From Physcia stellaris (taxonomy: Eukaryota > Ascomycota > Lecanoromycetes > Caliciales > Physciaceae), in assembly GCA_018902385.1 (NCBI GenBank), contig JABSSW010000051.1:248001-312000 (forward strand): DNA of 64,000 nucleotides. The letters run 5' to 3'. A model generated the notes under the pieces. The model was not told the origin of the DNA and did no database searches. It worked only from the letters and a program-made list of their open reading frames with translations. Positions 1 through 64,000 of the stretch are shown here, piece after piece (position 1 is the stretch's first letter; each line of letters begins with the position of its first letter). Both the position numbers and the translations under genes were made by a program.

Positions 1-3000
1 CGACGAGGAGCACCCTTCGGCCAGCCGTTAGTGAGGATCGTGTGAGAAGCTCGGGACCATCATCTGTGGTGACGGGGACGCTGACTTTAAAGGGGTAGGT
101 AGGTATATGCGCCTTCGGTGAAGAAGGAGGAAAGAGGCACCTCTTTGCTTTTCATGTGTCTGTTGGCGTAAATGCTCATGCCAAGACGAACCACACATTG
201 TAGCCGTTCGTCTGGAGGGCTTGCCTTCCGAATGGAGAGGAGCTCGGTGGAGACATCACTCGAGACGTTAAGGTTTGAGGTTGGTGCGATGCAGCCGTCG
301 TGAGCGCTGGACGCCATTAGACGAAGGATGCTTCGCCGGAGTGCAGCGATGCCGCTGGCGATGTGTGCTGTGAAGCTCTCGGTGGTTTTGGGAGAGGGTC
401 GGTTCATCAGATATGGTGGTGAATTGCATGACTTGGCTTTCGACGATGCCAGAGACGGGAATAAGGACACCTTCGACACTTGGTGGTTGCTGTGGGTCTT
501 GTGAGGCCTGCGGCTACAATGCCAGCGAATTCCATGCTGCGTAGGATGAGGAATGAGAAATTTACATAAGATCTGAAAGAATAGCACCTATACCAGCTAG
601 AGAGCTACCTTTAAGCATGGCAGCTTAGACAATATCGCCAGTCTTGCCGTTTGTTGTGGGATCGGTGTGTTTAATATCGTAACTCGGCCTGCTGAACCAC
701 TGGCCAAATACCAAAGATGCTGGTGGGTACCTGAATATTCTTTTGATATCATACGCGTTGAAAGCAGCCGATCGACTGCAGAGTTCTGGGGCGCCATGGT
801 GCCACATAGATTGCTTTCGTAGAAAACTACTTTCAGCCTCTTCCGCGTGGCAAGATACAAAGCGTTCGTGACTAGTACCATAATCGATGTTGTAGTAGAC
901 CTCATTCTCTTACCAACAGGTGTAAGTGTTAAGCTAGCCGTCTATCCCCGATGTATCCCAACAACCGGGCGTCAGGTCCTTCCTTTAAGCTATGACACCC
1001 AGACGCTGCTAGGGATTCATTGGATCTAGACCATGGTTGGAGTTGTTTGGTGTCGTTGAATTTGTCGAGCGTTTGTGAACCTGTGAGACCAAACCTGGTT
1101 GGTCTGTACGGAAAGCAGAGCTTTGAAGTGCCAGAGCATGTGCAGCGAAAAATTGGGTAGGATAATATTAGAGCTCGCATTCCGACTTAAGCAGCCCACG
1201 AGATCCTGGATTTGAGGGCTGAAAACAGTATTTTCTCGAGATAGGGAAGGAATTGGTCACGATCGGGCAATGTAGAGTGGAAGGACAAATTCGAATAAGG
1301 CTCTGATGAGATGATGAGTTGACGAGACTACTCCACTGGATATTTGGCAGCTTGAACGATGTCTCGATCCCGTGAATTTAACCGATCGAACAAAACGATA
1401 CAGTAAGCAAGGATTTCTGGTGTCGTAGACCCTCCATTACCCGACAACTCGATGGCTTCAGCTTGCTCTGTTTAGTTGGATTGCTCCATGACTAAATATT
1501 ACTGGCTAAGCATTGACATCGAGGCTCAGCATTTTTTGTAGAGGATAATGCTCGCTTAGCCTTCACGGTTGTCCGTAGAGACGTGGGGTTGTTAAGCATC
1601 CAAGTACGCCGGCACGCCCGAAGCACGTCCGATGGCCATGACCAGTGTCGGAACAACGGCCGAGACGATCAAAGCTTTTCTTGGATCTTTTGCGATGTGC
1701 GGGATCTTGGGTACCTTAAATAGTGTTGGTAGCAGATCAACGCGTTTCAAAGTGCTCTTTTCCCCTTAGCGCTTCACAGAATAGATCAAGGCTGATCTGG
1801 AACGTCCGGGGGCACCATGGACCACGTTGATATCACGACCTCTCCACAGCCGTCAGCTGCAGCTACAAATGTGTTTCTTGTTCTCTATCCCACATATGTG
1901 GCCTGGAATTCGAGTGACGCAGACCTCTGAATGCTTGCCTTTAAAGCAATTTAGATAAACATTCGCAGCCATTGAAGGAATGGTGAACTTATCTCTTTGC
2001 TCTTCAGGTAACAAAATGTAGATGGAGGATCCCCTTAGCATATTGGTCGAAATTGGTGAAAGCTCACCTGCGTAATAAAACTTTCACACACATCCATTGG
2101 CGCAGCGGACAGTAAGTCTTGAGGAACCTGCGAACAGAAGGTCTTGAGAGATTTGCGGACAGCTAGCCATAGTCATGGAAAGGAGGTATTATAAGATAAG
2201 GACGGAATACGCCATATCGATCCCTATGAGTTGATACGATCAATGCACTACTTGGATTCATGCCGAGAAAACCCTTCTTCTATCTACTGTACTATTCATC
2301 AGCAATAAATTGGGTATTGATCATCGAAAAGAAAAATTAAAGCAGCCTGGCCGACAGGATTCAAGAATGACGTTTCCGCGCCCTGCTGCAGCATCTGGAC
2401 AGCCAAATACATCAACCAGACCAGTATTCAAATCTTGCTGATGTTTTGCTTTGTAATGGGTAGGCAGACTTGATATCCAGCTTGGGACTAGTATTCCTTG
2501 CCTACAGGTTTTCTACTCAAGTGGAGGTCAGGTTTACGAGCCGAAAGCCTGCGCATCTACTTGCTTCATCATGCGAACTTTCCGTATAGGTGAGGAGAGA
2601 AACTAAGATTGCTTGTTGAGCACAAGGTAGAGACCAATGGATTGTGATCAACCTAGCTTTGCGGCATATTCAACTCAAAACTGAGGGAATTGCAGCAGTA
2701 ATAAAGCTCAAGCGCTCAGACTAGACTTCTTGTAGATACCAGCAACGATTTCCATGGAAACGTACTACACCGGAGTTCAACCAAAGTAAAGCTATGCCAT
2801 TTTAGCATCATCACAATACGCGGACTAAGCTTACTATTATTATTTATAAAGGGAAGTGGAGCGGTTGTCTCTGACGTGAGCGCAAGATCTTGGACACCAG
2901 AGCTTCGGACTTTAATGTGCCGTCATGAGTATCATTGCCGCTACATCTTAGCTCAAGCTCAACAAGCTGAGGCCAACGTTGTAACGAGCCGACATCACGG

Positions 3001-4920
3001 CAGAGCTCTGGAAATAACCTAATCGATAGTTCATGGAGAAGTTAGGACTTCCACCTGTACTAACCGCAGCCCTTGGGCGATCGTGCACGGGGAAAAGGAA
3101 GATTAAGACAGTCAAAGCACGGCTTTAACCCGGTGAAGTGTCTACGGTTGGATCAAATAAGCCGCGATAACCGTATGTCCCGTTGCGGAAGAAAAATGAG
3201 ATACTGAAAAACTTAGACTTGGACACAGCCTACCAGCGAATGCGTTGCGCTCGCGTTTGGGTGGAAGTTCCACGCCTCACGGTCCGTCCAAAGAACGTTA
3301 TTGTGTGGTGTCACCGCCAATGATTAAGAGTCGGTTGGAAAAGAGACGACGTCGAGCGTGGGGAAGATGCTGATAAAGGAGGTGCCGTAATCGAGATCCC
3401 AGAAGAGCTTGAGGGAAGGTGATGTATTAGGTAAGTTACGCAGCAGCACGCGCGAGCATAAGCGATTGTCGGGTCGCTCGAACCACACAGAATTGCTCTG
3501 TCCTGCACACAGCCCCAATGGAGTAAAGAGCTTTGGCGAAGCGCTGCAAGCTTGTGCACGAAGCATCGTCGATGACGCATCCCACATGTCATTTCTCCAA
3601 AGCCTGGAGTCTAGCTTTTATGTAGACTTCCAGGCAAGGAGTATCTGGGCAAGGAATACGAGAAGCGGGAAGTGGTAATACCGTAGTAGAGCGCCAATGG
3701 AGGCTGTGCATGAATGACCCGAAGCCGTGAGGCTGCGAACCACCTTCTGGAAGAGTGGCGCCGCCTTCTAGCTGCCTTCTAGAGGGTGTTCTAGCGATCG
3801 GAGAATTAATTGCACGCGCTCGTGCCCTGAGCTCGTAAATGTGTCGTGCGTAGATCCTTCGGACATTGACTATGGAGTCGCACACGGCCTTGGGCAGGAC
3901 GTTGATGTATGGAAGATTGCCGGTGAAACAAGCTGAGAGACATGGCTTTTCCTGTGCAACCCACCCCGAGTACAAGTTTCACCCCCTATCTCCACTGTCA
4001 GCATCCATCAACGCATCAATGAGCAGCAATCCGCCACGCACACCAAAGGACCTAGATACATATGTGAGGCTGGAAGCAGCTGTGGGTGGACTTGAGATAG
4101 CCGACCGAGTTCGATTGGCGACCGTGGCAGCACACAGGTCTGGTGGCCGTTGAGGTGTAAGGAGTGGATCGCTAGAACCACAAGGGCTTGCTTCCGCAAG
4201 CCGAAGCCCAGCGTGCTGCGCCGAGGAGAGCCGGCATACATTTGTCTCGGTATGGCTCATGAATGTCGGTGATAGCCAAGTACGGAGGAGGTAGTATGAT
4301 AGAGTAGCTGCTCGTCGCCAAAAGCATCCATGATGCTTCGAATCTGTCCGAGTCGAGGACTCGTCTTCAGAAGTTGGCAGCTGGCCCCCTCAACGGCGGC
4401 ATGGCCCAGGTGCAGGCGAGGGCAGGCATGACGCGCAGGTACAGGTACGAGATACCGCAATAGTGTCCAGACTCCAGGCTGCATCTGTCTCGAAATGGGC
4501 ACACAGGTGACGTTTGGCGCTCTCGTCCAATGAGCCGTCTGTGCGGGCCTGGCATGCTGGACAGGGATATGTCCCAGTGAATGTCCCGTGACGACGAGGG
4601 AAAGGCGAAAGAATGATCGTCGGTGCATGTTCTTTATCCTTAGAGCTGCATTCGCGTCAAGCGTAGAAGCTTTGGAAGGCTTCCATGCTGGCTTCCATGC
4701 GTGCCACTTGCGAGTCTAGTCGATCCCCATCTCGACCATTCCCGGAGCCTGTGACGCGAGTCCCAGCTGGATGGATTGAAAGCAATAGAGGATGCCTGTC
4801 GATGCCGTGGCCAGTGGCATTGGAATGGCCAGATAGATCCTCCTTGTCACCCTGCACCCGTCGCACGAATTCGCCAATGGGTCGTGGTATTGGGCCAGCG
4901 TCCATGGGGACTCCGGCCGG
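1..4920. other. Gene-poor stretch without a recognisable gene
   Basis: Nearly 5 kb in which I find no open frame that resembles a known family or that can be extended by plausible splicing. The longest frames (minus strand at about 87-587, 3589-3975 and 4257-4628) are short, of mixed composition and overlap each other on both strands. Base composition is like the genic parts of the window, so this is not an AT-rich mutated island. It could be the eroded remains of genes, or a subterminal or accessory spacer. I do not assign a product. Confidence 0.5.
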
Positions 4921-6563
4921 TTGACTAGCAAAGCTTCGCCAATCAATCCAAGACGCCAAACCCTCCCACTTTTTTCACCGCTGTCAATCCTCCACCTCCT
5001 TTACCGTCGACTCGATCCCATTGTCCCAAAAAGACTCCGGCCCCTATCCTCACTGCGCCTGATTATGTCCTTGGTCGCGCTTACCCCTCTGCCTGGACCG
5101 ACTGCTGCTGTGAGACCTCATTTTCGGCTCCCCCTTGCTTCTCCGTCCCCCTGTCACCCCACTCTCTCGCACGCGGCTGTTGGTTACCATTGTAACATCA
5201 ATCGACATTCAAGAGCCCGGCGTCCAGGTACTGCACATAAGCCCGACTCCAACTGCTTGCACTGTTGTCACTTCACCGCTTCCTCTCGCCTCCTCCATCC
5301 TCGTCAACCTGCAAAACCGCATCTCTATTGAGCACCCATCCTCGACCCTCGGAAATCCTCACTCTCCTCCTGAGCCACCTTCGTACAGGGAGCTCGATCT
5401 TGAATGGGGTTCCAGAGGCAGATATTGAGTAGCCCTTCAGTGTTCCACATCTATCTCAGAGCATGTGCGTAAAAAAGCCCCTCTTTGTTCCGGCATGCCA
5501 GAGCCGTCCGAGCTTCAGTGCTGGTACGAGACCTGTGTCGGATTGCTAATCGAACGATAGCTACTTAGGAAATCATTTCATACGATCTTCATAACGGCTA
5601 GGCCCTGAATTGGATTGAGGCTTGCTAAAGACTGGCTCGCAAGATTGGAAGTCAAGCAAAGTGACCCCTCGACGACGCAGGTTCCCTTTCATTTTTGACG
5701 CCTATAACACCACGTACTTTCAGTTCACCAGTCTTCCGAAACTCAGCGGTTGCATAGCAATCTCGGCGTCCTCTTTTTTAAAAAGCCGTGCGACTTTGAG
5801 ATTCACATCTTTGCGGACGAACAGGTGAATCGAGCGAGAAATCTGCTGCGTCTACCCGGGGAACCGTGGTTCCGAGATCTACCTCATAATAAGAGTCTCT
5901 GGTTCAAGATCGGGAAGCAGCATCGGTATCACCAACCCGAGACAACTCGCGATTCAGATTCGTCATCTCTTGCGCACTAGACAGTGTATTTAAAAGTCTC
6001 CGGCGAGTGGGTTGAGGTATAGAAGGGCTAGAATCGTGGACGCGAAGGCCTATCGTCGCCTCTGAACAGACCTGCAGCGAAGAGCAGAACGACTGGTCTG
6101 GAAAAGCTTCATCTCAGAGTCGGCGAAGCTACATTTGACACATTCCAGTCTTGAACTCGAGCTTACACCACCAATGCTGCAGACCCGGTAAGTGCTGATA
6201 CCTCGCATCAATCTCATTCTTCAAACGTGCAACAACTCTTATTTTCGAATTCGAGTTGCTCATACGAGTCTCACTCTTCGCTATTCAACTCCGATTGCTT
6301 TTGATAGCTTTTCCAAATTGGCTCGGTTTTCGTTAAATAGTGTGCTGACTCCTAATACTGACTTATCTTGACATTGTGCAGGGCCATACTTGACTTGACA
6401 CTGCTTACCGACTAATCCGACTTGGCCATATCAGTGTCATCGACCTACAATTCACTTGAAACGCTAACGCCTACATCCGAACACTCTGCAATCCAGGTTT
6501 TGGCAGTCGTTGACGAGTGCAGAATCATTTGTCACTCCAAGTAGCCGTCATAGCATATTCACC
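4921..6563 (+). promoter_or_regulatory. Long upstream and leader region of the C2H2 regulator gene
   Basis: About 1.6 kb without a convincing gene ahead of the zinc-finger gene starting at 6564. The part around 4960-5180 and 5270-5380 is rich in C and T on the plus strand, the pyrimidine-rich composition typical of filamentous-fungal promoters and leaders. Very long leaders are common for fungal regulatory genes. No specific binding site is claimed. Confidence 0.4.
6188..6381 (+). other. Probable 5' leader intron of the C2H2 regulator gene
   Basis: A strong donor (GTAAGTG) at 6188 pairs with an acceptor ending TTGTGCAG at 6381. A TACTGAC-like branch site lies about 25 nt before the acceptor. 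At 194 nt it is longer than most introns here, which fits a leader intron. Transcript data would be needed to confirm it. Confidence 0.35.
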
Positions 6564-8033
<1,470 letters not shown>

Positions 8034-8763
8034 AGTCTTCAAAGTCGACAGCGTTTGTGATTTTTCCTTGAAGGTCTAGATAGATTAAGGTATACCCAGG
8101 TGGAGGCGAATATGTACAACTACGGGGTTTGCTCTGCTTTCCATCATCGAGGATAAACAGTACTTTCGCAATTTTTTATTAAGCGAGTGGAAGATTTGCA
8201 GGCTGGCCTTTTGTAAGGGTTAGAAGGGGTGCGTTTCCGGCTTTGTCTGTGTGCATCTGGGTGTAGCTTTTAGACCGATTATTACGTAGATACCAATGCT
8301 TTTGAGATAGCCTGGATCTAACTAGTCTTTCCAAGACATCCACATATTCTGTCATAGCACAACATCGAGCCTGCTCCGCCGACCCCACCAGATCGTTGGG
8401 TTGCCTATAAAGACGGAATTGAATCTTGCATTGCGAGGGGGAAAGGTCATGACGGCGCCCAGTTGTTGGAAAGCCTAATCGAATCGTCGGACTGAAAAGC
8501 CGTGGGCCCCTGAAGTCAATGTTTGTAAGTTGCTTGAACGGGCCCTGATTCCAAGAAATCAGGAAAGGATGATAATAATAACGGTAGTAGCACGTCGTTT
8601 TGCTGCTCTTGTTGGTACAAAGGTCCTTGGCTGAGAGATGTTTCTCATACTACCACTCGGACGAGGCTATTCACAATGTACTCCCTACTGAAGCCCTGAC
8701 ACATGCTCGCTCTGCAAAAAAGTCTTGCCATACCCCCTTTTTCTTCTCCATCGATGCCTATCT
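8034..8763. other. Convergent 3' intergenic region
   Basis: About 730 bp between the stop codons of the C2H2 gene (plus) and the thiolase gene (minus). It should hold both 3' untranslated regions. I see no further gene. Confidence 0.5.
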
Positions 8764-10085
8764 CTACTCCTTAACCCAAACAGCCGCCATCCCCATCCCC
8801 GTGCCCACACACATACTCGTCACCCCAACCCTCTCGCCTCTCCGCCCCAATTCACTAAACAACGTACTCACCTGCCTCGCTCCGGTCGCCCCCAACGGAT
8901 GCCCAAAAGCTATCGCGCCTCCGTTCGGATTCACTTTCTTTTCGTCCAACCCCAGTTTCTTGATACACCATACGCATTGACTCGCAAACGCCTCGTTTAT
9001 CTCGTAGATATCGACGTCGGAGATGGAGATGCCGGCTTTGGACAAGGCGACGGGTATCGCTTTCCAGGGCCCGATGCCCATGAGGAGCGGTGGCACGCCT
9101 ACGATGGAGGAGGTGATGTATTTGCCGAGGATGGGCTGGTTGAGGCGTTGGGCGGTGGAGCGTTTCATGAGGAGGACAGCGGCTGCGCCGTCTGAGATTT
9201 GGGATGCGTTGCCGGCGTGGATGCTGCCGTCTTTGGCGAAGGCGGGTTTTATCTTCGATAATGACTCGGCGGTGATGCCATCTCTGATCCCGTCGTCTTT
9301 GGAAACTGTAATAGTGCTCTCTTCATCTGTTTTCGGATCGATGAATTTGGTTGTCATGGGTGCGATTTCGGCGTCGAAGCGGCCGGCTTGTTGCGCTGCG
9401 AGCGCTTTCTGGTAAGATGCGGCGGCGAAGGAGTCTTGATCTCTCCGAGATATCTTTCGGTCTTTCGCCATTTGCTCACTGAGAACACCCATTGGGACTT
9501 TGCAATTTTTGGCTTCCGGGTGGCTTTCGAGGAGTTCGGAGAATTCGGTCACTGCCCCGGGGCCGTATTGAGAGGACATTGACTCGACGCCACTGCCTAT
9601 ACCGATCTCGATCATACCAGATCGAATTGCGTTTGCAATGTCAGATATCGCTTGTAGTCCGCTGCTACATTGTCGATTTAGGCTTTTCAAGGCTGTTGTT
9701 TCGGGGAATCCGGCGACCAAAGCAGCGGCTCTGAACTCGGTAGCGCCTGCTCCTGGGGCGAGGACATTGCCGACAGCAATATCTTCGACGAGGGAGGGAT
9801 CAATCTTTGAGCGTTGGATCAAGGATTTGAGGGTATGTGCGAGGAGGTCGGCGCCCGGGGTATCTTTGAAGCCGCCACGGCCACCTTTGGTGAGAGGAGT
9901 GCGGAGAGCACAGGTAACCACTATGTCATCGGCACTCTTGGTAAGAAGTGCTTCACGACCGCGTTGAATGTCGGCTTCGGAGGCGGAAAGGTGTGAGGTG
10001 AATTGGGACAGACGTTGTAGAGCTGAATGAATTCAGCCTCCTTGGGCGCTTTGGGGGTTAAAGAGCCATGCTTACCTGAAGACAT
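8764..10085 (-). CDS. POT1: Peroxisomal 3-ketoacyl-CoA thiolase
   Basis: Two exons on the minus strand (10076-10085 and 8764-10022) give 422 residues, the usual size. The first exon is only 10 nt (ATG plus seven bases), followed by a 53-nt intron. The spliced N-terminus carries a type 2 peroxisomal targeting signal, RLSQFTSHL at residues 7-15, matching R-L-x5-H-L. Thiolase landmarks are all present: nucleophile Cys in QCSSG (about residue 122), NEAF, the His of GHPLG (about 378) and the second catalytic Cys in MCVGTGMG (about 408). The enzyme cleaves 3-ketoacyl-CoA with CoA to release acetyl-CoA in the last step of beta-oxidation. The PTS2 separates it from the cytosolic acetoacetyl-CoA thiolase of sterol synthesis. 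Import would use the Pex7 receptor. Confidence 0.93.
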
Positions 10086-10410
10086 GATGGATCTTCAATC
10101 GAACGAATATCAAAGAACAGTGATTGCCAGACTTCTGGACTAGAATTCGCGGCAATGTAGGAAGAGAAAGTGGTCAAGAAGGACACTTGGAATTTGTCAT
10201 GCACCGCCTCATGAACTCCTGGTTTCTCCTGGAGAAGATGAACCTCGGCTTCCGCGGCTGCACGTGTTTCTGGAATCCCTGCGTCGATCATCATCTGTCA
10301 CATGCGAGTCACGCTATGGTGGTGTTTGCTGCTGATTTCTCGCTTGATGTTTCCTTACTTTTGATGAATACTGGAAAATAACGATTGCCGTATGAAAACT
10401 GTCTGGAGAT
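10086..10410. other. Spacer between two minus-strand genes
   Basis: 325 bp holding the promoter and leader of the thiolase gene and the 3' end of the neighbouring gene, both on the minus strand. No gene or specific site was recognised. Confidence 0.45.
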
Positions 10411-12268
10411 TCACGAGTCCCGCCAAGGATCGTCATCCATGATAGCGTTTCCATATAGGTCGAACCCGCGTGTCGACTTTTGATCCTCAGTTGCTGGTGA
10501 TTTGGGCTCATGATTTTCCGGGTTGGCTCCGTTCTCGTCCTCATATACCGGTGTAGGCGGCAGAAAGTTGATATCAAAGTACTCGTCATCTGTAGCGACT
10601 CTGCCGCTGATACACAGCGTTCGTCTCAATATCGATTCGTCCAGTCGCTGGTCTTGATGCTCTGCTGCAACGTGATCTAAAAAGTCCCCTTTCTTCGTAA
10701 TCATTGGCGCCGGTAGCCCCTGTAAGACGCAAAAAATGCACCGGTAGTCGTATATCCTTTCTCTGCTCTTTTTGATCGCAACATGAGATTTCGCCAGGAA
10801 CGCCCACCGGTATCGGATCAGGGGGATGCCATTAGTCTTGAATTCCCAAACAGAGTCGTCGAAAAAGAAGTCTTTCCTTCTCTTACAAGCTCTTCCTTCA
10901 AAGACGCATTTTTTATTCTGACATCCCCAATACCACGATTCGCCGGTCTTTGCTGTTGAGTTGTTCCGCAGCTTCACACCATCACCAATGAGGCCAGCCT
11001 GAAGGTAGTATGCGCCTTTGCAAAAGCCGCCATAGTCATTTTCTGGTGATGGTAACGTCATGGTTGTAACAGAAGTAGCGCGAGACGAAAAGGACGACCT
11101 CTTACCAGTCTCATCAGCCTGATAATGAGAATATTTTTCCCATGGATTGCTACTAATTCCGCGGTCTGATGGTGTCGCGTCGTTGATAGCAGGAGATACC
11201 ACAGGGGACTTAGAGCTGTATGATTCCAACGGCGGCGAGATGAGTGCTTCATCCTGAGGAGAAGATGGTGGGCTCGGAAGGTGGGATGCATGGGGTGGTC
11301 CGCGTCGAAGGAACGACTTGAGTTTATTAGATGATCTCGGTCTTGGGGACGTTGAAGACAGCTCGTTGTTGACCCGAGAATCTCCGATCGCAACATAGTA
11401 AGGATTCTGCGGCGGCATATGGATAGGTAAACCTTCTTTGAACGGCGAAACAGCCACGTTTCGTGAAACGTCCAAGTTCGGCTGTGGTTCGACGCTGCTG
11501 TTCTGTAGAAGTCCGGTTGGCCTAACACTACGTGGGATCGGTGCCGCTACTGCCATTCTCATGTGAAGCTCATACAACGCGCTGACAGCTTTAATCCTAG
11601 CGATGTCTGAAATATCGACAAGCAGGGAAAAGTCTATCAGGTCATCATTGCCAGCGGCAGGATGTAGATGCTTTAGCAGCGAGCTTTGAAGGGCGATCAG
11701 GATATCCTTGAGGGAATCTTCCGCGATCTCTGTCCCATTTTAGCACATACTCAAGGGTCACAGAGCCTAAGATCTTCTTGAAAGATGCTGAAGAAAGTAC
11801 AACGTAGGCTGAAGGATAGCGATGCTAAGAATTCCTCTGGCTGCTTAAATTGCTGCGCTAGCGCAAGAACGGGGACAAAAGACTTTTGCAAAAAAAGTGT
11901 TTCGGTAAATGTCAACATCATCGAGGGTAGAGTCGTGGTGGAATATCAATCGCTTCACGACATCCTAGTCCTGAACTAAGGAAGGAGCGTGCGCTCAAGA
12001 GACATATGTCCATGATGTCTTGAGATTCCCGTGACTTACTATCTCCAATGGCAAAAGCCTGTCCAAATCTTTCAATCCCATTCTTCTTGGCTTCTTCCAC
12101 AGCTGGCGGGCCACGTGATAACGATTCCTCGAGATATTTGGTCGGAGGCGGTGCTTTTTTACGTGCTCGCTTCTCTTTGATCTCTGCTACAATTCGACCT
12201 CCGTCCCTATAAGCACTTACCACAGCGGCGACCGCACCCACAACCGCGAACACTTCGAGACCCGACAT
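10411..12268 (-). CDS. Unknown fungal protein with hydrophobic N-terminus and Cys/His-rich C-terminal region
   Basis: Two exons on the minus strand (12040-12268 and 10411-11729) give 515 residues. The start gives MSGLEVFAVVGAVAAVVSAY, a hydrophobic N-terminal segment of the kind found in many fungal proteins that share an N-terminal domain with NACHT/STAND-type receptors. A basic, charged stretch follows. The middle (about residues 150-280) is Ser/Pro-rich. The last 200 residues have Cys pairs (GFCKG, WGCQNKKCVFEGRACKRRKD, YRCIFCVLQG) and end in DHVAAEHQD, suggesting a zinc-binding or degraded C2H2-like module. I do not recognise a named family. The single intron (310 nt) is much longer than its neighbours. 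It was chosen because it joins the frames in phase and gives a helical stretch (KIAEDSLKDILIALQSSLLK) fitting this protein type. Confidence 0.65.
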
Positions 12269-13431
12269 TGAACAGGAAGACTTTGAGCGCTCACTAATGC
12301 TAGAGAGGCTACTAAGCTTTATAATTGAATTGAAGCTTAGCTCATGAGGTTGATAGATAAATGGGAAAGATGACAAGTGCCCAGACGATACAATACGAGA
12401 TGAAGGTAGGCATTCACGGCATTACCTTTTCCCTTCGCAAGGCTGAGGCCGATAAGCATCATGCAGATCAGTAGGCAGGTAGACTTGGCGCGGGGTTGCA
12501 CTGGCGGAAGGCAGCATGAGATAAGCATGAAACGCCTACTGAGGACTTCCTTCGATCAACACCTGGAAGTTACTCAGTCAACAATAATATGTACCTACCA
12601 CACACCCTGTGCTATCCCCTGCCTGACCTATTAGGGTGACATCTTGCTTGAGAAAAGTAGCTACTACTGCCCTAGGCAGCGTGGCCATGATGCTTTGTTG
12701 ATTGAAATAGGTCTCTTTTCCCACCACGGGCAAGGAAAGCGCCATACAACATCATTTCTAGTGGTCTTCTGGACCCATCGGGTTTTCGCCCTGGCTTTCC
12801 ACATGCGCACGTTTCTTCTCCGCAGGCTCATTGGGATCTTCTTGACCTCGTCATGGCTCCGTGTACCTTCATCTTGTTCCCCCGGTATCTTGGACTGGTT
12901 CGATACGGGTTGTGCGGTACTAGGAGTGGCCTCCGATGGACCATCGGTGGCCCTGGACGTCTTGACGTCCGACTGCTCGCTGCTTGTGGATTGGGATTGC
13001 TCGTGTCACCGGAGACGTGTCGCTTGGCCAGAAAAGAAGGGCTGGAATAACCTAATGGATGGTGAGATCAGAAGTGGTCCTCGGTACAATGGCAAATAAG
13101 TAAAAGTGAGCTAAATGTACGGAAAGCCCCAGCTGTGAGGTTGAGAGGGGAGCGAGCGGTGTATATTGGGAGTTTGACAGGCCTCATGGTGATACTAAGG
13201 TCAAGGTCGACGTGTTTGTCACAATTATCCGTCCGGGGCTGAGCGTATGAGGCAGTAATTAATTGGAATTTGATATGGAGGACTTGTCGCTTCAGCCATA
13301 TTCTTTGCGATTTAACATGCATACGTCATTGTTCGATGAGGCTCAAAAGATGGCCGTCGGGCCGAGACGGTTGGCAATTGGGAGCGGGGATGTCACCAGT
13401 CATCCCTGATTCCATCAGTGGGGATGCAGTA
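12269..13431. other. Intergenic region with no assignable gene
   Basis: About 1.2 kb between the 515-aa gene and the MITE-like element. A plus-strand frame at about 12644-13099 has no ATG in a convincing position and no family resemblance, so I leave it out as a gene. Confidence 0.4.
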
Positions 13432-13466
13432 CCTTAGCGGGCGAAGGGGGTCCTCAGAAATGATCC
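13432..13466 (+). repeat. Left terminal inverted repeat of the MITE-like element
   Basis: 35 bp matching the reverse complement of 14175-14209 with one mismatch. The end keeps runs of G and CC/CT dinucleotides, unlike the element interior. Confidence 0.85.
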
Positions 13467-14174
13467 CTGTATGAGTGTCTTATTACTGCTAGTCTCAAAT
13501 AGCACTAAATCAATAACAAAGTCATCGTTTTAGCAAAATGATTCTGTCACGATCTGTATGAAAATGATAAATTTTTTCAATACATTGATCAAATTCAAGA
13601 AACGATACGAAAATAAATGATTTGTTTCAATGTATTATTATCATGAATCAACGACATTGATTTCGATACGCACGACACGTCAAGTATTAGCATTTGCAAA
13701 ATGATTGCGCATTGATCGTCTTGTGATTGAGTTCTGAAATGTGATTGGATTTCGAAGCTTGGCATTAAGGGTTCAATTTTTTGAAGTTTTTGATGCGCAC
13801 GGACGTTTGCAGCACTTCGCTAGATGCACAGTTGTTCTCACATCAACACCATAGTGAATTGAATGTCAGATTCGTGAGATTCGCGCAAATTTGGGTCTGG
13901 GTGAAAGCGAAACGTGCGATTTTACGGGTGGGTGTGGATGGCGCATGCAGGTGTTGCTAACTGGCTCGCCCATCAATCAGGATTCACGCCAAGGCCCAAG
14001 GGACATGATTGCAATTGCAAAACGATTGGATTTTGCATACGATTGGATTTTAAATACGATTGAATACGATTACAATCATTTCAAAACGAGCTATTATAGC
14101 GCGAAGTCAATGTCTGCAACTGCATTGTTTTAAAACAGTACTCGATACAAACATGTTATCTCTCAACTCCTCAA

Positions 14175-14209
14175 GGATCATTTCCGAGGACCCCCTTCGC
14201 CCGCTAAGG
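14175..14209 (-). repeat. Right terminal inverted repeat of the MITE-like element
   Basis: 35 bp, the inverted partner of 13432-13466, followed by TA. Confidence 0.85.
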
Positions 14210-16733
<2,524 letters not shown>

Positions 16734-18182
16734 ATCTTGTGTAGATCTGAGTCTGGAAAGGAACAGGGAGAAGATATGACTATTTTATGAAGAGATATCC
16801 GTCGATAGCTATCAGGTACAGGGCCTTGGACATATGGTTGCTTGCATGTGAGGCTGTGAGCAGCAGGAAAAAAGTTATTCATTTCTTTGAAAATACCAAA
16901 ATCTGTGGATAGATCCCAATAGATCAATCGTCAACTATCACCAGAGATAGACAGTTGTATAATCGAACAGGTTCAAGAGCAATGCGAAGTACCCGAGCAG
17001 ACGAGCGTCATTCAAGCTCCAGTCAAATTAGTGACCTGAAGGAAGCCTGAAGTAAGATATCCGCAAGTCGGACGCAAATCTTTTTGTTCCAGGAACCCGC
17101 ACGGCTGAATAACAATGATACATCAACAAGACGAAGTTGAAGCACTTACCGCAAAGCCTGAGAGCGGTACAGAAGACAGAAGCATAATACCGATTTAAAG
17201 ATGTCGACTGCTTGGTACCGAACCCCAGATCCCAAGACTGTACCGTGAAAATTAAAGTGCTTAGCATAACTCCCAATGTTTCAGAAACCAGAGAAAACGG
17301 AAGATAAAAAGTCCCTGACAGCCTCACCCAACGATACATACTCTATTTAGTGAGGTATCGGGGGGCGTACTCGAGGCAATGGCCCGGTAGATGGTCACTT
17401 CCAATCGCACCTGGTTCTTATCTCTCAAAATTCCGTACAGGTTCTACTAATGTTTCGGCCATTACCGTCCTGTTGCAGTGATGCCAAGGTCAAGATCAAG
17501 ATTCACCTCGCATCAAGCAGTTCAAGGTGCTCTAACAACGGCACATTAGGGTCGCGCGTGTCTCAGGCGCACGGAATCATCTGCCTCACCAATCTCACCA
17601 ATCGTTTCATCATCTCTGCAAGTCTCCGAGAACCTGGTTTTCCACTCCGCTTGATTCGAGCGGTACTATGTCTGAGGCTCTCTGGCACCAGCCGCACAGA
17701 TCTTCCCTCCATAAGATGAGGCGGCCCTCCTGGAGACTGGGGACGGATTGTGCGAACGCATGAACGTCTTCGGATCCGTGTTTTTCCTTCGTGTATCAAG
17801 GGCCGTGTGCGCGAAGATGGTGAGGGCGAGGTAGATGGCTAGATAAGTGCTGAAGGGCCGGTGTACTTAAGCTCTGCTTCTTGGCTTTCCCAAGGATTCT
17901 TGGAGATGCTTGTCAAGTATTTTTTGTTCCCGCGTCTGTCCTTCAGGCAGGTCGGCCGATTCTGTTGTCATTAATTACTTGTGCAATCTGAATAAAAACA
18001 CCATACGCCCACGGCACAAGTGTCGCTCCATTGACCGAGCACCTGGTGTAGACAAAGCTCAACCTGACATATCGCGCCAACAACTACTCTAGCCTCAGAC
18101 AGACTTTCAACGACGTGAGCTCATTCGATCTTGCACGAAGACAAGCCACATCGTCAGCAGACTGGAGCGAAGCCCACCTACA
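16734..18182. other. Intergenic region with no assignable gene
   Basis: About 1.45 kb downstream of homocitrate synthase. Several frames exist on both strands (for example about 17450-17719 plus and 17028-17339 minus) but none shows family resemblance or sensible splice extension. Its right end should contain the leader of the small membrane protein gene. Confidence 0.4.
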
Positions 18183-18485
18183 ATGTCAAAACCACCGCCA
18201 ACGAATGCGGCAACTCCGATGCCTCTTGCCACGACAGCCCCGGCTCAATCAAGCCGCCGTCCGTCAATGTCAACAACTCCGATCATTGTCTTCGTCGTCA
18301 TAGCTTTCGCCGCGGCGCTGGTCCTCGGGGCTGGTACACTTGTTTGCATCCGATTCAAGGCCAATCAAGCTCGGATACGGAGGCGGAACCGCGAACTTGA
18401 AACAGAGATGGAGCAAGGGCAAAGCAGCTTTGGTTCGAGAGGAAAAGAAATAGCGGTACCGCGATATGAGACTGCTTGGGAATGA
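18183..18485 (+). CDS. Small single-pass membrane protein, unknown function
   Basis: An intronless frame of 100 residues starts at an ATG in good context (ACAATGTC). Residues 1-32 are rich in Pro, Thr, Ala and Ser. A strongly hydrophobic segment follows (PIIVFVVIAFAAALVLGAG, about residues 33-51), with CIRFKANQARIRRRNRE directly after it. The positive charges after the helix predict an N-out/C-in single-pass protein without a cleaved signal. The C-terminus is charged and ends YETAWE. I do not recognise the family. The coherent layout of soluble head, one helix and basic stop-transfer flank supports a real gene. Confidence 0.55.
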   Translation: MSKPPPTNAATPMPLATTAPAQSSRRPSMSTTPIIVFVVIAFAAALVLGAGTLVCIRFKANQARIRRRNRELETEMEQGQSSFGSRGKEIAVPRYETAWE

Positions 18486-20111
18486 AAACTATAGGAACAC
18501 TTTTGGATCTCTGTATAATTTTGGCCTGGGGAAAATGTTTCAAGAGAAATAGCTTGCATTGGATCATGTCATAGAGTAGACAGAGCCTGCTTCCCTAAGT
18601 GTTGCGATTGGCTGAGGCATGCTGCCTTCATGTGGGAAGTCCATCTCTAATAGGATTTGTATGAAGGATGATAAAGCTCCCAAAATGATTTATAAAGAAG
18701 TAGCACTTACTATTGCTATTTGACGAAGTAAAACCTCATCTGTGAACTTTATCATTCGTACTAGCTTGCAACAAGACCGAAGGTCACCTCCCAATGCCAC
18801 CCACGACTTCTCGATTTGCTATGCACTCCCACCCGGTAGTCTTGAAGAGCAAACATGATTGCGTACGCTCATTGATCAATAACAGCTCATTCATCAGTCG
18901 TGATATAGATCTTACTACCTATGTCACGGGTCTTTGCGCCAACGCGGATGGGGTAAACCAGGGTTTTGACAACTTCAATAATACTTTGATTGAAGCAAAT
19001 GGTACAATGACCGGCCCATACACACCCAGGGTATGCTCTTCACGGGTCCAAGTAAAGTTTTGGGACTGACAGGGGACTTCCACTTCTGCAGGTCTGACAG
19101 CCCTCACAACAAGATTGCTCGCTTAATCTCTGAAGGGATACACCAGAGTGAGCGGCTGATCTCCAGTCAACAATAACATTGCAGGGACCCTGCGAAGAAG
19201 ACGGCTCGGACGGTTGGGAACTTCGATCCTAAGTTACAACTTGTAGGAGATAACAAAGAACGGTAGCATTAAATGGATGTAATAGAAGAAGACCAAGAAT
19301 CAGGCATGAATCGAGCTTTTCAGATGAAGTTCATGTGCAATGCCTCATAGAAGAAGAAGACGGACTCTCTTCCTATTAGAACAACTTGAATTCCTGTACG
19401 TTTGAGTAGGCTGATTTGAATAAACGCATCACTTACCGGGCGTCTTCTAACAGCGTAGTTTTCATTAGACAGCTCCTCGAATGGTAAGGCTGTTGTTAAT
19501 CCCTTCATACTAAGTAGACGGGTTTCAGAGCAAAGCGCTGTAAAGCTGACGAGCAGTACTCCGTGGCCCCATGATTGTTCTCGCCTAGCCTCCTGTAAAG
19601 CACACCTCAAGTACAGTGGAATCAATTGCCCCATTGGTAGAGTCGTGGAAAGGATGTTCAGCTTGCGACAGCCAGGCACAAGATTGTAAGTGTTGGCATG
19701 TCCACGAGTGGCGTTCGAGAGGGGAATCTGAAAGGGCTGCTTAATAAGCCAACACTAAACTGTTTCCTACCACCTAGTCTCGATCCTAGTGATACCACTG
19801 TAAGCCTGTAACGTGACACCTCATTGAAGAAGCCGCGAATGCTCGATTAATTCCACGTCATGCCGATGTACCCAAAAGTCCCTCATACAACTATCTGCAA
19901 TTCCTTCACTCCTTTGAGTCTACACTGATGTGACGCTCTTGAATGATTTTTGTCATACCTCCTCAGGCCTCCAACACTCCCTCGCAAAGGCTACTCTTAG
20001 CTCCGCAGCTCCGTCTACCGCTTATCCTCAATCTCATCACCTAGGCCAAGTCCTGAGCAGACCTCGTTCTTACTTTAGTCCCAGCGGTCTACCTACCGCG
20101 TTTCCGACGGC
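18486..20111. other. Intergenic and leader region before the epsin gene
   Basis: About 1.6 kb. Short frames at about 18794-19069 (plus) and 19320-19679 (minus) have no recognisable features. The last 200 bp are CT-rich and contain a small upstream frame overlapping the epsin start, as is common in fungal leaders. Confidence 0.4.
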
Positions 20112-22049
20112 ATGACGTCCAAGGTCGTGCGGAGCGTCAAGAACGTCACGAAAGGCTATTCTCACGTGCAGGTCAAAGTTCGTAATGGTATGAGCGCCTC
20201 GAGCGGAGCATACCTCTGACTAGCTAATGATGCTTCAGCGACAAGCAATGATCCATGGGGACCAACTGGGACTGACATGACTGAGATTGCTCAGCTTACT
20301 TTCAATGGGTAGGCTGTCTGAAGCTACATCCAGTCTTTCGCTAAACCAATGTAGCTCGAACGATTTTTATGAGATTATGGATATGCTCGACAAGCGCCTG
20401 AACGATAAAGGCAAGAATTGGCGTCATGTCCTGAAGTCTCTCAAGGTGTTGGACTATTGCCTTCACGAAGGGTCTGAGCTCGTCGTTACGTGGGCGCGGA
20501 AAAATGTGTACATCATCAAGACATTAAGAGAATTCCAGTACGTGGACGACGATGGTAAAGACGTTGGACAAAATGGTAGGTGTTGTTGTAGCAGTTGTTA
20601 TTAAAGTGACCTAACGGGGCATTTGCAGTTCGGGTATCTGCGAAAGAGTTGACCTCTTTAATACTTGACGAAGAACGATTGCGTACAGAGCGTTCCGATC
20701 GCAAGACGTGGAAGTCAAGGGTCACTGGCATAGATGAATATGCACCTCAGCAAGGGGGATCTGCATACGCTGGCGGTAGCGGACCAACCACACCACAGCG
20801 TCGGAGGCCTCACCCGCGCAGACAAGGCACTGACGAGGAGGATGCTGAATATAGATTAGCGATTGAAGCTAGCAAGTATGAGGCTGAAGAAGACAGGAAG
20901 AGGAGGAACAAGTCGGAAGCACCAGTCGACGACGACGACCTCGCGAAGGCCATCAAATTGAGTAAGGAAGAGGAGGAACTGAGGCGTAAAGAGTTGGAGG
21001 AAAGCAATGCGTCATCTCTGTTCGACGATTCACCAGCAACTAGCACACAACCACAATACACTGGCTACAACCAGGGATATCAACAGCAGGGTGCCGTTGA
21101 CTGGTTTGGCAATCCAGTAGACCAGCAACCACAGCAGGCTCAAACGACAGGTTACCTCAACAGTGCGTACTCACAGCCCACGGGATTGCAGAATCAGCAG
21201 ACAGGCTTCCAAAATAGCTTCCAACCACAACAGACTGGCTTCGATCAATCACAATACCAACAACAACCTAACTACATGACCCAGCAACCGACTATACAGC
21301 CACAGCAGACATCCTTCGGAAACATGAATAACCCATACGCACAACAGCAGAATGACCTTAGCGGTCAATTCCAACAGCTGCAGGTTAGCTCACCTCAAGC
21401 AGGTAGTCACAATCCTTGGGCCTCAAATCAGCAGAACCAACAAGACGTCTTGAAGCCAGCGCCTACTGGCTCAAACAATCCGTTCGCGTCATCCATCAGT
21501 CGTCCTCCCCCACAACAGACCGGGCCTCCTTCTCTGAGCTCACTTGCTGAGCAAAAAACTGCAACACAATACAATCAACCGTCATACAATCCCATCTCGT
21601 CTTATCAAGCCCCCCAACAGTCCCAAGCCCCACTAAAAGATCAAAACCCTCAGCACGCGCGACTCAATGCACTCCTTGCGTCAGGCGAAGGGATGGATAC
21701 ATTTGGGAACACTGGCGAAATGCGAATACCAGCTCAGCATACAGCTCCTGGAAATTTCGTCAACAGTGCCGGTCAAGGGTTGAATAGACTCCATGCGGCC
21801 CAGACTGGCAACAATCCATTCTTCAATCAGCAATTCACAGGTGCACCCCAGCAACCAGCATCAGCTGGACCGTTTGGTGCTCCCCAGCAGCAGCAGCAGC
21901 AAAATCGTGTTTTCCCTGCTCAGACAGGGCCAGCAGGAGTCAATGGTTTTGGAGGAAACCCGTTTGGGCAGCCCAATAACAACCCTTTCGGCATGCAACA
22001 GCCCCATCAAGGCCAAAATCAGACCACTGGAAGCCTGATTGACCTGTGA
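20112..22049 (+). CDS. ENT1: Epsin (ENTH-domain clathrin adaptor)
   Basis: Four exons (20112-20187, 20239-20308, 20355-20575, 20629-22049) give 595 residues. The N-terminal ENTH domain (about residues 13-145) includes KNVTKGYSHVQVKVRNATSN, DPWGPTGT, EIMDMLDKRL and KNWRHVLKSLKVLDYCLHEG. It binds phosphoinositides at the plasma membrane. Two ubiquitin-interacting motifs follow: DAEYRLAIEASKYEAE and DLAKAIKLSKEEEE. The remainder is Gln/Asn-rich with repeated QQTG(F/Y) units and four NPF motifs for EH-domain partners. It ends in LIDL, a clathrin box at the very C-terminus. This is the full epsin layout, so a role in clathrin-mediated endocytosis and cargo ubiquitin recognition is well supported. 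Yeast ENT1 and ENT2 are not separable here. Confidence 0.95.
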
Positions 22050-22812
22050 ACGAGCGACGAAAACAGGGAGTGGCGCATTAAGGAGTCTTGTGTGCAGCTT
22101 CTTCAGAGTCTTGCAATGTGCGTGATACCATTTCCTGCAGATCTATGTAGCATGGCGTGCCTCAATCGATGTATGCTCCCTCAGAGGGAGCTTCTTGCAG
22201 CTTATCCCTGTCATTCGTGGTGCGTTCCTCGGCTTCTGGAAACCCGATGAATTATACGTGCTCAAAAGCTCAAGGGATTCTTGTTGCTACTTTTTAAAGA
22301 TGAGCTTACATTCTCTTATTTCCACTTGCGGCTGTGTTGAAGATGTCTCGTTATCGACCAAACTCTCTGTGAAGAGAAAGTACAAACAAGGTTTTGGAGC
22401 CACCACCAGCCGGCAGTGGCTTGGATAGTCATTCATAACATCCATCACCACACTTGCATCTACTTTCAAGTGTTAAAGAGACCCATCTCTAGTTGTTACC
22501 CTGTGTCTGTTCTTACTCTTTGAACCGCAAGTGTTGTTTGTCTTCCAAAGACTGTGACGTATGAGTCGTAGGTGTTGGACTCTACTATCATGGATTTGTT
22601 CGGGACTGGTTGGTGCATAAAGTTGAAAAGCTTCTGAAAGAACCCGAAAGCAAGCAAGATTCACCTTGCATGTTCTAAGCTTAAAATCAGCCATCATTAC
22701 CGTTCAACCTCCACCAGCAACCGTTTCAACTAGTGCTTCCCAAATTGGGTGGCAGTCGCATCATTACTCGCTTTGACTATACAAAGAATCCATCAAGGCT
22801 TAGACTGTGATA
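22050..22812. other. Intergenic region
   Basis: 763 bp between the epsin stop and the next start, both genes on the plus strand. It holds the epsin 3' region and the next promoter. No further gene was seen. Confidence 0.45.
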
Positions 22813-24548
22813 ATGTCGTCGTGGAATGGAGACATAGCAAATGAGGAATCAGCCACCGAAGCACTGATACTACAACTCATAGCTGAAGACTTTGGCATTT
22901 CCAATCGCGAAGATCCACCAGATCAAGCTGTAGATCCAGAGGACGAGCCATCAGGCAACGAAGCGTCCTCCAGTGCTGACTTAGACAACAGACCCAATTC
23001 GAGGAGGGGTAGTGTTAAGAGCTTGGATGAACATTCCAGTGTGATAGGTTCCACGATCACTCAAGTTCAGGGGTTATCACCTTCCACCACTCCTTTCCAC
23101 CTGGAACACCCTATCTCAATAGATCAGACTTCCAACTTCGACGGTGGCGATCCCAACACAATGCCGAAACGGAATGTGGAAGCTGCGGAGCTGCCTCCGT
23201 ACTCTGTTGATAACGTTGAGACTTTTGACCATCGTGCAAACTCTGGTATGCCGCTCGTCAACGGCGCTCTTAGTATCCGACCTGGACGCTCTACAAACGA
23301 AAGCTTGCAAGTTAATCTCCAGGCCTCATCGACAAATCCGAATAAGCGTCCGAGAGTAGCTGGCGATTCTCGAAGCTCTTCGAGGCAAGAGCGACCCAGG
23401 CGCAAAGATATTGTGAATCATAATCAGCAAGCGACTCTCTCTGGCCACGACTCATACTTCGCCCAGCATCACCAGCATATCACTACGCAGAATTATCATG
23501 ACTCAGATATGCAGCTAGACAAACCCCTCTCAAAGCCATATCCTGGCACTCAACCGTCTGTTGACGAAGCGACCACTATGGACAACTGGGGCGACGTAAG
23601 ATCTGAGCTCGCAGGACCGCAGGGACTTGGCAATCGTCATTACAACGATCACTCCGAGACAACACTATCAAGTATGCAAAGGCAGAATACCAATGTCGAC
23701 CAACCGCGCCGCGCCAAAGAATGGATATTCCATGAGGAATATCCCCAATCCACAGCCAAAGTGCCGCACCGTCCAGCGGATCCTAATAGGAGAGACCCAT
23801 TCGGGAGTAATCATAAGGAGGTCTTTCAGCAGAGAGGAGCCCAGAACGCAGGCCGTCCTCCCAACCACGATCCATTCGGCAGCAACCACAAGTATTATCC
23901 TACTCATCAGGCTAATCGAGGCGGGATGAGGACTGGGCAGCCACGTCGCGCTCATGACGCCATCTTTGACGAGAACAGTGGCGATGAAGCCCAATATTTC
24001 AAGAGTCAATACCCCTCGAACGCCGTCTCACCCTACGACGACGAATGGCAAGACCGGACTGCCGAAGCTCCAGCGTCTCGCATGTTCAGTCACGCACGGG
24101 CTGCCGTTGATGCTGGTCTCAGGATCCGCCAGTCCACCATCCGCCACGAAGGTAAGGTTTGGATATACATCCAAGTCCCTTGGGCCGGAAAGCCGGGCTG
24201 GATGGAGTCTTATGTCGACGATACCTCTTATGAAGCCTTTTTTGATCCGGGCGATCACGGTGGACAACGTTTTCATGGACCAACTCTGGGTCAGCTCAAG
24301 GACAATCAGCGTAGGAAGACTGGGGAGCAGCCGGTAGATATTTTCGTGGGCGAGGATGAGAGCTTGGTAGGTATTTTCCGAGCAGTAGCTTCCTGTTTCT
24401 GGTCTTTGTCACGAGAGACGTGTCTTACCACTACCCACTTGCCCAAACCCGAAATTTCTGACTGTAAGATCTACTATAGGACAGCATCATTGGAGACATA
24501 ATGAAGCGGGAGAAGAAGGAGGCCAAAGGCAAGGGAAAGGCTGTCTGA
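22813..24548 (+). CDS. Unknown 540-residue protein with mirrored internal repeats
   Basis: Two exons (22813-24366 and 24480-24548) give 540 residues. The 113-nt intron keeps phase and restores a basic C-terminus (SIIGDIMKREKKEAKGKGKAV). The N-terminus (ATEALILQLIAEDFGISN) is a short acidic helix resembling those at the start of some fungal RING and ubiquitin-related proteins, but no RING is present. Most of the chain is hydrophilic and low-complexity. Two short motifs are each present twice in mirrored order: QPRRAKEWIF (about residue 296), DPFGSNHK (329), DPFGSNHK (353), QPRRAHDAIF (376). The C-terminal third (VWIYIQVPWAGKPGW, DTSYEAFFDPGDHGG) looks folded but I do not recognise it. No function is proposed. 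Confidence 0.75.
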
Positions 24549-24838
24549 AACCGACCAGGGCTATTTTCAGTCCGGACTAACAGCGATAAAGAAATACGCA
24601 GGAACAGGATGGATAGATGGTAACGGCTGTTTGTTTGCGAATTATAATCAAACTTTTGCCTATTCGTCAAGAGATCGACAATGAGTACCGGAGGAACAAT
24701 TTAATCGTTTATTTAGAGATAGACGATCAATAATGATCTAAAGCGATCACTACATGCTAATCTCAGAAGTACTACGTACTACTTTTTGAATCTCCAATTT
24801 ACCATTTTCTCAAAAACCACCTTAGGCTATGCATTCGA

Positions 24839-26585
24839 TCAAGCTTTGTACAGAGTATCCAGAAACCCTCCGGCAAGCTGCACCACCACACTCTTGTCCG
24901 GTAAACTTCCAGCCACACCGTACAGGGCAGCCATGTCCCCCTTCGCGCTCCCTTTCTTGCCTTTACCTTCGACTAATCGTACACGTTCCTTTTCCGTCTC
25001 TTCCTCTACTACCGTGACAAGATCCTCTATCAGACGATCGACGGCAGCAACAATAGGTAACGTTACCGCTACATGCATCGCCGGCGGACTCTGCAAGGCG
25101 TTCAAATGCCACCCCTTCGCGCCCATCGAGTCTGCAATATCATAGATGTTGAGGGATTTGGACGTGAAAGCTACCACACTGACAAGTGGGTTTCCAAGCA
25201 CGTAAATGTCGCCTCGAAGAGCATGATTCTCCCGTATGGATGACTCAATCTTCTTAGCTGCCCCTATGATTGAGTGGCAAGCTGAGATGTAGCCGCTTTC
25301 GCCCTGAGACATGAGGCTTGCCCATGCCGATGCAATCAAGGCGCCGGGGCGTGAGCCAGCGATGCTGGGCGAAGCATAGACACCTCCCGACCAATCAGGC
25401 GAGATGAAGTATTGGTACGAGCGGAGCGTTGTGTTGCGATAGAGCAACGTCGAATTTCCCTTTGGGGCAAACCCGTATTTGTGGGTATCGCAACTTATGC
25501 TGGTGACGCCTTTGACAGAAAAGTCGAAGGGGACAGTTTGAAACCCTGCGCGGGAGAGAAATGGGATAAGAAAGGAGCCCAGACACGCATCAACATGAAG
25601 CGGTATGCCTTTCTTGATGGCAAGGCGAGAAAGCGCGGATATATCGTCTATTATACCATGAGGAAAGGATGGAGCGGAGCCAACTAGAAGGATAGTGTTG
25701 CTGTTGATGAGCCGCGTGACGGATCGAATGCGGACGCTGTAGGCTGTCGCGGGACAAGGGGCCAGATGAACCTTGATCCCAAAGTATGAGCCTGCTTTTC
25801 GGAAAGCTGCATGGGCTGTCTCCGGAATGATCATCTCCGGCTCTGTAACGCCTCGCTCGACGTATGCCTTTTGCCTTGCGCTCAAACAAGCCATCAGTAT
25901 CGATTCTGTACCTCCGCTCGTTGTAACGCCTGCTCCATTAGGTGGTGCGTTGAACATAGACAGAACCATAGCAACTATTTCTGCCTCCATCTTCCGGACT
26001 CCAGGGAATACGTCTGGATGTATGGGGTTGCTGACGCTGAATTTCTCGAAAGCCTCTGCCTGGAGCTTGACCAATTCATGTCCTCCATGATATACCGCTC
26101 CGCTGACCTTGCCGTCCTCCCATCTTGTATGTTCCATGTCGCTCAGCTTGCTAAGCTCGGCACTGACTTGCTGTTCTGTCCATCCTTCTTTAGGAAGCGT
26201 CAAATACCGACTGATCCCAGGACCCTGGGGCACGAGCTTTCCCTCCAGCTTAGCTATCGACTCTGCGACCTGCTTCTTCACTTGTGACCGCATACCAGGA
26301 GCTCTCAGGAAGATCCCGTACAGGGTCCTTTGAATTGATGCGTAGGCATCTACGAATGTTCCCAGCATACCCCTGCCTTTCAGTTGCAGAGCAGCTTTCC
26401 TCGTCCATCTGAGGAGGAAAAGAACGAAGATTACATTGCGGAGGCTGTTTTTCCATTTAGTAGCAGCTACATCGTGAAGGATGCAAAGCTCACACATCTA
26501 CTCCAACCTTAAGCTGGCCACTGGTTGGGACCTTCTGCTTCGACAGACTATTGCGTAGACTGAGTGGCATCCTTGTACTCCCCAT
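24839..26585 (-). CDS. DPL1: Sphingosine-1-phosphate (dihydrosphingosine phosphate) lyase
   Basis: Two exons on the minus strand (26494-26585 and 24839-26444) give 565 residues. The 49-nt intron has a GTGAGC donor, a CTACTAA branch site and an ACAG acceptor. It replaces an out-of-family N-terminus with one that leads straight into the membrane segment (DVLRNVIFVLFLLRW). The enzyme is a PLP-dependent lyase of the ER membrane that splits long-chain base phosphates into a fatty aldehyde and phosphoethanolamine, the exit step of sphingolipid breakdown. PLP-fold landmarks are GVTTSGGTESI, HVDACLGSF and SCDTHKYGFAPKG with the Schiff-base lysine at about residue 353. Length and motif order match the family. 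Confidence 0.95.
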
Positions 26586-27158
26586 GGCTACAAAATTGTC
26601 AGAATAAAAGGCAACAGATCATATTGAGCAAACGTTTCTGTCTGTTCGGATTGAAAGTTGAGCTTTTTGGTTCTGCGGGTGTCGGATTGCCCGCTTTTGG
26701 TGGAAACGCTTGGCGTTCTGGGGATTGTCACATGCAAGGAATTCTAGGAGTAAAGATGGTTGACTTTTGCCAGTTGTCAAGAAAATGACTTCAGGACGCT
26801 GAGTCCAGCGTCATCGATCCCTTCCTAGATAACATCCCTGGCATGACATCAAGCTCTGCAGCATTCCCATGAATTCGATATCGGCAGAGCCATGCCCTCG
26901 AGCACGTGCTCTTGTGCCTGATATATCCCATATCCAATCCACACTTCGTACACGGTACGAGGCACACACAGAGGGCGCATTCTGGCGTCCGACCCTTAGG
27001 GACACACCTTGCCCGAGCTCCCGCACAACGGCCCGGAGCCCTCTGGTCATTCAGAGGCACCTTCCTACAATCATGCTGGGGTGCCGACGCCTTTGTTGTC
27101 TGGGAAGCTCTTGACTCAAGATCCTTACTATTCAGTCCGAACAATCGTAAACAGCCTT
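26586..27158. other. Intergenic region between DPL1 and MRPL33
   Basis: 573 bp. It contains the DPL1 promoter and the 3' region of MRPL33. A Cys-rich minus-strand frame at 26791-27162 overlaps the MRPL33 stop and has no family resemblance, so it is not called. Confidence 0.45.
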
Positions 27159-27419
27159 TCATGTCGGTGCAGCCGTCTCGACATAGTAACCGGGGTCGGG
27201 CCTCCGAGCTTGACGCATCTCTTCCTTAGTTTTCCTTTCTTCAACCTCAGAGACAGCTACTAATTCTTTGACCTTCATAATCTGACCGGCGACTTGAGGA
27301 TGGACAGGATGAAACACAGTCTGCATTCGTCTTCGTAAACCGAGGGCAGCAAGAACGGCGTTCGTTCTTTTTGGCAGCCCGATGGCTGATCGAATGAGGG
27401 TTATTTTGAAGAAGGGCAT
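27159..27419 (-). CDS. MRPL33: Mitochondrial large-subunit ribosomal protein uL30m
   Basis: An 86-residue frame starting [19 protein letters not shown], the conserved uL30 beginning, followed by [16 protein letters not shown] and [11 protein letters not shown]. The length is about that of yeast Mrpl33. It is a small structural protein of the mitochondrial 54S ribosomal subunit and needs no cleaved presequence in yeast. A possible leader intron (27425-27471, donor GTACAG, branch TTCTAAAC, acceptor TCTTAG) lies immediately before the ATG. If it is not spliced, a longer N-terminus is open but looks non-coding. Confidence 0.9.
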
Positions 27420-27906
27420 GACCGCTAAGAGGGGAGTTTGTTTAGAATTAATGTAGAGGTTGCGACTGTACAGATGTAAGGTACGTCTGTACGGCATCAG
27501 ATCAACGAACGTCTTCACTGTATCCGTTCGTTCGGCTTACCCAATGTTTCCACGATAAGCGATTACAACTGCGTGAAATGGCGAAACGGTGACGACACGG
27601 ATCCACTCAAGGAACCTTTTCCTATGAATGTATGGATACTTGTGTTTGAGAATGCTTATTTACTTTGCACTGAAGGAGAAAGACTCCAGAGTGAAAGATC
27701 AAGCTGGTCCGTGCGCATCTGGACCCTGAATCTGACACCTTGCATCGAGCGAATTGAGCTTGCTCGTCGGTTTGCAACCGGAAAGTTGAAACATGTAGGG
27801 GTGATTCAAAAACCGAGTCCCGGACCGTTACAGGTCGATCTGACTGCAAAGGCTGCAGAAATTCAACCGCAGGACCTGATGCGATAATCTATTGAACGGT
27901 CGCTCA
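27420..27906. promoter_or_regulatory. Shared divergent promoter region MRPL33 / SEC6
   Basis: 487 bp separate the start codons of two divergently transcribed genes, so both promoters and leaders must lie here. I see no specific regulatory site. A 104-codon frame within it (27573-27887) shows no features. Confidence 0.5.
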
Positions 27907-30183
27907 ATGGCCGACACAGATGGCACAACCCTGCAGCTGGCGGATCTCTTGCGGCACCCCGAGGACCTTGACAAGATACCGTTCCTGAAGTCGGAATTCT
28001 TGCGCAAGAAATCTGCTGTGGATGGTCAGCTCAAAGCGGGGCTCAAAGAGCAATTAGAGATTACGCAAAATGGGATAAGCTCGATCAGTAACGGGCAGAG
28101 AGTCGTGAACCAGATCAAAGAGGAGATGATAAAAATCGATAAGCTCTGTGCTGAAGCCCAAAATATGATTCATGACTTTCCCAATATCAATCTGGTTTCC
28201 CAGGTGCACAGGAATTTCTCTCAGGTCGAGAGCATGAAGTCAAACATTGAGTCCTTTGATGCGCGACTGAAAGATCTAGAACACCTTCTACGAGATGACG
28301 CTGAGGATATTCAGAACCAACCGAATCTGTTGAATTTACATTATGGGCTCACCAAGTTACGCAATATACGGGATGAGGCCATGGACCAAATCAAAAGGGC
28401 CTCTGATACTTCGCTAGAGAAGACACTAGAGGACCATTTTACCCGGCTAGACGATGTAGTGGAATGGTTTGATGAGCATTTTGGTACAGCTTGTATGAAT
28501 CTGATTCCACTGGTACAAGCTGACAACAAGGGTATGGTGGTTCGCTTGGCGTTAGTCATAGAAGAGGAAGAGAAAAGCGACAAGAAGGTCAAGGCGCTAC
28601 AAGATGCTCAAAGAGAATACAAGGATCTCGCCTCCCGGTTGAAATCGATTGCGGGTGGGCCGAAGCAACTGAGAGGCTACAAGGAGAAATTTCTTGAGGC
28701 GATCAAGCTTTACGCTCAAAAGCAGTTTGACGACATTGAAGAAGACTTTCAGGAGGCGCCAGACAAGCTTGCTAAGCATTTGAAGTGGTTTTTCAACGAT
28801 CTCTTTGCCGTAAAGAAGGGTATGGTGAGCTTAATGCCCAAGAAATGGCGGATATTTAAAACATATACCAATATTTATCATCACCTGATGCACGACTGGC
28901 TCGTAAAACACCTTGATGACCCTGATATTCTACCTCCGCAGATGCTAGGTATCATCGAGTGGAGCGAGCAATACTACAAAAAGATGGCCAAGCTTGATTG
29001 GAGCCCTGCAGATCTACAGCCTCATGTCATTGAGGATAGAGAAAGCGAGCTCATCCGGGATTATCGCCAATTGATCGTGAAATCGGTTGATGAATGGATG
29101 GCAAGGATGTTTGCAGCAGATAAGGCAGCCTTCGTCGATCGCAACCCCGATAGCTTAGATACCAATGAGAATGGCTACTTCCGGACCAAGACTCTGAGCG
29201 ATATGTGGCGAATGTTACGGGAGCAGACGCTGTTCGCAGGCAATTCGGGTAGAGCAGATGTGGTGGAAGGTGTCATTGATGCTATGTTCATTGCATTGAA
29301 ATCGCGGCAAAGTCAATGGGAGAAAATGGTCGACGAGGAGTCAGCTAAGTACATAAACCCTTCGGCCGATCCAGAAGGTCTCCAGCTTCTTCAAGACTGG
29401 CTAGTAGCCACAGCAAATGACCAGATAAGTTGCATAGACGACAATGAGGAGGCAGGCCAGCTGAGCTATCTCACCCGCTTTCAACGAGAGTTCGAGGGGT
29501 TGGTCTCCCCTAAGTACATCAAACACGCCCACACGGAGCTTGAAATCCTTCGAGACGGCTTTGTGGATCTTGGCACCCACTGCATTTCAGTTTTTGTGTC
29601 CCTAATCTTCAAGATCGACTTCAGATCTACTATTACGGAGTTTTTCACACCTAAGTGGTACTCTGAGTATGGGATGAAGCGTATTACAACAACGTTCGAT
29701 GACTACATCGGTGACTACTCCAAAGTTCTCCACAACAGTCTATTGGATATTCTGGTCGAGGAGCTCTCGGACGAGCTACTCGTTGCTTATCTATCCTCTG
29801 TCCGCAACAAAGGTGCTAAATTCCGAAGAACGGATCCTTTCACAGAGAAATTCAAAGATGACGTTCTGACTGCCTTTGAGTTCTTCCAGAGTCTCGGTCA
29901 ACGAGAAGACATAGCTCCCATTTCAGTTGAATTTGTAACCATCAAGCAGAAATGGCGAGTTGTTGATTATCTGGTGAGGATGTTGGAGTCTGACAAGCAC
30001 GCCGTCGCTGCGGTCTACGAAGCGTTCAAGCGAGAGTACTGGGACCTTCAGATGACGTGGGTTGAGAGCGCGTTGAGGACGCGCGATGATTACGACCGAG
30101 CAACTATAAATGCCGTCAAGGCCAAAGCAGGGGAAACGTACGCGGAGAGAGGTCCAGAGACTATCATGGGTAAGGTCAAGTGA
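27907..30183 (+). CDS. SEC6: Exocyst complex subunit Sec6
   Basis: An intronless gene of 758 residues, the normal length for fungal Sec6/EXOC3. I chose the ATG at 27907 (context TCAATGG, protein MADTDGTTLQLADLLRHPED). The N-terminal part is a long amphipathic helix region (about residues 30-140) typical of exocyst rods. The C-terminal Sec6 region carries EYGMKRITTTFDDYIGDY and WRVVDYLVRMLESD, characteristic of the family. The protein is part of the eight-subunit tether that docks secretory vesicles at the plasma membrane at hyphal tips and septa. No frameshift or internal stop is seen. Confidence 0.95.
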   Translation: MADTDGTTLQLADLLRHPEDLDKIPFLKSEFLRKKSAVDGQLKAGLKEQLEITQNGISSISNGQRVVNQIKEEMIKIDKLCAEAQNMIHDFPNINLVSQVHRNFSQVESMKSNIESFDARLKDLEHLLRDDAEDIQNQPNLLNLHYGLTKLRNIRDEAMDQIKRASDTSLEKTLEDHFTRLDDVVEWFDEHFGTACMNLIPLVQADNKGMVVRLALVIEEEEKSDKKVKALQDAQREYKDLASRLKSIAGGPKQLRGYKEKFLEAIKLYAQKQFDDIEEDFQEAPDKLAKHLKWFFNDLFAVKKGMVSLMPKKWRIFKTYTNIYHHLMHDWLVKHLDDPDILPPQMLGIIEWSEQYYKKMAKLDWSPADLQPHVIEDRESELIRDYRQLIVKSVDEWMARMFAADKAAFVDRNPDSLDTNENGYFRTKTLSDMWRMLREQTLFAGNSGRADVVEGVIDAMFIALKSRQSQWEKMVDEESAKYINPSADPEGLQLLQDWLVATANDQISCIDDNEEAGQLSYLTRFQREFEGLVSPKYIKHAHTELEILRDGFVDLGTHCISVFVSLIFKIDFRSTITEFFTPKWYSEYGMKRITTTFDDYIGDYSKVLHNSLLDILVEELSDELLVAYLSSVRNKGAKFRRTDPFTEKFKDDVLTAFEFFQSLGQREDIAPISVEFVTIKQKWRVVDYLVRMLESDKHAVAAVYEAFKREYWDLQMTWVESALRTRDDYDRATINAVKAKAGETYAERGPETIMGKVK

Positions 30184-30860
30184 ACGCTAGAAGCTGCGGA
30201 CTAGAAAATCTAGCCATGATATTGGTGCTTAGTTGGGACCAAACAAGTCACACAACTCAAATTCCGCCTTCTTGGACCATGAAGCCACCGCACGGAGCTT
30301 TAACGCGATCCTAGGTCTGACTTCCTCGCACGAGACTCCCTGATTGCTTCAGAGCTTTTGGAAGACTTGCCATAGTTACGATTTCTTGCTATACTCCAGC
30401 AAGCCGTGGTAGAAGTGGCCGCAATTCCTGAGCTTCACCACTTGGACACCAAGGGGAGCCACGTCCAGGAAAGGCAGGGTTGAGAGTAAATCGATACCAC
30501 TAGCTTGAGGGCAATGTCCTATTCCAGCAGGGACCAAATATGTGTACTGCAACGTCATGTAGCAGGGGCGGACTCGGTGCAAGCCCAATTGTTGGCACTT
30601 CTTTCTGATACGCTGCTATTGCTCAAGACATACAGTGGCAGCGTGTACCGAGAATCAAACTCGCAGAAATGTCGCTACCACCATACACCAAGCAGACCAA
30701 ATTTAATGGTCTCAATTATGGGAGATTGGCGAACAAATAGCGCTCCGGTTGGGCTTTTCGTAAATCGCTCAGAGGACATATGAGACGTGACGCAGGTCTC
30801 TGGCCTTCCTTCAAACCATGTACTCATTAGTAGCGTCATCTCACCGTGGCACTTTTCCAA
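30184..30860. other. Convergent 3' region SEC6 / RRP12
   Basis: 677 bp between two stop codons of converging genes. It holds both 3' untranslated regions. No extra gene is supported. Confidence 0.5.
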
Positions 30861-33800
30861 TCATCGCCCACCAGAACCGAAGCTCTTTCTGTCTTTACCC
30901 TTCCGCTCGCCACCCTTCATTACCCTCCCACCCCTGACCTTGGCCACCCCCAAACCTCTCCTCTGCGCTTTAGGATCACTCTTCTTCCCATTCAACCCAC
31001 CTCTTCCGCTAACGCCTCTACCTCTCTGCGCGCCATTTGACCCAGTACCAAATTTAACCGCTTTCACGGGCCTCTCCGGTCTCGAACCCTGCTCATCATC
31101 AACATCCATCGCGTCCCCACCCGTCCTCTTATCCCGCTTATTACTGAATTTTAATCGGCCACCTCTCCCTCTTTGTACCGCGTCTCGGCCTTTGATAGCA
31201 TCTACGTAGGCATTTATCCCGCCTTCTAGGCTGATCTCACCGTTGTTCGCATTGCCTTCTGAGTCGAGCACCATAGGGTCGTCATCATCGTCCGAGTCCA
31301 TCCCAATGACGAGCTTGCCATCAATATTGACTTTACCTTTCTTAGGAGCAGGCGGCGCCTTCCCTCGGAGGGGTCTCGAAGATGAGATGTTGCCAAGTGC
31401 TTTGCGATCGAGAAGGTCGAGTGGAGAATCTTCGTCTTCCATGATGTACCTCCTCCCGCCCTTGTCTCCGTGCTTCTCTGCGTCACTGGCATTGCTCCCC
31501 TCGTCTTCTTCGTCAGAATCAGAATAGACAGCAGCATCGTACTCGCTCTCGAAGGCGCTCTTTCTCATCCTGATTCTTTCCTTCTCCCCAGCTCCGTTCG
31601 CAGTACCTTCGCTCTTCTTCCGCTTGGCACGGTCCTTCGCCTTCCGGATATTAGCCAAGAACTTGCGATCTCCCTCTGGCGTCCACTTCTCGATCTCCGC
31701 ATACCCGAAGCGTCGGATCGCGCGCTCGAGGATATGTTTGATTTTGGCACGAAACTGGGCTTTATGTTCTCTACTCCAAGACATAAGCCCAGGGAGCAGG
31801 GTACTCAGTCGCGGCTGCACAATAGATGTTGGAAGGGAGATGATAGCTACTTTGACAAAGCCAAGCACGGATCGGACAATTTCGCGCGAGGCAGAGGTCA
31901 AGAACAGGCTGATAGTTTCGAGCATGTCTTCAACCGTAGCTTGCAACAACTTGCTGTGGAAGTCGTAGAGGATACGTGTTAGTGCGGTCACAGATGCGGA
32001 GACCATGTGTGGCGTACTTCCAACAAGGCCTGCACTGACCATTGTAAAGAATTCTTCCAGGCTGGCCGCGACATCGGGAGCAGAGGAATCCATGTGTGGG
32101 ATCTTGGACTGGGCAATGGAGCCACCTGCGGACATTTTGGTCGCCATGAGAACGAGAAGGTCGAATGCAGCTGTTCGAGCTTTTTCATTAACCTCCTTCG
32201 CTGAGATGACAACCTCGGATAAGATGGAAGGGATGAAGTGGAGATCAGAAGTGGAAAGATGGGTAACAACCGTAGCGATGGCGGAGAGACGGTCGTGACG
32301 GCACGGAGGGGTGGATGATGAAGCGGTCGAAAGCAAGAGGGACTGAAGCTCGGTGTTGCGCTCTTGTAGTGCGAGAACGCCAGTTGGAGACGTTGCCAGA
32401 CGAGGAATGAGTTTGTAAGCCTTTTTCTGAAGTTGTGGATCAGACGATTGGGGGAGTATGAGTGCTGCGAGTGAGAACAAAGTTGGGTATGTGGGCCGTG
32501 GTAAGTAAATAGACATTGTGACGACAAGGTCCATGAGAGTGTGCGACTGCGGGGGCATTTTCTTGGATGCTGGCTGCTTCTGTTTCTGCTTCGAAGCCTG
32601 GGTTTGTGATGTCGCCTCTGCGAGAGAAGTTTCCAGGAGGGTGGTGACGCGTGTGAAGGTCTCGGAGATTTCGTTGGATGGGGTAATACTTAGGAAGGCA
32701 CTGATACATTGGAGGATATGGCCGCGGTATTGAGGAAGGGTTTGACCGTAAACATTGAAGAGGACGGACAGAAAGTTGCTGGCGAAAGAGGAGAGATGAT
32801 CGAGGTTCTTTTGCGCATCAGCCTTGTCCATTCGTTGCTGGAGGAAGATATCAGAAGCAGACACCTCAAGCGAAAGCATTTCCTGATTGGATTCCACCAA
32901 GATCTGGAGCGATTTGCAGACATCCACTCTGAGCTCTGTCTGCTTATACAATACATTCGACAACAGCTCCGCGAAACCTTGATCGAAAGCGACAATCAAA
33001 TCGAGAGGTAAAGAACAGTATCCTGGAAGCAAGGCCCATGTTTGCTGTACCAAAGTCTCAAAAATCTTGATCTGCACTGTCTTCTCTGTGTCACCGTGAT
33101 CAAGAACTCTCTGAAACATCGTTTCACTTAGGGGAACAAATTCTGATTTGAAATGTGCAAGGTTTGTATTCGTAACATGATCTCGTAAAACGGGAAGTAA
33201 CCAAGCTCGACCCGGCTGCCCAGCCTTTGGAAAGGCAAGATTCAATGGCAGAAGTCGTAATACCGCTTCCGGACCCATTGCTTCTATAGCTTTTCCAAGG
33301 ACAGCATCAGCTTCCTTCTTACCGTTGAACGATTCATTGCCCCGAAGCTCGCCGATTGTCTGGACAATATCATCTGCTACAGATACGCTTCTCCATTTCA
33401 ATGCTACGAAGAATGCAGAGATGACATTGAAGACCTCCATCCAGGCCGCCTGATATGTTACGCTTAGCAGGACTGTCGCCAATTTCCCAAGCTTCTCGAG
33501 TGTCTTCTCGTCATCAATTGAAGGCTTGAGAATCGCGTTGTCCGGGATGCAGTTAACGAGCAACGAAATCAGACACTCCGAAGCCGATATTCGAATATTG
33601 TGCGATGATGAAGCGAGGAAACTACATATCGACTCGAACAGCTCTGGAAGCTTTTGAAATGTTTCTGCCGGCTCGATCTGTGCTGAAACATCATAACCCC
33701 TTGAGATCACAGCTATCCAGGGTGGCAACAGCTGAGAATCGTTCTGTGATGGGCGAAGCTCTAAAATGGCTTCCATTAACCGCGGCAGCTTTGACGATGA

Positions 33801-34689
33801 GGACTCATCCACCATTTTGGCAAACATTAGTTCAAAAATCTCAAATGCGGCCATCGTTAGGTATTCGTTATTAGATTTTGATATATTCATGAGCGTTTCA
33901 CATAGAGGCTCTATTTTCTTACTAGGCCAACCGCTGGATCCACTAGCAATCGTTTTAACAAGCTGCAAGGCATGCATGAGGCTGGGCGCATTAATATCGT
34001 CCTGTTTGTGGCCCTTGGCTTTCCTCTTCTTGGCTATCTGTACTGCCAACATGTCGCTGAGACCCCTCAAAGCCGTCTCGGCGCACGCATCAGAAGCCGG
34101 GTGATCTATGGCGGGACTTGGAGGTGGACTCTTAAGAACACATTCAATGGCATCCTGTGCTCGCTTCCGCACTTTCGGTCTATGATCGACTGCAAGCGTC
34201 AGCAGACCTGCCAGAGCTCTTCTGGGTCCAATTTGCCCGGGAGGCAGAGCCCATGCTGCAGAGTCCTGGGCCACTAGAAGCGACTCAAGACAGCCAATTG
34301 ACGACCGCAACAATGGTGCTTCAATATCTGTATGAGTAAGGGTAGGCGCAAGACTGGTGAGTATCTGAGAGAACTTTGACCGTAGCAGAGCGACAGGAAC
34401 ATGAGTTGTGACGACGTCGAGCAGATACACGACGGAGGTCGCGAGTTCTTTATTGATGATTCCTCGCGACGAGGAAATGGATTGACTTAGCAAGGCTAGA
34501 AGCGCAGCGAAATATGCTGTTGGAGTAAAATCGCACTTTTGATCCTTCAGCGTATCCTCTACAGCCGAGAGTACTACAGCTGTCTATGCAAAAATTAGAT
34601 TTTTCGATGGGCACGGCTCGCAGACGTACTTCTCGCTGATTCTGAAGTTTTGGCGACCGTATTTTCTCCAGCTTTTCGGTCAACGTCAT
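30861..34689 (-). CDS. RRP12: Ribosome biogenesis/export factor Rrp12 (NUC173 domain)
   Basis: Two exons on the minus strand (34630-34689 and 30861-34583) give 1260 residues. Exon 1 codes for MTLTEKLEKIRSPKLQNQRE. The 46-nt intron ends at GCATAG, and splicing there gives TAVVLSAVEDTLKDQKCDFT in phase. The long second exon is HEAT-repeat-like, with ATSVVYLLDVVTTHVP, LRSKFSQILTSL and the NUC173 region around the middle. The C-terminal 250 residues are highly charged: runs of Asp/Glu with Ser, then Arg/Gly/Lys-rich nucleolar-type sequence ending GKDRKSFGSGGR. Rrp12 acts in pre-40S and pre-60S maturation and nuclear export. Length agrees with the family. Confidence 0.95.
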
Positions 34690-35064
34690 ATTGTGCCAGG
34701 ATCCTTGGTATTCAGTCCTTGTTCACATATTTTTGCCGTTCTGAACAAGTGACGATGTAGGGTTTATTTGCCCTTTGCGAGCTCCAGGCTTTCCTGTCCC
34801 CGTACCGTGATAAGCGATAAGATATAGAACTAACCCTAAGTCAGCCTTAGCGTAGGGGGACCTTGCGAGATTCCACGTGATTCGAGATCCATCTTAAGAG
34901 CCTTATCCATACCGACATGATACTAACTGAATCAAAGCATGGAATCACAACAGGACTTTGTCAAATTGAGTTTTATTTGCTCCTCGTTGTGCTACTTCAG
35001 TTGACTACCTACAACTGGTGAAGCGACAGTGGCACGAATACAAAGACTCAGAGTAAATCTCTGC
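34690..35064. other. Spacer between RRP12 and the KGG-repeat gene
   Basis: 375 bp between two minus-strand genes, holding the RRP12 promoter and the 3' end of the KGG gene. No specific element was seen. Confidence 0.45.
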
Positions 35065-35408
35065 CTACTCTGAAGAGCCACCACTTAATCCTCCCTTCCG
35101 ACCAGCTTCCTTGGCTGCCTCACTGCCCTTCTCGAAAGATCCGCTGGAGGCCTGCCCACCCATGGATGCAATTTCTTTCTTTTCAAGAGGTCAATGCTAG
35201 ACTTAACATCTCCACTGGCGTTGGGACTAACCTGCTTGTCTGGATCCATACTGGGAAACCCTCCCTGATGGTTACTTGCTCCACCTTTCTGAGCGATGTT
35301 CTGGACCTCCTCCTGTCATATTGTAAGTGGTCAACACGGACGATAGAACCAGTAACCACCAATCTTGGGTCGGTTTGCAAAGTTGCCGGGGTTATCTTTG
35401 CCAGACAT
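35065..35408 (-). CDS. Small KGG-repeat stress protein with a non-canonical splice donor
   Basis: Three exons on the minus strand (35364-35408, 35232-35312, 35065-35178) give 79 residues starting MSGKDNPGNFANRPK. Two to three copies of the KGG hydrophilic repeat follow (EVQNIAQKGG, EIASMGGQASSGSFEKGSEAAKEAGRKGG in two pieces). Such proteins (GsiB-like, related to fungal conidiation/stress proteins) are highly hydrophilic and accumulate under desiccation or during sporulation. The function is protective and not enzymatic. The second intron (35179-35231) is canonical. The first would have to begin directly after codon 15, but the sequence there is ATTGGT, not GT. All other GT sites before the next stop are in the wrong phase for every nearby acceptor. 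The gene is therefore either mis-spliced or uses an AT-AG type junction. Confidence 0.75.
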
Positions 35409-36065
35409 GGTTCAGGTATTATATATCATAATAGAGTCTTTTTTTGTGACTTTTGTGGATGCTTACAAGGCTTGGAGCTTAACAGAGAAATGAATACAAG
35501 TGCGCTATACTTATAGACATATTCATTCCACACCCCGCTGGACTGACGTAAAGTAATGATGATGTAAGGTGAGGGCGCATCATCGACGTCCAAGCGTAGG
35601 GATCCAAGGGTGACGGCCTTGGACTAGCTTTATTCTGCAACTTAGCAACATGCGAAACTGATTCCATAATGTTGATTTGCGCCAGTGAAAGCCGATCCGG
35701 GACTACATCACTAAGGTACATTCCGGTCTGTTGCCTTGTGAGTTCAAAACGCAGATCGTAAGGTAGATCAGTCCTCAGGTTCCGATGCGGAATGGTGGCT
35801 GTGGGTGGTTTCGGGGTCACGTCCAGGATATAAGCGGAACAATTGCCTTTCGCTTATTCCATGATCGGGTAAACCGTGGCGTGCGGGGCCTAGCATCTTT
35901 CCGTAAGCCCTCTAGGGTCATGGGATACGAGAAGATGCAATCAATGGCCACTGGAAAGCCTAGTGATAGCTTTGCAAGATGACCACGATCAATCTCTTGA
36001 CACAGCTCGTAGTCTTCCCAAAATCAGGTCACAACCAGGTGGTTGAGAATACGAGGACCATTTGT
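35409..36065. promoter_or_regulatory. Upstream region of the KGG-repeat gene and 3' region of the TMEM115-like gene
   Basis: 657 bp between two minus-strand genes. AT-rich TATATAT-like sequence lies close to the KGG start codon at about 35417-35430. No convincing stress-response element could be assigned. Confidence 0.35.
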
Positions 36066-37176
36066 CTAGCTGCCCTCGACACCTGCGCCGCTGTGAGCGG
36101 ACTCGGAGGAGATCGGGTTTGGTGGTTGAGGGGCAGCAGGTCCTTGGTGTTCAGAAGGCCTGTTGGCAGATGCAGCGTGAAGCCGCTGATCCAGGACTTT
36201 GAGAGCCAAAGCTCTGCGACGTTCGGCTTCTTCCCTCTTGCCAAGACCGCCTCGCCTGTTGATCGGCTCCAGAAGGCTGGGCAGCTCGCTCTCGCCCCTA
36301 GCTATAGCTTGCTCATTGCTAGTCTCGATCTCCTCGGCGGAGAAAGGGGTACAGACCTGTAAAGCTACGAGGGCGTTGTAGATGCTGTCTGCAAATATGG
36401 CGATGGCCGGTTGAACAGCATCAGGCCAGAAGGAGGCGAAGGCGAATGTCTCCGAAGCGTCCCCTCGTATTCCGTTTCCTCCGGTAGAGGTGCTTGACAA
36501 GTCTGGCTGCTTCTTGTAGAATCGTAGATATGTCCAACTTGTCAGAAAACCTAGCCATGCTAAAACCAGTGCAGTGTCTGTTCCAACAACGATTCCTGAA
36601 ACTGTATTCGCAGCGAGGAAGATTGCAGGGAAGTGCTTGACGCGAATCTTGATGATTCCTTTCAGTATGGTGACCGTATGCTCGGGGACTAACTGCTTGA
36701 ATGCAACAAGGAAGGCGCCTTGGAGGGCAACGGATCCTTGGATGGTTGCCCACCTGTTACAAAGTCAAATTTTGACGAAACTATTGTTTAGAACAGGTGA
36801 CTCACGCTTGCTCATCTTCCCTAGTAATCGCAAACCATAGAACGTAAAGTAAAGATGCGACGAAATTGGGAAGCAGCGTCACGACGAGGACAAATTTTCC
36901 GAACTCCTTGGAGCCCCATGCGCGCTCCAGGTACTTACCACCAAAGAGTATGGTGGCACCAGCTACAAGCAAAGTAATCACGTTCTGCTCAGCAAATGTA
37001 GCGGTAAAATAGACCCAGGGATAGAAGAGCGACCATTGGGGAATCAGAGCCAGGAAGTCTGGACCACCTTTGGTCGGCCAGAGCTCAAAACGGGCTACTT
37101 GGAAGACCAGTGAGATGACAATGGCGAGAGCCAGAAGAATCCTCGTGAGCGGCGGGATGTTAATGCGCAGGTGCAT
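36066..37176 (-). CDS. TMEM115/DUF1751 rhomboid-like integral membrane protein
   Basis: Two exons on the minus strand (36806-37176 and 36066-36753) give 352 residues. The start MHLRINIPPLTRILLALAIV leads into the first of about six hydrophobic segments (ITLLVAGATILFGGKYLERAWGS, VLVVTLLPNFVASLLYVLWFAI, AANTVSGIVVGTDTALVLAWLGFLTSW). The GGKYLERAWGS segment is typical of this eukaryotic family, which has the rhomboid fold but no protease active site. TMEM115 works at the Golgi with the COG complex in retrograde traffic; yeast YOL107W is a relative. The C-terminal 120 residues are soluble, Ala/Glu/Pro-rich and variable. The 52-nt intron is canonical. No catalytic Ser/His pair was seen, as expected. 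Confidence 0.85.
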
Positions 37177-37987
37177 CGCGGACAATGGAGTAATAAGGCA
37201 GGTTAACAATGACGGTGGAGATTCCAGGCGTACGGAGTATGGAGTAAGTAAAGTACATCTCAGGGCATACGGTACGGACAACAAGGCTGAACTGCTAGCG
37301 CCAACCTAGCTGGAGATCTGCCAAAAGTCCTGTTCGGGATTGGCGCACTGGTCTGCCCGACACAACAAACCGTGGGACCAATCGATTGATGGGAAAAGGG
37401 CTGTCACACTTCTTTTGCAGATTAGCGTTTTCTATGTGCCGTTGGGGTGATACCTGATACCTCCACCCCAAGCTCGTGTGTCCTGTCCTGTCCTCGTACC
37501 TGGTTCTCACAGTAGCCCACACAGTCACAACGCTTCCCTCAACTCTTCCACGCACCTTGACCCAAGGTGACCGCTTGAGTTGCGCCCAGGCCTCAATCAT
37601 TCTTGCGCCGCCACAAACGCGTGGACAACATCGACAAGGTTACCGACCGTCATCAGCCTCCACCCACAACGGGTCTGTGGCCTTCATAGGCCAATCGATA
37701 GGACGCCATATCCAGGGATCGCGCGCATCATTTGCAGCAGCCTCGGGAGCACTATTTTAGTCTTTAAACGCTCCCCCATGTAATGTATCCACTGGCCCAC
37801 TTGCCTCAAGCTGCCATTTACAACACACAACCTGCCACTGCATGACATCGCGAACCCCCGATCCAGATCCCTCACTCACTGCTCCACACCCTGGCCGCCT
37901 CTTTCGACTCAACTTACCATTACCTCTATCACATCACAGTCATCGTGAATTCGTCTCGCATGCCGTCTCGTTGTTAAGCTTCTCATC
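37177..37987. promoter_or_regulatory. Divergent promoter region of the TMEM115-like gene and SIF2
   Basis: 811 bp between two start codons on opposite strands. The right part (about 37840-37985) is pyrimidine-rich, a typical leader. No gene and no defined binding site were found. Confidence 0.5.
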
Positions 37988-40109
37988 ATGCCGCCAATTG
38001 GTGATACGCTGACGGCAGACCAACTGAACTATCTGATCTGGAGGTATGCTCCCCAAGTCACCGTGGCCACCTCGAGTGATCGGCCAAATGAACTAATGAC
38101 GTGGCATCCCAAGGTACCTTCAAGAACAAGGTATGTGATGAGATTGGCTCTTCCAAGTCAACAAGATCATGGAAGAACCTCAAGAGATCTAATTGACCGT
38201 ACTCAAGGCCAGGGCAAAGCCGCTGCGACTTTGCAGCGCGACTGGCGAAATGGAGAAGATCCCGATAGACTGCCCTTTGCGACTACCATCACTCGTCATG
38301 CCTTGATCAGACTAGTGCATAAAGGGCTCCGGTATTATGACCATGAGCAGGCAGTTATCCAGAAGCAGGTACGTCCTTAATTTCGTGCTTGCAATTAACA
38401 TGAAAGCTCAGATTTGGTAGCGAAACATCAAAGCGACACCATTTTTTCAGGTAAATCCAGAGCAAGCGACTTCAACAGGTCAAGATATCAGCGAAGATGA
38501 AGCTACGAGCAAATCACAGATAACCCCGCCAGCCCGCAAACATGGTCGAGAAAGCACAGCAAACGGCCTTGGTCTTGATATACCGACTTCAGCGCCAGCC
38601 GCCAAGCGAGTCCGCCGCAGCCAGGGACCCGAAAGCGCGACTAATGGCGACTACATCGACAGCGAGCAAAACGGCGACCGTGTCCATGACGGGTTCCCAG
38701 TACCTGAGCCAGTCTCACCGTCGCACTCGCCTGGGCCGGAAGATGAGAAAAGCGACGTGGAGATGGACGATGGCCATGCGCCCGAACAGGCTCGCATGAC
38801 GCCCACCCTGACGAATGGGCACAGCGTTGGTGTTCAAAGCGACAAGGTTACCGAGCTAGGCCCTGAAACGACCCTGCTTACTGTTCCAGACGGGAAGCAC
38901 GTGATGCACACCGCTTGGAACCCGCAAGATCCATCCGTCTTGGCAGTCGCTGGCGACGCGCTTTGCCGCATCTGGAACATTGCCAAACGTCCCCAGTTAT
39001 CCGATGATCCTCACAAAAGGGATTTCTATGATCTGTTGGAGCCCTCCGAGACGGCCTTGGTAACCACGATCGCTTGGAGTCCCAATGGTGAGGTCCTGGC
39101 AGTGGCGACCAAAGGCACTCAAAAGGGATCCTTCGTGCAAATTGGTCTCGTCTCACTCTTCAGCAAGCGAGGGACCTCCATCGACGAGCAGCCTTACACC
39201 GAGGATGGAATCATCAGCTTCAAGTGGAATCCATCCAGTAGACTACTACTTGGCATCATTTCTTCGGGGGCTGCTGAAAGTACACTGGTTATCTGGGACG
39301 TAGAGAACCCTGAAGCTAAATCGTACTTCAAGCTGGATGGCATTGTCCGAGATGCCGCATGGACTGACAACGATCGTTTTACGATCTGCGGGCATAACAT
39401 GATTGGCTATTACAGTTTCGACGGGCAACAGATAAGCCTAATACGTGATCGTGCCGAGGAAGAGCCAAAGCATAGATGGAGTCACATACGGTTCGATCAC
39501 ACAACAATGACGACAGCAGTCGCCGCCGAAGACGAGTCAGTGTTGGCAATTATCAGCTCTTCCGATGAGCTACTCACCACTTTTGCACACGAGGAAGAGA
39601 TCACAGCGCTGGAGTACAGGCCTATCCCTAATCCTCTGTCGCTGTCCCCCTCATCACCTTGTCTTCTTGCAACCTCCGCTCTTGATGGGAAAATCAAGCT
39701 TTGGGACGCCCAGAATCCTTTCAATATCATTACTACCCTCGAGCTCGGAAAAGAGACGCCTCCCATGGCCGTCAGCTTTACACCTGACGGGTGTTTCGTA
39801 GCTGCAGCACACTGGAACAAGATTCTGATCTGGAACCCAGAGTACTCCAACACACCGAAAGCTATTTGGAAAGGCGATCTAGGACACTGGCAGCCCGTCA
39901 CAAATGGACTTGACCGAGACAGTGGGATCGGCGAGGAAGATGAGCAATTACCACAGCATTGTCTAAGCTGGGATGCTGACGGACGCAAGTTGGCCTATGG
40001 ATTAAAAAACCAAGTTAGTCTTCGGTCGTACCCCTTTGAAAGGTCATTCAAGCGCTAACGCTTTGTAAAGGTGGCAATATTAAATCTACGATCCTCATCA
40101 AACCGCTGA
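37988..40109 (+). CDS. SIF2: LisH/WD40 co-repressor subunit of the TBL1/Sif2 type (Set3 complex)
   Basis: Five exons (37988-38043, 38114-38130, 38208-38368, 38451-40013, 40071-40109) give 611 residues. The N-terminal LisH motif (ADQLNYLIWRYLQEQG) is assembled from three exons, one of only 17 nt. A variable acidic linker with a basic patch (AAKRVRRSQ) follows. The last 370 residues form a WD40 propeller with HTAWNPQDPSVLAVAGDALCRIWNI, TTIAWSPNGEVLAVATKG, LATSALDGKIKLWDAQ and AAAHWNKILIWN. The last exon of 13 codons completes the final blade as GLKNQVAILNLRSSSNR; reading through its intron would give an out-of-family tail. Relatives anchor NCoR/SMRT-type or Set3 histone deacetylase complexes in the nucleus, where LisH mediates tetramerisation. 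Confidence 0.92.
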
Positions 40110-41390
40110 ACATGGCCCGTTGTGGTTCGGAACGCAAGATTTGAACGACATCAGACAACCTTTTCCCGCCACGCCTGTCATCTTGACAACGAGTGCCGCC
40201 TCAGACAGGTGGGTCTCAAAGTCCCGCCTCACTACCGTTCTGTTCAGCAAGTTCACTGTCCTGCCAGGTCAGATACATGGGTCTAGCTCCAAGAGTTCGC
40301 CGTGGGGTCGACGAAGGCGCCGCCTTGAACACGAGGCGCTTTCGCTCATCAGCTATCGGTACTCTGGAATGCTAAGATCGCTGAAAGGGCCGAGGCAGAA
40401 TGTGAATGTCCTTGTCCGATGCGGGCCGAGTGAAGTGGAAGGCTCCAGGCTTGCGGACTGAGGCAGGGGCTACGGGGCGGCGGATACTTCAGTCATCTGT
40501 CGGTTGTGATACCAGTCCAGCGTTCCTCTTCTAGTTTTTTTGACTACAAGGCGGAGTTAGAATGGGTGTTTGTCGAAGGGCGATGTCCGCTTTGGTGGAC
40601 TAGGATAGCAAGTGGTGAACATAGGGACTCTTCGGTCGGAAGACATGTATACTTGTACAGATATTGTAGATTTATTGAATGCTGATGGATTCACCGCACT
40701 CGCAACAACAGGCTCGATTAACCCTAAGTATGTAGGCCACGGACGTATTTCCCCCCCAAGTACGAGTACTTGGTACCATTTCAAACCCAAGCAATACCGC
40801 ACTCTAATCGGGAGTACATTCTACCATCATCATGGCACATTATTGTTTACAACGAGTAAGTGCACAGGTTTCCATCGAATCATCTCGCATTCTCTGCCTC
40901 CTATGATCTATCGAACTTTCCATCTCGACCTGTCACAAATCCCCAAGAGGATAGCTGCAGATGTCAACGGCTGCATAGGTGCATCGACCCACGCGAATCT
41001 CGCAACCGGGTTTTTTCCTATTCTCCTATGAATCGTGATCCCGCCTTCCCCGTCCCTGTGGTACTCTATATCTATCTCTATTTTCCCCTAGCTTCTACTT
41101 TTCTTCCGATATGACCGGGCTTGAGTCCTGCAGTATTTTATGCTTTGCTGCTGACCTTACTCCACCCGCCAATGCATCTTCGAGTTTCTAAGTCGCGGTA
41201 TTGTCCGATCTGCTATGACCATCAGGTGCCGCGACCCTGGTCCTTGGGCAACATGCCATAGCGTAGGTCATTCGCTCGTCTTCGCTTTGCTGTCCCGAGC
41301 GCGTTGCGAGCCGCAGACAGTGCTTTTCAAAGATTAACCCGAGCCCCTTTACTCGACTCCTTGTGAATCCATATCTATACATCAGTACTC
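40110..41390. other. Intergenic region with no assignable gene
   Basis: About 1.3 kb. Frames at about 40120-40461 and 40612-41031 lack features. The last part is the promoter of the next gene and carries CT-rich leader sequence. Confidence 0.45.
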
Positions 41391-42211
41391 ATGTCTGCTA
41401 TTCCCATTGCCGTCGCGGAGGCTAACAAGACCTGTTCACCCAGTGACCCAGCATACGTCAACCGCATGGCGCCCTTAACCCTCGCTCAAGACCGGCTCGC
41501 CCGTGGCCAAAATCCAGGACCTTCGGGTCCACCCTCCAGTCAATTTAGGACTGGACTCAAATCGCCGGCAAAACCTCGAGTCTATCTAAGACTCCCAGGA
41601 TGCTACCACAAAGACAAATCGTTAATGGAAACGAAAGAGGAGCCGATGCCGGGTGTGAAGAAGAACGAGATGTGGGAGGAGAGCCAGCGGCGGCATAAAG
41701 CGGCGGTGATACTGGGGAGCTGGGAGATGACGACCTGGCATTCGGTTGCTGGGAATGAGGTACGTCTCTTTACCACGCTACCTTTCCTAGTTTACCACAT
41801 CGTCGAGCGTCTACTACTGTTCAATCTGATATTGGTCTGACTGTGTCCTACTCAACCAACTGCCTGTTGCATCACAATAGCTTTGAAAGTCATTGCGCTT
41901 CAAGTTATGAATAAGATACTCCCATCAATACTCTCGTTGCGCTGCTACTCATAGAAAATCATTCTCAATTACACAATATCTCTTCGTCCTCTACCTTTCT
42001 ATTGAGCTTACTCTTAACACCTGGACTTCTACAGAGTTCCCCACAGACCGCACTCCGCCTCAAACGCATGTTGATTGGGCTCCCTGACCAACCTGGCAGC
42101 GATCAGTGGGAAGACGAGCGCAACCCCGGCGATGATGACTCTGGACAAGGCTCTAGTAAACACTCCGAAATTAGTCCGCAGGCCAAAGGGGGCCCGAGGC
42201 GAAAGCATTGA
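41391..42211 (+). CDS. Unknown 181-residue hydrophilic protein
   Basis: Two exons (41391-41759 and 42035-42211) give 181 residues. The start MSAIPIAVAEANKTCSP follows a CT-rich leader. The 275-nt intron begins GTACGTC and ends TTCTACAG in phase 0. The protein is soluble, rich in Pro, Lys and Glu, with a Trp-containing centre (GSWEMTTWHSVAGNE) and an acidic-to-basic tail ending GGPRRKH. No domain is recognised. The frame before the donor is open and well formed. The second exon rests on phase and on its charged composition, so the C-terminal third is less certain. Confidence 0.55.
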
Positions 42212-42700
42212 GAAACGACATTGTTCCTGGAGCGCAGGCCTGACGCCGGCTACAGCAAGAATAGACGGGAGGAAAGAATATGACCTTACAGAGCCAGTGG
42301 TTAAATGGGCGGCTACTGGATCACTGGCGGGGGCGCACATGAAGTCTTCCTCTTCCCATATGTATCTACAATCAGAATATGTACCATATCAATTACGTAC
42401 GAAACCCAATGGCAGCTCTTCAAGTCCCAACACCACACTTCCACCCACTCCCGATCTAAATCATCCAGACAACAACCCAGATGTCATTATCCCTCCATGA
42501 TCATCTACGCCGCACTTCTAGAGTATCCCCGTGGTCTCTCTTTTTCGTCTAGCTTCGTTCACCATGCTCTCCGCATCCCCCACCTGTCGCCTTTCGCTGA
42601 CCTCTCGACTCAGCAATCGGCTCCGGATAGCTGCTTTCATCATAGGATTAGTACTAGCCGACGTCAATCCTTGGGATTCGTCCCTCATGACTGCTAGTTG
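42212..42700. other. Convergent 3' region
   Basis: 489 bp between the 181-aa gene (plus) and the kinase gene (minus). No gene was recognised. Confidence 0.45.
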
Positions 42701-44182
42701 TTATTGTAGAGGCTCCGAGGACGATGATAGGCGATTTAGGTGGAGGTAGACATCCGTACCGTACCTATTGCGAGTTAGCTTGATCTTCTGAGGCAGGAAG
42801 ACAGGGATGTAACGACTAAAACGGAAGCGTACCCTTCAAGACTGATCAACTTCAAGTCACCCCCAAAGTATCGCGCATAGAGCCTCGATATCGGCAGTCC
42901 GTACCCAAAGCCAGCCATCGGTGCCTTGAAGTCGCTCTTATTGAAATCAGGATCCAGATTCGGCGTCGTCTCTACTGTGGTGTACATATATGTCCACACC
43001 AGCGGGATGGCGCTTCTTGGTATACCACCACCTTCGTCGCTGATCTTGATCGTAATATCTTCTTTACCTTCAGCAATGATGACCTTCGTGACCGGAAATT
43101 CTTGCTTATTCTGGCCGTGCGTTTCCACCACAGCTCGTAGGCTGTTCTTCAAGGTCTCGAAGAGCATGTGTGAAAGATGCCCGGGAACGTACATGAACTC
43201 CAATCCGGGTTTGCAGACTAATTGAACTTTAGGAGCATCAAAGAGTCCGTAGTGATCCTCGCATACAAACCGCGCATTTTCAATGGCCTCTTGGGCGAGT
43301 TCGCGGACATTCGTCCGTGTGCAGATCACCCCAACGTAGTTTGGTTCTGTATGAGACCTTTGATCGGTAAGAGCAATATGCTGCCCAATGAGCATACGGA
43401 TACCGATGCGAGACATGTAGAAGCGATCAAGGAAAGACTGGATGGTCGAATCGATTTGCATACGTTGCCTGTTCCGCTTGTACTCCAATATACCTTGGGC
43501 TACTGTTGTAACTACGCTGTCATGCCTTCTTTTGATGCCTTCCAAGGTTTTTGCGAAGCGCTTGTTGTAGTCATTGAGTTCGTGGGGCCAGTCACCGCCA
43601 TCATCTGCTGCAGCATAGTATCTCCTCGACGACGTGCTACCTTTGCCGCCGTTCCCGTTTGTCTGCCGCGATGTATACTGGCCTTGCTTTACGCTTGGGT
43701 TGGAGGTGGTGTGGCTCAGGATCTTAGATTCTCTACCATTTTGCTTTGGGGATCTGATGAGCCGTTCTCTTACATCCGCTGCAAGATTCGGTCTGGGGAG
43801 GGTCGTGAGTTCCTTGAGGACACATCAGCTTCTGTAAGGCGAATATTATGTGCGTCTCGCGGCGTACCTCGAACGACTGCGCATACCAGTCCTGCACCTT
43901 TTTGATTGAGGGCATCTCATTTAATTGGTCTGGCAGTTCACCTAGTTCTTGCACTCGATGTGCCAACCTTATTGGAAGCTCCTCTGAAAGGAATTGGGAT
44001 GCGCGGAACAGCGTGCCTTACGATGGGATCAGCTTCATGCTCAACTGTCCAAACAGGTCAGATGCACCTGTTGACGGCCTCTCTCCAAACTGCACCATTT
44101 GCCGTAAGCTAACTCCTGTTGCCGGAAAGCCCGAATAATGCTTGATGGTTTCCATCAGCCGCTCTGAGGCTTTCCATGACAT
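42701..44182 (-). CDS. Mitochondrial pyruvate-dehydrogenase-type protein kinase (PDK/BCKDK family)
   Basis: Four exons on the minus strand (44068-44182, 43868-44016, 42833-43812, 42701-42764) give 435 residues. The N-terminal regulatory helical domain shows GFPATGVSLRQMVQFGERPS, LFRASQFLSEELPIRLAHRV and MPSIKKVQDWY. The GHKL ATPase domain has the N-box ETLKNSLRAV, the G1 box SDEGGGIP and the G2 box GFGYGLPISRLYARYFGG. The 21-codon last exon restores the conserved end YGTDVYLHLNRLSSSSEPLQ. The kinase phosphorylates and switches off the E1 subunit of the pyruvate (or branched-chain) dehydrogenase complex in the matrix. A stop codon near 44018-44020 falls inside a 51-nt intron and is not a mutation. 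Fungi have two or three paralogues, and I cannot tell which this is. Confidence 0.93.
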
Positions 44183-44594
44183 TTTATCTATGATCCGTAG
44201 GCCGTCGGGCCCTTCCTTCAGGTTGATACACTGGTCTTAGGTCCCGGTCTACTATTCATCGAGCCAATTGAGTCTCATATGTGCTACAAGGTCTTCCAGT
44301 GTCCGCACGCGCATTTGTTCAGCCTCCCCTAGGCTCGAAGTTCAACCTTTTATCTTGCATCCGCGGGTTGCTGTGGATGAGCCCATGTGGTATAGGGAGA
44401 CGGTGAAAGATCGGAGAACTCAAAGACACTGAAGGGTATATAAGTCGAGACTGCAAGCCAATTAGTCAATAGGCACACAACACAGTGGGTATGAAGGGCC
44501 GCTGAACGACATTGATGATTGAGTCACCCCGCGAGGTTGACCACTGAAGCGGCCCCGAGGTCCGGATGATGCCCCGCAATCTCGCTTGGGGAAC
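44183..44594. promoter_or_regulatory. Upstream region of the kinase gene, bounded by the transposon
   Basis: About 410 bp of ordinary base composition between the kinase start and the left end of the piggyBac-type element. The switch from ordinary to AT-rich sequence occurs only after the transposon's end repeat, at about 44700. Confidence 0.4.
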
Positions 44595-44604
44595 CTAACC
44601 CTTC

Positions 44605-44639
44605 CCCTCCGCATCCAATTAGTGAAATTTAGCGTGTTT
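44605..44639 (+). repeat. Left terminal inverted repeat core of the piggyBac-type element
   Basis: 35 bp identical to the reverse complement of 53337-53371. It keeps C-rich sequence (CCCTCCGCATCC), so it escaped the C-to-T mutation seen in the interior. Confidence 0.9.
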
Positions 44640-44760
44640 ATTTCGCGATCTCCCCCCCCCACCTGCAACCACCATTTACTCCATCAATAATACGTCTATT
44701 CTGGCCATTGCGACGTTGTTTGAATCGTCTGAATCGAGTCTATTTTATCATATAAACAAC

Positions 44761-45290
44761 ATGTCATTTGCTGAGTCAACACCTGAGCTAGTCATCGTGC
44801 AAAAGAAAAAAAAAACACGCGTCGATGCAAACGTCTTCATTTCGAAATCGAAAAAACGATTTTTCACTGTATTGAAACAGCAAAAAGTCATTCAAACGTC
44901 TGAATTTGATTATACATTTTTTATTACATTTATCTATCGATCATTTCAATTGAATCACGCTTGTATGACGTCTTGAAAATTCGTTCAATTGTTTTTGTTT
45001 CTTTTGCAATCGATATTCGATTTATTGTTTTATCACATTAATCAGACGATTTATATCAAAAAAATCAACTGAAATGCACTCATTATGATGAAATTACGTC
45101 AATGAATTGTTATACGCATTTTCATGACTCAACATTTTGCAAAAAATTCAACAATTCAATCATTTTGATTTCAGAAAAATGTCAACAATTTATCATTCAA
45201 TCGCGACCGATATCAAATCATTGAACGTCATTTGAACGTTGAATTTAATCAACAGATGTCATACAACAATGCATCATGATTTTGAAAAAT
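44761..45290 (+). pseudogene. 5' relic of piggyBac-type transposase
   Basis: An AT-rich relic starting MSFAESTPELVIV with frames broken by stops. Near 45170-45240 the reading NNLSFNRDRYQIIERHLNV resembles the N-terminal segment of DDE_Tnp_1_7 transposases that normally reads about S-x-x-R-Y-E-Q-I-x-R-x-L-H. The relic stops at the left LTR and resumes after the right LTR at 51910. Confidence 0.55.
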
Positions 45291-45610
45291 TGTAAAAGAT
45301 AAAAATTCAGAATCTTCGGAAGTGCGACTCGCATTTCGTCAAGCAATTCGATTATCGAAGTTCGAATGACTTCGAAAAAGATCAGTCTCAATCATTTTAC
45401 AACTCGATCAACGATAAACTCAACAAACTCATATTTTCAGTCGAAGCCGATCGAATTCGTACGATTGAACAAATAGAATGTAAATAAAAAACAGTTGCAA
45501 AACGTAATTTGTTCTGTAACGATTAATAAATCAATATATTACATTTCAAGTTATACATTTCTGATGTCAATAATTCATTAAACTATATTATTTCTAGTAC
45601 GAGTTTTACA
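45291..45610 (+). repeat. Left LTR
   Basis: 320 bp aligning end to end with 51592-51909. About 30 substitutions and one 2-nt gap separate the two copies, about 9 percent divergence. All substitutions are C/T or G/A and fall in CpT or CpC context. Confidence 0.92.
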
Positions 45611-46158
45611 TTCTAATCGTTATCATATTTCAAAGTGATGTCACTCGTGTATATTTAACAGAACACAGTTTTGTTGCTTCGCATATATCATGTCGAGTTC
45701 TGATAATGATTTGCTTTCTGAATTTGTCGAGAATGTTGATTTATTTTTTTGATTGATCTATTACAAACAACAAATCGAAAAAAATCACAAAAAAAAAAAT
45801 CAAATTCAAAATTCGAATTGTCGAGCGTTCGAAATCTGCAATCATTATTTCATTTGTTTTTATTTCATTTACTTTTGTTTTTGATTTTGTTTGAAAATTT
45901 TTCGTCATGAAAATCATCGAAACGACATCGAATCAATATGAAAAAGAAAATTACAAAAAATGAAAAAAATATTGCAAACAAATGAAAAGTCAATTCACGC
46001 AAAACAACGTGAATCACATGATTCAATTTTCGAATTTAATCAAAATCGCATATGTTGATATTTATTTTAAATCAAATAGCAATGCGAACAAATTTTGAAA
46101 CGCAAAAATCGATTTTCATTCAAACAAACAATACATTTGAATCGAATTCAAGATTTTT

Positions 46159-46702
46159 TTGAAAAACGACATCGAGCGAGCAATCACGTTGCAACAGAAT
46201 TTTTTGGAAAAATATCGCAAGCACAAACAAAGTCACAATCAATCGATTAAAAATTACAATATCGAACGAATAAATATGTTTGCTGAATTGAAACTCGAAT
46301 TCAAATTCACGAAAACAATGAAATTCAACGATTTTCGTGACGAATTACGTTTGAAATTTCGCTGCATGTTTTTAAAAAAAAAAGATTTTCACAAAAACGA
46401 AATTGCTTGAACGACTCAAACGTATGAAAAACGCTCAAATTTTGAAAAAAAAATTCAAGAGTTTCAAGAAACGTAAAATTTCGTTCGATATTGACAATTC
46501 TGAAAACGAAAACGAGAAACTCAAAACTGCGAAATTTAAAAGTAAAAAAATCAAAAATATTAACAAAATCAATTCGAATCACGAGTCAATCAAGTCGAAA
46601 AATACTCGAATGTATCGTTGATTCGCTAGCGAATTCAAAAAAATTCAAAACAAAAATAATTGTATAAATTGTGACAAATCAAATCATCAAATCGAAGTTT
46701 GC
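46159..46702 (+). pseudogene. gag relic with CCHC zinc knuckle
   Basis: A charged, Lys/Phe/Asn-rich frame (about 46159-46410) resembling a capsid region is followed, after stops, by C-I-N-C-D-K-S-N-H-Q-I-E-V-C at 46661-46702. This fits C-x2-C-x4-H-x4-C, the nucleocapsid knuckle of retroelements. Translation is interrupted by several stops. Confidence 0.7.
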
Positions 46703-47399
46703 ACAGACAAAAAAAACAAAATCATTTTCGCTGATCAAATTTTTGAACAATCAAAAAACTAGTCGATTTGATGATTTTCGCTCAAATCGCTAAAAAGAAA
46801 AAATTTTCGAATTCTGATTTCGATACGTCGTTTTTTTCAGACATGAGCAAAAATCATGTTAACAAAAAAAAAAACGACGCAAGAAATTTAGAAAATTTGT
46901 GATTCGTAAATGCGTTAAAATCAAAATTAACATACAAAACAAAAATCAAATTTGAAACGAATCGAAAACAGTATTCGATACAAAGACGAAAATTAATCTG
47001 ATAAATCATGTTTATGCGAAAAAGTTCGATTTTCGTCGTTTCGAAATTCTAAATTGTGATGCAATAACAGTTGACAGTCATCGTTTGAAAACATACGACG
47101 TTTATTTCGTACAATTCGAAGTGTCAGACGTCAAAAAAATCAATCGCTTTTTCGAGAAATCGTTTTTGATCGTGAATCTGAATTGAAATTTAACGTTAGA
47201 CATGTTTTGAATACAATTTTCGAAAATCAAAGTGAATTGAAACGACGACAGTATCAAAACTTGACGTTGCAAAAAAAAATATTTTATTTTCACGACGAAT
47301 CGTATCGAAAACATCGAATCAAAACAATTGATCATAAACGTCATCGATAACGAAATTGAAACGTATTTCATGTTCGTACGAATGTATATTGACAAGCAA

Positions 47400-50300
47400 T
47401 TCGACATGCATGAAATGCACGTTTCAAAACGAGTTCAAATAAAGTCTGTTTTGACTGAAATAAAAGAAAAATTCGATGTCAAGATTACGCTTTTCGATAT
47501 TTTGAAAACGTATGAAAAATTCGATAACGAAAATAAAATTTACGAATTATCGAATCATGACTCAGACGATTATGCTATTGATTTAGAAAAAAACAAAAAA
47601 TCGTCGCATGAATCAATTTATTTTTTATTTGAAAATGAATTTCGAGTATTACGTGTTTACATCGAGAAACATTTAACTAACGATTTCATTCGATTTTCAC
47701 AATTTTTTGCAAAAACGTTCATTTTGTTCGTCAAAAAGAAAAACGATAATTTACGTTTATGTGTGAATTACAAAAATCTTAATGTTTTCACGATAAAAAA
47801 TAAATATTTTTTATCGTTAATCGATGAAAATTTAGATAAATTCAACAGAATCGTCAAATATATCAACATCGATTTGATTGTTGTTTATCATCGATTGCGT
47901 ATCAAACATGAAAACGAATGAAAAACAGTTTTTCGTATTCGATATGATCATTTCGAATATAACGTATTTTTTTTCGATTTCATTAACGTTTCGACGACGT
48001 TTCAAGATTTTATCAATCGAATTTTGACGATTCGTCTCGATATTAACGTCATAATATATTTGAACGATATAGTAATTTATTCGATGAACGTCGAAATTCA
48101 TGTCGACGATATCAAATGAATTCTTGATCGTTTTAAGAAAAATAAGTTATATATTGTTTTTGAGAAATGCAAATGATTCGTTGACGAAATAAACTTTTTT
48201 GAATTCGTTGTTTCACTCAAGAAAGTACGAATGCAAAACAAGAAAATCGAAATTATTCAGCAATGATTTGTATTTCGCAACGTTTTCGACATCATGTAAT
48301 TTTTCGATATCGTTAATTTTTATCGACGATTCATTAAACATTTCAGTAAAATTGTTGAATTTTTGATCGCTATGCTAAAAAAATCGCAAAAATTACGAAA
48401 GAATATTCGTAAACGCAAACGAAATCAAAGTCGAAATCGCAACAAATTTTCGAATATTCACATTTTTTTGATCAATGAAACGTTGAAAATTTTCAAACGA
48501 TTTCGCAAAACATTTATCGAAATATCAATTTTACGTCATTTCGATTTCGAACGTGTTATTCGAGTCGAAATCGACGCATTCGACAAAATTATCGAAATCA
48601 TTTTATGTCAACAAGACGACGAAAATCATTGACATTTTGTTGCGTATTTTTCACGCAAAATGATTTCGATCGAATGCAATTACGAAATTCATGACAAAAA
48701 GTTGCTGATTATTGTGATTTCGTTCAAGCAATGAAGACACTATTTCGAGAACGCAAAAAAACAAATTTTTGTTTTTATTGATCATCGCAATTTGAGACAA
48801 TTTATGATCACAATTAGATTGTCGTCACGTCAGATTCGATGAATTCAAAAATTGAATCGATATAATTTTTTAATCGATTATCGTTTCGATAACAAAAATT
48901 TTGTTGACGAATTTTCAAGACGATTTGATCACATGATGATTATTGAAAAAAACGTCGAAAACAATCGTCAAATTTTGAAACAATTGCAAAAATCATTGAT
49001 CGCAAATTCGAAACGTTTCGAAAAAATGCGAATAAATGCGATCAAAATCATGAGTGCGATGCATGTCATGAAACGACTCATGAATGCGATGCATAACATG
49101 AAACGTCGATCGCATTTAAATGATTCAAAAAATATCGAATCAATCAACGTTGTTTCAAAAGCATTTGATTCAAAAAATTCAAAACGAAATCGAATTTCAA
49201 TCAGCGTTGTTTCGAAAACATTCGATTCAAAAAATTCAAAAAATTCGAAACATTCGATTGAACAAAAGTCAAACGTGACATTCATAAAATGAAAAATTTT
49301 TGTGTTAAAATTAGCGATTGTATTTGAATGCGCAATGCATAAAATTCGAATACAAATTGTTTTACGAAAAAAAGCGACATATAACGACGAGTCAACATTT
49401 TCATTGTTGAATTTCGTTCGAAATTTGATCGATAAAAATCAATTCGTTTTTGAAATATGTCGAAAATTAATTATTTCGAAAACAGAAACAAATCATTGAT
49501 AACACAAAAATGAATTTTTGTATTACGACGATGTCGTTTACATTTCAAAAAATTTGCGTGAAAACGTTATTCGTGCACATCACGATAATTCGTTCGTTGA
49601 TTATTTCGACATCGAACGAACGTTGAAATTGATACGTCGAAAATATTATTGATCGAATCAAAATTTTATCGAAATTTTTGAAATGCGACAACAAATCAAA
49701 AAATATTGTGAAACATGCGTCGTTTGCAAACGAAACAAGATTGCACGACACAAATCATACGACGAGCTTTTTTTTTTCGATTTTTGAATTTAAATGAATT
49801 GATTTTTTCATGAATTTCGTGACAGAATTTTTTTCAAATAAAACGTGAAATGAAGCGATTTACGACTCGATTTTAATGATTGTGAATCGTTTAACGAAAA
49901 TGATTCATTACATATCAATGATTAAAACGATTTTCGCAAAGAATTTGATCGAAATCTTATTTCGCGAAATCATTCGATTTCACGATTTTTTTTCGTCAAT
50001 CGTTATCGACAAAAATTTCATTTTCATATTCAAATACAACGATACGCTGTGTTACGTTTTGAAAATCAAACGTAAATTGTCAATCGTTTTTTATTTTCAA
50101 ATCGATGAACAAATCGAGCGAATGAACAACGTCATGAAACAATTTTTTCGCGTTTTCGTCAATTTCGAACAAAATGATTGAATAAAATTGTTGTTCATGA
50201 TCGAGTTCGTTTACAACAACAACAAACACGCATTCACAAGCATTTTTTCGTTCGAGATTATGTTTGAATATTCGTTTCGCATGTTTTTCGAAAAAACATG

Positions 50301-50560
50301 AAACAAAAAAACTAAATTCAAATTTGCAAAGAAACACGTTGAACATTTAACTGAATTATTTCGAGTATTGAAAGACAATTTATTCGTGACACAACAACAG
50401 CAAACGATGTACAAAAACGAACGCACGAAATCAATGTCATACAACGTCGAAAATTACGTGAATTTGAACGATAAAAACATCAAAATTAAACGAAACAAGA
50501 AATTGAAATGAAAATTCTTTGAATCATTTCAGATTTTAAAAATTATAAAAAATCAAGTTT
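47400..50560 (+). pseudogene. pol relic: reverse transcriptase, RNase H and integrase
   Basis: Reverse transcriptase signatures appear at 47640-48110 (LRLCVNYKNLN, then TFQDFINRIL). The catalytic motif reads YLNDI at about 48057-48071, so the first Asp of the usual Y-x-D-D has become Asn. RNase H traces (YFSRKMISIE, IFVFIDHRNL) follow at 48640-48840. An integrase zinc-binding piece with CETCVVCK lies near 49710-49735. The integrase core (MIVNRLTKMIHY, DKNFIFIFKY, EQIERMNNVMKQF) spans about 49876-50180. Stops, mainly TGA in Trp positions, and Gly-to-Asp and Pro-to-Phe/Ser type replacements run throughout. The element is inactive. Confidence 0.85.
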
Positions 50561-51591
50561 ATCGTTTAAATTTATTCAAACGCTGACGCATTCACGACGT
50601 TTTTCACGTTTTTTTTTTAAAGAAATTCAATGCTAAAAAGAAAAAAAAACATACGTCACATTTTTTTGAATTTTCGTATCAAGTTGAAAATATTGAATTC
50701 GACGAGAACATGAAAATGAAAATCACGAAAAAATTCTATGAAATCGAAATCATTAAAAACAACAAGATTTTCAAAGCAAATGAAATTTCAAACAAATTTT
50801 ACAACGAATTCGATTTCTATTATCTGATAAAGTGAAAGAATTATGAAAACGCGATTTGAAAATTTGCATCGTTTGTCAAACATTTTCGAGAAATTTTGCG
50901 ACAATTTCACAACGAAAATTCAAAAAAATTTGATGTCAATAAAAACAAATCATCGAAAATCACGAAAAAGTGAGTTGAAATATTTATTGCATATTAACAC
51001 ATTTTCGTTTTCAAAAATTTTGTGTGTTATTTATTGTTTAGAATTTACGACGCATGAAAAGCTGAACTGTGTCAAAAACATTTTCAGAAATTGTTGTTCG
51101 ATTTGATCGAACGATGAATCGTTGAATAAAAAATGTGAAATGAAATCAAAAAAATTTCGAAATTTGAATATCAATGCGATCGCGATTAATGAACGTTTAT
51201 CGCGTTACACATTTTTTCATGATATCGATGTTGATATTCGAAATAAAAAAATGAAAAAATGAAAAAATGTTCGAATTCAAAACTTTTTGTCAACAAATCA
51301 ATTGTCAATCATCATGTCGAAAATTGTGAATTGTACGAAATCAGACATTCGATCATGAAAACAACAAACAATTGATTCATCAAACTATGTTTTTTCTGAA
51401 ACATTCAAGAAGATGTTTTCTCAGATTTTTAACGCAAATTGATTATCGAATTCGAGACAAAATATTTCGAAGTGCGAAAATCACGATCATAATAATTCTT
51501 CAAATCGATGCAAAACAAGACAAACAAAATACGTCAGAATTTTTGTTAGCATGTTGATTTCAAAAAACTTCGATGTTAAAAAAAAAGCGTA

Positions 51592-51909
51592 TGTAAAGAA
51601 TAAAAGTTCAAAATTTTCGAGAATGCGATTCGCATTTCGTCAAGCAATTCGATTATCGAAATTCGAATGATTTCGAAAAATCAATTTCAATCATTTTACA
51701 ATTCGATCAACGATAAATTCAACAAGCTCATATTTTCAATCGAAGTCGATCGAATTCGTACGATTGAACAAATAAAATGTAAATAAAAAGCAACTGCAGA
51801 ACGTAGTCTGTTCTGTAACGATTAATAAATCAATATATTACATTTCAAGTTATACATCTCTGATGTCAATAATTCATTAGATTATACTATTTCTAATACG
51901 AGTTTTACA
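51592..51909 (+). repeat. Right LTR
   Basis: 318 bp, the direct-repeat partner of 45291-45610. Starts TGTAAA and ends TTTTACA, like the left copy. Confidence 0.92.
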
Positions 51910-53080
51910 AAAATCGAAAACGCTTTGAACGTTTTCAAATCTCAATTATACTCGTTTATTCGTTCTGAAAATCATTTTGCAATTGACGAGTTCGCAATCG
52001 AATTTCACGATCGTATGAATAACAAATTTCGTTTATCACACAAATCAGCGAAAAAAAATTTCGTTTTATACGTTTTGATCAATGATAAAAACATTCTACA
52101 CGATTTCATGATGTGAAAATTTCGCGATGATTTCGAATATCACAAAAACGATATCACGATCGATATATTTTCAAAAACGACTCGAAAACGTAAAAAAAAC
52201 ACTATTGAAATCACTGTTATGAAAATTAATCTTTCATTTACGAAAAAAACAATATATATTTTTTGCGAACGAATTACACGCAATTTACGTCATCATCATT
52301 TCGTTTGTTTCATCGACAATTTTTTCACGAATTTTCATTTCGTCAAAATCTTTCTGATTCTCAATGTTGATATTTGTGACATCATACGAAACAATGCAAT
52401 GAATATATCACAAAAATTGAAAGAAATAGTTGTTGCAAAAAAGTCACAATTGAATTTAAAACAATGAATATATCGAATTGTGAATGAATTGATCAATTGT
52501 TTCGTGTGAAAAAATTCCGAACGAAATCACGTGATCTCATTTGTTATTACTGCATATATTTCACAAGCAAACGAGCAAACATCACGAAAAATTCGATTCA
52601 CGATCGATATGTTTTTTCGTGACGATTTCAATAAAGTCGTCGTCAAACAACTCATTATTGCAATGCAATACAATTTTCATATGAATCATGTGAATCGTGC
52701 AAATCAATTTCGAAATGAACTGACGATATCACGATTTGAACAATTCAAATGAACGAAACGAATGATCGAATACATGATGAATTCGATCAATACGAATGCA
52801 TACATCGTTTGAAATCATCATCAATCACAAACGAATTCTGATCATCGAAATCGACGTGTATTTATTCAAAAATTGATTGATGAACTTTTACGAAATTCAA
52901 ATATCATATATCGATCGTCAAAGTGTGTCAAATCGACGTATTGTAAATGAAATGATTGTTCGATCAATTTTCACACGAAATCTCGAAAACGTCAAGCACT
53001 CAATTTCAAAAATGTCAATATACAACATCGTTCGAGTCGTAAAACGTTTGATTATTGTATGACATGTAAAATGAATTTAT
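51910..53080 (+). pseudogene. 3' relic of piggyBac-type transposase
   Basis: Continues the transposase after the nested retrotransposon. Recognisable pieces in order are FAIDEFAIEFHDRMNNKF (the first catalytic Asp region), VLYVLINDKNILHDFM, HHFVCFIDNFFTNFHFVKI (the second Asp region, normally Y-x-DNxFTS), IIRNNAMNISQKLKE, and MNHVNRANQFRNELTI, matching the family's NxMxGVDxADQLR segment. Several stops are TGA where tryptophan is expected, consistent with G-to-A change of TGG. Confidence 0.7.
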
Positions 53081-53336
53081 GCGTGTCATTTGAATGCTTC
53101 AAAATCTATCATGATTCGAAAAGATGATCATACGAATGCTTTGATCAATAGAAAAATTTGAAGACGTTTCGAGACACTTGAAAATGATTTAATGATTTGA
53201 AACGAATTTCGAATGTAATCATATTTCAATTATTGAATGTTTATATACTATCGAACTTTTTCATTGAATTATACACATATACACGTAAATTTGGTGGAGT
53301 AATGGTGGTTGAAGTGAGGGAGGAAAGATCGCGTGA

Positions 53337-53371
53337 AAACACGCTAAATTTCACTAATTGGATGCGGAGGG
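53337..53371 (-). repeat. Right terminal inverted repeat core of the piggyBac-type element
   Basis: 35 bp, the exact inverted partner of 44605-44639. Ordinary base composition resumes immediately to its right. Confidence 0.9.
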
Positions 53372-53375
53372 TTAG

Positions 53376-54339
53376 CGACTGAAAGGTAAGTCTGTCACGT
53401 GAATGTCCAGCTTACCTTAGGTACATGTAGGTAGTAGGTACCTTGAGGTAATAATCTGTACTTTCACGACGTTTCGATGGCCGTGGTTAAGGCAGGACGA
53501 AGCTGCAAGCTATGATCCCTTGATCACACAGACTCCCTCTATCCGTTCGTAAGCCGAACCCGACACTTCTCTTGTCAAACAGCCGTGGACTGAGGACGTG
53601 AGTTCCCTCATCATGTTAAATGAAGCACCACGAGTTTTACCGTAAAGGGCTGGTATATAGGCATTTCAGAACCACCTGGGTACCTCTACTTTTCTGTACT
53701 CCTCGATACGACGTCCCTTGACCCCGTTTACTCTGTGGAGATGCAAGCTTAGATGAAAATAGCAGCGAAGCGATAAGGTAGGCAGGTGAAGGTAACATCG
53801 GTAATCTCCAGTGACTCCCTCTTTCCTCGGGACTTTATTCCTTACTGTCTGTTGTAATGACACTTACTTCCTAAGAGTGGCTCATAACTTCAATGGGAAT
53901 GCTCGAAAGATAAATCTCATAGGCCATTGGAAGCGTCGATGGACAAGTCTGTCCACCCTCACACCCGATGTAAAGTGCGTGCAATTTCTCACTGAGGTAC
54001 ATAAGACCCCAGTCCTTCGTCATGAACTGGAAAGGTGAACAGCTCGAATGTTAGAATTAAGAGGCAAATGTGCTTGTGTTGGATGGACTAGGAAAACCCT
54101 TCAAAACGTGGTGGCTAGCAATAATATGAGCAACATTCTATGCCACTGTAATCTCTCTGCTCACTTCGCGCTTTTGGCAGGAGCAAGTGATAAATTCCGA
54201 GAAAGGTATGGAAAATCCCCGAGGACCTGGCCTGTCTTCGACATACAGCAGCTCGGTGGTAGTACCATATCATAATCTCCTTTCACAACACATCTGGAAC
54301 TCCAACCTCATTGTAAGCAACCTCTCACAGTACTGTAGC
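53376..54339. other. Upstream region of the SGNH-like gene
   Basis: About 960 bp with ordinary base composition resuming right after the transposon end. Short frames only. It should contain the promoter and leader of the gene at 54340. Confidence 0.4.
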
Positions 54340-55736
54340 ATGGCTGGCCCTCCACACACCATGGCCTATCCGGTCCCTCGCTTTGGCACTCCAAAGACGC
54401 CACAGCACTTCGATCAAAGCCTGGACGATAGCCCTCGCGATAGTCCTCGTGAGATAATGCCTCGCACAAACGAGAAAGCAAGACAATACAAGCGATACTT
54501 TCTGGGCGCTGTGACTGTTCTCCTGTTTCTGTTGTGGGTGAGGACCTCAAAATCCTCCGTAAAGCAGACAGATAGAATCCCATTCACCCATGATCCAGTT
54601 GAGGAGTGAGTAATTGTACTTCCTAATTCGAGGCTGGATTAATTGACGATTGTACAAGCTACTTCAATCACTTCGAAGGCCACCAGGACTGCGGCGTAGC
54701 ATCCACTGATCTCTATAAACCACCGGTCATTGCAAAAGCAGATCCCCAGAAGCACCTTCATCACTGCCAAAATCGCGGAGCTCTCCTTGAGGCCATGAGT
54801 AGCGGCGGCCGCCATGGTTTTGACGCTCCTTTTGTGCCAGCAAGCTGCCATTACCGCTGGTACTCGACAATTGAAATCTGTATGATCCTCGAGCGCTTTG
54901 ATGCCATTGTCTTCATCGGCGATAACATGCTTCAACACATCTACGCTGCATTTAACATGCTCTTGCGGGAGAACATGGCCATGGGAAGCTTAAAGCAATG
55001 GGAAATGTCAGAAGACCAACGTGTGAATTGCAGATGTGATAATCAAATTACAAGACCTGAATGCTCGAAGTACGTCGTGATCGATAGCGAGGAGGTGCGC
55101 AAGAACGACCCAGGAAGCGGGCATCCAAGTCCTTACCGCTGCAATCGTATGTATTGATCCCATTCATCTCTGCTGGGTGGTGGGCTGACAGATGCAGGCA
55201 CTCCACATTATATGCTTCCCATCACCACGTCGCCTTCGTCAGAAGAGCTTCAAGCCACTCTCACTTCGACATTGGCTAAGGACCCTGACTCCTACAAACC
55301 CATTCCCATTATCCATTCGCTCGGTCTTGCTACCTCGCTTTCTTGGCCTGCAGCAACCGCTTCGATGGATGAGTGGCTTGCATTAGCTGATGCCTCGTCG
55401 CGTAATGTTCCTTTTCTCTGGCTTGGACCCAATGCTGCAGGTCATCTCAAGCCACCCGGCCAAATCCTAAGCCAAGGTAATAACGCGCTATGGCACTACA
55501 CTATTGAGATGACCAAGGAAGCTAGAAGCAGGGACATAGACGCCCTGGGGTTGTACAATCTGACCCTGCAGGCTAGCAGCTGGGATGGAAGTAACTATGC
55601 TCAGCGAGTTCTGCTTGTAGAAGCGATGATGGTAAGCCGACTACTCCTTTTCACATCTGACACTTGACAGCAACCGTGCTGACGGCAGCTTTCGCATTAG
55701 ATCATCAACTGGCTATCCAGACTTGAGACTACATGA
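54340..55736 (+). CDS. Type II membrane protein of an SGNH/PC-esterase-like fungal family
   Basis: Four exons (54340-54605, 54659-55146, 55198-55631, 55701-55736) give 407 residues. A Pro/Ser-rich cytosolic tail of about 50 residues with basic KARQYKRY leads into one hydrophobic segment (about 53-67), predicting a type II Golgi or secretory-pathway protein. The luminal part has paired Cys and a block DAIVFIGDNMLQHIY (GDN at residues 176-178) placed like the GDS block I of PC-esterase/TBL-type acyltransferases. An SWDGSNYAQRVLLVEAMM block near the end resembles the C-terminal DxxH-bearing region. Ser is replaced by Asn in GDN, so catalysis is uncertain. A role in glycan modification or binding is only an inference. 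The short fourth exon (IINWLSRLETT) fits but is less certain. Confidence 0.7.
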
Positions 55737-56603
55737 GCGTCTGCCTCCAAGCTGCTCAGCGCTTCTTGTGGTGGTGTCCACGTCTATTCTATAGAGCCAA
55801 CGCGATGATTCGAAGCATATCAATTTTGTCATCGAATAAACCTTTAGAGATATTCTTCGTATCTGGCAGAATTGCTACTTAGAGCAGCCTGCTTCAGATC
55901 CAAGAGTTATTCGGAATATTAATTCATCCAGTACTTCTCTTACGTAGGATCAAAGTCCATCTCATTACTTACTGCACCACCATAGACCAATATTTCCCAT
56001 CAAATTAATATGCAGATTTCGCTAATTGGGAGAGGCGGCAGCCGTAGAACCGCTAGACGCTATTGCGTGCAGCGCTGCAGGGAGTGAAACATATACGGCC
56101 TTTATTACAAAGGGTATGTCCATCGATAAGCTATGGGCGTCCTGGAGAAGAAGCTCATGAGACCGCCGACATAATGTGATGGGAGTGCTGATACAGGATC
56201 TTGACCTCGGCAACAGGCAATCTGACTCGTGGTCTTGTTCTTTTCTAATTCAGAAAAGTGGTTGAACGAAGGAAGTAACCCACGGAGGCTCGGGGTGTCC
56301 CGATAAGACTTCTCAAGGTCATATAACAGCTTGACGGTCTGAAGATGGACGAAATAGAAGGACGAGGCGCTAGTCTATACGAAGTTTGAAAAGGAGGCGT
56401 TGCAATATTAAATGATGTATGAAGAAGTCTATTCTGGTTCACAAGCTGAAGGGGACGCCGGACGTCGGCTGCGCAACAAATAACGGTAAAGGAGTGTAAA
56501 AGATCTACCGAAAACCCGTGATCGAAGAAGACCGGCAACTTTTTTCACACAGTCCTTCTGTGTTGTAAGAGCCGAAAAACCCACATCAAAGCCGCGCCAC
56601 CGC
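55737..56603. other. Intergenic region with no assignable gene
   Basis: 867 bp between the SGNH-like gene and the end of a putative minus-strand gene. Only short, featureless frames. Confidence 0.4.
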
Positions 56604-57314
56604 TCAAACGCAACCACGTCCATTCCCACAGTACCATCCACCAATTTGTGCCGGAGCTGCAGCAGGACCAATGATTGGCTGTGGAGTAGGTGCCATGATG
56701 GACTTGGCGGTGGCATTGGTGGTACCTCCCGCGTTGTTGTCTGTATTACGGATTGGTCAGCCAGCAGACTCGCAGAGATATCGGCAATACGCTACGTACG
56801 GGTGTCGATGATCGGTGGACGTCTGTACCATCCGTTCAGAAGAGGAAAACGGTTTTCATTAGATGCCGGCAGTTGCGCTTCAGGAGCCGCACTTGTCTCA
56901 TTCCTGGAGGTGCTTGTAAACCCTGTAATCGATTAACACCATAGAGAGCACACCCTGCGGAAGCGACTGACCAAAAACGAACGTGTGTGCCGCCTTCTCG
57001 ACCTGCCGTCGTCCATGAGGTCGATACCAGCCGGATGCAACAGCCCTGTCATTGGGCCGTGCTCCGATCACTGCAGGACTAGGACCTACTGGGGTTGGAG
57101 TGGGCAGTATAGATGCCAGAACACTACTGGTGGAAAGGCTACTGGATTGCTGGGATATCGTTACATCTATCTGCGAATCAATAATAGCGCAGAGATCTGC
57201 TTGCTGGATGGGGGCAACGGACTCGATGAAGTGGGCAATGCGTGAGAGGAAAGGGGCAAGAGAAGAGCGGCCGTGGAATAGAGTGTGACCAAGAGCATGA
57301 CGAAGAGGGTGCTT
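56604..57314 (-). CDS. Putative protein with Gly-Trp-Tyr modules, 5' end unresolved
   Basis: Three phase-consistent exons on the minus strand (56972-57314, 56800-56922, 56604-56740) give 200 residues plus stop. Introns of 49 and 59 nt begin GTCAGT and GTACGT and end TTACAG and ATACAG. The chain is low-complexity (Ser/Thr/Pro/Ala), with FIESVAPIQQADLCAIIDSQ early on. Three related units each place a GWY after a Pro-rich stretch: VIGARPNDRAVASGWYRPHG, NRFPLLNGWYRRPP and APAQIGGWYCGNGRGCV, the last forming the C-terminus. Upstream, in another frame, an ATG at 57298 starts MLLVTLYSTAALLLPLSSHA, which looks like a secretion signal, but no clean splice joins it. The gene may be secreted and may be damaged at its 5' end. 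I do not recognise the family. Confidence 0.4.
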
Positions 57315-57390
57315 CTAGAAATGGTTGAACAGCGAGTGAAAATATCTGAGACAATATTGCTGGAGATCTCATCCACACATGCAGCATAGC

Positions 57391-57400
57391 CTATTTATCC
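57391..57400 (-). promoter_or_regulatory. TATA-like element for the putative minus-strand gene
   Basis: On the minus strand the sequence reads GGATAAATAG, about 95 bp upstream of the signal-peptide-like ATG at 57298 and pointing toward the GWY gene. Position and sequence fit a TATA box, but this is not proof. Confidence 0.25.
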
Positions 57401-58167
57401 CCAAATCGGAGGGGATCCACCCTTCTTTATGGTTTACACACTACTGAGTAGAAGTGCAAGAATGAGATACAGAGACCAAAGCACTGTGACGGTACTATTG
57501 CTTGCAGCACCCACAGTCCAACCAAGTAACGGCTGTGGACTATTTATGTGATTTGGTGCGAAGCGTGAAGATAGGTCGGATTCAGATTGCAGTAATCGTT
57601 AGACACGAGTCGAGTACGAGCAGCCTTTGTCATAGGACGCATGGTCTCGAGATTAAGAGAGACTTTCAGAGTTCCCACCAAGGGAGGACATGACTGCAAG
57701 GACCCGGTCTAGCGGAGGAATGGACAATCCCTTGCATCGGAGTGTACTGCATGACATGACAGCGCCCATGGTGGTGGGACGTCCTGACGACCAATGGCCT
57801 ACAACTGGAGCGTCATTGATGCACAATTCTCCGAGACTACATCGTATTTGCACTTTGCCTGCTTCCAGTTTGTCCTTTGCATGAGCATGTGCCGTCTGGA
57901 TCTTGGAAGCTTCTCGACAAGTGCGACATTGCGTTGGTGAATGCTCTCGATAGGCTGAAAGACTCCATGCTCGAGATGTCTGTCATGTCTTACCTGGGTC
58001 GTTTTGCGCCTCTAGCTTGGATCATTGCATCCGTAGCTCCCTTGGGACACCCTTATGCGGTCATATATAGAAGAGCAAGGTACTGCAGGAGTCCTTGAAA
58101 GTCTATACGTCGTATATCGACAATTATCTTGCATTCGAAAGCTCATAGGCGCCGGCTAATTTTCAAG
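57401..58167. other. Divergent upstream region
   Basis: 767 bp between the putative GWY gene (minus) and the rhodopsin-like gene (plus). No gene was recognised. A short palindrome-like TATACGTCGTATA lies near 58104. Confidence 0.4.
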
Positions 58168-59820
58168 ATGGCTGAATCTCCAGGCAAGATGGTTGCGCTG
58201 GCTATTGTATTGAGCATTCTCGCAGTGGTAGCAGTATTACTCCGATTCTACGCCAGGCGTATCAAGGGAACCGAGTTTGCATGGGATGACTACCTGATTG
58301 TACCGGCTTTGGTGCGTTCAGAGACGCTTTCTGTAATCACTACCTGGAACCAGATACTGATCATTTTCCTTTACAGGCTTTCACGATCGCCACAGCTGTC
58401 TGCATGCTCGTCGGTAAATATCCCCTTCAACCCTGTGTTCCTTTGCATGTTCTTAGAAGACCTCAGGCACTACCCTTGGGGACCTTGGACGGCATAGCAC
58501 CATCGGTCCAGATGGATGGCCTATCATCGATCGTAGGACACAAATCCTTGAGCAGGTATCTCTAAGATGGATATGAACACGACTCGAATTCAGCTGATGG
58601 TGTTGGAAAGATTATCTTCGCCTCGCAATTAACGCAGACTTTAACCTTCGGCTTCACGAAGCTAGCAGTTCTTCTCTTTTATAACAGGCATGAGCTTTTA
58701 CTCTGTGTCATCTGTGCATAATTGCTGATCGATGTGGTAGAATCTTTGGGCAAGGCAAAATATTCCCGATTCTCCTTTGGACGATGGTGGGCATAACGAT
58801 TGCCTGGACCGTTTCTTTCTTCCTGGCCAATCTCCTCCAATGCTTACCAATCTCGATAAATTGGACTGGACTTGGGGGAACTCTTGAAGCTTGTGTTGAT
58901 ACTGAGGAGATGTACTTGGCTCAAGCATGGTCTGACGTGTTCACGGATGGTAGCGGACAGCTCTACTCACAAGTCGTATCACTGCTAACAGTCAACAAGT
59001 GATGATCCTAATTCTGCCTATACCCTCGGTAAGCTATGATTGGCTTTGGTCTGGTGTCGCTGTCCTAATGGTCGGCCAGATCTGGAGGCTGCAGATGCCA
59101 TCAGCGCGCAAGGCAGCTGTGAGCGGTATCTTTCTTCTGGGCGCCCTGTAATTCCCTACTCAAAAATAATTAGAAAGAGCTGACGCCAGACAGGGTTGTG
59201 GTAGCGGGAGCGGCTAAATTGATTATCTTCCGCAGGATTGCTGAAGGTATTTGGACATCATACTAGGATTGTCATGAGCCAATCATTTCGCTGATGCGCT
59301 GTCTGTGTAGAGGTCGGTTCTGGCAACGAAGACATCGCCGGTATGCCGTGGCAAATTCTCCGCAGGTTGTGGAGCCAAGGGGGTGCTGACTCGATGCAGA
59401 TGTCCTGACCCCTACCGTGTACTGGCCGATGGTCGAATCATCCCTAGGCATCTTAGGCGCGTGTCTCCCATCAATGCGCCCTGTATTTACAGGCTGCTCA
59501 TCTCGAGGTTTCGTTCGGAAACTTCGGAGCATATCGTACTACTCGTCGTCGCCAAGTACAACATATCACGATCGTGTGGAACATGGCACCAGAACATCAG
59601 ATGGAGACTCTGCTATGACTATTGCTCATATGGTCCCAGCAAAAGTGTACTACCCAGAGGATCACATTCGACTGTATGTTATCAGAACTTTTGATGGAAA
59701 ATCCATATCCATTGACTTGTCTATGTTAGTAATAAGTACTCGCATGCTGACAGCGGCGATGCTGAGCTGCTTGATCTTGAAAAGCGGGGAGGGATGTCAG
59801 AAAAGACTACTGAACAGTGA
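58168..59820 (+). CDS. Fungal rhodopsin-like (SAT4-type) seven-helix membrane protein
   Basis: Eleven exons: 58168-58311, 58377-58413, 58467-58555, 58611-58687, 58741-58949, 59000-59028, 59080-59147, 59194-59246, 59311-59340, 59400-59673 and 59730-59820. They give 366 residues, and every phase closes. Helix 1 (MVALAIVLSILAVVAVLLRFYARR) is followed by WDDYLIVPAL, helix pairs around FTKLAVLLFYNRIFG, WTMVGITIAWTVSFFLANLLQC, YLAQAWSDVFTDVMILILPIP, ARKAAVSGIFLLGAL and TPTVYWPMVESSLGILGACLPSMRPVF, all family hallmarks. The C-terminus is soluble and charged (SGDAELLDLEKRGG). The intron at 58688 starts GC rather than GT. Members are abundant in Pezizomycotina, and most have no known ligand or function. 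Confidence 0.85.
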
Positions 59821-60485
59821 AGAATGGTAGGGAGTTGTGTGACTTGGATAACGAAGGAGAGGCGTGATGTATACTTTTCGGGGCTAATGTCGATCTGGTA
59901 TATTTATGAGTTCCATCGTTGATAGAGGCAGGAGAGCTGGAAGAAGTATTTTTTTTTTTTTCAAAAGCAACACTTGATACGATGAGCGTTCTGCATTATT
60001 GTTCTCTTTCCCAGCATAGGGCAAGGCATGCAGCCTTTCCTCCAGTAGCCCTTTCTGTCAGAGGGAGTCAGTGCTACCTACTTCGCCTCAGTGGGGTGGA
60101 GCGGAGTAAAGCTGGATACCGTAGTTGATATCAATATGGTAAGACCAAGGTTGTGGGCAGGGTGAAGTTTTGCAGTGACAACGGTTTCCTTTCTACTTGT
60201 CCAATCGGATCGTAGCATTTCTACGAAGTGCCTTACCTTAGTTCCGATGAGAGTGCGGCGACCTTATAAAATTATTATTACAGTACTTTAGATTTCAATA
60301 TCAAGAGCCTTCCACAATCCACAGTTCACAGGCTTGCTTGCTTGAATACATTCTACCATTCGTGGCCTGAAAAGCCATTCGCGAGGATGAATGACGTCTG
60401 GCACATCCTCCGTACCCAAACAAGCGATTAGCGCTGCTTCTGGTAGAGGCTTGCCCCTTTGCCTGTCCTCACTCCATTTCGACAT
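59821..60485. other. Intergenic region
   Basis: 665 bp between the rhodopsin-like gene and the Uds1 gene, containing a T tract at about 59949-59961. No gene was recognised. Confidence 0.45.
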
Positions 60486-63214
60486 ATGCCTGGCTTCACC
60501 ATGGACAGGTACCACGGGCGGCAAACCTCGTTCTCTTCGAATGCAGACTCACCCTATGGCATTGGGCTGCAAAGTCAAGTCCAACCCCCGCCAGAGTGCT
60601 ACAGGATGCATATGCGCGGTCATTAGAAGGTTCACAAGCTAGCAACCAGCGCCATACCACCGTTTGTTTCCTTCATCTTTTCCTACCTTTCACTGCTGAC
60701 TACGTAAAAGACCGAGAGAAGCCCTGTACCAAGCTCGTCGAATATCAATAGAAACGATCCCGTCGTGATGCATCTGCTAATGGAGGCCGCGATAGGCGAC
60801 AGTCAACAATTTCAGATCGTCTCACAGGAGGAAACTGACGCAATCAAGAAAGAGATGTCGATTCTAACAACTCAAATTGATGGAACCAAGCGTAAACTCG
60901 TTCTGGAAACAAAGCTTCGCGACGCCGCACAATCCCTCAATCGCCTTCACGAAGCACCTGAATCTATCGATGGTTCCCCCAAACCCGTCAAGCGTCATCG
61001 ACGGAGTGTGATAGGAAGCAGAGGTAGCTTGACTGATATGTTGAACAAGACAGACGACGAGTTAGCTGTCAGCGCAAGAAAGTGCGACGACCTCGCACAG
61101 GAGCTATGGGGCCTAGAGAAACGGGCTGAAGTCCTCCAGAAAAGGCTATTAGAGCATACAGCTGGAGTTCTACAACGGACGCACAAAGGATTCCTCGAGA
61201 AGGAACTGCCGCACTCAAGAGAATTGATTTCAAACGGCCATTCCAATAGACAGGATCTTTGTCCTCCTTTTGACCTGACACATGAATTCGACGACGGCGG
61301 ATTCTTCCCCACTCTCGACTCATTCCTAGATCGTTCATTGGCGCATGCAAATGTTCGAGTAGCTACAAAATGCCTTGACTTCTCTCAACAATCCCAGGCC
61401 ATAGCTGAAACAGAACGCAAGCTTGAGGACCTCAACAATCGTCTGCGAGAGTCTATTGCGCAATTTGGATCACCGAGTCATCCAAAGCCTGCATCGCCAG
61501 CACGAGAACCTAAGGGTGAGGAAGACTCCATAGGTTTATTGGATGAACAACTCACATATCTGATGGAAAACTTTTCAGCTCTTCAGGAAAGCCATAGCAG
61601 CTCTGTACAGGCAGCTAAGCGGTCGATCGACCTGATAGAGGAGAGACTTAGATATCTCAACTCTCAATTACAAGGACTGGTCACGCGGACATTTTCAAGC
61701 CAAAATTCCGAATATCCTTTGCCTCCGGAAGTGACTGGTCAAGGAGCAGAGGGTCAAGTTGATTATCTTGAGGTTGGCCTTGACGCTGTTGCGCAAGGCG
61801 CCCACCGTTTGATTGAGCACAACAACTCTCTGTCTTCTCGTAGCACGAGCAACGAAGGGGAATTTAGCCGATACAATGCTATCTTATTGGGATTGTGGGA
61901 AATACTCTTAGGCGGTGAAGAGGAGGTCAGGCGGCAGGACCCAATCCAGCGAGAGGCCCATGGAGAGGACTTTTCAATCCAAGCCTTCTCCGCGAAAATT
62001 CAGACCCTGTATGCACGTGCCACTGCCCTACAAGAACAGAAGGAGATCTTGGCTCGTCAGGTGCAACAGCAGAGAGAACTCAATAGCCAGTCAGACCCGC
62101 AGAAAGACACAAAAATCTCAGATTTATCCCTGGAGTTGGAGCATGCCAAGCAAACGCTGACAATCAAGGAGAGAGAGGCAAAGGAGGCGGGAGACAACCT
62201 CGTCCTTATGACCGAGCGCATCGACGCCTTGCGACAAGAAGCAAGCCTGTCAGAACAACAAAAGCGAGTGAATCAGGATAGACCGTTGGAAGAAAAAAAC
62301 GAAACGAGGAAGGAAGATGAGGAACGTCTCTACGAGGAATTAGAGGAGAAGCAACAACAGCTTGCAGATCTGGAAAACGAATTGGCAGAGACAAAAGATG
62401 ACTTCGGGATTTCAAGAGCCGAGATGCTCGGCAAGCTCGAGGAATCGGACAAACGTCTGCAATCTTTGGACACTGAACTACAAAGTTCTCGAAATGAGAA
62501 GGACAAGTTTCAGAGCGAGATGCGGGAGCTTGAGGGACAAGTGGTCCTCTTACAAACCGAGCTTACCGTGGCCAGAGCGGAACTCGACGGTGCATATGGC
62601 ACGCGTGCCCAACGAGCAGCCGAGCAAGCTTCTAATCCAGCAATACAACAGGAATTTGAGGAGCTCACTACCCGAAATAAGGGTCTCGCTGGAGACCTAG
62701 AAGACACGAAGGCTCGCTATCAAGCAGTTGAACGCGCCAACGCCGATCTTAACCAACGTATGCAGACATTGCAGCGCGAACTCATGGAGACCATCGGCGA
62801 GTACGAAGCGATGACCAAGGCCAGTATTGAATTCGAACGAGAGCGGGAGCAACTTGAGAACAATCTAGATGCACTACGCGAGCGATGCGAAACGGTTGAG
62901 AGCCAGCTTAGCGAGGAGAAGGTACGCTGGCTGGGCGTGACAAGTCCCGGGAGCACCAGAGACTCGATAAGCCCAGGCACAACTAGTACGCAGGTCCTGA
63001 AAAACGAGTTTAAGAAGATGATGAGAGACACAAGGGCTGAGAACATGAGAGCTCTGAGAGTAAGCCTAAATGTTTCCATAAGTGGACCGCCGAAGCTGAC
63101 AATCGGTAGTACGAACAAGAAGAGCGCCGGAAGCTCGAAGCTTTGATACGTACAATGAAACGAGACCAAACGCCTGGAAAGTCATCGCTGAGCCAAAGTA
63201 TGACTGCAACTTGA
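60486..63214 (+). CDS. Coiled-coil protein with Uds1 (up-regulated during septation) domain
   Basis: Best model: exons 60486-60578, 60605-60661, 60711-63059 and 63110-63214, 867 residues. The Uds1-type block (VVMHLLMEAAIGDSQQFQIV to RDAAQSLNRLHE) lies shortly after the low-complexity N-terminus. The rest is almost continuous heptad-rich coiled coil (Glu/Gln/Lys/Leu), ending in a short conserved tail restored by the last intron (EERRKLEALIRTMKRDQTPG). Such proteins are linked to septation and hyphal morphogenesis as scaffolds; no enzyme is expected. The first two exons are separated by only 26 nt with GT and AG ends, too short for a normal intron. A one-base indel, or a 38-nt intron inside exon 1, are alternatives. 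From 60711 on the model is firm. Confidence 0.8.
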
Positions 63215-63872
63215 GTGAAACGATGTATCAGCCTGTGCCCTTGAGGATAGTCCGGGACAGGCAAGGCTTGAGATGGAAGCCTTCTTCATCTTCTTCGCAC
63301 GCCGTCCAAACCATGCTACTGTTGTGAGTGATGGACCATCAAATCTTCACTGCCTTTGAAAACAAGTGTGGCAGCAGCAATGTTGAATCACAAGCGGGCA
63401 TTAGGACATAGATCACGCTCCTTCAGCGGCGTTCTGAGCGGCCTCACGTGGAGAGCAGTTGCGATTCCAACTATAACGAAAGCCAACCCGTAAATTTATC
63501 CCTGTCGCCTGTTGATGGGAACATGTCCACGTTCATTGTGCACAGGAGCTGTGCTCTCACAAGCTGTGGACATGTTAATACAGGTCTGGCCCTTCTTCAT
63601 TTCATTGCAAACATCTGCTGCAACCCCTACTATGGGTATCCCTGATGGCAGGTGCAACCTCCACAGCTGGCCACCTCGACTTTCACGGCGCCAACGAGCA
63701 CTTTCCTGCCCAAGCCTGTCTGCTCTTGTTCCATCTTCTTTTGTCCTAAGTTCTCACTTTCATCGCGTTTTATGTGTGCTACCTCAAGCATTACTTCCAA
63801 CGTTTGCAGCATCGTTACCCCAGCTCGTGCAGAGTTGTCCGTCAAGGCCGCTGTTGTACTCTCCATTTCCAG
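63215..63872. other. Intergenic and leader region at the right end
   Basis: 658 bp downstream of the Uds1 gene. The right half (63650-63870) is CT-rich and probably the leader of the gene starting at 63873. Confidence 0.4.
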
Positions 63873-64000
63873 ATGTCCACGCCATCCAGAGCATCCTCAG
63901 AGCGACTGCCTCTGACCCCTAACACTAACGAGGCTTGCCTTGAACCTCAGACGCCGTTCGCTACCGCGAAAACGTCACAATCAAAGATCATCCTTGGCCA
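63873..64000 (+). CDS. Start of an unidentified gene, cut by the window edge
   Basis: An ATG at 63873 (context CCAGATGTCC) opens a frame to the end of the window: MSTPSRASSERLPLTPNTNE and a further 22 residues rich in Ser, Thr and Pro. The preceding sequence is pyrimidine-rich, as before other starts here. Too short to identify. Confidence 0.45.
   Translation, partial: MSTPSRASSERLPLTPNTNEACLEPQTPFATAKTSQSKIILG

Follow-up and report, generated by a model that had tools for sequence, protein, structure and literature searches.

Which process could remove from a transposon nearly every C that precedes another pyrimidine and leave in place those that precede a purine? The question is raised by a window of 64,000 nucleotides of the Physcia stellaris genome (contig JABSSW010000051.1, positions 248,001 to 312,000 of the forward strand), in which an LTR retrotransposon relic lies inside a second transposon. 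The features of the window that bear on it are the following.

45291..51909, + strand: LTR retrotransposon relic with paired LTRs and reverse transcriptase / RNase H remnants
45291..45610, + strand: 5' LTR
51592..51909, + strand: 3' LTR, with 30 substitutions relative to the 5' LTR, CpY transitions only
45286..45290: left target-site duplication AAAAT, 5 bp
51910..51914: right target-site duplication AAAAT, 5 bp
44605..44676: left terminal inverted repeat (TIR) of the outer element, CpC and CpT retained
53301..53371: right TIR of the outer element, GpG and ApG retained
51829..52113, + strand: open piece matching DDE_Tnp_1_7 (23.6 bits, cut-off 22.4), with its start within the 3' LTR
44677..53300: hypermutated island, with 11 CC/GG dinucleotides across 8.6 kb
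1..44000: unmutated control DNA, CC observed/expected (o/e) 0.93
55000..64000: unmutated control DNA, CC o/e 0.88

The mutated island and its LTR pair

The coordinates of the LTR element fit the flanking 5-bp duplication AAAAT exactly. A profile search of the open pieces gave an RT_RNaseH_2 match at 48300-48629 (E 1.2e-5, below the model cut-off). RVT_1 matched weakly at 47922-48116, and the order of the relic is probably Ty3/Gypsy-like. The first 910 bases of the element (45291-46200) have at least 40 matches in the genome, since all of the best 40 of 235 candidates, which were the ones scored, matched. The mutated stretch had initially been taken to be 45291..51909; these limits are exact for the LTR element and too narrow for the mutated island, which extends over about 44.68-53.30 kb because the LTR element sits inside a second, likewise mutated TIR element. 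The DDE_Tnp_1_7 piece, presumably a remnant of a piggyBac-type transposase, belongs to this outer element, which received the LTR-element insertion and whose stretch 51910-53371 has 49 matches in the genome.

Within 45291-51909 the o/e ratios were 0.01 for CC, 0.02 for GG, 0.28 for CT, 0.42 for AG, 1.21 for CA and 3.10 for CG, and in both flanks those of all dinucleotides lay between 0.69 and 1.20. At its two ends the outer element retains CpC and CpT for roughly 70 bp, and 6 of the 11 CC/GG dinucleotides left in the island lie no more than 110 bp from a TIR. The C:G to T:A transitions were concentrated in repeats and spared the adjoining genic flank DNA, as in repeat-induced point mutation (RIP). 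Mutation was directly seen to stop at both of the edges examined, that of the window island and the end of the truncated copy L030. At the latter, CC+GG rises from about zero to normal within about 200 bp, and mutation ends where the repeat match ends, which points to recognition of the repeat and not to spread of chromatin.

A global alignment of the two LTRs gave 30 substitutions and 2 gap positions. All 30 substitutions were transitions, 26 at CpT, 2 at CpC and 2 with a mixed neighbour (CpC against CpT between the two LTRs), which reproduces the count of about 30 transitions (26 CpT and 4 CpC) made by eye in the sequence-only reading. The C sites unchanged in both LTRs comprised 33 CpA, 36 CpG and 8 CpT; none of the 33 CpA and none of the 36 CpG sites had changed. 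The probability that random placement over the 107 C sites would put all 30 changes at CpY is 1.5e-19.

Target context in further copies and in unrelated repeats

The window copy was compared with 20 copies fetched from the 39 other scored matches, giving 21 copies in all. The fetched copies were those of ranks 2-24 minus three in which the element would overrun the contig (C81, C83:5750 and C23:1295), a sample skewed toward the copies most similar to the window copy; copy L013 is cut by its contig end. The further copies contained 0 to 15 CC+GG over the whole element (n=20). Two usable LTRs were present in 13 of the 21 copies, the window copy included. Changed sites in these 13 pairs (kept sites in brackets) numbered 188 (72) at CpT, 15 (2) at CpC, 37 (391) at CpA and 1 (463) at CpG; the remaining differences were 6 in mixed C/T contexts, 4 in other mixed contexts and 18 transversions, 8 of them in copy L017. 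The earlier finding of no change at CpA therefore holds for the LTR pair of the window and fails for heavily mutated copies, in which CpA is used (37/428 against 1/464 for CpG in the 13 pairs, p 2e-11).

The column tally of the 21 copies agreed with this, the T share of the cells being 0.92 at CpC, 0.82 at CpT, 0.095 at CpA and 0.034 at CpG, and 0.17 where the following base was a mixture of A and G. When only columns with C kept in at least three copies were considered, the loss per copy was 0.40-0.96 at CpT, 0.03-0.12 at CpA, with the top values in heavily mutated copies, and 0.01-0.04 at CpG. Pairwise C/T differences per comparable site were 811/824 at CpC, 33384/38374 at CpT, 12354/110066 at CpA and 3821/107841 at CpG, the pairs being non-independent. 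Since pairwise differences undercount contexts that are already exhausted, the order of contexts was based on ribosomal DNA and on Copia elements.

The single 5.8S rRNA match in the assembly, among the best 39 of 2644 candidates scored, is a mutated copy (L033, L042). Comparison of this rDNA pseudogene with the Rfam consensus revealed C-to-T changes at 79 of 88 CpC, 50 of 93 CpT, 1 of 74 CpA and 0 of 76 CpG sites, and changes at 8 of 505 A/U positions. Only upper-case consensus letters followed by an upper-case letter were counted; ragged, incomplete or expansion-segment blocks and 4 C sites with other changes were excluded. CpC was used above CpT (p 7e-8), and a C with C on its 5' side and A or G on its 3' side was mutated in none of 40 cases. 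The rDNA provides a test of polarity that is independent of any transposon reference.

The lightly mutated Copia copy L057 was compared with two mutated copies (L058 and L059). CpC had changed at 48/51 and 51/51 sites, CpT at 51/77 and 69/76, CpA at 1/94 and 4/94, and CpG at 0/78 and 2/78, respectively. Transversions numbered 0 and 2 in 698 sites, and changes in the reverse direction 2 (CpT) and 7 (4 CpA, 2 CpT and 1 CpG). A Copia subfamily of three copies (L054, L055 and L056) was unmutated, with two copies 99% identical and differences that showed no CpY bias; either it arrived recently or the process is not acting on it now. Among DDE_1 loci, CC+GG was 0-1 per kb in L044, L045, L047 and L051, L043 was normal, L048 (overlapped by L052) and L049 had normal ends and a mutated middle, and L046 and L050 were mosaics. 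The unmutated Copia subfamily and the normal L043 may reflect a process that is episodic or no longer active.

The transition spectrum and its dependence on the 3' base were thus directly observed in several families and in rDNA. The pattern is common to unrelated repeats, namely the LTR element, Copia, DDE_1, rDNA and, by composition only, the TIR element. The order of targets is CpC > CpT >> CpA > CpG; CpA is mutated slowly and to a minor degree, without being wholly exempt, and CpG is spared. From the kept shares we estimate that CpA is mutated about 15 to 100 times more slowly than CpT. The excess of CpT and CpC over CpA that was expected in several families of this genome was found in the LTR-element copies, Copia and rDNA.

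Stop codons told the same story in coding relics. By the genetic code, TGG to TGA is the sole new stop made directly by CpY mutation, and an excess of TGA is therefore expected. In the RVT_2 matches, 133 of 137 of which carry stops, there were 401 TGA, 101 TAA and 3 TAG (copies share stops and are non-independent), and the DDE_1 stops were 44 TGA and 3 TAA in 9 of 10 rows. The TGG to TGA relics reported from the window are in this way borne out by the kinds of stop codon present in two transposon families. CpA-type RIP has been argued to yield TAA and TAG stops, in the part of the source consulted (PMC3828140).

Candidate enzymes and the nature of the process

The sequence-only reading had proposed a RIP-like C-to-T process with CpY specificity, possibly from a DNA methyltransferase or deaminase of altered preference, and a search for RID and DIM-2 homologues as a check. 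Several families and the polarized rDNA agree with such a process, with the refinement that CpC ranks above CpT and that CpA is slow, and the search yielded one DIM-2-type and two RID-type genes. A PF00145 profile search gave four matches at three places in the genome, and the presence of the methyltransferase genes is a direct observation. The best PDB matches of the DIM-2-like L010 were 9bap and 9baq (608 bits), which we take to be N. crassa DIM-2. The two RID-type genes are L009 and L011/L012, with 40% identity over 174 residues; in their reading frames, with exon joins made by eye, motif VI reads EET in L009 and EQT in L011/L012. The Masc1/RID group is described as being recognizable by EQT or EET instead of ENV, with B. 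cinerea and Pseudogymnoascus destructans having the EET form (PMC6709928, in part). For B. cinerea, S. sclerotiorum and M. oryzae, the passage of Amselem et al. that we cite connects a RID motif with CpT (PMC4352252), and in vitro activity of their own was not detected for RID-type enzymes, according to the section of the review used (PMC13297926). An alpha-box mating-type gene was present and was the sole mating-type gene found.

Strand bias was directly observed in some copies. Loss was 127/282 on the plus strand and 235/313 on the minus strand in copy L027 (p 8e-14) and 209/282 and 187/311 in the window copy (p 3e-4), and bias was also present in L030 (p 0.002) and L028 (p 0.008); these were the 4 of 21 copies with p < 0.01, and the remaining 17 gave p > 0.02. 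Same-strand neighbour concordance exceeded that of shuffles (p < 0.05) in 5 of 21 copies (L017, L032, L028, L031 and L021), but opposite-strand concordance rose in these five too, and strand-coordinated tracts were not visible in the local strand-run test of the 21 copies. The clustering in these five copies is regional unevenness.

Most probably, these results reflect a RIP-like defence that acts on repeats in bursts, turning C into T on either strand and nearly only before a pyrimidine. Repeats would be recognized by homology before meiosis, and CpC would be mutated first, CpT next, CpA far more slowly and CpG hardly at all. The deamination may be performed or directed by a protein of the RID type (perhaps the EET paralogue), acting alone or together with DIM-2, and the CpY context may be set by altered target recognition; a methyltransferase of altered preference is the agent that we infer. 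More tentatively, the EET-type RID gene might have become specialized as a mutator, recognizing C before a pyrimidine (CpC, then CpT) and passing over CpA and CpG, amounting to RIP with an inverted target code and near-total erasure of CpC, hidden from TpA-based RIP surveys; we consider this version possible and somewhat short of probable. Some observations run against reading the process as RIP: the context opposes the usual CpA preference, only five of the 21 copies showed clustering, and four had strand bias at p < 0.01.

The same mutations could also have accumulated by slow decay, if a methyltransferase such as DIM-2 methylated heterochromatic CpY and 5-methylcytosine then deaminated spontaneously, with no active mutator. 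A DIM-2 homologue is present, and according to a review table, seen apart from the full article, DIM-2 works in every CpN context and prefers CpT (PMC13297926). Of the 21 copies, 16 lack local clustering and 17 lack strand bias at p < 0.01. On the other hand, 43-98% of the polymorphic CpY columns have been consumed per strand and copy, against transversion differences of only 0.006 per site among the 15 full copies. In Copia, the change of 48 of 51 CpC sites beside no transversion in 698 sites gives an estimated rate ratio of hundreds, which exceeds what would be expected of 5-methylcytosine decay. The strong strand bias of copy L027 and the position of the L030 mutation boundary, just where the repeat match runs out, likewise argue against decay, which we regard as unlikely.

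Less likely still is editing of repeats, or of reverse-transcription intermediates, by a free cytidine deaminase, whether of the AID/APOBEC kind or another. Eight deaminase-fold matches were found in the genome; of the seven scanned (all but L034), two scored above the Inv-AAD cut-off. The only PDB matches of these two proteins were 7drz and 7dry, presumably the Rib2 deaminase of the riboflavin pathway. A search with APOBEC_N gave no match here and none in the control genomes either, so that it lacked a positive control. AID/APOBEC enzymes depend on 5' context. A preceding G does lower CpT mutation slightly, to 0.75 against 0.83, 0.82 and 0.80 after T, A and C, and in rDNA to 8/22, where T, A and C together gave 42/71 (T 11/17, A 16/28, C 15/26), but this 5' effect is small. 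AID/APOBEC editing was rejected because of the small context effect and the probable identity of the two enzymes, and the deaminase named as a possible agent in the sequence-only reading found little support. Moreover, the mutations affect both strands and extend to DNA transposons and rDNA, which excludes editing of retroelement cDNA as their cause. An origin in base composition or assembly artefact, for which only the low GC of the island speaks, deserves practically no credence, as the flanks are normal, the copies differ from one another by CpY transitions, conserved rRNA positions are changed and the Copia subfamily L054-L056 is normal.

Comparison with known forms of RIP

The RIP-like process favoured here resembles Neurospora RIP, which depends on RID and DIM-2, in its C-to-T changes in repeats on either strand and its transposon stops, the RID- and DIM-2-type genes being known here from sequence. 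It differs in context. The literature is cited below from excerpts, and the comparisons extend as far as these go. The order in N. crassa is CpA>CpT>CpG>CpC, and in T. reesei CpA and CpG, about equal, come first and CpC last (PMC5496416); here it is CpC>CpT>>CpA>CpG. Preference for CpA and positive values of the standard RIP indices, which are usual and not universal for RIP, were not found here, the rDNA having 1 of 74 CpA sites changed. By TpA/ApT and the composite index, the island appears less RIPped than the genic flanks, while a CpY index, (CpC+GpG+CpT+ApG)/(TpC+GpA+TpT+ApA), is 0.073 in the island and 0.90-0.91 in the flanks. Standard RIP tests are thus blind to the CpY form, and fungi scored as being without RIP may have it. 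A 2025 survey describes CpA preference as shared by RIP-like defences (PMC12543289).

CpT as a leading change is already known. CpT-rich signatures have been described in Botrytis, Sclerotinia and Magnaporthe (PMC4352252), in Tad1 of N. crassa, where CpT overshadows CpA in RIPCAL (PMC2621366), in CpT-leading families of Colletotrichum truncatum (PMC6180176), in Anisogramma (PMC10998396) and in RIP-capable fungi of one survey (PMC7882544). These systems share with the present genome CpT to TpT as the leading change, and B. cinerea shares an EET-type RID as well (PMC6709928). However, CpA accompanies CpT in Botrytis, Sclerotinia, Magnaporthe, Tad1 and Anisogramma, and the indices of the C. truncatum CpT families show CpA depletion (TpA/ApT 1.61-1.67; PMC6180176), whereas here CpA is undepleted and CpC comes first. 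It is this combination that sets the genome apart, and in the excerpts of the RIP literature surveyed, which did not extend to the Clutterbuck 2011 survey, we found no report of CpC-first RIP with CpA kept.

Other systems, together with T. reesei, show that the context of RIP varies among fungi. Aspergillus and Microbotryum have a CpG/TpCpG bias, and CpG, the target in Microbotryum, is spared here; Monilinia has double mutations of CpC to TpT, but also classical CpA to TpA changes (PMC8959702). CpC, the least-used target in N. crassa and T. reesei (PMC5496416), is the first and nearly exhausted one in this genome, which offers a natural contrast for asking what determines the targets of RID-type enzymes.

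CpY mutation in repeated sequences

Hypermutation at CpY (C followed by C or T) was found in the rDNA pseudogene locus (L042, C41:42300-48600; L033), a unit consisting of partial SSU, 5.8S and partial LSU, and a 5.8S search of the genome revealed no second match besides this mutated copy (39 of 2644 candidates scored). Three loci of a Copia subfamily (L054, L055 and L056) showed long open frames without CpY mutation, L054 and L055 being 98.9% identical. The DDE_1 transposon locus L046 was a mosaic, in which CC/GG were scarce or absent in patches of approximately 200 bp surrounded by otherwise normal DNA; gene conversion or short homology tracts are possible causes of this patchiness.

The LTR element and its outer TIRs

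The + strand of the LTR retrotransposon relic at window 45291-51909 is A-rich (A 0.397, T 0.320), and therefore the supply of targets may be unequal between its two strands. The relic is nested in an outer element, whose left TIR contains a run of nine C residues (window 44652-44660). The TIR arms were just 79% complementary in the stretch holding this run.

Deaminase genes

The presence of two genes of the Inv-AAD type (L035 and L036) in one genome may reflect a duplication. Both deaminase genes matched Inv-AAD and PDB 7drz, the latter being Rib2.
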